From Bacteroidota bacterium (GTDB lineage Bacteria > Bacteroidota > Bacteroidia > J057 > JAJTIE01): a stretch of 43,866 bases of DNA. The notes under the pieces were generated by a model. The model saw only the letters and a list, made by a program, of their open reading frames with translations. It was not told the origin of the DNA and ran no database searches. Shown here one piece after another: positions 1-43,866 of this stretch. The translations under genes and the position numbers were made by a program. Every line of letters starts with the position of its first letter. Position 1 is the stretch's first letter. The stretch spans positions 1-43,866 of the forward strand of contig JAJTIE010000023.1 in the NCBI GenBank assembly GCA_021300195.1, in the 5' to 3' direction.

Positions 1-159
1 CTGCTGATTGTAGAGGGGATACACCTGGAGGTACCCAAGGGCTATATCTACTTTGCCATGGCCTTCAGCCTCTTTGTAGAGGTGCTGAACCTGAACGTGC
101 GCCGCCGGAACCAATACCGGGATGGGCAGCTCGCGGCTAGCCCCCCCTTGCCCCGCTGA
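1..159 (+). CDS. TerC-family integral membrane protein, C-terminal fragment
   Basis: The open frame enters from the left edge and ends at TGA 157-159, giving 52 codons. The fragment begins LLIVEGIHLEVPKGYIYFAM and continues into a hydrophobic stretch with FSLFVEVLNL followed by basic residues. The pattern 'His-x-x-(I/V)PKGYIYFAMAFS-x-FVE-x-LN' is the last transmembrane helix of TerC/Alx-type membrane proteins, which are linked to metal-ion (manganese, tellurite) homeostasis. Only the tail is present, so substrate and subfamily cannot be judged. The next gene is convergent; a short inverted repeat (CCCCGC...GCGGGG, 151-171) spans the stop codon but has no T-run. Confidence 0.75.
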   Translation: MLIVEGIHLEVPKGYIYFAMAFSLFVEVLNLNVRRRNQYRDGQLAASPPLPR

Positions 160-322
160 GAGAGGGCGGGGAGCATCCCTAACGGATGGAAGGTCGGCTT
201 GGTTGGCCAGGCTGAACACCCTGTGTCCGGGAGAAGGTGACAGACACAAAGACTGGCTGTACAGGCTAGCTAAATGCAGAACGGGTAGTGTGCCCTGTCA
301 GGGGTGGCTCTGTGGAAGACAG

Positions 323-1039
323 TTAGAAGTTGGGCTGATGCTGGCGCTTGCTGTAGAACTGATTGAGGATATCTACTACCTCGGCAGCTGTGTCGGCCAC
401 CACCATCAGGTCCAGGTCTTCGGGGCTTACAAACTTGCGGGCCAGCAGCGTGTTCTGGATCCACTCCAGCAGGCCCTTCCAGTAGCTGCTATCCATCAGT
501 ACAATGGGAAAGCGGTCTATCTTGTAGGTCTGGATAAGGGTAAGGGCCTCAAACAGCTCATCCATGGTGCCGAAGCCGCCGGGCATTACCACAAAGCCCT
601 GTGCGTACTTTACAAACATGACCTTGCGGACGAAGAAGTAGTCGAACTCGATCAGCAGGTCTTTGTCAATATACGGGTTGTACTCCTGCTCAAAGGGCAG
701 CTCGATATTGAGGCCCACCGAATGGGCATTTCCTGCCTGGGCCCCCTTGTTGCCCGCCTCCATCACCCCTGGCCCACCGCCGGTAATAATGCCGTAGCCG
801 TTGTCGGCCAGGGCCTTGGCCACCTCTACGGTCAGCAGGTATTCGGGGCTGTCGGGCTTACTGCGGGCAGAGCCGAAGATGGAGACGCAGGGGCCAATCT
901 TGCTCAGCTTTTCGAAACCCTCTACAAACTCGGCAATGATCTTGAATATCTGCCAGGTATCTACCACGCGGCGGTCTTTCCAGTCTCGGGTTTTGCTGGC
1001 AAAGGTATTGGGAAGGTATCCGTCTCTCGACTTATTCAT
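323..1039 (-). CDS. LOG-family protein (TIGR00730 type)
   Basis: The 238-residue product carries the two signatures of the LOG/'lysine decarboxylase-like' Rossmann family: GGGPGVMEAGNKGA near residue 86 and PGGFGTMDELFE near residue 153. Family members characterised as cytokinin-activating enzymes release the base from nucleoside 5'-monophosphates; others hydrolyse AMP or related nucleotides (family knowledge). The real substrate here is unknown. A region of about 50 residues before the core (DTWQIFKIIAEFVEGFE) is typical of the longer Bacteroidota versions. The start is the ATG at 1039; a TACCTTAG box lies 29 nt upstream. It stands alone, convergent with the TerC-like gene and downstream of htpG on the same strand. 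Confidence 0.85.
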   Translation of the reverse strand: MNKSRDGYLPNTFASKTRDWKDRRVVDTWQIFKIIAEFVEGFEKLSKIGPCVSIFGSARSKPDSPEYLLTVEVAKALADNGYGIITGGGPGVMEAGNKGAQAGNAHSVGLNIELPFEQEYNPYIDKDLLIEFDYFFVRKVMFVKYAQGFVVMPGGFGTMDELFEALTLIQTYKIDRFPIVLMDSSYWKGLLEWIQNTLLARKFVSPEDLDLMVVADTAAEVVDILNQFYSKRQHQPNF

Positions 1040-1068
1040 ACACGTTGGGCGGGTTTCTTAAGTGACCC

Positions 1069-1076
1069 CTAAGGTA
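1069..1076 (-). promoter_or_regulatory. Putative -7 box (TACCTTAG) of the LOG-family gene
   Basis: On the minus strand this reads TACCTTAG, one base off the Bacteroidota -7 consensus TAnnTTTG, and sits 29 nt before the ATG. The same TTAG variant precedes the M16 gene at 22007 and the lipoprotein gene at 13547 at similar distances. No convincing -33 TTG is seen. Confidence 0.35.
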
Positions 1077-1175
1077 CGCAGGCGGTGGCCCAAAGGATGC
1101 AGTAGGGTGTATAAATCACACAACATTCTCATCCTGCTCCGGGTAGCCCACCGCTAGCACTACGGCAGCGGGTGG

Positions 1176-2972
1176 CTAGGCCAGCTGCGCGGCACTGCGT
1201 TCTACAAAGTCGGTCAGGCGGTGGCCCGTCAGCAGGCCCTGGCTCAGCAGGGCCAGGTCATAGCTCTGCTGCACCAGGGCGGTACGCGCTTCGCCCTCAG
1301 GCATCAGCAGTACCTTCTTGGCCAGCGGGTGGGTTTCGTTTATCACCAGCGTATAGCTCTCACCCAGGTCCATCCCCATATTGCCCATGCGGTTCATGTC
1401 CATCATGCGGCGCAGATACTCCGGGCGGGTAATGCGCACCGGCAGTTCCGCTTCGCTCAGCGGGGCCACCTGCACCTGCGCATTGGGGTGTGCCAGCACC
1501 CGCTTATATAGGTCCACCAGGGTTTCCCGTTCCTGTTCGTTCAGCAGGCTGGCCTTTTCCAGGCCCTTGTCTATCAGCTTATCCAGCGTGTCGCTGTCTA
1601 CACGCTTAAACTGTACCTTTTCCAGCTGGTGGTCCAGGTAGCCGATCAGGTGCATATCCAGCAGGCCATCCAGTAGCAGCACGTCGTAGCCGTGCTTTTG
1701 GGCTGCTGCTACGTAGCCATGCTGCTCCTCCGCATCGGTGGCGTACAGGTACATCACCTGCTCATCCTTATCTGTCTGCAGGGGGGCCACTTTGTCCTTA
1801 TACTCTGCCAGGGTATAGAATTCTTTGGCCGTATTGTACAGCAGGCAGGCATCCTTCACGCGCTCGTAGAAGGTGTTGTCTCGTATCATGCCATACTTCA
1901 CAAATACACCTATGCTTTCCCATTTTTCTTCGTACGCCTTTCGGTCATCTTTGAATAGCTCGCTTAGCTTATCGGCCACTTTTTTGCTGATGTGGCTACT
2001 GATCTTGCGTACGGCAGCATCCGTCTGCAGGTAGCTGCGGCTTACGTTCAGCGGGATGTCCGGGCTATCTATCACCCCCTGTAGCAGGCTCAGGTAGTCG
2101 GGCACAATGTCCTCCACATTGTCGGTAATAAACACCTGATTGCTATAGAGCTGAATGCGGTTTTTCTGCATCTCTACATTAGGCCGGATGCGCGGAAAAT
2201 ACAGGATGCCATTGAGCGTAAAGGGGTAGTCTACATTCAGATGAATCCAGAAGAGGGGAGCCTCCTGAAAGGGGTAAAGTTTCTGGTAAAAGTCCTTGTA
2301 GTCTTGCTCTGTTAGTTCGCCGGGCTTTTTGGTCCAGGCAGGCTCGCTGTCATTGATTACCTGATCCTGGAACCGGATGGGGATAGGCAGGAAACGGCAG
2401 TATTTTTTCAGCACTTCCTCTATCCGATAGGCCTTCAGGTACTCGGCGCCTTCCTCGTTGATGTGCAGGATTACATCTGTGCCCCGGCGCTCGCGGCTAT
2501 CCGCCTGCATGCTGAAGGACGTGCTGCCCTCGCACACCCAGCGCTGGGCGGGTGCATCCTGGTAGCTGCGGGTGAGGATCTCCACCTTTCCGGCTACCAT
2601 AAAGGCCGAGTAGAAGCCTAGGCCGAAATGGCCAATGATCTGGCTAGCAGTGTCTTTGTACTTCTCCAGGAACACCTCGGCACTGGAAAAGGCAATCTGG
2701 TTGATGTACTCTTCCACCTCGGCGGCAGTCATGCCCAGGCCATAGTCGCGTATAGTCAGGGTTTTGGCCTCCTCGTCCAGCAGCACCTCTATGGTCAGGT
2801 CTCCCAGCTCGCCATCATATTCGCCCTTGCTGGCCAGCGCCTTCAGCTTCTGGGTGGCATCCTGCGCGTTGCTGATCAGCTCGCGCAGAAATACCTCCTG
2901 GTTGCTGTACAGAAACTTCTTGATGATGGGAAAAATGTTCTCGGTGTGGATGGATAGGTTTCCGGTTTTCAT
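1176..2972 (-). CDS. htpG: Molecular chaperone HtpG (bacterial Hsp90)
   Basis: ATP-dependent cytosolic chaperone of the Hsp90 family. The N-terminal GHKL ATPase is clear: the catalytic-Glu helix FLRELISNAQDAT, the DYGLGMT loop (DxGxG) and the HFGLGFYSAFMV lid glycines, followed by the middle domain (DYPFTLNGILYFPRI, NVSRSYLQTD) and a C-terminal dimerisation domain. The frame is open for 47 further codons upstream, but Hsp90 homology begins at MKTGNLSIHTE, so ATG 2972 is chosen, giving 598 residues; that is a little short for HtpG (often about 610-680). SNAQDAT replaces the more usual SNASDA. It is divergent from the YceI gene across 189 bp. No heat-shock promoter was recognised. Confidence 0.95.
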   Translation of the reverse strand: MKTGNLSIHTENIFPIIKKFLYSNQEVFLRELISNAQDATQKLKALASKGEYDGELGDLTIEVLLDEEAKTLTIRDYGLGMTAAEVEEYINQIAFSSAEVFLEKYKDTASQIIGHFGLGFYSAFMVAGKVEILTRSYQDAPAQRWVCEGSTSFSMQADSRERRGTDVILHINEEGAEYLKAYRIEEVLKKYCRFLPIPIRFQDQVINDSEPAWTKKPGELTEQDYKDFYQKLYPFQEAPLFWIHLNVDYPFTLNGILYFPRIRPNVEMQKNRIQLYSNQVFITDNVEDIVPDYLSLLQGVIDSPDIPLNVSRSYLQTDAAVRKISSHISKKVADKLSELFKDDRKAYEEKWESIGVFVKYGMIRDNTFYERVKDACLLYNTAKEFYTLAEYKDKVAPLQTDKDEQVMYLYATDAEEQHGYVAAAQKHGYDVLLLDGLLDMHLIGYLDHQLEKVQFKRVDSDTLDKLIDKGLEKASLLNEQERETLVDLYKRVLAHPNAQVQVAPLSEAELPVRITRPEYLRRMMDMNRMGNMGMDLGESYTLVINETHPLAKKVLLMPEGEARTALVQQSYDLALLSQGLLTGHRLTDFVERSAAQLA

Positions 2973-3161
2973 CTGGTAGGATCGATTGTTGAATAAGACA
3001 AGGCCACTAGATGGCTCTTTTGATGTGTGCATGCCTAGCAAAAACGGGGCCACCCTGGCACAAACTGCCATATTTACACAGCGCTGGCAGTATGGGTGGG
3101 GGGAGCCGGGCAAGTTTGTCAGATTTTGAATTTATGCCAGAGGCAGTGGGTTATGGGTGGC

Positions 3162-3716
3162 ATGAATCGCGAAAAGTATTTGCCCCTCCAGGTGTCTTTG
3201 CTCACCCTGCTTGCGCTGGTTGCCGCAGGCTTCCTGCTGCTGCAGGCCCCCAGGTGGAAGATAGACGAGCCTGCCGTGCGCATCAGCCTGCAGGGCCCCG
3301 ATGTGGAGGCGGGTGTGGTACGGGGCCTGAGTGGCGCCATCCATTTCTCGCCCAACCTGCTCGATAAATCCTGCTTCGAGGTAGAGGTGGATCTGAAGAC
3401 CCTGGACCTGGGCGACCCGGAGCTGACCGGCAATGCCAGCTCTGCAGACTGGCTGGATGTAGCGCAGTATCCCAGCGCGCGCTTCGCATGCAGGCAGGTG
3501 CTGAAGGCCGAAGATGGCTATGTGGCCCAGGGAGACCTGAGCCTGCATGGCCAGAGCCGACCGGTGGAGATTCCTTTTGTATTCCACGCACAGGGTAGCA
3601 AGCAGGGCGTGTTTGAGGGCGACCTGGTAGTGGCGCGGAGGGACTTTGCGATGAATATGCCGGGCAACACAGCCGATACCCTGCGCGTACACCTGGCGGT
3701 GCCCGTGTATCAGTAG
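3162..3716 (+). CDS. YceI-like domain protein with N-terminal membrane anchor
   Basis: The protein of about 184 residues starts with a short charged head and one hydrophobic helix (VSLLTLLALVAAGFLLL, about residues 9-25), then a lipocalin-like YceI domain: VDLKTLDLGDPELTGNASSADWLDVAQYP followed by SARFACRQV, LSLHGQSRPVEIPF and a final FAMNMPGNTADTLRVHL. YceI proteins bind isoprenoid or other amphiphilic ligands in the periplasm (family knowledge); the ligand here is unknown. Start: ATG 3162 gives a clean signal/anchor sequence; ATG 3153 is also in frame and cannot be excluded. The stop is 4 nt before the next gene, so the two are almost certainly co-transcribed. Confidence 0.85.
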   Translation: MNREKYLPLQVSLLTLLALVAAGFLLLQAPRWKIDEPAVRISLQGPDVEAGVVRGLSGAIHFSPNLLDKSCFEVEVDLKTLDLGDPELTGNASSADWLDVAQYPSARFACRQVLKAEDGYVAQGDLSLHGQSRPVEIPFVFHAQGSKQGVFEGDLVVARRDFAMNMPGNTADTLRVHLAVPVYQ

Positions 3717-3720
3717 CGCC

Positions 3721-4149
3721 ATGCATACGCCCCCTCTACCAGGCAGCAAACCCGATCCGGAAGTGCCTATCGTGCTATTCGACGGGGTATGCACGCTGTG
3801 CAACCGTTCAGTACGCTACATCCTGCGGCACGACCGCCGGGGCCGGATACGTGTGGGCAGCCTGCAGGCCCACACGCAGCTGCTACAGGCGGCGGGCTCG
3901 GCGGGGCCAGATATGAGCTCCATCCTGCTGCTATACCGGGGGCGGGTATACAGGCAGAGCAGTGCCGTGCTGCGCATTGGGCGCATAATGGGTGGATGGC
4001 ACCGGCCCGTGGCCTGGCTAGGCTACCTGCTGCCCCGCCTGCTGCGCGACAGCCTGTACCGCTGGGTAGCCAGCCACCGCTATCGGTGGTTTGGGCAGGA
4101 GGCCAGCTGCCCACTGCCCGATGCAGACACCCGATCTCGTTTTCTGTAA
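3721..4149 (+). CDS. DCC-family thiol-disulfide oxidoreductase (DUF393)
   Basis: The 142-residue protein has the defining motif near its start: PIVLFDGVCTLCNRSVRYIL, with the DGVCxxCN redox-like pair at about residues 24-28. The rest follows the family: GSLQ, a Ser-rich SSILLLYRGRVYRQSSAVL strand region, then RPVAWLGYLLPRLLRDSLYRWVASHRYRWFG. DCC proteins are annotated as predicted thiol-disulfide oxidoreductases; the biochemical role is not well defined. It begins 4 nt after the YceI gene, suggesting an operon in which both act on envelope or lipid-linked substrates (inference). Confidence 0.85.
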   Translation: MHTPPLPGSKPDPEVPIVLFDGVCTLCNRSVRYILRHDRRGRIRVGSLQAHTQLLQAAGSAGPDMSSILLLYRGRVYRQSSAVLRIGRIMGGWHRPVAWLGYLLPRLLRDSLYRWVASHRYRWFGQEASCPLPDADTRSRFL

Positions 4150-4266
4150 GCCCCCACAACAAGCCCGTACCCGTTCGGGCGGGCCCGGACGCAACCAGTA
4201 GACCGGACGCACGCGAACTGCACAAAGCAGGCAGACCCCCCCCCCCGCGCGTGTAGCAGCAGCAAA

Positions 4267-4283
4267 GTGCGCTAAAAGCGCAC
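4267..4283. terminator. Hairpin spanning the stop codon of the small membrane protein
   Basis: GTGCGCT-AAA-AGCGCAC is a perfect 7-bp inverted repeat with a 3-nt loop. It overlaps the TAG stop of the minus-strand gene and lies between two convergent genes. On the minus strand only TTT follows the stem, so it is a weak terminator at best. An 11-base C tract (4236-4246) lies between this hairpin and the end of the DCC gene. Confidence 0.35.
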
Positions 4284-4718
4284 AGCCGGATGACGAATTT
4301 CGCCCCCCGCGTGGCTAATAACCGCCAGGATGATCCACAACACAGACTGTAGCAGGACCGAGGGGATAAAGAGCTTCCGGCTGTGGGGGAATGGCCGCCA
4401 GTGGCCATAGGCAGCAAGCGCCGTAACCAGCAGGCCCACTAGCATGGCCGGCATAAAGCTTTCGCTCAGCTCCTCGTGCAGGCTTACCAGCCTGCCCACA
4501 TCGGCCAGCTGGCGGCTTTCGGCCAGGTGCTCGCGCGCCAGCTCGCCCGTCTTGTGCGCCAGTAGCACAAAACCATAGCCCAGCAGGCTGAGGAGGTAGT
4601 GCAGCCGCAGGCCAAAGGCGTGCCGCCGAAAGAAAGCCCAGGTACCCAGCAGGATAGAGGTGAGGATAAGGTAGGTGGGCACGTGGTTGACCAGTAGGTG
4701 GAGGTATACGCCATTCAT
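4272..4718 (-). CDS. Small four-helix membrane protein with LLVNHVP N-terminus, function unknown
   Basis: The 148-residue product has about four hydrophobic helices: residues 5-27, 38-53, 88-107 and 120-140. The N-terminus MNGVYLHLLVNHVPTYLIL and the GELAREH and LHEELSESFMPAML segments resemble small Bacteroidota/Acidobacteria membrane proteins with an HxLLNHxP start (DUF2231-like), in which paired helices carry conserved His and Glu residues (recalled from family patterns, not searched). Function is unknown. The frame remains open upstream, but the extra 59 residues are low-complexity Arg/Ala and unlike a protein, so ATG 4718 is preferred. It follows ricT by 61 bp on the same strand. Confidence 0.65.
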   Translation of the reverse strand: MNGVYLHLLVNHVPTYLILTSILLGTWAFFRRHAFGLRLHYLLSLLGYGFVLLAHKTGELAREHLAESRQLADVGRLVSLHEELSESFMPAMLVGLLVTALAAYGHWRPFPHSRKLFIPSVLLQSVLWIILAVISHAGGEIRHPAVRF

Positions 4719-4779
4719 AGGGTATCGATATCTAGTTGGTGTGATAAGCCCGGAGCAGATCCCGGCTCGCTTGCGGCTG

Positions 4780-5898
4780 CTATGCGGTACCCGCTGGCCT
4801 GCGGGGGCCGCGTTTTTTTCGCTTATCCTTGCTGCCCCTGCTCTTTCGGGCCTGGCGCTGCATGCGCTCGTGCAGGTCGCTCTGGCCCACCACATCTACA
4901 AAGTCGGTCATCTTCTTGCTTTCACGGGCGGCCACTTCTTCCTCTGGCAGCAGGCTGGGGGGTTTTATCCCTTTTTTATTCAGCTGTATCAGCTCTTGCA
5001 CCCGGTCAGCGTTCAGCATGGTCCAGTTGCTATCTCCGCCGTAGCTGAACCACATTTGGCGACGGAAGATGTCCGTCTTCTGCAGGTAGGCCTTACCGAG
5101 CTCGGTTTGTATCTCCCGCACTTTGGGTATGTCGGTCAGGGCATCCATATAGGCCTCCAGCTCATAGTTCAGGCAGCACTTCAGGCGCCCACACAGGCCG
5201 GTTATCTTGGTTGGGTTCAGGCTCAGGTTCTGGTAGCGGGCAGCACCGGTGCCTACACTTTTGAAGTCGGTAAGCCAGCTGCTGCAGCACAGCTCGCGCC
5301 CACAGGCACCTATGCCGCCTACCAGGGCTGCCTCTTGTCTGGATCCGATCTGCTTCATCTCCACCCGCACCTTAAACTCGTTGGCCAGCCTGCGGATCAG
5401 CTCGCGGAAGTCTACCCGGCTCTCGGAGGTGTAGTAGAAAATAGCCTTTCCGCCGTCGGCCTGAAACTCCACGTCGCTCATCTTCATATCCAGGCCCAGC
5501 TCGCCCACCAGCTGGCGGGTGCGGAACAGGCACTCGGCTTCTTGGTCGCGCAGGGCCTGCAGCCGCTGCCTGTCCGCCTCGCTGGCCATGCGCACCATGG
5601 TGCCTACGTGCTTGGCATTCACCTTTTTCTTTTTCATCTGTAGCAGCACCAGCTCGCCGCCCATGGTTATCTCGCCCACATCCCAGCCTCGGTCGCTCTC
5701 CACCACCACCAGGTCTCCGGTTACTACATCCAGGCCCTTTTCGTTGCGATAGAAGCCCTTTCGGGTTGTCTTGAAGCGGATTTCGTAGATATTCCGATGC
5801 TCGGGGGTATCGGGCGGCAGCATGTTGCCCAACCAGTCATATACATTCAGCTTGCTGCTGCACGCGGTGCTACAGCCGCCGTCTTTGCCACATCCCAT
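4780..5898 (-). CDS. ricT: RicT/YaaT-like PSP1 domain protein
   Basis: The 372-residue protein contains the PSP1 C-terminal domain (DFRELIRRLANEF followed by KVRVEMKQIGSRQEAALVGG) with the two Cys clusters GACGRELCC and LCGRLKCCLNYE, plus an N-terminal Cys group (Cys3, Cys9, Cys13). In Bacillus, RicT (YaaT) works with RicA and RicF in an Fe-S-binding complex that affects RNA maturation and phosphorelay. In Bacteroidota RicA/RicF partners are not obvious, so the role may differ. The C-terminus is a basic Lys/Arg tail (KSRGSKDKRKKRGPRR), consistent with RNA contact (inference). A perfect TAGCTTTG box lies just after the dapF stop codon, 92 nt upstream. Confidence 0.88.
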   Translation of the reverse strand: MGCGKDGGCSTACSSKLNVYDWLGNMLPPDTPEHRNIYEIRFKTTRKGFYRNEKGLDVVTGDLVVVESDRGWDVGEITMGGELVLLQMKKKKVNAKHVGTMVRMASEADRQRLQALRDQEAECLFRTRQLVGELGLDMKMSDVEFQADGGKAIFYYTSESRVDFRELIRRLANEFKVRVEMKQIGSRQEAALVGGIGACGRELCCSSWLTDFKSVGTGAARYQNLSLNPTKITGLCGRLKCCLNYELEAYMDALTDIPKVREIQTELGKAYLQKTDIFRRQMWFSYGGDSNWTMLNADRVQELIQLNKKGIKPPSLLPEEEVAARESKKMTDFVDVVGQSDLHERMQRQARKSRGSKDKRKKRGPRRPAGTA

Positions 5899-5990
5899 GT
5901 TCTTTTCTATTCGGTTACGCGCTTGGCCTACAGAGGGCCGGGTGTATGCAGCTGCACACCACCCGCCATGGCCCCTGCGCCGAAGCTACG

Positions 5991-5998
5991 CAAAGCTA
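5991..5998 (-). promoter_or_regulatory. Putative -7 box (TAGCTTTG) upstream of ricT
   Basis: An exact TAnnTTTG match on the minus strand, beginning right after the dapF TAG stop codon. It would give ricT its own promoter with a leader of roughly 85-90 nt, although read-through from dapF is also possible. Confidence 0.4.
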
Positions 5999-6772
5999 CT
6001 AATTTCGGTCAATCCATTCACCCCGGAATACACACAGGGCGGGGCCGCCCAGCCAGATGCCCGATGTGCGAAACTCGACCGTGAGCAGCCCACCCGCTGT
6101 GTGCAGCTGCACGCTGGGGCCGGCATAGCCCCGCAGCTGGCGGTATACACAGGCTACGGCCGTAGCGCCGGTTCCGCAGCTGTAGGTCTCGTCCTCTACA
6201 CCACGCTCGTAGGTGCGGATGCGCAGCTGTCCGGGTGCCAGCTCCTCGGCAAAGTTTACATTGGTGCCCACTGCACGGAAACGATCGGAATAACGCACAG
6301 CCCTGCCCTCGGTGTACACATCCAGGGCCTGTACCCCCTGGCACCACCGCACGTAGTGCGGGCTACCGGTATCCAGGTAGTAGGCCTCGGGGCCCAGGGC
6401 CTCTATCTGGCTTACGGCACCCATCTTTAGCCAGATCTGGTCTTGCTCCATGCTGGCCTCGTGCAGGCCGTCTATGGCCACAAAGTGGGCCTGCTGCTGC
6501 ACCAGCCCCAGGTGCTGGGCAAAGCGCACTACCGCACGCCCACCATTGCCACACATGCTGCCGGGCCTGCCGTCGGCATTGTAGTAGTGCATGGCAAAGT
6601 CTGTGTCGGCATCGGAGCCCAGCAGGATCACCCCGTCTGCCCCCACCCCAAAGCGGCGGTGGCACAGCTGCTCGAAGAATACATAGTCATCCGGATCCAC
6701 CTGCCCGCTGCGATTATCAATCAGCACAAAGTCATTACCCGTGGCCTGATACTTGTAGAATGTGAGCCCCAT
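5999..6772 (-). CDS. dapF: Diaminopimelate epimerase
   Basis: Converts LL-diaminopimelate to meso-diaminopimelate for peptidoglycan and lysine. The 257 residues show the family start FYKYQATGNDFVLIDN and both catalytic cysteines: Cys74 in SMCGNGGRA and Cys199 in SCGTGATA, with the substrate-binding RRFGVGADG and ERGVEDET segments. The frame runs 42 codons upstream of ATG 6772, but that extension has no dapF homology and would run into rodA. A perfect TAACTTTG promoter box ends 3 nt before this ATG, which both supports the start and predicts an mRNA with essentially no leader. Divergent from rodA with only 37 bp between start codons. Confidence 0.96.
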   Translation of the reverse strand: MGLTFYKYQATGNDFVLIDNRSGQVDPDDYVFFEQLCHRRFGVGADGVILLGSDADTDFAMHYYNADGRPGSMCGNGGRAVVRFAQHLGLVQQQAHFVAIDGLHEASMEQDQIWLKMGAVSQIEALGPEAYYLDTGSPHYVRWCQGVQALDVYTEGRAVRYSDRFRAVGTNVNFAEELAPGQLRIRTYERGVEDETYSCGTGATAVACVYRQLRGYAGPSVQLHTAGGLLTVEFRTSGIWLGGPALCVFRGEWIDRN

Positions 6773-6775
6773 GCA

Positions 6776-6783
6776 CAAAGTTA
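6776..6783 (-). promoter_or_regulatory. -7 promoter box (TAACTTTG) of dapF, leaderless geometry
   Basis: Exact TAnnTTTG on the minus strand, ending 3 nt before the dapF ATG. Since transcription in Bacteroidota starts a few nt after this box, the transcript should begin at or within a few nt of the start codon. Confidence 0.65.
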
Positions 6784-6796
6784 CCCAAGAGTATGG

Positions 6797-6804
6797 TATC
6801 TTTA
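6797..6804 (+). promoter_or_regulatory. Putative -7 box (TATCTTTA) of rodA
   Basis: Seven-eighths match to TAnnTTTG (final A instead of G), ending 5 nt before the rodA ATG at 6810. It lies only 13 nt from the oppositely oriented dapF box, so the two RNA polymerase footprints must overlap. Confidence 0.45.
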
Positions 6805-6809
6805 GCACC

Positions 6810-8132
6810 ATGTCGAGATCAGACAAGCCCGAGCTACGACTAGACTGGCTAACGGTGGCCCTTTTCGGGGTATTTGTGCTGTTTGGCTGGTTTAACATCT
6901 ACGCCGCCAGTGGGGCCTCGGGTGCCGGGTTTTGGACAGACCTGATGGACATCGGCCAGCCACAGGGCAAGCAGTTTATATTCATCCTCATCTCGGCCGT
7001 GCTGTGTTTTGTTACGCTCACGCTGGATATAAAACTGGTGGAGTGGGCGGCCTATGGGGTATATGGGGTTTCCATCTTCCTGTGCATACTCGTGCTGTTT
7101 GTGGGCAAGGAGATCAACGGAGCCAAGGCCTGGTTCAGCTTCGGTGGCTTTGGCGTTCAGCCCTCCGAGTTTGCCAAAGTGGGCACGGTGCTGGCGGTAG
7201 CCAGGTACATGAGCCGCCACGGCTTCAGCCTGGGTAGCCTGAAGGACAAGCTCTACCTGCTGGGCATCATTGGGCTGCCCATGGCCCTCATCATCCTGCA
7301 AAAAGACACGGGCACAGCCCTGGTGTTTTCGGCCTTTATCTTCATGCTACTGCGCGAGGGGCTTTCGCTGGCCTTTTTTGGCCTACTCATTGCCCTGCTG
7401 GCAGTGGCCCTGCTCTCTATGGCAGGCGTAGGCACGCTCTATCTGGCAGGTTTCATGATTTTCCTGCTACTGCTGTACTACTTCCGGCGGCCCATTGGCA
7501 AGTTTGTGAGCAATCTGGGTTTCTACCTCGACTTTCGGGGGCGCAGCTCCCTGGTGCCGGCCGTGGTGGTGGCCGGCCTGATCGTGTGGTCGCTGAGCAT
7601 AAACCTGGTGATCGGGCAGCTGAAGCCCCACCAGCAAGACCGGATCAAGGCGCTCTTCAACCCCGACTTTGACCCCATGCGCACCAACTGGAACACCCAC
7701 CAGAGCAAAATAGCCATAGGCAGCGGGGGCCTGTGGGGCAAGGGCTTCATGAATGGTACCCAAACCAAATATGACTACGTGCCCCAGCAGCATACCGACT
7801 TTATCTTTTGCACCGTGGGCGAGGAGTTTGGCTGGCTGGGCAGCTCGCTGGTTATCGTGCTGTTCTTCGTTTTGCTGTGGCAGCTCACCTACCTTTCGGA
7901 GAATACCAAGACGCGCTTTGGCCGTGTGCTGGGCTATTCGGTTACCGCCATTTTCTTCTTTCATATCCTGGTAAACATTGCCATGACCATTGGCCTGGCA
8001 CCTGTTATCGGCATCCCCCTACCCTTTTTTAGCTATGGGGGCAGTAGCCTGATGACCTTCTCGGTGCTGATCTTCCTGGTGCTGAACAGTCATGCCAACC
8101 GCGTGCACATCCTGTCTCAGGAGCGTGCATAA
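6810..8132 (+). CDS. rodA: RodA: SEDS-family peptidoglycan glycosyltransferase
   Basis: Integral membrane enzyme that polymerises lipid II during cell elongation, partnering a class B penicillin-binding protein. The 440-residue sequence has about ten membrane helices and SEDS hallmarks: GKEINGAKAWFSFGGFGVQPSEFAK, the QQHTDFIFCTVGEEFGWLGS segment and the terminal PLPFFSYGGSSLM loop. The distinct DxxR-like and long periplasmic loop (LKPHQQDRIKALFNPDFDP) favour RodA over FtsW. Start ATG 6810 is chosen over a GTG/ATG further upstream because the latter would overlap dapF and its promoter. No mreB/mreC/pbp2 neighbours lie in the window; the divergent dapF supplies the same peptidoglycan pathway. 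Confidence 0.93.
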   Translation: MSRSDKPELRLDWLTVALFGVFVLFGWFNIYAASGASGAGFWTDLMDIGQPQGKQFIFILISAVLCFVTLTLDIKLVEWAAYGVYGVSIFLCILVLFVGKEINGAKAWFSFGGFGVQPSEFAKVGTVLAVARYMSRHGFSLGSLKDKLYLLGIIGLPMALIILQKDTGTALVFSAFIFMLLREGLSLAFFGLLIALLAVALLSMAGVGTLYLAGFMIFLLLLYYFRRPIGKFVSNLGFYLDFRGRSSLVPAVVVAGLIVWSLSINLVIGQLKPHQQDRIKALFNPDFDPMRTNWNTHQSKIAIGSGGLWGKGFMNGTQTKYDYVPQQHTDFIFCTVGEEFGWLGSSLVIVLFFVLLWQLTYLSENTKTRFGRVLGYSVTAIFFFHILVNIAMTIGLAPVIGIPLPFFSYGGSSLMTFSVLIFLVLNSHANRVHILSQERA

Positions 8133-8170
8133 AGTGGGAATCCGGGGCGGGTAGGCAGCTACTTATCTGC

Positions 8171-8178
8171 TAACTTTG
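8171..8178 (+). promoter_or_regulatory. -7 promoter box (TAACTTTG) of the dihydroorotase-like gene
   Basis: Exact TAnnTTTG ending 4 nt before ATG 8183, in the 50-bp gap after rodA. Predicts an independent, leaderless transcript. Confidence 0.65.
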
Positions 8179-8182
8179 CTGC

Positions 8183-9454
8183 ATGCTATTGCTACGCAAC
8201 GTTGTACTGGTACACCCGGGCCACCCATCGGATAGCAGGCCGATAGACCTGCTGCTACAGGATGGCCGGCTGCACCGGCTGGAACCGGGTGGCAGCATGC
8301 CCACCCAAGGCCACACCGTAGCCGAGGCCGAGGACCTGCATGTAAGCCTGAGCTGGATAGACACCCTGGCAAGCCTGAACATACCCGGGCACGAACTGCG
8401 AGATAGCCTGGAGCACCTGAGCGCCAGTGCCCTACAGGGGGGATTTTCGCACGTGGTAGTAAGCCCAAACAGCCACCCGCCCATAGACCATGCCGAGGCT
8501 GTGCTGGCCCTGCTGGCGCGGGCGGCTACGCTGCCCACCACCCTGCTGCCCATGGGCGCTGCCAGCGAGGGTACACAGGGCAAGGAAATGGCCGAGCTGG
8601 CCAGCATGCAGCAGGCCGGGGCCTGCCTCATCTCCGATGGCTGGCAACCCCTGCAGGCCGCCGGCCTGCAGTACCGGATACTGCGCTACCTGGCCCCCCT
8701 GCAGCTACCCATGCACCAGCTGCCTATGCTGGAGAGCCTGGAGGCAGGTGGCGTAGCCAATGAAAGCCCGGCCATAACCCGCCTGGGCCTGAAGGCCAGC
8801 CCCATACTGGCCGAAACCCTGGCTGTGCAGCAGCTGCTAGAGCTGCTGCGCCACACAGAGGCCGAGCTATACCTGTGCCCCATCACAGCTGCCGATAGTG
8901 TGGCACGCATCCGCCAGGCAAAGGCCGATGGCCTGCGGGTAACGGCTGGCACGCTGCCAGCCTACCTGTACTTTACGGATGAACAACTGGGCGACTTTGA
9001 CACACGCTACAAGCTGCGCCCACCCCTGCGCAGCGAGCAAGACCGACTGGCCCTGCTAGAGGCCGTAGCCGACGGAACCCTAGACATACTGGCCAGTGGG
9101 CACAGCCCGGCTACGATAGATGAAAAGCGGCTGGAGTTTGACTTTGCCGCCTATGGCATGCCGATGCTGGAAACCTGCTACGCCTGTGCAAGCACAGCGC
9201 TGGAGGGCTATGCAGAGGTGGAAACCCTGGTACGGATACTGGGCCTGCAGCCGCGCAAGCTGCTGCGTATGCCCATCCCCGCCTTTGAGCCGGGAGCCGA
9301 GCTAAGCCTCACCCTCTTCCAGCCCAGGCTGCGCTGGACAGCAACAGAAAAGCACCTGAAAACCCTGTATAACAGCAACCCCACCACCGGCCACACTCTT
9401 AAGGGGAAGGCCTATGGCGTGTACCACAAGGGTGTATTGCACAAAGCCCACTAG
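8183..9454 (+). CDS. Dihydroorotase-like amidohydrolase lacking most metal ligands
   Basis: The 423-residue protein aligns by eye along its whole length with class I dihydroorotases: SPNSHPPIDH (cf. N-x-x-P-x-I-D), RYKLRPPLRSEQDRLALLEAVADGTLDILASGHSP, EFDFAAYGMPMLET. However, the DxHxH metal motif is replaced by Asp60-Thr-Leu-Ala-Ser64; the His of 'CHIS' is Pro233; and the usual TDHAPH is SGHSPA, losing the catalytic Asp (Gly306) and the final His (Ala310). It is therefore unlikely to hydrolyse dihydroorotate. Inactive dihydroorotases are known to serve as structural partners of aspartate transcarbamoylase (e.g. PyrC' in Pseudomonas), which is the best guess here, but pyrB is not in the window. 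It has its own promoter box after rodA. Confidence 0.8.
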   Translation: MLLLRNVVLVHPGHPSDSRPIDLLLQDGRLHRLEPGGSMPTQGHTVAEAEDLHVSLSWIDTLASLNIPGHELRDSLEHLSASALQGGFSHVVVSPNSHPPIDHAEAVLALLARAATLPTTLLPMGAASEGTQGKEMAELASMQQAGACLISDGWQPLQAAGLQYRILRYLAPLQLPMHQLPMLESLEAGGVANESPAITRLGLKASPILAETLAVQQLLELLRHTEAELYLCPITAADSVARIRQAKADGLRVTAGTLPAYLYFTDEQLGDFDTRYKLRPPLRSEQDRLALLEAVADGTLDILASGHSPATIDEKRLEFDFAAYGMPMLETCYACASTALEGYAEVETLVRILGLQPRKLLRMPIPAFEPGAELSLTLFQPRLRWTATEKHLKTLYNSNPTTGHTLKGKAYGVYHKGVLHKAH

Positions 9455-9469
9455 CCAGCAGCCCCCGCC

Positions 9470-12400
9470 TTAGGCATCGGCTGCGGAACGGGGCCGGGCG
9501 CGCAGTATATTCCGCAGGGCCCAGAGTGGCAAGAATTTTACGCGCATGCCCTTATCTCGCTCCGGATTCTCGGTTAGCCTAAACACATAGACTGTTTTGC
9601 CATAGTATTTGGGGGTGTGGTAGTAGTCTGCAGCCGCCAGCTCCTCCTCCTTGGGCAGCAGTACGGCCAGGTCGTAGCGCAATTGGTCATTCAGCCGATA
9701 ATGGCCACGGGCCGTGAAGTTGAGCTTATTGCTGATGAATTCGACCGACGGCATAAAGAGGGTAGAATCTGCCAGAAACACATTGTCCAGCCTTAGGCTG
9801 AAGTAGGTAGGTGTAGCCAGGTCCTGCTGATTCAGCAGCGGGTTGGGCTTCAAAAACTGGCCCAGATTTCGGATAGAACCCTCGTCCAGCCGAATGGAAA
9901 AGTTGGCCAGCTTCGGCAAGGATACACGGCTGCTTCTGGGCTGTAGGTGCAAGTGCAGGTCTCCGGCCAGGCTTAGCCGGCCCTGGATGCCCAGCGAGTC
10001 GAGCTGCTGCTTGCCGAGCGCGTCGAAAGAGGCAAAAACCTGGTGTAGGTCTACCTGATCCAGCTCCAGGTGGGTGTAGATAACCGGTTGTTGAGGGTCG
10101 GTCTGATCCATCTGGCCCCGTGCAGCCAGCAGCCCACCACAGGTGCGTAGCCGGGCCTGCCGTACCTGTAGCAGGTGGCCCTGTAGCACTACATCCATTT
10201 CCATATCCCGCATCTGCAAGCGCTGGTAGTAGGCGTAGCCCAGTGAGAAATGGGCTACAATCTCCGACTGGCTGGGGAGGTCGATCTGCTTGAGTTTGGC
10301 GGTATCCCCGCGCGGTCTATCCAGCAGGGCAAAGGTCTCCAGGTTCAGGCTATCGCTCTCAAAGGAGAATTTGGCAGCCAGCCCAGGCTGATCGGTATAC
10401 AGGAAGCCCAGGATGTCGTATACCGTTCCGCGCACACGAAAGGAATTCCCGTTCATGCGGCCCGACATCTGGCGGATCTCTACCCCCTTTCCGTCGTAGT
10501 ACATCTCGGCATTCAGCTGGCGGAAAGGCAGCCCCGCTGGGGCCAGGTCGAAGGAAACATTCTGCATCCGAAAGTCGCCCCGCTGAGGCATCTTCACCAG
10601 CTTCTTGGGGTCGGATATATCCGATAGCTTACCCGCCAGCTCTACCCAAAAGGCCAGGGTGCCCTGTGGCTGTGCCACGGTGGGTAGGCTAAAGTAGTTC
10701 AGCAGTACATCTGCGCCTATCTCGGTACGCAGGCGCATGCGTACCTGCCCGGTGGCGGGGTCATCCAGGCGCAGGCTAGCCCAGAAGGGAAACTGGTTGG
10801 CCACCCCATACAGGGTATCTATCCGGATGGGGGTATGGCGCGGATCCTTCAGATGCTGCTCTGTGAATAGGGCACTCAGGGTAACGTCTCGGATAAAAAT
10901 CCGCTGAACAGGCTGGAAAAAGTAGCCATTTTCCAGCGCCAGGTGCAGCTGGATGCGGGGTTGGGCAGACCGGGTGGCGTAGCCATTCAGCCGCAGGTTT
11001 CCCCCCACCTGCACGGCACTGGTGGGTACAGGCCGCCTGGCGGGCCACAGGCCCAGGTCCTGCAGCACCAGGGGCAGGTCCTCGCTGTTCAGGTCAAGGG
11101 CCAGCTGAAAGGTATTCTGAGCCCGCTGCTGGCTGTTCAGGCTACCAAATAGCAGTGCCCGGCCCTTCTTTCCGCCTATTTCAAAGGCCTGCATACTCAG
11201 CACCTTATCCCGCAGAGAAAGGGTGCCGCGTACACCCTGATATGCATACTGGTTTAGGTATATCACACGGGCATCCAGGTGCAGGCTAGCCGCCAGCCAG
11301 CCCGGCAGCTCCATGCCCAGGGCAGAGGGGTGGAACGGCTGGGTAGCCGCCAGCCCACGCTGCCGGCCTAGCTGGGCCGTATGGCTTAGCAGCGCAGGGA
11401 TATACAGCGTATCCAGCTGCAGGTTTGCATCCAGCTTCAGCACCCGCTCCTCGCCGTAGGCATAGCTCAGGAAATCGTGTAGCGTAGCAGCCAGCCGCAG
11501 GGGCTGTCCGTTTAGCTGGGCAGTGAGGCTGGGCGTGTGCAGCGCACGGCCACGCAGGGCCAGCCGACCATAGGCATGGCGCAGTTCCAGGGGCTGGTGC
11601 CTCAGGCTTAGTGCCACATCCTCCAGGCTGATCCCGCCCCGATAGTGTACAGCGTGCAGCTCATCGGGCCTGCCAACGTGGTGGAGCGGCCCAGCCAGGT
11701 CCAGGTCTATCCGCAGCAGGCCACTTCCCTGCATCACAGTGTCTTGGCCCAGAAAGGAAAGAACCTTCCCGAACTCAAGGGTGGCCGTGGCCCTGCCCTC
11801 CAGAAAGGGGTCGAGCAGACTGCTGAGCCGAAGCTGCGCAAAAATAGGTCTCCCGGCAAAATTGGCCCACAGGCTGTCTATGCTTAGCTCTGCGGTTTCC
11901 AGGCTGTTTCGCTTGCCATTGGTAAGATGCCCACTTAGCTGTAGGTGCTGTACCGAGTTACCACTCTGTCTGTGTTTCACCTCCGTCTCCTTTGCGCGGA
12001 AAGCTAGCTCTATGTGCGGGTTGGTGGTTTCATCGTCCACGCCCACAATAGTGCCCGACAGACTAAGTTGGCCCGATAGCTTGTAGTTGGCCAGCAGGCG
12101 GCGCGTCTGCTGGGGTATGAAGCTGAGCAGGGTTTGCACCTTCCCGTAGTTGGTGCCAAAGTGCAGGTCATAGTACCGATCGCGTCCACTCATTAGCAGC
12201 TTGCCAGCCAGGCTCAGCCTCGATTCGTCCAGGGTCAACTCCATGTTGCGGAAATCAATCATCTTACTGGGCTTATCCAGCACCAGGCTGGTCTGTAGCG
12301 AAAAAGGCTGATCCTCCATTATCCGGAAGCCACCCATATCCAGGTAACGGCTACGCCCCGCTGCACGGCCCCTAAAAAGTACCTGAGACCGGTAGTTGCG

Positions 12401-12970
12401 CATCTCCAGCTCTGCGCTATCCAGCCAAAACGCATAGCGCCGCCTGGTGGGCCAAGAGAGATAGTCCAGCCGGGTATCCTCCAGTACCATGCGGTGTATG
12501 CGCACTTCATCTGGCCGCTTCCGGTCGGGGTCGTAGGGCTTAAAAAGCTGAAAATTCTTGCGATAGCTGCGATCCAGCAGCATGTATACCCGGTTTCCCC
12601 GTAGGCGAATAAGCTCTACTGTCTTCTGCTTCTTGTTGAAATACAGCTCTGCCAGGTCCAGGGTTAGGGTAGCCTCTTGGGTGGTCATCAGCGGATGCTT
12701 GCCCAGGGTAGGCTCTACCTCCACCTGCTGCATATGTAGGGTAGCAAGGGGGAAGTCAGTAAAGTCAACGGAGAGGCTGCCAATGTGCACCGGTGTTTGC
12801 ATCAGCTTGGTTATCTGCCCCTCTACAATGGTCTTACCAAAAAGCCAAAAGGTAAACAGGGTGCCCAGCAGCAGACCCAGCAGTAGCAGGCCCAGCACAG
12901 ACAGCAGGCGCCCCAGCTGCCTGGCTAGGCCATACAGGGCAGTTCGGGCACTCGTGCGTCGTCCATGCAT
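9470..12970 (-). CDS. Giant AsmA/TamB-like envelope protein
   Basis: 1166 residues. A basic head is followed by one hydrophobic helix (about residues 21-44) and then a very long, beta-rich region with the AsmA pattern just after the anchor (LMQTPVHIGSLSVDFTDFPLATLHMQQVEV split around residue 57) and an AsmA-like C-terminal region (SLRLDNVFLADSTLFMPSVEFISNKLNFTARGHY). Such proteins belong to the AsmA/TamB/YhdP bridge-like group that spans the periplasm and is linked to phospholipid transport to, or protein assembly in, the outer membrane (family knowledge). Bacteroidota often have long AsmA proteins. It is the last gene of a minus-strand run, separated from the upstream lipoprotein gene by a strong terminator, so it should have its own promoter. 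It converges with the dihydroorotase-like gene, 15 bp apart. Confidence 0.75.
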   Translation of the reverse strand: MHGRRTSARTALYGLARQLGRLLSVLGLLLLGLLLGTLFTFWLFGKTIVEGQITKLMQTPVHIGSLSVDFTDFPLATLHMQQVEVEPTLGKHPLMTTQEATLTLDLAELYFNKKQKTVELIRLRGNRVYMLLDRSYRKNFQLFKPYDPDRKRPDEVRIHRMVLEDTRLDYLSWPTRRRYAFWLDSAELEMRNYRSQVLFRGRAAGRSRYLDMGGFRIMEDQPFSLQTSLVLDKPSKMIDFRNMELTLDESRLSLAGKLLMSGRDRYYDLHFGTNYGKVQTLLSFIPQQTRRLLANYKLSGQLSLSGTIVGVDDETTNPHIELAFRAKETEVKHRQSGNSVQHLQLSGHLTNGKRNSLETAELSIDSLWANFAGRPIFAQLRLSSLLDPFLEGRATATLEFGKVLSFLGQDTVMQGSGLLRIDLDLAGPLHHVGRPDELHAVHYRGGISLEDVALSLRHQPLELRHAYGRLALRGRALHTPSLTAQLNGQPLRLAATLHDFLSYAYGEERVLKLDANLQLDTLYIPALLSHTAQLGRQRGLAATQPFHPSALGMELPGWLAASLHLDARVIYLNQYAYQGVRGTLSLRDKVLSMQAFEIGGKKGRALLFGSLNSQQRAQNTFQLALDLNSEDLPLVLQDLGLWPARRPVPTSAVQVGGNLRLNGYATRSAQPRIQLHLALENGYFFQPVQRIFIRDVTLSALFTEQHLKDPRHTPIRIDTLYGVANQFPFWASLRLDDPATGQVRMRLRTEIGADVLLNYFSLPTVAQPQGTLAFWVELAGKLSDISDPKKLVKMPQRGDFRMQNVSFDLAPAGLPFRQLNAEMYYDGKGVEIRQMSGRMNGNSFRVRGTVYDILGFLYTDQPGLAAKFSFESDSLNLETFALLDRPRGDTAKLKQIDLPSQSEIVAHFSLGYAYYQRLQMRDMEMDVVLQGHLLQVRQARLRTCGGLLAARGQMDQTDPQQPVIYTHLELDQVDLHQVFASFDALGKQQLDSLGIQGRLSLAGDLHLHLQPRSSRVSLPKLANFSIRLDEGSIRNLGQFLKPNPLLNQQDLATPTYFSLRLDNVFLADSTLFMPSVEFISNKLNFTARGHYRLNDQLRYDLAVLLPKEEELAAADYYHTPKYYGKTVYVFRLTENPERDKGMRVKFLPLWALRNILRARPRSAADA

Positions 12971-13004
12971 AAGGCTAGGGGCGGGGCATATTGGCTAAAA
13001 TAGG

Positions 13005-13042
13005 AAAAAAAGCGGGGCAGCTTGTTCGATAAGCTGCCCCGC
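13005..13042 (-). terminator. Strong Rho-independent terminator after the orphan lipoprotein gene
   Basis: A perfect 12-bp inverted repeat, GCGGGGCAGCTT (13012-13023) and AAGCTGCCCCGC (13031-13042), with a 7-nt loop. On the minus strand the stem is followed by seven T residues (13011-13005). It isolates the AsmA-like gene from the transcript above. Confidence 0.9.
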
Positions 13043-13097
13043 CCAGGCCCTAGAGCCACCATACACCACGGCCAATATGGTAGTGGCCTAATGCTTA

Positions 13098-13547
13098 TTA
13101 TTTGTACTCCTCTATTTTGATGGTATAGGGCACCTTGGAGCTGATGTCCAGGTAATACTCGCCCTGGCCACCCTCAAAATCCACAAAGTCTGCACCGGAT
13201 CCGATCTGGTTGGCTATGATCTCGGAGTCTTCGCGGTCGTGCCGGTTTTTCATGATGATAATAAACTCCTCTTCACTGCCACCCTTCACATCCCACTCTA
13301 CTTTCCAGGTTTCGCCGGTTACCTTGAAGGTGCTGGTTTTTTTGCTCTGCTTGCCGTTGAAATTGGCCACTGGCTTCCATCGGGGCTTTACTGCCCGCTG
13401 GATGTCCAGGTTGTTTTCTTCCTTTTTATCGCCAGCTACAATGCTGCCCTCCAGGCCGTCATCCAGGGCACCATCTACCTGGTCTACAGAACAGGCGGTA
13501 GTGGCCAGGGCACCAAGGGCGAGAATGAGATATACAAAATGCTTCAT
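13098..13547 (-). CDS. Orphan small lipoprotein, function unknown
   Basis: 149 residues. The start MKHFVYLILALGALATTACS is a lipoprotein signal with Cys19 as the predicted lipidation site. The mature part starts acidic (VDQVDGALDDGLEG), contains KKTSTFKVTGETWKVEWDV and ends in a beta-strand-rich region (GQGEYYLDISSKVPYTIKIEEYK), suggesting a small beta-sandwich. I do not recognise the family; the layout resembles uncharacterised lipoproteins that bind or stabilise at the cell surface. Start: ATG 13547 gives the signal peptide; the frame is open further upstream but that part is not protein-like. A TATCTTAG box lies 22 nt upstream, and a strong terminator follows, so it is probably a single-gene transcript. 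Confidence 0.75.
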   Translation of the reverse strand: MKHFVYLILALGALATTACSVDQVDGALDDGLEGSIVAGDKKEENNLDIQRAVKPRWKPVANFNGKQSKKTSTFKVTGETWKVEWDVKGGSEEEFIIIMKNRHDREDSEIIANQIGSGADFVDFEGGQGEYYLDISSKVPYTIKIEEYK

Positions 13548-13569
13548 GGTTTCAGGATTAGCTACGGTG

Positions 13570-13577
13570 CTAAGATA
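13570..13577 (-). promoter_or_regulatory. Putative -7 box (TATCTTAG) of the orphan lipoprotein gene
   Basis: On the minus strand TATCTTAG, one base off TAnnTTTG, 22 nt before ATG 13547. The identical octamer precedes the M16 gene that starts at 22007. Confidence 0.4.
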
Positions 13578-13677
13578 AGCGTAGGTATCGCCGCTGTCAC
13601 GTGCTTTCTTTTCACACTGGGCAGCCTGGTGGGGCACAAACCAAATGAGGGGTGTGGAAAACCCGGGGCGGCCTGGC

Positions 13678-14235
13678 CTAAGACATTCCCCAGCGGTAGG
13701 TATCGGGGCTAAAACCCATGAGGTCTAGCGCGCGATGTACCACGGTATCGGCCAGCTGCTCAAAGGTTTCAGGCCGCGAATAAAAGCTGGGCGAGGCAGG
13801 CAGCATAATGGCACCGGCCTCGGTGGCACGCCGCATGTTCTCGATGTGGATAATGCTGTAGGGGGTATCGCGCAGGATGCAGATCAGGCGGCGGCGCTCC
13901 TTCAATATCACGTCTGCCGCCCGGGTTATCAGGTCGTCGCTAAAGCCGTGGGCAATGCGGCCCAGGGTGCCCATGCTACAGGGCACAATGACCATATCCA
14001 TATACCGGGCACTACCACTGGCAAAGGGGGCAAAGAAGTTATCGCGCTCGTACACCTGGAAGGGTAGGTTGGGCGCCTCGCCTAGTTCATACTGCCACAC
14101 ATCGCGTGCATTCTTGCTGAGTACCACCCCTACTTCCAGGGGCTGCTGGGTGCCCAGCTGTGCCAGGTGGTGCAGCAGGCGGCGGGCATACAGGCTGCCC
14201 GAAGCACCGGTAACGGCTACTACTATTTTTCGCAT
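13678..14235 (-). CDS. ubiX: UbiX-like flavin prenyltransferase
   Basis: Flavoprotein that prenylates FMN to make the cofactor of UbiD-type decarboxylases. The 185 residues show the flavin-binding start KIVVAVTGASGSLYARRLL, the YMDMVIVPCSMGTLGRIAHG loop, and LITRAADVILKERRRLICILRDTPYSIIHIENM with the conserved Arg/Glu region and LPASPSFYSRP. Start ATG 14235 gives the usual M-(R/K)-K-I N-terminus; a 7-codon extension is also open. Its UbiD partner is not in the window. With ubiE at 34.2 kb it may serve menaquinone synthesis (inference). It follows the NTF2-like lipoprotein genes on the same strand by about 147 bp. Confidence 0.93.
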   Translation of the reverse strand: MRKIVVAVTGASGSLYARRLLHHLAQLGTQQPLEVGVVLSKNARDVWQYELGEAPNLPFQVYERDNFFAPFASGSARYMDMVIVPCSMGTLGRIAHGFSDDLITRAADVILKERRRLICILRDTPYSIIHIENMRRATEAGAIMLPASPSFYSRPETFEQLADTVVHRALDLMGFSPDTYRWGMS

Positions 14236-14382
14236 GCAATCTATATGATGTGCCAATATACGCTGGCAGGATACAGCCAGGGTATTGTCAAAAGCAAATG
14301 TACGGGCTGGTAGTTCCCTGGCAGGGTGCTACTGGATAGGGTATGCCCGTTTGCGTATGTCTACACGGGCCGAAGGCCGGGG

Positions 14383-14934
14383 CTATTTGATCTGACCTAG
14401 CAGACCAAAGCCCCGGGCGGCCACGATTGGGTTGAAAAGTTCTACATACTCAGTAATGAGTCCGTTTTCGTCGAAGCGGAAAAAGGCGTAGTAGTCATTC
14501 TCGTAGTAGGCGGCTTGATTCTTTAGCTTAATACGGCCCTTAAACTTGACATACACTTGGCTTGGGTCCTCCAGGGCGTAGATCTCGTCAATTGGGAAGC
14601 TCATCCCATCGAAGTTGGGGAACACGGGAGTCCAGTAGGCGCGAATTTCTTCTCGTCCGGCAGCACCCGACGGGAAAATGCCAGAGGCATAGGGGTTGAT
14701 ATGGCGACCGTTTTCGGCAAAAATGGCCACTACTTCGTCTATATTCTCGTTTTCAAGTGCTTTCAGAAAAGCGCGAGCCGTGCTTTTGTTTCGGGTAGCC
14801 ACGTCCATATTGGTGTCTTGGTGTTGAGGGGTGTTAGCAGAACGCTGGGTGCAGGCCGCCAGGCACAGCGCAAGTACGCCTAGCACCGCGCTTAAAGGTA
14901 TGCTTAGCCTATAAACCCTCTTGTATACGGGCAT
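14383..14934 (-). CDS. NTF2/SnoaL-like lipoprotein
   Basis: 183 residues. A lipoprotein signal with lipobox LAAC (VLALCLAACTQ) precedes a SnoaL-type (NTF2-like) fold: STARAFLKALENENIDEVVAIFAENGRHINP, then GREEIRAYWTPVFPNFDGMSFPIDEI and YYAFFRFDENGLITEYVELFNP. The ordered pattern helix-helix-'FAENGRHINPY'-beta sheet is typical of ketosteroid-isomerase-like enzymes or small-molecule binding proteins; the ligand is unknown. It sits 18 bp after a second SnoaL-like lipoprotein gene on the same strand, forming a tandem pair. Position in the envelope follows from the lipobox. Confidence 0.8.
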   Translation of the reverse strand: MPVYKRVYRLSIPLSAVLGVLALCLAACTQRSANTPQHQDTNMDVATRNKSTARAFLKALENENIDEVVAIFAENGRHINPYASGIFPSGAAGREEIRAYWTPVFPNFDGMSFPIDEIYALEDPSQVYVKFKGRIKLKNQAAYYENDYYAFFRFDENGLITEYVELFNPIVAARGFGLLGQIK

Positions 14935-14952
14935 GCTGCTGCTGGATTATTT

Positions 14953-15552
14953 TTATTCGCTCCTTAGTCTTTCCATGGCCTTGGCGGGTAGCATCAGGTT
15001 TCCATCCTGATACTTGTAGTTAAACTTCATGGCAGCAATCTTCCACTGTCCGTCGCTTTGCCGTACCAACTCCAGGTTGTAGCTGCCTACCACTGTCCAC
15101 ACGTTGCCCTCGGCATGCTGGAGATAATGGGTGGCCGTGCCGTAGCAGAATACTTTTGCTCGAGCGCCATCTTGGGTGGTGAGGAAGTTGCCCAACTGGT
15201 GATGGGTGTGTGCAAAGCCGGGTAGTATGCCCTTCCAGGCGCTGATGATTTCGTCTGGGGTAAGCTCGGCCGCCGGACTGCCGGTCATAGAAGAATAGTC
15301 TAGCAACACCCGGGTATCAAAGGCATCCTTTACCCCCGCCCAGTCCTGCTGGTCGGTAGCGATAAATAGTTGTGTTACAGTCTCCTCTGGGGTATGCATA
15401 GTGGGGTTCTTTTTTGATAAGTGCTGGCCCTTGGGGTTGGCTGGGGTGCAGAAAGAAGTGAGAAAAGTAACCGAGGCGACAAGGCCAAAAAACAGGCCAC
15501 GAGTGCCGTATCTTGTAGGGATAGCAGGGGGGGAGATAGAGGCTGAAGGCAT
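14953..15552 (-). CDS. SnoaL-like protein with lipoprotein-type N-terminus
   Basis: 199 residues from ATG 15552. The N-terminus has a hydrophobic segment ending LTSFC, which fits a lipoprotein signal with Cys35, although the n-region is unusually long (about 19 residues). From residue 52 the product is a SnoaL_4-type domain: MHTPEETVTQLFIATDQQDWAG, DTRVLLDYSSMTG, LTPDEIISAWKGILPGF, THHQLGNF and GQWKIAAMKFNYKYQDGN. A cytosolic form starting at ATG 15399 is possible. Members of this domain are often annotated as polyketide-cyclase-like or dehydratase-like without proof. Likely co-transcribed with the SnoaL-like gene 18 bp downstream. Confidence 0.78.
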   Translation of the reverse strand: MPSASISPPAIPTRYGTRGLFFGLVASVTFLTSFCTPANPKGQHLSKKNPTMHTPEETVTQLFIATDQQDWAGVKDAFDTRVLLDYSSMTGSPAAELTPDEIISAWKGILPGFAHTHHQLGNFLTTQDGARAKVFCYGTATHYLQHAEGNVWTVVGSYNLELVRQSDGQWKIAAMKFNYKYQDGNLMLPAKAMERLRSE

Positions 15553-15714
15553 GCAGTTTGAGCTAGAATGAGTACAAAGTAATGCTGCCTACGGATAGAA
15601 CTGCAAGTGTGTAGCGCGATACTGTCAAAAATGACAGTTAAACACTTGTTGGATAGATGCTGAAAAATGAACAATAAGGGAGGTATGCACAGACCAAATC
15701 CCCGGCTCACGCAC

Positions 15715-15740
15715 AAAAAAGGGGTGCAAGTGTGCACCCC
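15715..15740 (-). terminator. Rho-independent terminator after tRNA-Leu
   Basis: GGGGTGCA (15721-15728) and TGCACCCC (15733-15740) form a perfect 8-bp stem with a 4-nt loop; on the minus strand six T residues follow (15720-15715). It ends the transcript carrying the tRNA, 13 nt after its discriminator base. Confidence 0.88.
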
Positions 15741-15753
15741 ATGTACGAAAAAG

Positions 15754-15837
15754 TACCCAGAGGGGGGCTCGAACCCCCACAGTGTCACCACCACTGGTGT
15801 TTGAGACCAGCGCGTCTACCGATTCCGCCATCTGGGC
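15754..15837 (-). tRNA. tRNA-Leu (anticodon CAA)
   Basis: Minus-strand sequence starts GCCCAGATGGCGGAATCGGT and ends TCTGGGTA. Acceptor stem GCCCAGA/TCTGGGT (with a G-U first pair) and discriminator A; anticodon stem CTGGT/ACCAG enclosing loop CTCAAAC, so the anticodon is CAA, reading UUG; T-arm GGGGG-TTCGAGC-CCCCC; a long variable arm (TGGTGGTGACACTG region) as expected for a class II tRNA. The 3' CCA is not encoded. It lies 30 bp downstream of the hscB stop codon, so it may be processed out of an hscB transcript. Confidence 0.96.
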
Positions 15838-15867
15838 ATTCAGCCTGCGCCCAGTAAACTCAAACTG

Positions 15868-16401
15868 CTAAGGCCGGGGTGCGAAGGTACGCAGGGCCTG
15901 GCGAATGCGCAACAGGTATTTCTGCTGCAAATAGGGCTGCATAGCCTGCCTCAGTAGCTCGCCACGGCCATCTTTCGCCTGGTCAAAGGCAGTCAGGCTG
16001 CTTACTAGCTCCCGCCCTGCCCGATCCTCCAGGCTGGCCAGCTGGAGCAGCAGCACCGGGGCGGTGTCTGCATCGGCCTCTTCCGCCGCTTCGCTTAGCT
16101 CCATCACCTCCAGCAGGAAGGGCGGCTCCAGCTCCACACCGCTGGTATTGCCGCCCTGCTCATCCAGCAGGCAGTAGCGCTGCAGCAGGTAGGCCAGCCG
16201 CTGCAGGGGGTCTTTCAGGGTGTGGTAGGCGCGGTTGTTCAGGCTGCTCTGTTCCAGGGCGTGGCGCTGTGCCGGGGCATCTGCCAGGGTGTGGTAGTCT
16301 GGGTGCAGGGCTTTGCTCTGGGCCAGGTAGCGCTGTTTCAGTCCGGCTACATCCAGCCCATACTGCTCGGGCAGGCCAAAAAAGGCATAGTAGTCTTCCA
16401 T
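15868..16401 (-). CDS. hscB: Fe-S assembly co-chaperone HscB (J-domain)
   Basis: 177 residues. The N-terminal J-domain begins YYAFFGLPEQYGLDVAGLKQRYL and contains the HPD signature (ALHPDYH, residues 37-39), then SSLNNRAYHTLKDPLQRLAYLL, which is the HscB-specific end of the J-domain. The C-terminal helical domain (FLLEVMELSEAAEEAD and later helices) is the part that binds the Fe-S scaffold IscU in known HscB proteins. It delivers scaffold to the Hsp70 HscA/DnaK for cluster transfer. Neither iscU nor hscA is nearby. The tRNA-Leu gene lies just downstream. Confidence 0.92.
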   Translation of the reverse strand: MEDYYAFFGLPEQYGLDVAGLKQRYLAQSKALHPDYHTLADAPAQRHALEQSSLNNRAYHTLKDPLQRLAYLLQRYCLLDEQGGNTSGVELEPPFLLEVMELSEAAEEADADTAPVLLLQLASLEDRAGRELVSSLTAFDQAKDGRGELLRQAMQPYLQQKYLLRIRQALRTFAPRP

Positions 16402-16528
16402 ACTGCTAGGTGTAGATACGAGGGGTCAACGGGACACACTACACCGCCCGCGCCATTTGGGTTCATTACCAGCATGGCCCTGGCGCAGTACCTGCAAGGC
16501 AGGCCGACCGAAGGAGAAGAAAGATGTC

Positions 16529-17569
16529 CTAACGCATCCAGATGGCACCATTTTTGGTTCTTAGTACCCTTAATTTTTTTGATTCGGCCAATTCGTTCAG
16601 CTGTCTCTCTGCCTCTATCCGTGGCAGCTGGCCCAGCTCTGCATACTCGCGCGCGGTCAGGCTGCCAAAGCGTGCAAACAGGGCCTGCCAGCTTTTTTCG
16701 TAGGCCTCGGCGGTGGCAGCGGGATATATTTTCAGCACGGCATTTCGAAAGGAGTCGTAGGGGCGGGCACCATACAATACCTCGTGCTCCGTGCCCTTTC
16801 CCCCCTCGAAGATGAGGGTAGGAAAGCCCCGGACCCCATAGGTGCGCGCCAAAGCGAGGTCTGACTGAAACTGGCTGACTGCCTGGCCCTCAAAGTCCTG
16901 ATGGAGCCGGTGTGTATCCAAGCCAGCCAGGCGTGCGGCATCGGCCAGGTGTACCCACTTTGTGATATTCTTTTTTTGCAAGAAAACCATCTCGCGAATC
17001 CTGCGGAGAAATACCAGGGCCCGCGTGGGATCTTGTAGCTCTGCAGCCTTGAAGGCAATAGAGGGGGGATAAGAGGAAGCGAGCGGATCCTCTAGCCACA
17101 CATCACCGTCTATGGGCATATCATAGTACACGCTCACCTCGTCCCAGTGATGTGCCACGTCAGATGGCTTGCTAATGCCCCCACTGTTGTAGCTCCAGTC
17201 GGGCAAGAGGCCACCCATGTGGTATTCAATCTCCAGATAGGCACCATACTCCAGCTTTAACCTCCGAAGCTGCGGCTCTATGCCCCAGCAGGAAGAGCAA
17301 ATGGGATCGGTAAAATAGATAACACGGATTACCTTTTTCGAGTCATTTGCCAGATGGGCATGGGCAGAATCGCCGTCCTGCAGGTGTGATGGCAGCGCAC
17401 ACAGTCCAGACTCGGGGCTGCACAAAAGCGGATTACTTTCCTTCTTCATGTCTTTTTGGGTTTGGGCTTGGCAGCCCGTGACTAGTAAAAAAAATATCAG
17501 AATCAAACCATAAAACCCCACTGGGTGGTTTACTATTGGCGGGGTTTGGGTAGAGGAACATTTAGCCAT
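16529..17569 (-). CDS. DsbA-family thioredoxin-fold lipoprotein
   Basis: 346 residues from ATG 17569. Lipoprotein signal GLILIFFLLVTGC (lipobox VTGC) then a thioredoxin-like fold with the CxxC active site in YFTDPICSSCWGIEPQLRRL, an inserted all-helical region, and the cis-Pro loop TYGVRGFPTLIFEGGKG. The C-terminal domain (SLTAREYAELGQ...) extends past the usual DsbA length. The DP-x-CxxCW pattern groups it with YjbH/SpxH- and FrnE-like DsbA relatives. Anchored in the envelope, it probably acts on protein or small-molecule thiols. The frame is open above ATG 17569, but that part overlaps the divergent regulator and lacks a signal. Divergent from an HxlR-family gene with 79 bp between starts, so the regulator may control it. 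Confidence 0.82.
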   Translation of the reverse strand: MAKCSSTQTPPIVNHPVGFYGLILIFFLLVTGCQAQTQKDMKKESNPLLCSPESGLCALPSHLQDGDSAHAHLANDSKKVIRVIYFTDPICSSCWGIEPQLRRLKLEYGAYLEIEYHMGGLLPDWSYNSGGISKPSDVAHHWDEVSVYYDMPIDGDVWLEDPLASSYPPSIAFKAAELQDPTRALVFLRRIREMVFLQKKNITKWVHLADAARLAGLDTHRLHQDFEGQAVSQFQSDLALARTYGVRGFPTLIFEGGKGTEHEVLYGARPYDSFRNAVLKIYPAATAEAYEKSWQALFARFGSLTAREYAELGQLPRIEAERQLNELAESKKLRVLRTKNGAIWMR

Positions 17570-17648
17570 TTCAAAAACATTAGGCAGAAGATTCGCGTTT
17601 TCCAGGTAGCATAGCGGATGCTTCAGTCTGAAAACAAATATCCCAATC

Positions 17649-17996
17649 ATGCAGGAAGACGTCAATAAGTCAAAAATTTATGACTACGCTCGGGCGGACG
17701 CTGATGCGGAGATATGCCCGGCAAAGGCCCTGCTGAGGCTGATATCGGGCAAATGGAAGGCGGAAATCCTGAAGCTATCCGCAGACGGGCCTCAACGGTT
17801 TGGCCAGCTGCTGAGGTGCCTGGAGGGCAGTAATCGCCAGTCGCTGGCGGTGGCACTGCGAGAGCTGCAAGAGGCGGGTCTAATTGAAAAGAGGATAGTG
17901 GCCCGCAAGCCCCTGCACATAGAGTACTTCCTCTCCGAAAAAGGACACCTGATTATACCAGTACTGATACAACTGGAGCAGCCCCAGGGGGAGTAG
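17649..17996 (+). CDS. HxlR-family winged-helix regulator
   Basis: 115 residues with the HxlR pattern: CPAKALLRLISGKWKAEIL (recognition 'GKW'), FGQLLRCLEGSNRQSLAVALRELQEAGLIEKR and the wing IEYFLSEKGHLIIPVL. Cys23 sits where YodB/HypR-type HxlR regulators keep the N-terminal redox-sensing Cys; a second Cys lies in LLRCLEG. The divergent gene encodes a CxxC thiol oxidoreductase, so a role in sensing disulfide or electrophile stress is plausible (inference). Start ATG 17649 is the only good one. The protein is a little short at the C-terminus but within the family's range. Confidence 0.9.
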   Translation: MQEDVNKSKIYDYARADADAEICPAKALLRLISGKWKAEILKLSADGPQRFGQLLRCLEGSNRQSLAVALRELQEAGLIEKRIVARKPLHIEYFLSEKGHLIIPVLIQLEQPQGE

Positions 17997-18056
17997 AACT
18001 GGCAGCCCAGCACGCCCAGTATTAGAGAAATGGGTGCCGCTTCGGATCGTGCCGCA

Positions 18057-18968
18057 CTAGCTTAGCTTGTAGCGGATGGTGTAGTAGCACACCTGGTTTC
18101 CGGCGGCTCGGTCTATAGGCTCGAAGCGCCAGTTCTTCCGCACATAGTCTGCAGCCTCCAGGCTGGGGGCGCGCAGGCCTGGCGTTAGGCCCTGCACTGG
18201 CTCAAAGGCCAGCACCCGGCCATCGGGGGCAATCACTACCTTGTACTTCACCTTGCCATCTGATCGGAAGTTGGGATTGGGCTGATCGGCCTGAATAACA
18301 CCACGGGAGCCCAGGCCGTCGAAGCCACTGCCGCCACCGCCACCCCCACCGGCCTCGTACAGGCCACGGGGATCCAGGTTGTCGGTATTGGGCCCACCCA
18401 TATTACCCACACCGGTTCCGTTTCCGTGGTTGCTCCCCACGTCTCCGGGTGTGCCGCCTGTGCGGGCCGTGCCCGGGCCCGAGGCATCTGCCAGGGGCTG
18501 GCTTACGTTCTCGTGTACGATGCGGCGGCGGGGGGGTGTTTTTACGGGGCTGGCGTGGCTCTGGGTAGCCAGCTCGGTTTTGGCTGGGGCCGTACGGGCC
18601 GGGGCTGCTGCGGGCGCATCTCGGGGCACGGTGGCCAGGCGGTCTGGGTCCTTGGCAGGGGTCTCAAAATTATTTATGTCCTTACTCCCCTCCTCGCGGT
18701 TTCCATAGTCGGCCGGCGGTGCAGCCTCAGCGGAGGCAGCGGCCCCACCCAGGCCTGCTGTGCCGGTACCCAGCTCCGCCTCAAACTCAATAATACCCAC
18801 TGTGTGATACCGCTTTTGAGCATCCTCATCGCCCTTGTAGGGAAAGTGGATGTGCATGAGGTGAAAAGCCACATACAGCAGTAGGGCAAACACACTGGTA
18901 TAGGCCAGGCTGCGGGTGCGGTACTGGCGAGCCAGCTCGGGGTCTATGCCCGGGTAAAAGGTTTCCAT
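18057..18968 (-). CDS. TonB-like energy transducer
   Basis: 303 residues: cytoplasmic head, one membrane helix (about residues 22-38, SVFALLLYVAFHLMHIHF), a low-complexity periplasmic stretch rich in Ala/Pro then Gly (EAGGGGGGGSGFDG), and a TonB C-terminal domain (KYKVVIAPDGRVLAFEPVQGL, YVRKNWRFEPIDRA, YYTIRYKL). TonB proteins couple the proton gradient, via ExbB/ExbD, to outer-membrane receptors. The linker is Gly-rich rather than the classical Pro-Lys type. exbB/exbD are not adjacent. A decayed copy of this gene's first ~60 bp and its upstream region lies at 22346-22427. Confidence 0.85.
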   Translation of the reverse strand: METFYPGIDPELARQYRTRSLAYTSVFALLLYVAFHLMHIHFPYKGDEDAQKRYHTVGIIEFEAELGTGTAGLGGAAASAEAAPPADYGNREEGSKDINNFETPAKDPDRLATVPRDAPAAAPARTAPAKTELATQSHASPVKTPPRRRIVHENVSQPLADASGPGTARTGGTPGDVGSNHGNGTGVGNMGGPNTDNLDPRGLYEAGGGGGGGSGFDGLGSRGVIQADQPNPNFRSDGKVKYKVVIAPDGRVLAFEPVQGLTPGLRAPSLEAADYVRKNWRFEPIDRAAGNQVCYYTIRYKLS

Positions 18969-19103
18969 GACTAAAGGTGCTTCTTCATTTTACCGCAGGA
19001 TAAAGGTATAATACAGTAGCCTGAGCGACCAACAAAAAGCCACACACCCACACTACGAAAATGGGAACCCCCGCAGTACCAACTGTGGATAACATGAGCG
19101 CAT

Positions 19104-19132
19104 AAAAAAGAAGGGGAGGCTAATGCCCCCCC
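19104..19132 (-). terminator. Rho-independent terminator after the first M16 gene
   Basis: GGGGAGGC-TAAT-GCCCCCCC forms an 8-bp stem (one G-T pair) at 19113-19132, and on the minus strand it is followed by TTC and six T residues (19109-19104). It separates the M16 gene from tonB. Confidence 0.85.
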
Positions 19133-19223
19133 TGTCTAGTGGAATCGAATTATTTGGTCCTGAACTAACTAGCCACAGATCAGCAGCTATGGAAGAGACA
19201 GAACCGAAGCAAGACACGCATTT

Positions 19224-22007
19224 CTACTTTGCCTTTTCCGGATTCAAGATAATCTGAATGGTATGCTCTGTATCCAGGTAGCGCTTCGCCGCGCTTTGTA
19301 TAATCTTGGCGTTCAGCTTGTCTATCGCTTTTGTTCCATCCTGTCCCAGGTTTTTGATATCCCAGCCGTATCGCTGATATTCTATCAGCTGCTCCAGCCA
19401 CCACTTGTTTTCTTTCACCTTCAGCTCATAGTTGCGGCGCATGGTTTCGCGTACTTTCTGCAGGTTCGTGTCACTGGGGCCATTTTTGGCAAGTTTTTTC
19501 ATCTCCTCCATAGCGGCTTCTGCTAGCTCAGCTACTCGGTCGGGGGCACAGAAGAAGAAAATCATTGAACTAAAGTAAGGCTTGGGATAACTTACTTTTG
19601 ATCCCTGTAGCATTGCACCATATATGCCACCCCGTTTCTCGCGCAATTCTTCGCGTATCATAATATCCAGCACGTCAAAGGTGGCCTTCTGCTCCAGCAG
19701 GTACTGCTGCGTATAGTCCTCAGCCCCAAGGTTTGCTAGCATTACCAGGCTTTTGGGGTCCTCTCCTTTGGTTAGCTCTCGGCGCATAGGGCCCTGCACC
19801 AGTTTGCGCTCTCTCGCCTTAACTTCGGTGGCTGTGCCTGCCGGAATAGAGGCGATATACTGCTGGATGAGCGGCCTGATCTGTACCGGATCGAAGCTAC
19901 CGGTAATGACGTAGGTGAAGCCAGCAGCATGGGCAAACAGGCTGCGATAGTGCACCATAGCTTGGTCCGGATCCATCTTGGCATAATCCTCAGCCTTTAG
20001 ATTCCGATAGCGCAGCTGCCCATCAGCCAGAATATCAGTATACTGACGGAAGAAATACTGCTCCGGCAGTCTGTCTGCATCTTCTAGATCTTGTTGCTTT
20101 TTATGCCGCCAGTTTTCGAAAGCAGTTCTATCCGATCTGGACTGGGTATGGGTAAGGTATATCAGCTGCATGGCTGTTTCCAGGTCCTTCTTGGTGCTGC
20201 TCGCGTTAAGGCCGTGTGTACTCTTGCCGATGTAGGGTGTAACGCTCACTTCCTTTCCGGCAAGTTTTTTCTCCAGGGCTAGCTGGTCAAAAGTTCCAAG
20301 GCCGCTTTCTGCAACGATGCTTGCCGCGTTATCTGCATCCAGGTACGCTGGGTCTTCAAAGCAGCTGGTTCCGCCCGGCGAGTAGGCTTGGATCAGAATC
20401 TCGTCCTGCTTGAAATCTGTCGGCTTTAGCAGCACGCGGGCACCGTTGGAGAGGGTAAGCTCGGTTACACCAATCGTGGTGTGGGTTTTCTCGGCTACAA
20501 TTTTACCTTCTTTCGGTTTTTCTGCTATTAGTGGCCGGTCTATGTCCACCTTTGCTAGCGGTTGTATGTCTTGTTTCCGTACCTGTTCCAGCAGGGCCAG
20601 GGTAGCAGCCTTGGTGGGCATTACAGCCCCTGGCTTGTCGGGCAGCAGATAGCCTACCGCAGGCACATTGCTCTTTAGCAGCTCTTTTATGTATTCATTC
20701 ACCTCGACTAGCGTGGTCTGTGGCATTAGTTCTTTTGCCAGTGCCATTTCGGCCTCAAAGCCCGGCATTGCCACACCCTTCAGGTGATACTCTACTAATT
20801 CGTCTACCAGCTGTTCGCTATCTGTTGCATCACGCTCGGCATATCGCTTTTCTAGCATGCCCATTACACTCAGCTTTCCGCGCTCCAGTTCATCGGGCTG
20901 CAGGCCGTATCGGCGCATGCGCTCCAGTTCGGTCACCAGTGCTTCCAGTCCACGGGCTGCGCCTCCATCTGCCAGGTTGGCCTGCAGGTACCAGCTATCC
21001 CAGTTATCGGCTACAAACTGGCCAATGCCAGTATTGGCTGTTATAAAGGGTGGATTGGCCTCTCGTGCCCTTGCCGCCAGCCGCTCCTGCAGGGCTGTGC
21101 TGGCCAGGTAGCGCAGCAGCAGCAGGCGGTAGTCCTCTCGGGTGCGTGTAACCAGGGGGGGCACCAGGTACGCAACGCTAAGCATGGAAAAGGGCGATTC
21201 AGCATCTTTTATCAGCTGTACCCGGGGCTCTGTCCAGGCTTGAATCGGATAGGAAGTGGGCATGGGGCCCTTTCGTGCTTCCAGCGGGCCAAAAGTTTCT
21301 TTTACTTTCCGCTCCATTTCCGCAGGGTCAAAGTCGCCTACCGCTATCACCGCCATCAGCTCGGGCCGATACCAGGTGCGGTAATAGTGGAGGAGTGTAT
21401 CGTGCGCAAAGCCTTCCAGCACTTCCTTTTTCCCAATCGGCATACGCTCGGTAAAGCGGCTTCCAGCCGCATACAGATGATAGGTACTATCCGTGAGACG
21501 CTCAGATAGGCCCATGTGCGTGCGCATTTCCTCCAGCACTACACCGCGTTCTTTATCTATCTCCTCGGGCTCCATTTGTACCCGCTGTGCCCAGTCGGCC
21601 AGTATCAGCAGGCCATTGTCTACTATATCAGGCATGTCAGTGGGGATGAGCAGCTGGTACACCGTCCGGTCGAAGGTGGTGTAGGCATTCAGGTCGGCGC
21701 CAAACTGAGTGCCGATGCCTTCCAGATAGTCTATGAGGCTCTGCTTCTCAAAGTTTTTGGTGCCATTAAAGCACATGTGCTCGGTAAAGTGGGCCAGGCC
21801 ATTCTGCCCATCCAGTTCCTGCAGGCTGCCTGCCTTCAGGGCCAGGCGTAGCTGGGCACGCGCCTCGGGCTTTTTGTTCTGTTTGATGTAATAGGTAAGG
21901 CCATTAGGCAGTACGCCGGTACGCACGCTGGGGTCGAGCGGTAGTGCCCGCGGCTGTGCTACGCCTGCAAGCGGAAGCCACAGTAGCACCAGTAAGAGTT
22001 TCTTCAT
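19224..22007 (-). CDS. M16-family zinc peptidase (first of a tandem pair)
   Basis: 927 residues with a Sec signal (MKKLLLVLLWLPLAGVAQ). Two M16 (insulinase/pitrilysin-like) units lie in one chain. The N-terminal unit carries the inverted zinc motif HFTEH (His73, Glu76, His77) and the downstream Glu of KERGVV near residue 153. The second half, from about residue 500, is the catalytically silent partner (no HxxEH). Such periplasmic proteins degrade or process peptides; Bacteroidota often have several. About half of its residues match the downstream paralogue; the first mature ~60 residues are almost identical. Upstream are a TATCTTAG box (29 nt before ATG) and a TAAGTTTA box (5 nt before ATG). 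Confidence 0.92.
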   Translation of the reverse strand: MKKLLLVLLWLPLAGVAQPRALPLDPSVRTGVLPNGLTYYIKQNKKPEARAQLRLALKAGSLQELDGQNGLAHFTEHMCFNGTKNFEKQSLIDYLEGIGTQFGADLNAYTTFDRTVYQLLIPTDMPDIVDNGLLILADWAQRVQMEPEEIDKERGVVLEEMRTHMGLSERLTDSTYHLYAAGSRFTERMPIGKKEVLEGFAHDTLLHYYRTWYRPELMAVIAVGDFDPAEMERKVKETFGPLEARKGPMPTSYPIQAWTEPRVQLIKDAESPFSMLSVAYLVPPLVTRTREDYRLLLLRYLASTALQERLAARAREANPPFITANTGIGQFVADNWDSWYLQANLADGGAARGLEALVTELERMRRYGLQPDELERGKLSVMGMLEKRYAERDATDSEQLVDELVEYHLKGVAMPGFEAEMALAKELMPQTTLVEVNEYIKELLKSNVPAVGYLLPDKPGAVMPTKAATLALLEQVRKQDIQPLAKVDIDRPLIAEKPKEGKIVAEKTHTTIGVTELTLSNGARVLLKPTDFKQDEILIQAYSPGGTSCFEDPAYLDADNAASIVAESGLGTFDQLALEKKLAGKEVSVTPYIGKSTHGLNASSTKKDLETAMQLIYLTHTQSRSDRTAFENWRHKKQQDLEDADRLPEQYFFRQYTDILADGQLRYRNLKAEDYAKMDPDQAMVHYRSLFAHAAGFTYVITGSFDPVQIRPLIQQYIASIPAGTATEVKARERKLVQGPMRRELTKGEDPKSLVMLANLGAEDYTQQYLLEQKATFDVLDIMIREELREKRGGIYGAMLQGSKVSYPKPYFSSMIFFFCAPDRVAELAEAAMEEMKKLAKNGPSDTNLQKVRETMRRNYELKVKENKWWLEQLIEYQRYGWDIKNLGQDGTKAIDKLNAKIIQSAAKRYLDTEHTIQIILNPEKAK

Positions 22008-22036
22008 ACGTGTAAACTTAAGTGTTGAACAATAAG

Positions 22037-22044
22037 CTAAGATA
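22037..22044 (-). promoter_or_regulatory. Putative -7 box (TATCTTAG) of the first M16 gene
   Basis: Minus-strand TATCTTAG, 29 nt before ATG 22007, the same octamer as upstream of the lipoprotein gene at 13547. A second near-match, TAAGTTTA at 22013-22020, ends 5 nt before the ATG; which one is used cannot be decided from sequence. Confidence 0.35.
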
Positions 22045-22280
22045 TAGAAGCATGTCTATTACGCCCCTCTGTTCATCATATTCATTTTGTTAAATAGCGT
22101 TAAACAACTCTTTGAGATTAAAGAGGTAGTTTTTTAAGAATAAAAATTTGGAACAAAACAATACCACAGATACCTATTCGGTAATGACAGTGCCACCTGC
22201 ACCCAACCCGGGGTATGCACTACCTGTAGGCTTACAGTACAGAAAGTATGGGCTGCGGCGGTGGATACGGGCGGCCAGCT

Positions 22281-22350
22281 GTCCGGCCGGACTAGGCGCA
22301 TGCCTGCTTCTACCCGGGCTTCGAAAAGCACGGAGCGCTGCCGGCCCAGG
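22281..22350 (-). pseudogene. Decayed fragment of the mtaB 3' region
   Basis: Aligned without gaps to mtaB 25681-25740, 22291-22350 matches at 49 of 60 positions (82%). In the mtaB reading frame it reads GRQRSVLFEARVEAGMRL, versus GQQRPVLFEDKVEAGMRL in MtaB. Similarity fades below about 22281. The piece is in the same orientation as mtaB and joins the tonB-like fragment at CCAGG. It cannot encode a functional protein. Confidence 0.8.
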
Positions 22351-22427
22351 CTGCGGGTGCAGTACTGGCCAGCCAGCTCGGGGGGTCTATGCCTGGACAA
22401 AAGGTTTCCATGCTAAAGGTGCTTCTT
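22346..22427 (-). pseudogene. Decayed fragment of the tonB 5' end and start region
   Basis: Aligned to 18905-18985, 75 of 80 ungapped positions are identical (94%), with a 2-base insertion and a 1-base deletion in total. It covers codons for about the first 20 residues of the TonB-like protein (PELAxQYxTRSL is readable), the start codon and about 17 bp upstream. The insertion in the G-run breaks the frame directly behind the start, so it is dead. Confidence 0.85.
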
Positions 22428-22531
22428 AATGCCTATTTTCAGAGCCCGGGCACCAAGCGGACAAACGGCACAATGGACAAAGACCAGATAGCCATCCAGC
22501 ACAAGAGTGAGAAGTGACATGCGGCGTGGGC

Positions 22532-22560
22532 AAAAAAAACCCGGTACCATAAGTACCGGG
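22532..22560 (-). terminator. Rho-independent terminator after the second M16 gene
   Basis: CCCGGTAC (22540-22547) and GTACCGGG (22553-22560) make a perfect 8-bp stem with a 5-nt loop; on the minus strand eight T residues follow (22539-22532). It begins 10 nt after the stop codon of the second M16 gene. Confidence 0.9.
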
Positions 22561-22570
22561 CCCTGGCGTA

Positions 22571-25351
22571 CTATTCCGCCGGCTCAGGCTTCAGCACCAG
22601 TTGCACCATCCGCTTTGTATCGAAGTAGGTGGCTGCTGCTTTCTGTATTCGCTTCGCATTCAGCTTTTTCAACTCATCTGGCAGCTGGCGGTCAATGGTT
22701 TCAAAGTCCCAGGCGTATTGGCCAAAAGTCTTCTGCTTTCTGTGCCACCAGGCATTTTCCTTCAGGCTAGTTTCCAGGCCGCGCCTGTAGGTTTCGGTTA
22801 CCTTGTTCAGGTCTGTAGCCGTGGGGCCATTTTTCTGCAAGTTCTCAATCTCCTCTGTGCAGGCCGCTATCAGCTCTTCCACCCGGGCTGGGTCGCAGTA
22901 AAAAGAAATGGTGGTTGAGTAGCTGGCTACAGGCCACTTTTGCAGGCCACCGCTACAGCCTACCCCATACACGCCGCCCTTTTCCTCGCGTATGTTTTCG
23001 CGCAGTTTTATGCTCAGCACCTCGCAGGTGGCATCCAGCGACAGCATGTTTGCGTAGGTAAAGGGCTCCTGACCCAAAAACCTGAGCTGCACATAGCTCT
23101 TGGGGTCTCTTCCTTTTCTAAAGGTTTTTTCCAGCGGGCCGGGTATGGTGCGCACCTTGCGGTCTACCCACTTCTGCGGCTCACCCTGGGGTATGGCGGC
23201 CAGGTAGGTTGTTATCAGGGGTTTCAAGTCCGCTGGCCGGAAGCTGCCGGTAAACACGTAGGTGAAGCCCGCTGCGTGGCTGAACAGACGCCTGTACTGC
23301 TCGTGGATGGTAGCCAGGGACAAGCGCTCCAGGTCGGCAGCCTGTATAGCCTGCTTACGCACATGACCAGCGTAGAGCACTGGCTGGCTCTGGCGCCGGA
23401 AGTAGGACTCCGGGTTTCTGTCTGCGTCCGCCAGCTGCTGCTGCTCCTGCAGCTTCCAGTTCTGATAGGCCACCTCATCCACCCGGGGGCTAAGCTGGGT
23501 AAGGTAGACAAGCTGGAAGGCGGTCTCCAAGTCCTTTTGTGTGCTGGAGCCGGACAGCCCATGCTCGTATTCGGCCACATAGGGCGAGATGGAAACTTGC
23601 TTGCCGGCCAGCTTCTTTTCCAGGGCAATCCGGTCAAAACTTCCCAGCCCCATCTGGCCCACCAGGTTGTCAGAGAAGTATGCGTTCAGGTAGGTATCGT
23701 CGGGAAAAACACTGATGCCGCCGTCTGCATAGGCAGTGATCATAATTTCATCCTGCTTAAAATCTGTTGGCTTCAGCAGCACGCGTGCGCCGTTGGAGAG
23801 CTTCAGCTCGGTAATGCCTGTAGCCTTGTACACGCGCTCGGATACAATGGCGCCGGGCTGGGCAAGCTGGGAAATGAGGGGGGCTGTGTTGTCTTCTTCT
23901 AGCAGAGGTTCTATCTGCTCGGCCCGCACGCGTGCTAGCAGGTCCACCAGTTCCTGGTCTGTTGGCAGGTCTACCCCCGGCTTGTCTGGTACCAGGAATA
24001 CAACCGCATCCTGCTGAGGCAGCAAGGCGGAGGCGGCAAAGGCATTTGCCTCGGAGAGCGTGATGCCAGACATAAGCTGAGTGAGGTACTGGCTTTCCTG
24101 CTCTATGCCTACCATGGCTTCGCCCTTCAGGAAATACTCGATTAGCTCTTCGGCAAAATCATCGCTTTCGGTACTATTTCGTTCGGCATATCGCTTATCC
24201 ACAAAGCCCTTCAGCTCAGCCTTGGCACGCTCCAGCTCGCCAGGCAAGAGGCCATGACGACGCATACGCTCGGCCTCGCGCACCAGCTGCTCCAGGGCTT
24301 CTCGTCCTGCGTCCTGGGTAACGGTGGCGGTTGCCACCAGGGTGCGCAGGGGGCCCAGAAAGTTGGAAAAACCAGCCCCCGCTTCTGAGAAAGGCGCACC
24401 TGGCTGCAGGCCTAGCACCTGTAGCCGCTCGGTAAGTGCGGCACCCACGATATGCCGCAAGATACCGGCGCGGTAATCATCCAGGGTTTTGGTCACCGTT
24501 TTGGGCCGAAAGAAGTAGAGCTGAGCCATCGATACCGGAGACTCAGCATCTTTCATAGACAGTACCCGGGGGCTATCCCAGGCCGGAACCGAATAGTCTT
24601 GGTATTGGGGGCCCGACTTGGGGCTGAGTACGGAAAACTCCTTCCGGATTTTCGCCGCCATCTCGTCTGGGTCAAAGTCTCCGACAGCAATGACCGCCAT
24701 CAGCTCGGGCCTATACCAGGTATGATAAAAATGGCGGAGGGTATCGGGGTCAAAGCCCGATAGTACTTCGGTCTTTCCGATCACCTTCCGGTCCAAGTAG
24801 CGAGAACCTTCCAAAAAAGTAGCGAGAACACTATCCCCCAGCCGATCTCCAAAACCCCTGCGCGTACGCCACTCTTCTATCACCACGCCACGCTCCTTGT
24901 TTATCTCCTCCGTCTCCAGGCGTAGGCGCTGGGCCCAGTCCGACAGGATGAGCAGGCCGTTGTCTACAATTTCGTGTTCATCCGTAGGGATGCGCAGCAT
25001 GTAGACGGTGCGCTCGTAGCTTGTATAAGCATTCAGGTGGGGGCCAAACTCAGTACCTATGCCCTCCAGATAGTCCACCAGTACCTGTTTTTCGAAGTGC
25101 TCGGTACCGTTGAAGCACATGTGCTCGGTAAAGTGGGCCAGGCCGTTCTGGCCGTCCAGTTCCTGCAGGCTGCCTGCCTTCAGGGCCAGGCGTAGCTCGG
25201 CACGTGCCTCAGGCTTTTTGTTTTGCTTTACGTAGTAGGTAAGGCCGTTGGGCAGCACGCCGGTACGCACGCTGGGGTCTAGGGGCAGCACGCCAGACTG
25301 GGCAAACACGGTGCCCAGCAGCATCGTGCAGGCGAGGAGGAATCTTCTCAT
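22571..25351 (-). CDS. M16-family zinc peptidase (second of a tandem pair)
   Basis: 926 residues, with signal peptide MRRFLLACTMLLGTVFAQ and the same architecture as its neighbour. The zinc motif HFTEH sits at identical positions (His73, Glu76, His77), with KERGVV further on. The N-terminal mature region (LPLDPSVRTGVLPNGLTYY onward, through HMCFNGT) differs from the paralogue at about 3 of 63 residues, while the C-terminal half is only loosely similar. The pair may cleave different peptides or form a mixed assembly (inference). It lies 136 bp downstream of mtaB and ends in a strong terminator. Confidence 0.92.
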   Translation of the reverse strand: MRRFLLACTMLLGTVFAQSGVLPLDPSVRTGVLPNGLTYYVKQNKKPEARAELRLALKAGSLQELDGQNGLAHFTEHMCFNGTEHFEKQVLVDYLEGIGTEFGPHLNAYTSYERTVYMLRIPTDEHEIVDNGLLILSDWAQRLRLETEEINKERGVVIEEWRTRRGFGDRLGDSVLATFLEGSRYLDRKVIGKTEVLSGFDPDTLRHFYHTWYRPELMAVIAVGDFDPDEMAAKIRKEFSVLSPKSGPQYQDYSVPAWDSPRVLSMKDAESPVSMAQLYFFRPKTVTKTLDDYRAGILRHIVGAALTERLQVLGLQPGAPFSEAGAGFSNFLGPLRTLVATATVTQDAGREALEQLVREAERMRRHGLLPGELERAKAELKGFVDKRYAERNSTESDDFAEELIEYFLKGEAMVGIEQESQYLTQLMSGITLSEANAFAASALLPQQDAVVFLVPDKPGVDLPTDQELVDLLARVRAEQIEPLLEEDNTAPLISQLAQPGAIVSERVYKATGITELKLSNGARVLLKPTDFKQDEIMITAYADGGISVFPDDTYLNAYFSDNLVGQMGLGSFDRIALEKKLAGKQVSISPYVAEYEHGLSGSSTQKDLETAFQLVYLTQLSPRVDEVAYQNWKLQEQQQLADADRNPESYFRRQSQPVLYAGHVRKQAIQAADLERLSLATIHEQYRRLFSHAAGFTYVFTGSFRPADLKPLITTYLAAIPQGEPQKWVDRKVRTIPGPLEKTFRKGRDPKSYVQLRFLGQEPFTYANMLSLDATCEVLSIKLRENIREEKGGVYGVGCSGGLQKWPVASYSTTISFYCDPARVEELIAACTEEIENLQKNGPTATDLNKVTETYRRGLETSLKENAWWHRKQKTFGQYAWDFETIDRQLPDELKKLNAKRIQKAAATYFDTKRMVQLVLKPEPAE

Positions 25352-25487
25352 AGCGTAAAAAGGTGGGTGAATAGAAACTTCAAGGGCCGAAAATACGGAT
25401 TGTTTCAGGATGTACGATACCGGTCATTCCGGGGCTGGCTACCCATTGGGACGAACGGCTACGCCCGTGTATGGGCGGCTGCCTGCC

Positions 25488-26852
25488 CTACGGCAGGGGC
25501 ATCTCCGTCCGCGCCGAGGATGTTCTCTCTTGGGGTGTGTGCAGGGCCGCGGGCGAGGATAGTGGGCTCTCACCCGCCACATAACCGTCTGGGTGGATGG
25601 CCGCCAGGCGTACCGGCTGTAGGCCATTGGCCCGGGCATCGGCAGTGGGGAGGGCAACCCGCACGTAGTTGTCCGTCCAGCCCAGGCGCATGCCTGCCTC
25701 CACCTTGTCTTCAAAAAGCACGGGGCGCTGCTGCCCCAGGTGGGCGGCGTAGTGGGCGTGTTTCAGCTTTTCGCTCAGCATGCGCAGGCGGTCGGCGCGC
25801 TGCTGGCGTACGGGCAGGGGCACATGGCCCGGCAGCTCTGCCCCCAGGGTATTGGTTCGCTCGCTGAAGGGGAACACATGCAGGTAGCTGACGGGCAGGT
25901 CCTTTATAAAGTGGTAGGTTTCTTCAAAATAATCGTCTGTTTCGCCGGAAAAACCGACCAATACATCGCAGCCGATGGCCGCATGTGGCATGGCTTGCTT
26001 GATGCGCTGTACCCGCCCGGCATACAGCTCGCGGCGGTAGCGGCGGCGCATGATGGCCAGCACGGCATTGCTGCCACTCTGTAGCGGGAGGTGAAAATGC
26101 GGCATAAAGCGCTGGCTATGGGCCACAAAGTCGATCATCTCGTCGGTCAGCAGGTTTGGTTCGATGCTGCTGATGCGAATACGCGGCAGCTCGGTCAGCT
26201 CAGCATCCAGCAGGCGTATGAGGTCGATCAGCTTGGCCTCTTGGCCCACGCCATAGTCGCCAATGTTGATGCCCGTGAGCACAATCTCCTGCACGCCCTG
26301 CTGCACCAGGTGGCGGGCCTGGGCCAGGATGCGCTCGGGGGTGTCGCTGCGGCTGTGGCCTCGCGCCAGGGGGATGGTGCAGAAGGTGCACTTGTAGTCG
26401 CATCCGTCTTGTACTTTCAGGAAGGCCCGGGTGCGCTCCTCGGTGCTGTAGCTGGCCACATAGTCGCGCGTTTCGGCTATGGTGCAGTGGTGCACCTCGG
26501 CCTGGCGGTTTTTCTGAAATTCCGTTATGTATTCAAACAGGCGAAACTTCTCTGCGGCCCCCAGCACAGCATCCACCCCGGGTATGGCGGCTATCTCCTG
26601 CGGTTTCAGCTGGGCGTAGCAGCCCACCACGGCCACAAAGGCATCGGGGTTTTGCTTCAGGGCCTGGCGCACCACCTTGCGGCATTTCTTGTCGGCCTGC
26701 TCGGTTACGGAGCAGGTGTTGATCACGTACACATCCGCTGGCTCGCGGAAGGGCACGGCACGAAAGCCCTGCGCCTCAAACTGCCGACCAAGCGTGGCCG
26801 TCTCGCTGAAGTTAAGCTTGCAGCCCAGTGTGTAAAATCCGACCGTAGGCAT
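25488..26852 (-). CDS. mtaB: tRNA t6A37 methylthiotransferase MtaB
   Basis: Radical-SAM enzyme that adds a methylthio group to t6A at position 37 of tRNAs reading ANN codons. The 454 residues show the UPF0004 domain with its three cluster cysteines (TLGCKLNFSE, VINTCSVTEQADKKC, VVGCYAQLKP), the radical-SAM CxxxCxxC in DGCDYKCTFCTIPLARGHSRS, and a TRAM-like end. The TLGCK-L-N-x-x-E start distinguishes MtaB from MiaB/RimO. A C-terminal tail of about 30 residues (SPLSSPAALHTPQERTSS...) is unusual and low-complexity. A perfect TACCTTTG box lies 14 nt upstream of the ATG. Part of its 3' end is duplicated in the remnant at 22281-22350. Confidence 0.93.
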   Translation of the reverse strand: MPTVGFYTLGCKLNFSETATLGRQFEAQGFRAVPFREPADVYVINTCSVTEQADKKCRKVVRQALKQNPDAFVAVVGCYAQLKPQEIAAIPGVDAVLGAAEKFRLFEYITEFQKNRQAEVHHCTIAETRDYVASYSTEERTRAFLKVQDGCDYKCTFCTIPLARGHSRSDTPERILAQARHLVQQGVQEIVLTGINIGDYGVGQEAKLIDLIRLLDAELTELPRIRISSIEPNLLTDEMIDFVAHSQRFMPHFHLPLQSGSNAVLAIMRRRYRRELYAGRVQRIKQAMPHAAIGCDVLVGFSGETDDYFEETYHFIKDLPVSYLHVFPFSERTNTLGAELPGHVPLPVRQQRADRLRMLSEKLKHAHYAAHLGQQRPVLFEDKVEAGMRLGWTDNYVRVALPTADARANGLQPVRLAAIHPDGYVAGESPLSSPAALHTPQERTSSARTEMPLP

Positions 26853-26866
26853 AGGGATACAGGCCG

Positions 26867-26874
26867 CAAAGGTA
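26867..26874 (-). promoter_or_regulatory. -7 promoter box (TACCTTTG) of mtaB
   Basis: Exact TAnnTTTG on the minus strand, 14 nt before ATG 26852; predicts a leader of about 8-10 nt. Confidence 0.55.
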
Positions 26875-26912
26875 CGGATTTTTTCGGGTGCCGGGCTTGC
26901 GGCGGCGGCACC

Positions 26913-27935
26913 TCAGCCGGCATAAAAGGCGGCGATGGCCTGGCTGATCTGCACGTGCTCTACCAGGAAGCCGTCGTGCCCAAAGATGGAGTCAATCTCC
27001 ACATAGCGGGCGCCTGGTATGTGCTGGGCCAGGTACTGCTGCTCGGCGGGGGGGAACAGGTAGTCGCTGGTAATGCCGATACAGAGGGTGCGGGCCTGCA
27101 CCTGGCCCAGCACGCTGGGCAGTGGCCCCCTGCCGCGGCCCAGGTGGTGGCTATCCATGGCCCGGCTAAGCAGGTAGTAGCTGTAGGGGTGAAAACGCTT
27201 GCGCAGCTTCTGGCCCTGGTACTGCACATAGCTTTCAGCCCGGTAGCCCTGCAGCTTGTCGTCCTGCTCATCGGCCTGGGTTTGGCCATAGGCGGTGTAG
27301 CTGCGGTAGCTGAGCATGGCCACGGCGCGTGCGGCCTCCAGGCCTGCCGCCCCACCGCCGGGCTGGTCCCAGCCGGGGTCGGCCTGCAGGGCCATGCGCT
27401 GGGCACTGTTGTAGGCTATGCCCCAGGGGCTATGCCGGGCATTGGTGGCCAGCACCACCAGGTGGCCAAACAGCTGGGGCTGCTGCACCGCCCACTCCAG
27501 GGCCTGCTGGCCGCCCATGCTACCGCCCATCAGGGTGTGTATGCGGCCTATGCCCAGGTGCTGGCGCAGCAGCTCCATGGCGCGCACCATGTCTCGCACC
27601 GTTACATCGGGAAAGTGGCGGCCATAGGGCTGGCCGGTGGCGGGGTTGGGCAGCTGGGGGCCCGAGCTGCCATAGCAGCTGCCCAGCATGTTTACACACA
27701 GGATGTGCCAGTGTGCGGGGTCGTAGGTGCAGCCGGGGCCTACCATGCCCGGCCACCAGTCTGCCGGGTCGCTGTTTGCCGTCAGGGCATGGCATATCCA
27801 CACCACGTTACGCTGTTCCGCATTGGGCGTGCCCAGGCTGTGGTAGGCCAGGTGCAGCTCGGGCAGCACACCGCCTGCTTCCAGGGCAAAGGGCTGGTGG
27901 TGCGAGAATATCCGGTAGTTCCGGGGCTGGGTCAT
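26913..27935 (-). CDS. metX: Homoserine O-acetyltransferase
   Basis: Transfers acetyl from acetyl-CoA to homoserine at the start of methionine synthesis. The 340-residue alpha/beta hydrolase shows YHSLGTPNAEQRNVVWICHALTAN, the oxyanion region GSCYGSSGPQ, the nucleophile elbow GGSMGGQQALEWA, and a C-terminal acid and His in SDYLFPPAEQ and FGHDGFLVEH. The frame is open 57 codons upstream, but ATG 27935 starts the conserved region and has a perfect TATCTTTG box ending 5 nt before it. That geometry leaves no room for an mRNA leader, so no SAM riboswitch or other leader element regulates it. Divergent from recA across 180 bp. Confidence 0.92.
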   Translation of the reverse strand: MTQPRNYRIFSHHQPFALEAGGVLPELHLAYHSLGTPNAEQRNVVWICHALTANSDPADWWPGMVGPGCTYDPAHWHILCVNMLGSCYGSSGPQLPNPATGQPYGRHFPDVTVRDMVRAMELLRQHLGIGRIHTLMGGSMGGQQALEWAVQQPQLFGHLVVLATNARHSPWGIAYNSAQRMALQADPGWDQPGGGAAGLEAARAVAMLSYRSYTAYGQTQADEQDDKLQGYRAESYVQYQGQKLRKRFHPYSYYLLSRAMDSHHLGRGRGPLPSVLGQVQARTLCIGITSDYLFPPAEQQYLAQHIPGARYVEIDSIFGHDGFLVEHVQISQAIAAFYAG

Positions 27936-27940
27936 GGGGC

Positions 27941-27948
27941 CAAAGATA
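27941..27948 (-). promoter_or_regulatory. -7 promoter box (TATCTTTG) of metX, leaderless geometry
   Basis: Exact TAnnTTTG on the minus strand, ending 5 nt before ATG 27935. Confidence 0.65.
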
Positions 27949-28115
27949 CAGTTGTCGCTGCTTTTATCCACCATACCCCACACACACCGGCCTGGCGCCC
28001 ACACAGGCAGCACGCTGGCACAGGGCGTGCCGAAAATGTATTGCGCACGGCAGCCCCGGTGTGTATCTTGCAGGGGTATTGAACATAAAATTCTACGTAG
28101 ACTCATTTACACGTC

Positions 28116-29177
28116 ATGGCAGATAAAGACCTGAGAGCAGAAAAGCTAAAGTCGCTGAAACTAACGGTAGACAAGCTGGAAAAGGAATACGGCAAGGGCG
28201 TGGTGATGAAGCTGAGCGACCGCCCCGTGCTGGACGTGCCCGTCATCAGCACAGGCTCGCTAGGGCTAGATATGGCCCTGGGTATAGGGGGGGTGCCGCG
28301 TGGCCGTATCGTAGAGATCTATGGCCCGGAAAGCTCGGGCAAGACTACCCTGGCTATGCACATAATAGCCGAAGCCCAGAAGAAAGGCGGCATAGCTGCC
28401 ATCGTGGATGCGGAGCATGCCTTTGACCCCATTTATGCCGAAAAACTGGGAATAGACACCGAGAACCTGCTGATCAGCCAGCCCGACCATGGCGAGCAGG
28501 CCCTGGAGATAGCCGAGAACCTGATCCGATCAGGAGCCATCGATGTAATTGTCATCGACTCCGTAGCCGCCCTGGTGCCCAAGGCCGAACTGGAGGGCGA
28601 GATGGGCGAAAGCAAAATGGGCCTGCAGGCCCGCCTGATGAGCCAGGCCCTGCGGAAGATTACCGGTGCAGTGAACAAGACAAACTGTGTCTGCATTTTC
28701 ATCAACCAGCTACGCGAGAAAATCGGGGTCATGTTTGGCAACCCCGAAACCACCACCGGCGGTAACGCCCTGAAGTTTTATGCATCCGTACGGCTAGATA
28801 TACGCCGGGCTGCCCAGATAAAAGACGGCAACGATATACTAGGAAACCATGTGCGGGTGAAGGTGGTGAAAAACAAGGTAGCCCCACCCTTCAGGACGAC
28901 GGAATTCGACATTATGTATGGCGAGGGCATCAGCCGGGCGGGCGAGGTGCTGGACATGGCCGTGGAAGCCGAAATCGTGCAGAAGGCCGGTGCCTGGTTT
29001 AGCTACAAGGGCGACAAGCTGGGCCAGGGCCGCGATGCCGTGAAGAAGCTGCTGAAAGACAACTCCGAGTTGATGAGCGAAATCGAACAGCTGGTTCGAG
29101 ACCGCTTTGTACCCAAGCAGGGGAGCCCCACGGAGACAGAAGCCGAAGACCACACCGAGGAGCCCATCGTTTCCTAG
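28116..29177 (+). CDS. recA: Recombinase RecA
   Basis: DNA-dependent ATPase for homologous recombination and SOS induction. The 353 residues contain Walker [10 protein letters not shown] (70-78), the catalytic Glu in [22 protein letters not shown] (Walker B), the L2-region [30 protein letters not shown], and the acidic C-terminus ([12 protein letters not shown]). Full length. The 180 bp upstream, shared with metX, contains only a partial box (TATCTTGC at about 28067), so the promoter and leader are not resolved; no LexA-like palindrome was recognised. Confidence 0.98.
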
Positions 29178-29234
29178 GTGGGCAGTGCTGCATAAGCTGC
29201 CAGTACAGGGCGGAGAGAAACAGGCCCAGGCGGC

Positions 29235-29957
29235 CTAGCGGTGGAGGGCTATGCCCAGCTGCATACCCGCATGCAGGCGCACCTGTGTAGCAGTGCGCCG
29301 CGCAGGCTCTGCCTCTGTGCGCGGGTGGCGGGACAGCCAGTGGTAGTCAAATCCACCAAAAAAGTCGAAGGCCCACCGGCCGCGCCTACCAGTAAGAAAC
29401 TGGTAGCCGAGCGCAAAGCCCACACCCGGCGCCCGGATAACCGCTCCGCCTAGCCGCTGGCCATTGGCGGCGCGGTAGGTAGCTGCCAGGTTGTAGTAGC
29501 TGCCAGACAGTTCTGCAAAAAAGCCATAGGGCGACAGGTGCGTAAGGTACGCGCGTAGGGCCAGGCGCAGCAGGCCCGATTGTATCTCCTCGCACTGTAC
29601 GCTGCTATCGGCAGTAAAAAGGGGCGCGGTGCTAAACCGGAACGGATCGCGGCCCGGGGCGAAAGCTTGGCCCCAGGCTTGGCCAAAATCGGCTGTACGC
29701 CCTGGCCGATGCACGCCCCTATCCTGGTTGTACTGCAGGTAGCCACCGCTCAGGCTCCAGCTCAGGTTGGCCCGGTCCCAGAAGGTCCTCTCCAGGGTAA
29801 AGCGGTATTCGTTTCGCAGCAGGGCCGTTGGATCCGCCTTTGCCACCAGGCTATAGCTGGCCCGCTTGCAGCTTGCACACTGGGCGTGCAGCAGCTGAGG
29901 CAGGCCCACCATCCATACCAGCAGTACCCCCATCCCCACGGCACTAAAAGCCCGCAT
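29235..29957 (-). CDS. Predicted outer-membrane beta-barrel protein, function unknown
   Basis: About 240 residues. A signal peptide (SAVGMGVLLVWMVGLPQLLHAQ) is followed by CASCKRASYSLVAKADPTALLRN and then alternating strands rich in aromatic ends (LSWSLSGGYLQYNQD, YGFFAELSGSYYNLAATYRA, GVGFALGYQFLTG, WAFDFFGGFDYHWLS) closing with LHAGMQLGIALHR. This is the pattern of a small outer-membrane barrel as in DUF3575-type proteins. No substrate can be guessed. In-frame ATGs at 29978 and 29963 are alternatives; 29957 gives the most typical signal peptide. It lies 29 bp after an EamA transporter gene (8 bp if ATG 29978 is used) and is probably co-transcribed. Confidence 0.65.
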   Translation of the reverse strand: MRAFSAVGMGVLLVWMVGLPQLLHAQCASCKRASYSLVAKADPTALLRNEYRFTLERTFWDRANLSWSLSGGYLQYNQDRGVHRPGRTADFGQAWGQAFAPGRDPFRFSTAPLFTADSSVQCEEIQSGLLRLALRAYLTHLSPYGFFAELSGSYYNLAATYRAANGQRLGGAVIRAPGVGFALGYQFLTGRRGRWAFDFFGGFDYHWLSRHPRTEAEPARRTATQVRLHAGMQLGIALHR

Positions 29958-29986
29958 AGGCATCCGGATATATGGCATCTGTACGC

Positions 29987-30883
29987 TCAGCGCTGGCGAT
30001 AATTGATCAGAAAGATGCCGCAGAGGATCATACCCGCCGCTACATAAAAGACTACCGGCGGCTGGTCGCCCAGCACCAGCATGCTGAAGAAGACGGCCAC
30101 CACCGGCTGCATATTGATGTATATGGCAGCCTGGCTGGCCCTCAGGTACTGCATGGCAAAGAGGAACAGGAAGTAGCTTGCCAAAGAATTAAACAGGATC
30201 AAGGAGGCCAGGCCCAGCCAGCCCTGGCGGGGTACAGCGGCAAAGTCCTGCTGCGGGAAGAAAAACAGGCTGACCGGAACAAATAGCAGGGCGGATAGCA
30301 CCATGGTAGCACTGGCAAAGTGCCAGGGCTTGTAGCGCTGGAGGAAGGGCCGGCTGAAGGCCAGGTAGCAAGACCAGCAGAACACCGCCCCCAGCGTAAG
30401 CACATTGCCGAGCAGGGGGGCACTGGCCACGCGGCTAGGCACCACGCCACTCAGCACCAGCAGCAGAACTACACCCGCCAGGCTGATGAGCACGCCCAGC
30501 AGCTTGTATAAGCGCAGCACCTCCAGGCGCTGCCACAGGGCGGCAATAAGCAGCACCATGAGGGGCGTAGTGGCATAGAGCAGCGCGCTATTGGCCGGGC
30601 TGGTGTAGCGCAGGCCAGCCACAAACAGGATCTGATTGACCACACTGCCCACCAGGGTGATCAGGAAAATCTGGCGCCATTCGCGCCCCGTAGGCCGAAA
30701 CTGCTGCCAGCCACCCGTCAGGCTGAAGATGAGCAGGTAGATGACTGCCGCACCCGACATCCGCAGGCCCGTAAGCACCAGCGGATGAAAGGCCACACTG
30801 GCCCAGGCACCAAAGGTGTAGGTAGTGCCAAGCAGAAGATTCTGTAGCACCAAGGCGGTGTGGGCCCACTGGGTTTTGCGCAT
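29987..30883 (-). CDS. EamA-family (DMT) transporter
   Basis: 298 residues forming ten hydrophobic helices in two repeats of the EamA type: LLLGTTYTFGAWASVAFHPLVLTGLRMSGAA at the start of repeat one and LGNVLTLGAVFCWSCYLAFSRPFL at the start of repeat two, each ending in the FVAGLRYTSPANSALLYATTPLMVLLIAA / LFAMQYLRASQAAIYINMQPVVAVFFSML consensus. Such inner-membrane exporters move amino acids, purines or other metabolites; the substrate is not predictable. Start ATG 30883; a TTG further upstream is open but the ATG aligns with the first helix. A TAAATTTG box lies 25 nt upstream. Divergent from purF across 144 bp. Confidence 0.88.
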   Translation of the reverse strand: MRKTQWAHTALVLQNLLLGTTYTFGAWASVAFHPLVLTGLRMSGAAVIYLLIFSLTGGWQQFRPTGREWRQIFLITLVGSVVNQILFVAGLRYTSPANSALLYATTPLMVLLIAALWQRLEVLRLYKLLGVLISLAGVVLLLVLSGVVPSRVASAPLLGNVLTLGAVFCWSCYLAFSRPFLQRYKPWHFASATMVLSALLFVPVSLFFFPQQDFAAVPRQGWLGLASLILFNSLASYFLFLFAMQYLRASQAAIYINMQPVVAVFFSMLVLGDQPPVVFYVAAGMILCGIFLINYRQR

Positions 30884-30908
30884 AGAGGCAGATTGGGTAC
30901 GCAAATAG

Positions 30909-30916
30909 CAAATTTA
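30909..30916 (-). promoter_or_regulatory. -7 promoter box (TAAATTTG) of the EamA gene
   Basis: Exact TAnnTTTG on the minus strand, 25 nt before ATG 30883. Confidence 0.5.
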
Positions 30917-31014
30917 GTTGCAATATTAACTACCCCCGGCCAATACCTGGGCATCTGTTGCCCGCGCAACGGATGCGGGCGCAACTTTCGTGCCCCTTTC
31001 CCGGTTGTTATGCC

Positions 31015-31022
31015 TAACTTTG
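31015..31022 (+). promoter_or_regulatory. -7 promoter box (TAACTTTG) of purF, leaderless geometry
   Basis: Exact TAnnTTTG ending 5 nt before GTG 31028. It lies downstream of the alternative ATG 31010, so a transcript from here could only be translated from the GTG, which settles the start. Confidence 0.65.
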
Positions 31023-31027
31023 CAGCC

Positions 31028-32929
31028 GTGAGTGATGCCATCAAACATGAGTGCGGGCTGGCAGCCATCCGCCTCAAAAAACCGCTAGCCTACTACCAGG
31101 ATAAGTATGGCTCGGCGCTATGGGGGCTAAACAAGATGTTCCTGCTGATGGAGAAGCAGCACAACCGGGGGCAGGATGGCGCGGGCCTGGCCAGCCTGAA
31201 ACTGGATGCCATACCCGGCGAGCCCTTTGTAGAGCGGATGCGGGTAACCGAGCCGGCGCCGCCCTGGCAAAGCCTCATCCGCATTGTAAACGGCAAGCTG
31301 AGTGAGGTGCTGCGCGAGCTGCCCGAGGCCCGTATGGACGTACAGCTGCTGAAGCAGTTTTTCCCCTACGCGGGCGAGGTGCTGCTGGGCCACCTGCGCT
31401 ATGGCACCCATGGCCTGAACACCCGCGAAGCCTGCCACCCGGTAGTGCGCGAAAACAACTGGAAGAGCCGCACGCTGGTGCTGGCAGGAAACTTTAACCT
31501 GACCAATGTAAACGAACTGTTTGCCAAGATGGTGAGCCTGGGGCAGCACCCACGCCTGAACACCGACACGGTAACGGTGCTGGAGCGGGTAGGCCACTTT
31601 CTGGACGAACACAACGAGGACCTGTACCAGCAGTACCGCCAGGCCGGCCACAGCAAGCATGAGATAAGCCCGCTGATTGCCCAAAACCTGGACGTGCTAC
31701 ACGTGCTGAGCGAGGCTGCCGAAAAATGGGACGGTGGCTACATGATGGGGGGCTTTATCGGCACGGGCCACCTATTTGCCCTGCGCGACCCCAATGGCAT
31801 ACGCCCTGGCAGCTACTACGAGAACGATGAGGTAGTGGCCATAGCCAGCGAGCGGCAGGCCATAGCCACCACCTTCAATATACCGATTGCCGAAATACCC
31901 GAAATACCGCCCGCCCATGCCCTGATTGTGAGCCCTGGGGGCGAAACCCAGCTGGCACCCTATGCCCAGGCCGGGGCACGCCGCAGCTGCTCCTTCGAGC
32001 GCATCTACTTCAGCCGGGGCTCCGACCCCGACATCTACCACGAACGCAAGGCCCTGGGCCAGCAGCTGGCCAGCCAGGTGCTGCAGAAGGTAAACTATGA
32101 GCTGGACCAAACCGTGTTCTCCTACATACCCAACACGGCCCTGGTGGCATTTGAGGGCTTTGTAAATGGGCTGGAAGACTACCTGAACCAGCAAAAAATA
32201 GAGGAACTGGGTGCGCTGGGTACCCTGCCCGACCCTGCCCGGCTAAAGGCCCTGCTGGAACGCCGCGTGCGGGTGGAGAGCGTGATACAGAAAGACACCA
32301 AGCTGCGCACCTTTATCACCAACGACAGCGACCGCGAGGAAATGACCGCCCACGTGTATGACGTAACGCACAACATCCTGCGCCCGGGGGTAGACAATGT
32401 GGTGTGTATAGACGACAGCATTGTGCGCGGCACCACGCTGAGGCAGAGCATACTGAAGATGCTGGCACGCCTGCAGCCCCGGCGCATTGTTATCGTATCC
32501 AGCGCGCCCCAGATACGCTACCCCGACTGCTATGGGATAGACATGAGCCAGATAGGGCGCTTTGTGGCCTTTCAGGCTGCCATACAGCTGCACACCGAGC
32601 GAAACGGGAAAGACAGCCTGAACGCCATCTACGAGAAAGCCCGGAAGGCCCTGGAGACCGGCGAGGCCAACCACACCAACTATGTAAAAGAGGTGTACGC
32701 ACCCTTTAGCCAAGAGGAAATATCGGACAAGATCAGCGAAATGCTGAACCCCAACCTGGATATACCGGTGCATGTGGTGTACCAAACAGTGGAGGGGCTG
32801 CACACGGCCATACCTGGCCATACGGGCGACTGGTACTTTACGGGCGACTACCCCACACCGGGGGGAAACCGGGTAGTGAACCGCGCCTTTGTAAACTACT
32901 ATGAGGGCCGAGATACCCGCGCCTACTAG
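31028..32929 (+). CDS. purF: Amidophosphoribosyltransferase, long Bacteroidota form
   Basis: First committed step of purine synthesis: glutamine plus PRPP to 5-phosphoribosylamine. 633 residues, longer than the usual ~500. The N-terminal glutaminase nucleophile is Cys9 (SDAIKHECG), exposed after removing an 8-residue propeptide, followed by KQHNRGQDGAGLAS and HLRYGTHG. The PRPP site is VVCIDDSIVRGTTLRQS. The C-terminal extension (KEVYAPFSQEEISDKISEML...) is seen in other Bacteroidota members. The frame continues far upstream, but GTG 31028 matches the family start MSDAIKHECG and has a TAACTTTG box 5 nt before it. Downstream, 102 bp without features precede a convergent gene. Confidence 0.93.
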   Translation: MSDAIKHECGLAAIRLKKPLAYYQDKYGSALWGLNKMFLLMEKQHNRGQDGAGLASLKLDAIPGEPFVERMRVTEPAPPWQSLIRIVNGKLSEVLRELPEARMDVQLLKQFFPYAGEVLLGHLRYGTHGLNTREACHPVVRENNWKSRTLVLAGNFNLTNVNELFAKMVSLGQHPRLNTDTVTVLERVGHFLDEHNEDLYQQYRQAGHSKHEISPLIAQNLDVLHVLSEAAEKWDGGYMMGGFIGTGHLFALRDPNGIRPGSYYENDEVVAIASERQAIATTFNIPIAEIPEIPPAHALIVSPGGETQLAPYAQAGARRSCSFERIYFSRGSDPDIYHERKALGQQLASQVLQKVNYELDQTVFSYIPNTALVAFEGFVNGLEDYLNQQKIEELGALGTLPDPARLKALLERRVRVESVIQKDTKLRTFITNDSDREEMTAHVYDVTHNILRPGVDNVVCIDDSIVRGTTLRQSILKMLARLQPRRIVIVSSAPQIRYPDCYGIDMSQIGRFVAFQAAIQLHTERNGKDSLNAIYEKARKALETGEANHTNYVKEVYAPFSQEEISDKISEMLNPNLDIPVHVVYQTVEGLHTAIPGHTGDWYFTGDYPTPGGNRVVNRAFVNYYEGRDTRAY

Positions 32930-33031
32930 GCGCGAGTAGCGAGCGGTGCAGGGTACATAGCTGCCTTTTTCGGTGCCCCCGGGGGAGGTAACGCTACCCT
33001 ACCCTACCATACCAGGTGGCACTGCTCCTCG

Positions 33032-33469
33032 CTACTGCCGGCCCAGGTACTGCTGCAGGCCTGCAAACACTTTCTGCATCTGGTTGCTGTTAAACTCATT
33101 CAAGTCCATCATCTTGCTCAGCATGGTCATCATCATGCCCTGTGTTTTCAGGTTTACATCGTAGTACAGCTCCGTTCGGTCTCCATTTGCCTCCAGGCGC
33201 CAGGTGGCCGTGCCGGTCCAGGGGCCATCGTAGTAGCGCATGTGTATCCGCTGTAGCGGCTCCACCTCCAGCACCTCCACCTTCCAGCTTACGGGCTGTG
33301 TTTTCATGCCAAAGCGGCTGCCGGGGCCATCGGGCACATGCCGCTCAATCTCAAAAGACAGGCTGGGTGGAAACCACTCGGGGTAGGCCGGTACGTCCAT
33401 CAGGGTAGCATATACCTGCGCTACGGGAAAAGGGAGGCTGATATGATCCGTAGTTACAACGTTTGACAT
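33032..33469 (-). CDS. SRPBCC/START-like ligand-binding protein
   Basis: 145 residues with the helix-grip (SRPBCC) pattern: HISLPFPVAQVYATLMDVPAYPEWFP, then SWKVEVLEVEPLQRIHMRY and TATWRLEANGDRTELYYDVN, and a C-terminal helix with Met-rich MMMTMLSKMMDLNEFNSNQMQ. Polyketide-cyclase-like proteins of this type bind lipids or small hydrophobic ligands; the ligand here is unknown. It follows porT by 83 bp on the same strand. A TAACTTTC box lies 27 nt upstream of the ATG (33497-33504), suggesting its own promoter. Confidence 0.8.
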   Translation of the reverse strand: MSNVVTTDHISLPFPVAQVYATLMDVPAYPEWFPPSLSFEIERHVPDGPGSRFGMKTQPVSWKVEVLEVEPLQRIHMRYYDGPWTGTATWRLEANGDRTELYYDVNLKTQGMMMTMLSKMMDLNEFNSNQMQKVFAGLQQYLGRQ

Positions 33470-33552
33470 CTTGAAGGGGGATAAGTAGGCGGGCGTGAAA
33501 GTTAAAAGTGCTAGTAGTATGCTGGGTGCAGCCAGCTGGCATCCAGCCCCAC

Positions 33553-34245
33553 TTATTCAAAGTTTAGCGAGAACGTAAGGGTGTGATTGGCAATAGAGCG
33601 GATGGCATTTCCATACTCGGTACGCTCGGGCGAATACACATTCAGCACCCCGAGCGAGTATCGCAGCTCGGGCGAAAGCATCACGCGGTCTCCGTATAGG
33701 GTAAGGCCCCAGGCAAACTCGATGCTGAGGTCCTTGCGGTCTATCTTAATCAGGTCCGGGTCGTCTTTCACCCGCTTTTCGCTGGTCAGGTTCAGGCTAT
33801 ACTTCAGGCCGGTCATCACATACACGCGGTAGTTGTGGTAAAACTGGCTCTTGAAGCGTATCATCAGGGGTAGGTCCATATAGCTGGCCTGTAGCCGTCG
33901 GTCGAAGGTAGTGTCGCGCACCCGGTAGGTAAAGTCGCGCTGCTGTAGCGATACCTGGGGCACAAAGCGCAGGTCGAAATACCGGTGCAGCGGCAGGTTC
34001 GCTATCAGCCCCAGGTTAATGCCGGGTACAGGCCGGGCACGTACATCTCTGGCTATCAGCCCCGTAATGGGGTCCGGGTCAATGTCTCCCTGATCCAGGC
34101 GTACGAAACCCATATGCAGCCCCATGGTGAAGCCCAGGTTCCACTTTCGTGTGTCATACTTGGTGTTGTTCCACTGGGCCAGGCCCACGTTGGTCAACGC
34201 CAGCACAAGTAGCAGGCTTATTTTTCCAGCCAATACAGCGCGCAT
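33553..34245 (-). CDS. porT: PorT-like type IX secretion outer-membrane barrel
   Basis: 230 residues. A signal peptide (LLLVLALTNVGLAQ) is followed by WNNTKYDTRKWNLGFTMGLHMGFVRL, a typical start of PorT/SprT proteins, and then barrel strands: RYFDLRFVPQVSLQQRDFTYRV, ASYMDLPLMIRFKSQFYHNYRVYVMTGLKYSLNL, and a closing strand HTLTFSLNFE. PorT is an outer-membrane component of the type IX secretion system. Its position right after ubiE, with a 28-bp overlap, matches an arrangement I recall from other Bacteroidota. Start ATG 34245. Confidence 0.85.
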   Translation of the reverse strand: MRAVLAGKISLLLVLALTNVGLAQWNNTKYDTRKWNLGFTMGLHMGFVRLDQGDIDPDPITGLIARDVRARPVPGINLGLIANLPLHRYFDLRFVPQVSLQQRDFTYRVRDTTFDRRLQASYMDLPLMIRFKSQFYHNYRVYVMTGLKYSLNLTSEKRVKDDPDLIKIDRKDLSIEFAWGLTLYGDRVMLSPELRYSLGVLNVYSPERTEYGNAIRSIANHTLTFSLNFE

Positions 34246-34955
34246 ATACCGAGGGATAAGGATTTGAACTGGGTATTTTTGTATCCGATACGCTGACAGA
34301 TGGTTAGAAACGCGGGGCCATGCGGAAAGGCCTGTACGCTGTTGGGTAGGTATTGATAGGCCCGGGGATCCCGGGAAAACAAACCGCCAAAGAAGGGGAG
34401 CAGCGTCTTGTAGTAAAACTGCACCAGCTGGCGCATGGGGAAGGCCGCTGGCACAGCAGGCTCCAGGATAACCACTGCACCACCGGGCCGCAGTATGCGG
34501 TACATCTCCGCCAGGCCCTTCTCCAGATTTTCAAAATTGCGTACACCGAAGCCAACGGTAATGGCATCGCAGAAATTGTCTGGGTAGGGCATATTTTCAC
34601 TATCGCCCAGCACCATCTCCACCTGTGTCAGCTTGCGCTTGCGCATTTTTTCGCGGCCCACCTCCAGCATACCAGACGAAATATCTACGCCAATCACCCT
34701 CTCGGGCTTAAGGATACGCGCCGCCTCTATGGCAAAATCGCCGGTGCCGGTTGCCAGGTCGATAACAATGCGGGGCCGCAAGGGCCGCAGCATGCGCACC
34801 GCCCTGCGCCGCCACAGGATGTCGATACCGCCGCTCAGGAAGTGGTTCAGAAAATCGTAGCGCCTGCTGATGGCATCAAACATCTGGGCCACCTGCTTTT
34901 TCTTTTCGCCCGCCTGCTGGCCATAGGGGGTTACGGTATCGTGTTTGTGAGACAT
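34218..34955 (-). CDS. ubiE: UbiE/MenG demethylmenaquinone methyltransferase
   Basis: SAM-dependent methyltransferase completing menaquinone (or ubiquinone) synthesis. 245 residues with MFDAISRRYDFLNHFLSGGIDILWRR at the front, the SAM motif IDLATGTGDFAIEA, GVDISSGMLEVGREKM, and LGDSENMPYPDNFCDAITVGFGVRNFENLEKGLAEMYR followed by LRPGGAVVILEPA. All typical UbiE motifs are present. The last 28 bp overlap porT. ATG 34955 is preferred; an in-frame GTG at 34985 overlaps the TACCTTTG box. The box lies 29 nt upstream of the ATG. In this lineage, menaquinone is the expected quinone. Confidence 0.95.
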   Translation of the reverse strand: MSHKHDTVTPYGQQAGEKKKQVAQMFDAISRRYDFLNHFLSGGIDILWRRRAVRMLRPLRPRIVIDLATGTGDFAIEAARILKPERVIGVDISSGMLEVGREKMRKRKLTQVEMVLGDSENMPYPDNFCDAITVGFGVRNFENLEKGLAEMYRILRPGGAVVILEPAVPAAFPMRQLVQFYYKTLLPFFGGLFSRDPRAYQYLPNSVQAFPHGPAFLTICQRIGYKNTQFKSLSLGICALYWLEK

Positions 34956-34984
34956 AAGCCGATGGCTGATCTTATACGGTGGCA

Positions 34985-34992
34985 CAAAGGTA
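34985..34992 (-). promoter_or_regulatory. -7 promoter box (TACCTTTG) of ubiE-porT
   Basis: Exact TAnnTTTG on the minus strand, 29 nt before ATG 34955. Confidence 0.5.
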
Positions 34993-35125
34993 ACAGATAT
35001 GTACCGCACCTGCACCCAGGCTGGCCTTCAGTTAGGCACAAGCACCTGGCTAGGGCCAAACGCGCAGGGCCAGCTCGTCTTTAGGCATTTGGCCGGGCCA
35101 TTCGGGCCATTCGGCCAGGTGGGAG

Positions 35126-35668
35126 CTAGGGCTTTTTGGTTTGCTGTTCGTCTATACGCTGCTGCAGCAGCTCTTTGAAGGGGGCCACCTCCTCGGGGGT
35201 GCGCTTTCCGGCCAGGATGAGGCGTAGCTCGCGGCGGCGCTTTGCACCCGCTTGCAGCTCCAGTTCCTCGGCCGTGGTGGGCTTCAGCTCGTTTACGGGT
35301 ATGGGCTGTCCGCCTTGGTCTACGGCCACAAAGGTGTAGTAGGCATGGTTGCACTCCCGGCGGGTTCCGTGCAGGGTGTTTTCGGCCCACACCTGTAGCT
35401 TGATCTCCATACTGGTGGTAAAGGCACAGGTAACGCGGGCGGTGATGATGACCACCTCGCCCAGCTTGATGGGCGACTTAAAGTCTACAAAGTCTACCGA
35501 TGCCGTTACACACACCCGGTTGCTGTGCCGTCCGGCGGCTATGGCAGCGGCAATGTCCATCAGGTGTAGCAGTCGGCCCCCCATCAGGTTGCCCAGCGGG
35601 TTGGTATCATTGGGTAGCACCATTTCGGTAATCTCGGTGTAGCTATCCTGGGGTGTCTTGCTCTTCAT
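35126..35668 (-). CDS. Acyl-CoA thioesterase, hotdog fold
   Basis: 180 residues with the YciA/Acot-type hotdog pattern: MVLPNDTNPLGNLMGGRLLHLMDIAAAIAAGRHSN (catalytic Asn/Asp helix), VTASVDFVDFKSPIKLGEVVIITARV and the long C-terminal extension ending EELELQAGAKRRREL. Hydrolyses acyl-CoA; chain-length preference unknown. ATG 35668 is chosen because a perfect TACCTTTG box ends 4 nt before it; the six codons further upstream would run through that box. It lies 72 bp downstream of a coiled-coil protein gene on the same strand, with its own promoter. Confidence 0.9.
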   Translation of the reverse strand: MKSKTPQDSYTEITEMVLPNDTNPLGNLMGGRLLHLMDIAAAIAAGRHSNRVCVTASVDFVDFKSPIKLGEVVIITARVTCAFTTSMEIKLQVWAENTLHGTRRECNHAYYTFVAVDQGGQPIPVNELKPTTAEELELQAGAKRRRELRLILAGKRTPEEVAPFKELLQQRIDEQQTKKP

Positions 35669-35672
35669 GGCG

Positions 35673-35680
35673 CAAAGGTA
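35673..35680 (-). promoter_or_regulatory. -7 promoter box (TACCTTTG) of the thioesterase gene, leaderless geometry
   Basis: Exact TAnnTTTG on the minus strand, ending 4 nt before ATG 35668. Confidence 0.65.
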
Positions 35681-35740
35681 CACCAATCATGCGTATCGGG
35701 CCGCCGTTGGCGCATTTCTCGCTGGGGGGGCTGGTGGGCC

Positions 35741-36097
35741 CTATTGGGAGGGTCTCAGCTCGGCCAGTTGCTTCTTTAGTGCGCGGATCTCGTCGGTGTG
35801 CAGCTCGTACAGCCGCTTCAGGTCTTCGGCCTGGTGCCGGTGCACCCCCTCCAGGCGGGCCAGCTGGCGGGCAAAGAGGGCCAGGGTGTCGGCCAGCTGC
35901 GCCTGCTGCTCGGCCAGCTGCTGCTGTGCCTCGCTGTAGCGGCGGTACAGCTGGCCCAGCGCCTCGCTACGGTCTAGCTCCTGGGCCTGGCGCATGTTCA
36001 GCTGCGCCCGCTGCTCCACCAGTGCCTGCAGGGCCTGGGACTGCTGGCGCGCGCGCTGTATCAGCTCCTGTATCAGGTCTAGCCATTGGGCTTCCAT
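35741..36097 (-). CDS. Small coiled-coil protein, function unknown
   Basis: 118 residues, almost entirely helical and rich in Gln, Leu, Ala, Glu and Arg: LIQELIQRARQQSQALQALVEQRAQL, then SEAQQQLAEQQAQLADTLALFARQL and KRLYELHTDEIRALKKQLAELR, a heptad pattern of a coiled coil about 100 residues long. No signal peptide or membrane helix, so cytosolic. I do not recognise the family; short ZapA/ZapB-like scaffolds look similar by composition alone. It is 128 bp after the LptG-like gene on the same strand. Confidence 0.55.
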   Translation of the reverse strand: MEAQWLDLIQELIQRARQQSQALQALVEQRAQLNMRQAQELDRSEALGQLYRRYSEAQQQLAEQQAQLADTLALFARQLARLEGVHRHQAEDLKRLYELHTDEIRALKKQLAELRPSQ

Positions 36098-36225
36098 GGG
36101 TGCATACTAGCGATAATATCCACCGCTGGCCCGTGCAAAAAATCCACAAGACACCCGGCCGTAGGCCAAAATGTGCATGAATCCTGTAGGACTCTACGCT
36201 TGGCCGCGCGTAAGCGGCCCCCTAC

Positions 36226-37320
36226 CTACTTGGGCGCCCAGCGGATGAGCCAGTAGGCAATGCCGCTATAGATCAGGTTCGGGGTCCAGATAGCCAGCCA
36301 TACCGGCAGGCTATCGCCCAGCACCGTCTTGGAGAGTGTAAGCACGATGATGTAGCTGAAAGCCAATATGAGCCCCAGCCCCAGCTGCAGGGCTATGCCG
36401 CCCCGCCGCTTGCGGGTGCTGAGGGCAAAACCAATGACTGTGAGGATGAGCATGGCAAAGGGGAAGGCAAAGCGCTCGTGCAGCTCGTAGCGCAGCGGGC
36501 GCACATAGCTGCCCCCACGCTCCAGCTCCTCCTGTATGCGCAGCTGTAGCTCGGGCAGCTGCAGGCTGCGGCTGTAGTTGTTGGGCTTATATATGTCGCT
36601 GGGCTTCAGGTACAGGGTAGTGTCATAGGTAGGGCGCTGCACCAGGCGCTCCCCGTTGGGCAGTATGTGGCGCTCCACCGGGTTGTAGATGCGCCATTGG
36701 CCCAGGCTGTCGATGTAGCGTACCTTGGGGGCCTGGGTTTTTTTTATCATCTCGCCAGCGCGAAACTCCTCCAGGCTGAACTGGCGGCCTTCGTTTTCGT
36801 ACTGGTTAAAGTTGTACATGTACACAAAGTGGCTGGGGCCTACCTTTCGGTGAATGTTCTGCTCGTCGTGGTAGTCTCTGGAGCGGATCTCGTCGTAGTA
36901 GTAGGTTTCGAAGCGCAGGGTTGCATCGGGCACCCGCCACCCACCCAGGTAGAAAGAAACCAGGGTAAGGAAGCCAGCAGTGAGCAGGTAGGGCCGCATC
37001 AGGCGGTAGAAGCTGACCCCGCTGGACAGTATGGCCACAATCTCGCTATTTTGGGTAAGGCGACTGGTAAAGAGGATGACCGCCAGAAACACACAGATGG
37101 GCGAAAGCAAATGACCCAGAAAGGTGAGAAAGTTGAGGTAGTAGTGCCGAAAAATCCCCCAGGCATCGGCAGAGACCGCATCCATAAAGTCGCCCAGCTT
37201 TTCCGAAAAATCAATAAGCCCCCCCAGCACCGTAACCGCAAACAGCATGAATAGATAGGTGGAGAGGAAGCCCCAAATAATGTAGCGATCCAGGCGGGTA
37301 AAAAGTTTGGGTAGCGGCAT
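36226..37320 (-). CDS. LptF/LptG-family permease (YjgP/YjgQ)
   Basis: 364 residues. N-terminal LDRYIIWGFLSTYLFMLFAVTVLGGLIDF and then SPICVFLAVILFTSRLTQNSEIVAILSSGVSFYRLMRPYL are the two hallmark segments of LptF/LptG; a jellyroll periplasmic domain follows (DYHDEQNIHRKVG, GQWRIYNPVERHI) and the last helices include FPFAMLILTVIGFALSTRKRRGG. Together with LptB, LptF/G drives lipopolysaccharide out of the inner membrane. The sequence looks closer to LptG, but F and G cannot be told apart with certainty. It starts 24 bp after the lipid kinase gene, in one operon with the LtaS-like gene. Confidence 0.88.
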   Translation of the reverse strand: MPLPKLFTRLDRYIIWGFLSTYLFMLFAVTVLGGLIDFSEKLGDFMDAVSADAWGIFRHYYLNFLTFLGHLLSPICVFLAVILFTSRLTQNSEIVAILSSGVSFYRLMRPYLLTAGFLTLVSFYLGGWRVPDATLRFETYYYDEIRSRDYHDEQNIHRKVGPSHFVYMYNFNQYENEGRQFSLEEFRAGEMIKKTQAPKVRYIDSLGQWRIYNPVERHILPNGERLVQRPTYDTTLYLKPSDIYKPNNYSRSLQLPELQLRIQEELERGGSYVRPLRYELHERFAFPFAMLILTVIGFALSTRKRRGGIALQLGLGLILAFSYIIVLTLSKTVLGDSLPVWLAIWTPNLIYSGIAYWLIRWAPK

Positions 37321-37344
37321 GGGCGAGACTGGCAGGATGCGAAA

Positions 37345-38271
37345 TTACGCTTTTTGTCCGGCCGGTAGCAGCAGCTGCAGGGCCCCCCGCAGGCAGGAAA
37401 AACGCAGGGTCTTGTGTGTGCTGAGCAGCAGCTCGCCATCCAGCTGCAGCAGGGTTTTCTGCAGTAGCTCTATCTCCACCTGAGGCACAGGCCAGTGCTG
37501 GTAGTAGCGCGAGCCGGGTAGTGTACCCCGAAACAGCCGTATGGCCAGCGGCAGCCCCAGCAGCAGGGGGTGCTGGTGCAGCACACATAGCTCCAGCAGG
37601 CCATCGGTGGCGCTGGCTGCGGGTGCTATGCGCGCACCACTGCCAAACTGAGTGGTAACCGCCACGTTTACCAGCAGGGGCCGCTCCAGCAGCAGCTGCT
37701 GTCCATCGGGCAGATGCAGGCGCACAGCCTGTGGCTGGTAGTGCCAGCGCTCGCGCAGGCTAAGCCACAGGTATCTGCGAAAGCTACGTCTGCCCTGTTC
37801 TCGCTCAAAGCGGTGGGCCACCCGTGCATCCAGGCCCATGCCCATAAAGCCCATGAATAGCTGCTCATTCATCCGGCCCATATCCACCGGGCGCACCTGC
37901 CCGGTGCCCAGCAGCGCCAGGGCCGCGCCCAGCCGCAGGGGGATGCCATAGTGCCGGGCTATGCCATTGCCAGTGCCCAGGGGCAAAATAGCCATGGGCA
38001 CGCCGGTGTGGGCCAGCTGGCGGGCGGTGTGGTGCAGGGTGCCATCTCCGCCCGCGGCTATCACCAGGTCGGCCCCGGTGCTGAGGGCCTCCGCCAGGGC
38101 TACGTCTGTGGGCGGAAGGCCCCGCCCGCAGCGGATGAGCTGTAGCTCCCAGCGGCGGCGGCGGGCATACTGCGCTATCTGCTGCAGGGCATCGGCCCGC
38201 TGCCTGCCAGCACCCTGGTTGTACACCAGCAGGATGCGCGAAAAAGGCCCCAGGCCGGTTTCGGGGCTCAT
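37345..38271 (-). CDS. Diacylglycerol/lipid kinase (DgkB/YegS/BmrU family)
   Basis: 308 residues with the catalytic motifs of this family: LVYNQGAGR, the nucleotide loop AAGGDGTLHHTARQL (GGDGT at 74-78), PLGTGNGIARHYGIPL (98-113), and DLMGLDARVAHRFE-like middle plus ATDGLLELCVLHQ (substrate/acid site). It phosphorylates diacylglycerol or a related lipid. Its ATG overlaps the stop of the LtaS-like gene as ATGA, which points to translational coupling. In Gram-positives, DgkB recycles the diacylglycerol released by LtaS; the same pairing here is suggestive. Confidence 0.88.
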   Translation of the reverse strand: MSPETGLGPFSRILLVYNQGAGRQRADALQQIAQYARRRRWELQLIRCGRGLPPTDVALAEALSTGADLVIAAGGDGTLHHTARQLAHTGVPMAILPLGTGNGIARHYGIPLRLGAALALLGTGQVRPVDMGRMNEQLFMGFMGMGLDARVAHRFEREQGRRSFRRYLWLSLRERWHYQPQAVRLHLPDGQQLLLERPLLVNVAVTTQFGSGARIAPAASATDGLLELCVLHQHPLLLGLPLAIRLFRGTLPGSRYYQHWPVPQVEIELLQKTLLQLDGELLLSTHKTLRFSCLRGALQLLLPAGQKA

Positions 38272-40253
38272 TGAACCGGGGCTATTTTGTTGGCAATGAT
38301 GCAGTTATGGGCCGTTTGGATATAGGCCAGGTAGCGCCTCCGCTCGGCGGCGGGTATGGCCGCATGGCTGGGCTGCCAGCCGCCTTTTGTGCGCTGCAGG
38401 TATACCTCATAGCTGGCCAGGTTGGTCTGCCAGCAGTGGGTTTCGGTTTCGAAGGAATACAGATCTGTATAGTGGTTTGCCGCAAAATGTACCGCCGCCG
38501 TGTCTAGCAGCGAGCTGCCCATGGCAGCATAGGGCCCAGGCAGGTGCAGCAGGTGCAGCACGGTGGCCGGAATGTTTACGGGGCTACCCGGCACAGTGGA
38601 AACCTGGGGCGCTATCAGCCCCGGCGCATACAGCACCAGCGGGGTGCGGTAGTTATCGGGCAGGGCGGGCGGGGTATCGGTTTCGTAGTGAAAGGAATGA
38701 TCGGCCGTGATGACAAAGAGTGTAGACTCCAGCGTACCGGCCTGCCGAAAGGTCTGGATTAGCTGGCCCAGGGCACGGTCTGTATACCGAACTGTCTGCT
38801 CAAAGGGGTTCAGGCCCGCCTGGGCCAGGTCTGGGTGCCGGTCGGCCTCGTACGCAAAGGGGTGGTGGCTGCTAAGCGAGAAAAGGACAGCAGCCCAGGG
38901 TGCCTGCTGCTGCTGCATGCGCCGTGCTGCCCAGGGCAGAAAGCGCCCATCGTGGATGCCCCAGGTGCCATTGTAGTGCGCCGGCTCGGGATACTCATTT
39001 TTTCCGTAATAGGTGCCCCAGCCCGATAGGCGGCTGTAGCTGTCCAGCCCCAGCGAGCCATTTATGCCGCCATGATACATGGCCGTGTGGTAGCCCGCGG
39101 CCCGCAGGGCATAGCCCAGGCCATGGCTGAAGTAGGTCTCCATCTCGCTGCCGATGATGGGGCGCGAGAACAGGTCGGGCAGGCCATTTAGCACCGATGG
39201 GAAGACCTCCATGCTGCGGGTACCGTTGGCGTAGAAGTTTGGAAAGAAGAGGCCTGCTGCGGCCAGGCTGTCCAGGTGCGGGGTCAGGCTGGCAGGGGTA
39301 CCGGCCTTTCCGTTGCACACCCCCACATACTGGGCTGCAAAGCTCTCCAGCAGGATAATAACCACGTTGCGCCGTATGGGTGGCCCCGCTGGCCTGCGCA
39401 CCCGCCAGAAGGGGTACTGGCCGGGCCGCAGCAGGCTATCCTGCGGGCTTAGCACCAGCTGCTGCGCCAGCTGCCGCGCCTCATCTGGCGGCAGTAGCTG
39501 TAGCGGCCTGCGGGCCTGCTGAGACAGGCTGTGCAGTACGGTGTAGAATGAATTGAGCCCCAGGTGGCCCACCATCACTTCCTCAGCCTGAAAGGCATCG
39601 GCCGGACGCAGGGGGATGCGCTGAAGCCCGCCACGTATGCTAAGGAAGAGCAGGGCCGCCACCACCAAAAAACTCAGGCTAGCGGGCAACCAGGCAGCCC
39701 TGCGGTGTGGTAGCGAATCAAAATCGGCAGAAGCCAAAACCCGGTGGCCCAGCCTGCGCAGCACCGTGTAGTAGCCATATACCTGAGCTGCAAAGAGCAG
39801 AACAAGCCACCAGTATTCGGCCAGCAGGGTACCACTCAGGCGGAGGATATCGCCCCCCAGCTCGGCCACCTCGAAGGTGCTGCGGCGCTGGGTAAACCGG
39901 AAGTAGGCGATGTCTACCACATTGAAGGCTAGCCAGGGCAGGGCCAAAGCCGTGAGCAGCAAAGCCAGCAACCCGTAGCGGCGGCGGATGGAGACAGGCG
40001 GCAGCGGCCATAGCACCACCAACAGCACCACACCCTGGCAAATGGCCAGGGTAGCCAGGTCGAAACGCAGGCCAATCACCAGGGCCTGTAGCAGGTGCCC
40101 GGCATCCAGGGTGCGGAAAAACGAATAATTGACCCCCCACAGGGCCAGCCGCAGCACCAGCAGGCTCAGCAGCGAGAAGGCCCACACCTGTAGCGCCCAC
40201 TTCAGGCGCTGCATCCACGGTGCACGGGGCTGGCTGGGCAGTAGGGCGGGCAT
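38268..40253 (-). CDS. LtaS-like membrane sulfatase (phosphoglycerol-transferase family)
   Basis: 661 residues. Five membrane helices (about 20-40, 55-83, 93-115, 142-163, 190-205) precede an extracytoplasmic sulfatase-type domain: NVVIILLESFAAQYVG (metal Glu303), FFPNFYANGTRSMEVFPSVLNGLP (nucleophile Thr345), and ITADHSFHYET (metal Asp-His). These are the ordered LtaS/MdoB motifs. Family members transfer phosphoglycerol from phosphatidylglycerol or phosphoethanolamine onto a glycan or lipid, releasing diacylglycerol. Start ATG 40253 is fixed by a TATCTTTG box 5 nt before it; an upstream ATG (40301) would need the box to be coding. Ends in an ATGA overlap with the kinase gene. Confidence 0.88.
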   Translation of the reverse strand: MPALLPSQPRAPWMQRLKWALQVWAFSLLSLLVLRLALWGVNYSFFRTLDAGHLLQALVIGLRFDLATLAICQGVVLLVVLWPLPPVSIRRRYGLLALLLTALALPWLAFNVVDIAYFRFTQRRSTFEVAELGGDILRLSGTLLAEYWWLVLLFAAQVYGYYTVLRRLGHRVLASADFDSLPHRRAAWLPASLSFLVVAALLFLSIRGGLQRIPLRPADAFQAEEVMVGHLGLNSFYTVLHSLSQQARRPLQLLPPDEARQLAQQLVLSPQDSLLRPGQYPFWRVRRPAGPPIRRNVVIILLESFAAQYVGVCNGKAGTPASLTPHLDSLAAAGLFFPNFYANGTRSMEVFPSVLNGLPDLFSRPIIGSEMETYFSHGLGYALRAAGYHTAMYHGGINGSLGLDSYSRLSGWGTYYGKNEYPEPAHYNGTWGIHDGRFLPWAARRMQQQQAPWAAVLFSLSSHHPFAYEADRHPDLAQAGLNPFEQTVRYTDRALGQLIQTFRQAGTLESTLFVITADHSFHYETDTPPALPDNYRTPLVLYAPGLIAPQVSTVPGSPVNIPATVLHLLHLPGPYAAMGSSLLDTAAVHFAANHYTDLYSFETETHCWQTNLASYEVYLQRTKGGWQPSHAAIPAAERRRYLAYIQTAHNCIIANKIAPVQ

Positions 40254-40258
40254 TGGCA

Positions 40259-40266
40259 CAAAGATA
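40259..40266 (-). promoter_or_regulatory. -7 promoter box (TATCTTTG) of the LtaS-like gene, leaderless geometry
   Basis: Exact TAnnTTTG on the minus strand, ending 5 nt before ATG 40253, in the 48-bp gap after the OmpA-like gene. Confidence 0.65.
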
Positions 40267-40301
40267 AATGAAGCGGGGATTACGGTAGTGCGGTGGCCCA
40301 A

Positions 40302-41834
40302 TTATTCCAGCACGGTAAACTCCACCCGCCGGTTTGCCGCCCTGTCTGCTCCGCTAGCCGGTGCCTGCAGGGGCTGGGCTTCGCCCATGCCCTCGGCCTC
40401 CACCCGGGCTGCCGCTATGCCGTGCAGCAGCAGGTAGGCGCACACCGCATTGGCACGCCCCAGGCTCAGCCGGCGGTTGTAGTCTTCGCTGCCTAGCTCG
40501 TCCGTATGCCCGGTAACGCGGATGCGCCAGCTGGGCTGTGCGGCTAGCAGCTGCACCAGGCGGTCTAGTTCGGCCCGGCTCTCGGGCCGCAGGTCGGTGC
40601 TGTCTGTACCAAAAAACACATTCCGCAGCGCAATGGCCCTGCCGGGCTGCACCCGCTGCAGGTACAAGTCTCGCTGCAGGCTGGGCTCCGTATCGGGCAT
40701 CAGGTGCAGGTCCAGCTCCTCGCCCAGCGGGTAGTAGCCGGGTGCCTGGGCACTCAGGCCATACCAGACGTAGGGCGGAAGGGCTACCTGATAGGCACCT
40801 GTGCCGGGCCTACTGCGGGCCATGCCTGCGGGTGTGCCTGTCTGCAGGTCTGTATACACAATCTCGGCCTGCAGGGGCAGGCCTGTATCCAGGTCGCGCA
40901 CGGTGCCGTGCACCAGCAGCGTGGGGGTGGGTAGTAGCGTGTCGGGCAGGGCCATGCGGTAGATGTCGGGCAGGGCCGCGCTGTCGCTATGGACGTAGTA
41001 CAGCCAGCTGCCCCTGGCGGCAATGCTGGGGTAGGCCTCAAAGCCCGGCGTATTGAGCGGGGGGCCCAGGTTCAGCGGCTGGCTCCAGTGTGTCCAGCTA
41101 TCGTCCAGCCTTCGGCTCATGTACAGGTCGAAACTGCCATGGCCGTCGCTACGCCCCTCGCTGGCAAAGTACAGCGTCTGGTTATCCGGTGCCAAAAAGG
41201 CCGACACCTCTCGGCCCGGGCTATTGATCTGCGGGCCCAGGTTCAGCGGCTGGCTATAGCTGCTATCGGGCAGGCGGAAGCTGGCGTACAGGTCTAGCCC
41301 ACCCAGGCTAGTACTATCTTCTATACCTAGCAGCAGGGTCTGCCCATCGGCAGCCAGGTAGCCGGTATACCACTCGGGGTCCAGGTTTCGGTAGTTTCGC
41401 ACATGCAGGGGCCTGGGCATACCCCAGCCGCCCGCTGTGCGCAGGCTGTAGCTAAAGCCGGGCAGTAGCACCCGCCCACCCTGTACATACACTCCCATCA
41501 GCATCAGGGTGTTTCCATCGGGGGTGATAGCCAGGTGGGCATTGGGGTAATAGTTGTTCACCGGGGGGCCAATGTTCAGGCTAGGGCCCCAGCCATCCCC
41601 CTGGCGGGGGCACAGGTAGATGTCCTGATCCTCGGGGTTTACCCGATGGCCCAGGTTGCGCGGGTGGCGGGCTCGCACAAAGTACAGCTCTTGCCCATCT
41701 GCCGTTACAAAGGGCATCAGCTCCACGGCCTCGGTGTTTACCCCCTGGCCCAGCCGCTCGGGCTGCTGGGCCAGGCTGGGCCACACCAGTAGCCATCCCG
41801 ATAGCAATACGCGTAAAAGGGCTGAACACTGCAT
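40302..41834 (-). CDS. OmpA-family protein with PD40 repeats (PorE-like)
   Basis: 510 residues from ATG 41834, with a signal peptide (LLRVLLSGWLLVWPSLAQ). Three parts: a PD40/WD40-like beta-propeller (repeats with AITPDGNTLMLMG, LAADGQTLLLG, LAPDNQTLYFASEGR and FEAYPSIAARGSWLYYV); a carboxypeptidase-regulatory-like fold (VHGTVRDLDTGLPLQAEIVYTD); and an OmpA peptidoglycan-binding end (NVFFGTDSTDLRPESRAELDRL, TGHTDELGSEDYNRRLSLGRA, ANRRVEFTVL). PorE of the Porphyromonas type IX system has the same PD40-CRD-OmpA order, plus TPRs that I do not see here. With porT at 33.5 kb this is suggestive, but many Bacteroidota have several such proteins. Confidence 0.85.
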   Translation of the reverse strand: MQCSALLRVLLSGWLLVWPSLAQQPERLGQGVNTEAVELMPFVTADGQELYFVRARHPRNLGHRVNPEDQDIYLCPRQGDGWGPSLNIGPPVNNYYPNAHLAITPDGNTLMLMGVYVQGGRVLLPGFSYSLRTAGGWGMPRPLHVRNYRNLDPEWYTGYLAADGQTLLLGIEDSTSLGGLDLYASFRLPDSSYSQPLNLGPQINSPGREVSAFLAPDNQTLYFASEGRSDGHGSFDLYMSRRLDDSWTHWSQPLNLGPPLNTPGFEAYPSIAARGSWLYYVHSDSAALPDIYRMALPDTLLPTPTLLVHGTVRDLDTGLPLQAEIVYTDLQTGTPAGMARSRPGTGAYQVALPPYVWYGLSAQAPGYYPLGEELDLHLMPDTEPSLQRDLYLQRVQPGRAIALRNVFFGTDSTDLRPESRAELDRLVQLLAAQPSWRIRVTGHTDELGSEDYNRRLSLGRANAVCAYLLLHGIAAARVEAEGMGEAQPLQAPASGADRAANRRVEFTVLE

Positions 41835-41868
41835 AGCCCCCAAGTAACGAAGCCCTGTGGTAAAAAAC

Positions 41869-41876
41869 TACCTTTG
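41869..41876 (+). promoter_or_regulatory. -7 promoter box (TACCTTTG) of bioA, leaderless geometry
   Basis: Exact TAnnTTTG ending 4 nt before ATG 41881. The frame's earlier ATG (41857) lies upstream of the box and would not be transcribed. Confidence 0.65.
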
Positions 41877-41880
41877 TGCC

Positions 41881-43146
41881 ATGTGGGAACAGGACGCACA
41901 CATTTGGCACCCCTTCAGCTACCGCACAGATGCACCCGTGCAGCGGGTAGTGCGGGGCGAGGGAGCCTATCTGGTTACCGAAAGCGGCCAGCGCATCTTC
42001 GACGCCATCAGCAGCTGGTGGGTAACGCTGCATGGGCACGCGCATCCGCAGCTGTCGGCGGCTGTGGCGCGGCAGGTACACCAGCTGGAGCAGGTTATTT
42101 TTGCCGGCTTCAGCCACCCGCCGGCGGTGGAGCTGGTGGGGGGCCTGCGCGAGGTGCTGGATGCACATTTTGCCCACTTTTTCTTTTCGGACAATGGCAG
42201 CACGGCCATAGAGGTAGCCCTGAAGATGCTGCTGCAGCTGCACCACAACCGGGGAGAGTCCCGGCAGGTGTTTCTGGCCTTCGAGTCGGCCTACCATGGC
42301 GATACCTTCGGGGCGATGAGTGTGAGCAGCCGGGGCATTTTTACGCGGCCCTTCGACCGGCAGTTGTTCGAGGTAGCCTTCTTGCCCGACCCGGACACAA
42401 CCCCCACCGGGGCGCTGCTGGAGGCACTGGAAGCTGCCTGTAGCCGCCACTTTGTGGCCGGGCTCATTGTGGAACCGCTCATACTGGGGGCGGGGGGGAT
42501 GAAGATGTATGCGGCCGACAAGCTGGAGGCCCTGGTGCGGGCCGCACAGGCGCGGGGGGTACCGGTCATCTTCGACGAGGTGTTTGTGGGCTTTGGCCGT
42601 ACAGGGCGCCTGTTTGCGCACGAGCATATACAGGCCCGGCCCGACATACTGTGCCTAAGCAAGGGGCTGACGGGCGGCTACCTGCCCATGGGCCTCACCG
42701 TGTGCACCGAGGAGATACGCGCCGCATTCCGGGGCGAGAAGGTGCGGGCCTTCCTGCATGGCCACAGCTTTACGGGCAGCCCCCTGGCCTGTGCGGCGGC
42801 CGTGGAGAGCCTGCGCCTGCTGCGCACGCCCGACTGCCAGGCGCGTATTGCGCAGCTATGCCACTGGCAGGCCGAGGGCAAGGCCCGGATGGCACAGCTG
42901 GCAGGCGTACAGAATGTGCGCCAAACGGGCACCGTGCTCGCACTGACCCTACCCGCCACCGGGGCCGATGCCACCTACCTGAGCAGCCTGGGCCCCCGCA
43001 TCTACGACTACTGCCTGGCCCAGGGGGTGCTGATCCGCCCCATGGGGCCAGTGGTGTACCTGGTGCCGCCCTACGTGGCTACCCGGGCCGACCTGGAGCT
43101 GGCCTGGCAGGTGATGGAGGGGGCCATCGCACAGGCACTCGGCTAG
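41881..43146 (+). CDS. bioA: Adenosylmethionine-8-amino-7-oxononanoate aminotransferase
   Basis: PLP enzyme of biotin synthesis that converts KAPA to DAPA using SAM as amino donor. 421 residues, class III aminotransferase: WEQDAHIWHPFSYRTDAP at the start (BioA-typical WHP), SDNGSTAIEVALKM, AYHGDTFGAMSVS, IFDEVFVGFGRTG (Asp232) and LSKGLTGGYLPMG with the PLP Lys261. ATG 41881 fits the family start and has a TACCTTTG box 4 nt before it. No other bio genes are visible. A perfect 13-bp tandem repeat starts with the stop codon. Confidence 0.93.
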   Translation: MWEQDAHIWHPFSYRTDAPVQRVVRGEGAYLVTESGQRIFDAISSWWVTLHGHAHPQLSAAVARQVHQLEQVIFAGFSHPPAVELVGGLREVLDAHFAHFFFSDNGSTAIEVALKMLLQLHHNRGESRQVFLAFESAYHGDTFGAMSVSSRGIFTRPFDRQLFEVAFLPDPDTTPTGALLEALEAACSRHFVAGLIVEPLILGAGGMKMYAADKLEALVRAAQARGVPVIFDEVFVGFGRTGRLFAHEHIQARPDILCLSKGLTGGYLPMGLTVCTEEIRAAFRGEKVRAFLHGHSFTGSPLACAAAVESLRLLRTPDCQARIAQLCHWQAEGKARMAQLAGVQNVRQTGTVLALTLPATGADATYLSSLGPRIYDYCLAQGVLIRPMGPVVYLVPPYVATRADLELAWQVMEGAIAQALG

Positions 43147-43169
43147 CAGTTGCCTGTAGCAGTTGCCTG
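43144..43169. repeat. 13-bp tandem duplication at the bioA stop codon
   Basis: TAGCAGTTGCCTG occurs twice in direct succession (43144-43156 and 43157-43169); the first copy begins with the bioA TAG stop codon. Looks like a replication-slippage product in the short gap before the convergent gene. Confidence 0.8.
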
Positions 43170-43214
43170 CTGCCTTGGGTGGGGCTTCGCCCTGTCAGGG
43201 TATCAAGCGTACCC

Positions 43215-43866
43215 CTAGCGCACCAGCATCAGCGTACGGATCAGCTCGCGCGTGCCGCCCTGGCAGTCGGGCACCTGGATGTGCACCACGTAGGTACCCT
43301 CGGGCGCATCGGTATTGCCGTCCGTACCGCGCCAGGGCTGGCTGCCCGTGTACACCAGCTGGCCCCAGCGGTTGAAGACCCGCAGGCGGTAGGCGCCATC
43401 CAGGTAGCTGGCGGGCGGGTAGGTGTCGTGCAGGCCATCCGCATTGGGGCTGAAGGCGGTGCCCCAGCGGTGTACGGCCGAGGCCTCGGGGTCGATGACC
43501 TCTACCTGGGCGGTGGCGCTGCGCCCGCATCGGTCGCTGATCTGGAGGGTGAGGGTGCCGCCCTGGCCGCTTGGGGGTAGAAACACAGGCTCCTCGCTCA
43601 GCAGGCTGCCGTCTTCGTCCGTCCAGCGGTAGGCCAGGCCGGGGGCTTCGGGGGCCTGTAGGGGGCGGCCCTGCTGGATGCAGCGGTCGTATAGAGGCGG
43701 CAGGTTGAGGCTCAGGGTGGTGGGGTCTGCCTGCTGGGTGATGACAACTGAGTCGCGGTAATAGTTGCCGCAGCTGTCGATGGCCGTCAGGCGGTAGCTG
43801 CCGGGTTGGGTGAGGGCAATCTGCCGGGTGGTGGCAATCACCTGGCTAAAGTCGGGGTTTCGGGTC
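43215..43866 (-). CDS. C-terminal part of a type IX-secreted protein (CHU_C/gliding-motility-type sorting domain)
   Basis: The frame runs in from the right edge (no start in the window). The readable 217 residues contain an Ig-like/PKD-like segment (LTQPGSYRLTAIDSCGNYYRDSVVI), another with paired cysteines (LQISDRCGRSATAQVEVIDPEA), and the C-terminal sorting domain AFSPNADGLHDTYPP, then YRLRVFNRWGQLVYTG, PWRGT and GTYVVHIQ. This domain directs surface proteins through the type IX secretion system (type B). The protein is likely large and cell-surface or secreted; its function lies in the missing N-terminal part. Convergent with bioA. Confidence 0.9.
   Translation of the reverse strand, partial: TRNPDFSQVIATTRQIALTQPGSYRLTAIDSCGNYYRDSVVITQQADPTTLSLNLPPLYDRCIQQGRPLQAPEAPGLAYRWTDEDGSLLSEEPVFLPPSGQGGTLTLQISDRCGRSATAQVEVIDPEASAVHRWGTAFSPNADGLHDTYPPASYLDGAYRLRVFNRWGQLVYTGSQPWRGTDGNTDAPEGTYVVHIQVPDCQGGTRELIRTLMLVR

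Follow-up and report, generated by a model that had tools for sequence, protein, structure and literature searches.

Between two adjacent M16 peptidase genes in the stretch of Bacteroidota DNA analysed here (43,866 nucleotides, hereafter the window), positions 22277-22430 carry a chimera in which a decayed copy of part of mtaB is fused to a decayed copy of the start of a TonB-like gene. The two pieces are ordered and oriented as in a direct tandem-duplication joint and are much less diverged from their sources than the two M16 genes are from each other. We tentatively read the chimera as a non-functional remnant of such a joint, left by a later rearrangement of an already duplicated M16 locus whose extra copies have since been lost, a history that the sequence makes plausible if still somewhat short of probable.

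The chimeric sequence and its setting

The four genes concerned are all minus-strand genes and follow one another as mtaB (25488-26852), M16b (22571-25351), M16a (19224-22007) and tonB (18057-18968). The products of M16a (927 aa) and M16b (926 aa) both match PF00675 and PF05193 above cut-off and carry the HxxEH motif as HFTEH, which identifies them as M16 peptidases; they share 51% of their residues, and the genes share 58% of their nucleotides. The mtaB gene is identified by the MtaB equivalog TIGR01579 (422 bits against a cut-off of 357). The tonB ORF (303 aa) has relatives in 18 of the 22 genomes of the order and no Pfam or NCBIfam match, its name being carried over from an earlier note on this DNA. 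Both pieces of the chimera lie in the 22008-22570 spacer that separates M16a from M16b. At the M16b end of this spacer a terminator-like stem-loop on the minus strand (CCCGGTAC-TTATG-GTACCGGG followed by eight T, 22540-22560) was read off the sequence itself and is absent from the output of a scan. At the other end, the part directly upstream of M16a (22008-22147) has a GC content of only 29%, against 59% for the window and 55% for the spacer upstream of M16b, and is probably the M16a promoter region.

In local alignments, positions 22277-22350 match 25667-25740 of mtaB, approximately codons 371-395, at 60 of 74 positions without gaps (E 5e-13, minus strand), and the score of 78 compares with 29 for the best of 200 first-order Markov shuffles. 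The likeness to mtaB fades over some 60 further bases (22248-22363 versus 25638-25753, 71%), weak resemblance reaching to about 22221, and MtaB residues 367-426 are matched at 22197-22364 with an E value of 2.7e-4. The tonB copy, also on the minus strand, spans 22346-22430 and corresponds to 18905-18988, i.e., about 20 bp of upstream sequence and codons 1-21; 77 of 83 ungapped columns are identical (92.8%, E 2e-24), and the score is 124, against 35 for the best shuffle. Relative to its source this piece has a 2-bp insertion and a 1-bp deletion (89.5% identity with gaps counted), and its likeness to tonB ends abruptly at 22430. The two pieces overlap in the pentamer CCAGG (22346-22350), which is common to mtaB, tonB and the scar. 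When the spacer 22008-22570 was used as a query against the whole genome (71 contigs), only the mtaB and tonB sources matched, and no further copy of the scar was found. The chimera described in the earlier note is thus borne out, down to its count of 49 identities in 60 positions for mtaB and the shared CCAGG, and both pieces exceed shuffled sequence by far, where a score no better than that would by its own terms have refuted it; its tonB alignment of 75/80, given as ungapped, has to be replaced by one with indels.

All three codon positions are affected by the changes in the mtaB piece, and frameshifts interrupt the tonB piece, so that, judged from the sequence, the pieces seem to behave like dead, unselected DNA. 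None of the ORFs that cross the scar (22148-22429 and 22389-22517 on the plus strand, 22134-22400 on the minus strand) has a Pfam or NCBIfam family at or near cut-off, and those portions of the plus-strand ORFs that lie beyond the copied pieces occur only once in the genome. The predicted RNA fold of the scar is no better than that of shuffled sequence (z between -0.9 and +0.5), and a search of Rfam gave no match apart from a distant tRNA. There is therefore no sign of a function, and the element looks like an ordinary pseudogene scar.

An error in the assembly might also account for the chimera, the genome being a draft of 71 contigs. Divergence of the pieces from their sources amounts to 7-19%, with indels, and no more than 5 bp are shared at the joint; sequences so unlike are not normally joined by assemblers, and we regard this explanation as barely credible.

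Geometry of the joint

Read along the coding strand, the scar starts with the upstream region and codons 1-21 of tonB and continues with mtaB from codon 371 onward, so that tonB codon ~21 is fused to mtaB codon ~371. Both pieces are oriented like their sources, and their order is that of a direct tandem-duplication joint; the pattern is what a duplication running from inside mtaB through M16 into tonB would be expected to leave. A short shared sequence is present in the form of the 5-bp CCAGG, and two copies of the intervening sequence, the sister genes M16a and M16b (support 100), flank the joint. The distance between corresponding positions of the two units is 3344-3347 inside M16, 3390 for mtaB and 3441-3443 for tonB, and with offsets this close the pieces occupy almost equivalent positions in the two units. 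What does not fit is age, as the joint and the units differ in divergence (0.89 for M16 versus 0.08 and 0.22 for the scar) and the flanks cannot be aligned. Unequal ages speak against one event behind both scar and M16 pair but leave the identity of the scar as a duplication joint untouched. The earlier claim that the scar marks a tandem-duplication junction is accordingly supported in part, by order, orientation and microhomology, while the event recorded is not simply the one that produced the M16 pair.

Divergence of the scar and of the M16 pair

A tree of 53 rows places M16a and M16b as sisters (SH-aLRT 100), and the next branch, also with support 100, is the M16 gene of G001, the sole other family member in the comparison set and one that belongs to a different genus. 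By this tree the pair is a lineage-specific duplicate. In G001 a single M16 gene of this type is present, with neither scar piece near it and with tonB and mtaB on other contigs; the three genes lie apart there, so the gene order is not shared. A search of GTDB species genomes for a closer relative gave a best match of 41%.

At four-fold degenerate sites M16a and M16b are 48% identical, where 28% is expected from composition, which corresponds to a distance of about 0.9 (Jukes-Cantor, JC, 0.89). The JC distances of the scar pieces from their sources are 0.08 (0.03-0.17) for tonB and 0.22 (0.12-0.38) for mtaB, and the scar is less diverged than the M16 four-fold sites with Fisher p values of about 1e-14 and 3e-7. 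Between our genome and G001, four-fold identity is 40-44% for M16 and 56% for mtaB; the M16 split, at 48%, is thus nearly as old as the genera. Nucleotide identity over mtaB codons 371-395 is 56% between the two genera, as against 81% between the scar and the resident mtaB. Most of the histories considered below derive the pieces from the tonB and mtaB of the same lineage, and the data agree, the pieces being far closer to the resident genes than are those of the other genus. Outside the pieces, the scar spacer could not be aligned with the spacers beside tonB and mtaB. These results uphold the puzzle raised in the earlier note, that the M16 proteins differ far more than the tonB piece does. 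The note's further suggestion that the two pieces (82% versus 94%) have separate ages finds only marginal evidence (p = 0.03).

A single event followed by neutral decay of both the M16 pair and the scar is rejected: divergence at the silent sites of M16 far exceeds that of the scar, and the flanks are unalignable. The sequences leave two readings of the difference, in which the scar either would be younger than the M16 divergence or would consist of short patches kept alike by gene conversion.

Possible histories of the locus

The first of these, an older M16 pair and a younger scar, was already offered in the earlier note and fits the sequence. The M16 gene between tonB and mtaB would have been duplicated in this lineage before the scar event. 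In a later rearrangement of the resulting tonB-M16-M16-mtaB stretch, illegitimate recombination at short homology would have fused the tonB end (codon ~21) with the interior of mtaB (codon ~371) at CCAGG, and the extra copies would afterwards have been lost by illegitimate deletion, so that a single copy of either M16 gene and a decaying joint remained. Had the copies been lost by homologous recombination, the joint would have been erased or alignable flanks would remain; such flanks are absent, so both losses must have been illegitimate. For the same reason the large tonB-M16-M16-mtaB block proposed earlier is possible only with illegitimate deletion of both lost copies. Homologous recombination collapsing a four-M16 array was rejected, as it predicts flanks like 18989-19223 and 25352-25610, which do not align. 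Two points count against a later rearrangement. It requires one duplication and two losses, none of which is seen among the genomes compared, and the near-matching spacing of the pieces is a prediction of a single old duplication.

That single old duplication, of mtaB-3'/M16/tonB-5', would have produced both the M16 pair and the joint, with short-patch gene conversion from the intact genes keeping patches of the scar, and of the 5' part of M16, alike as the remainder diverged; we consider it possible, if doubtful. One event would yield the whole gene order as well as the offsets. A further patch of raised identity does exist between the M16 genes, at M16a codons 46-75 (21783-21872, minus strand, about 93% of nucleotides), where the codon is identical for 24 of 29 shared residues, against 216 of 431 elsewhere (p 8e-4 before correction for the choice of window), and it has no counterpart in comparisons with G001, although conserved residues around the zinc motif may account for part of it. 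The duplication would also need repeated conversion of pieces of about 80 bp in DNA without visible use, and the tonB piece ends sharply at 22430. That conversion into a dead scar kept such short pieces readable long after the genes had lost half of their shared residues seems to us unlikely.

Alternatively, repair of a break in the M16 spacer may have copied in some 80-130 bp from mtaB and 84 bp from tonB, both lying a few kilobases off. Such a templated insertion would be one event and would account for the sharp ends, the unalignable flanks and an age below that of the M16 pair. It leaves to chance both the tandem order with direct orientation, about 1 in 8 by simple counting, and the choice of exactly the genes on either side of the M16 pair, and the mtaB end fades instead of stopping; on balance we hold it to be improbable.

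The pair might, finally, only look old, if one tandem duplication of moderate age was followed by replacement of one M16 body with DNA of a related species. The mosaic of identities along the locus (93% in the tonB piece, about 50-60% of nucleotides in the M16 body, 82-93% in M16 codons 31-75, 81% in the mtaB piece) is what suggests this. Neither M16 gene departs from the usual codon usage of the genome (z -0.5 and -0.3), on which ground a foreign origin of one of them was rejected; M16a and M16b are mutually closest among all sequences compared, and M16 codons 1-30 together with the upstream spacer would call for a second replacement. A replaced M16 body is, like an assembly error, unlikely, and we give it very little credence.

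Other repeats and known duplication joints

Among local repeats in 408 kb of the genome's own sequence (sampled stretches), no other scar of this kind stood out, while other tandem genes and repeats did. Contig C12 (L178) contains, at 83-7619, many direct repeats of ~190-300 bp, 76-87% alike, in 7.6 kb of coding sequence, and these are a long repeat protein or a repeat gene array. Two tandem genes at 6769-11737 of contig C19 (L185), with products of 683 and 741 aa, form another old pair (about 69-79% of nucleotides in patches, offsets 2543-2597), where no scar stood out. The 290-bp inverted repeat of contig C10 (L176; 213-497 and 13202-13491, 89% identical, the second copy non-coding) is possibly a small dispersed element. 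The window itself has a 42-bp direct repeat (41043-41084 and 41214-41255, 88%) and a 32-bp imperfect palindrome (41744-41775).

The scar described here is an ordinary genome scar of a known kind with an unusual age puzzle. It alters nothing that is known about M16 peptidases, TonB or MtaB; as a readable joint beside an old gene pair it is a natural example of the scars that tandem duplications leave, and a warning that such a joint need not date from the duplication that made the adjacent genes.

Adjacent full-length M16 genes are also found in G002 and at several Bacteroidales loci, and tandem M16 pairs are in general common, this type of M16 gene recurring in pairs or triplets in other Bacteroidota (loci L116 and L100 [G002, contig C34], and L077-L093); the tree makes the G002 pair a separate duplication. 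The literature found on comparable scars consists of general works. Small variable segments (PMC2884548) are likewise short (20-500 bp), located near genes and possibly products of illegitimate recombination, but they are defined by comparing strains within one species, whereas the present scar is known from one genome. Tandem-duplication joints at short homology are documented in bacterial gene duplication and amplification in Acinetobacter baylyi (PMC9997567) and Pseudomonas fluorescens (PMC7661048). Like the scar, these have direct tandem order and a novel joint between two genes, and the 0-5 bp of shared sequence at the illegitimate duplication joints of A. baylyi (PMC9997567) includes the 5 bp seen here. 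The A. baylyi and P. fluorescens cases are fresh, with large (12-290 kb) and identical units, while here only the neighbourhood of the joint is still alike and the M16 copies are down to 51% amino acid identity.
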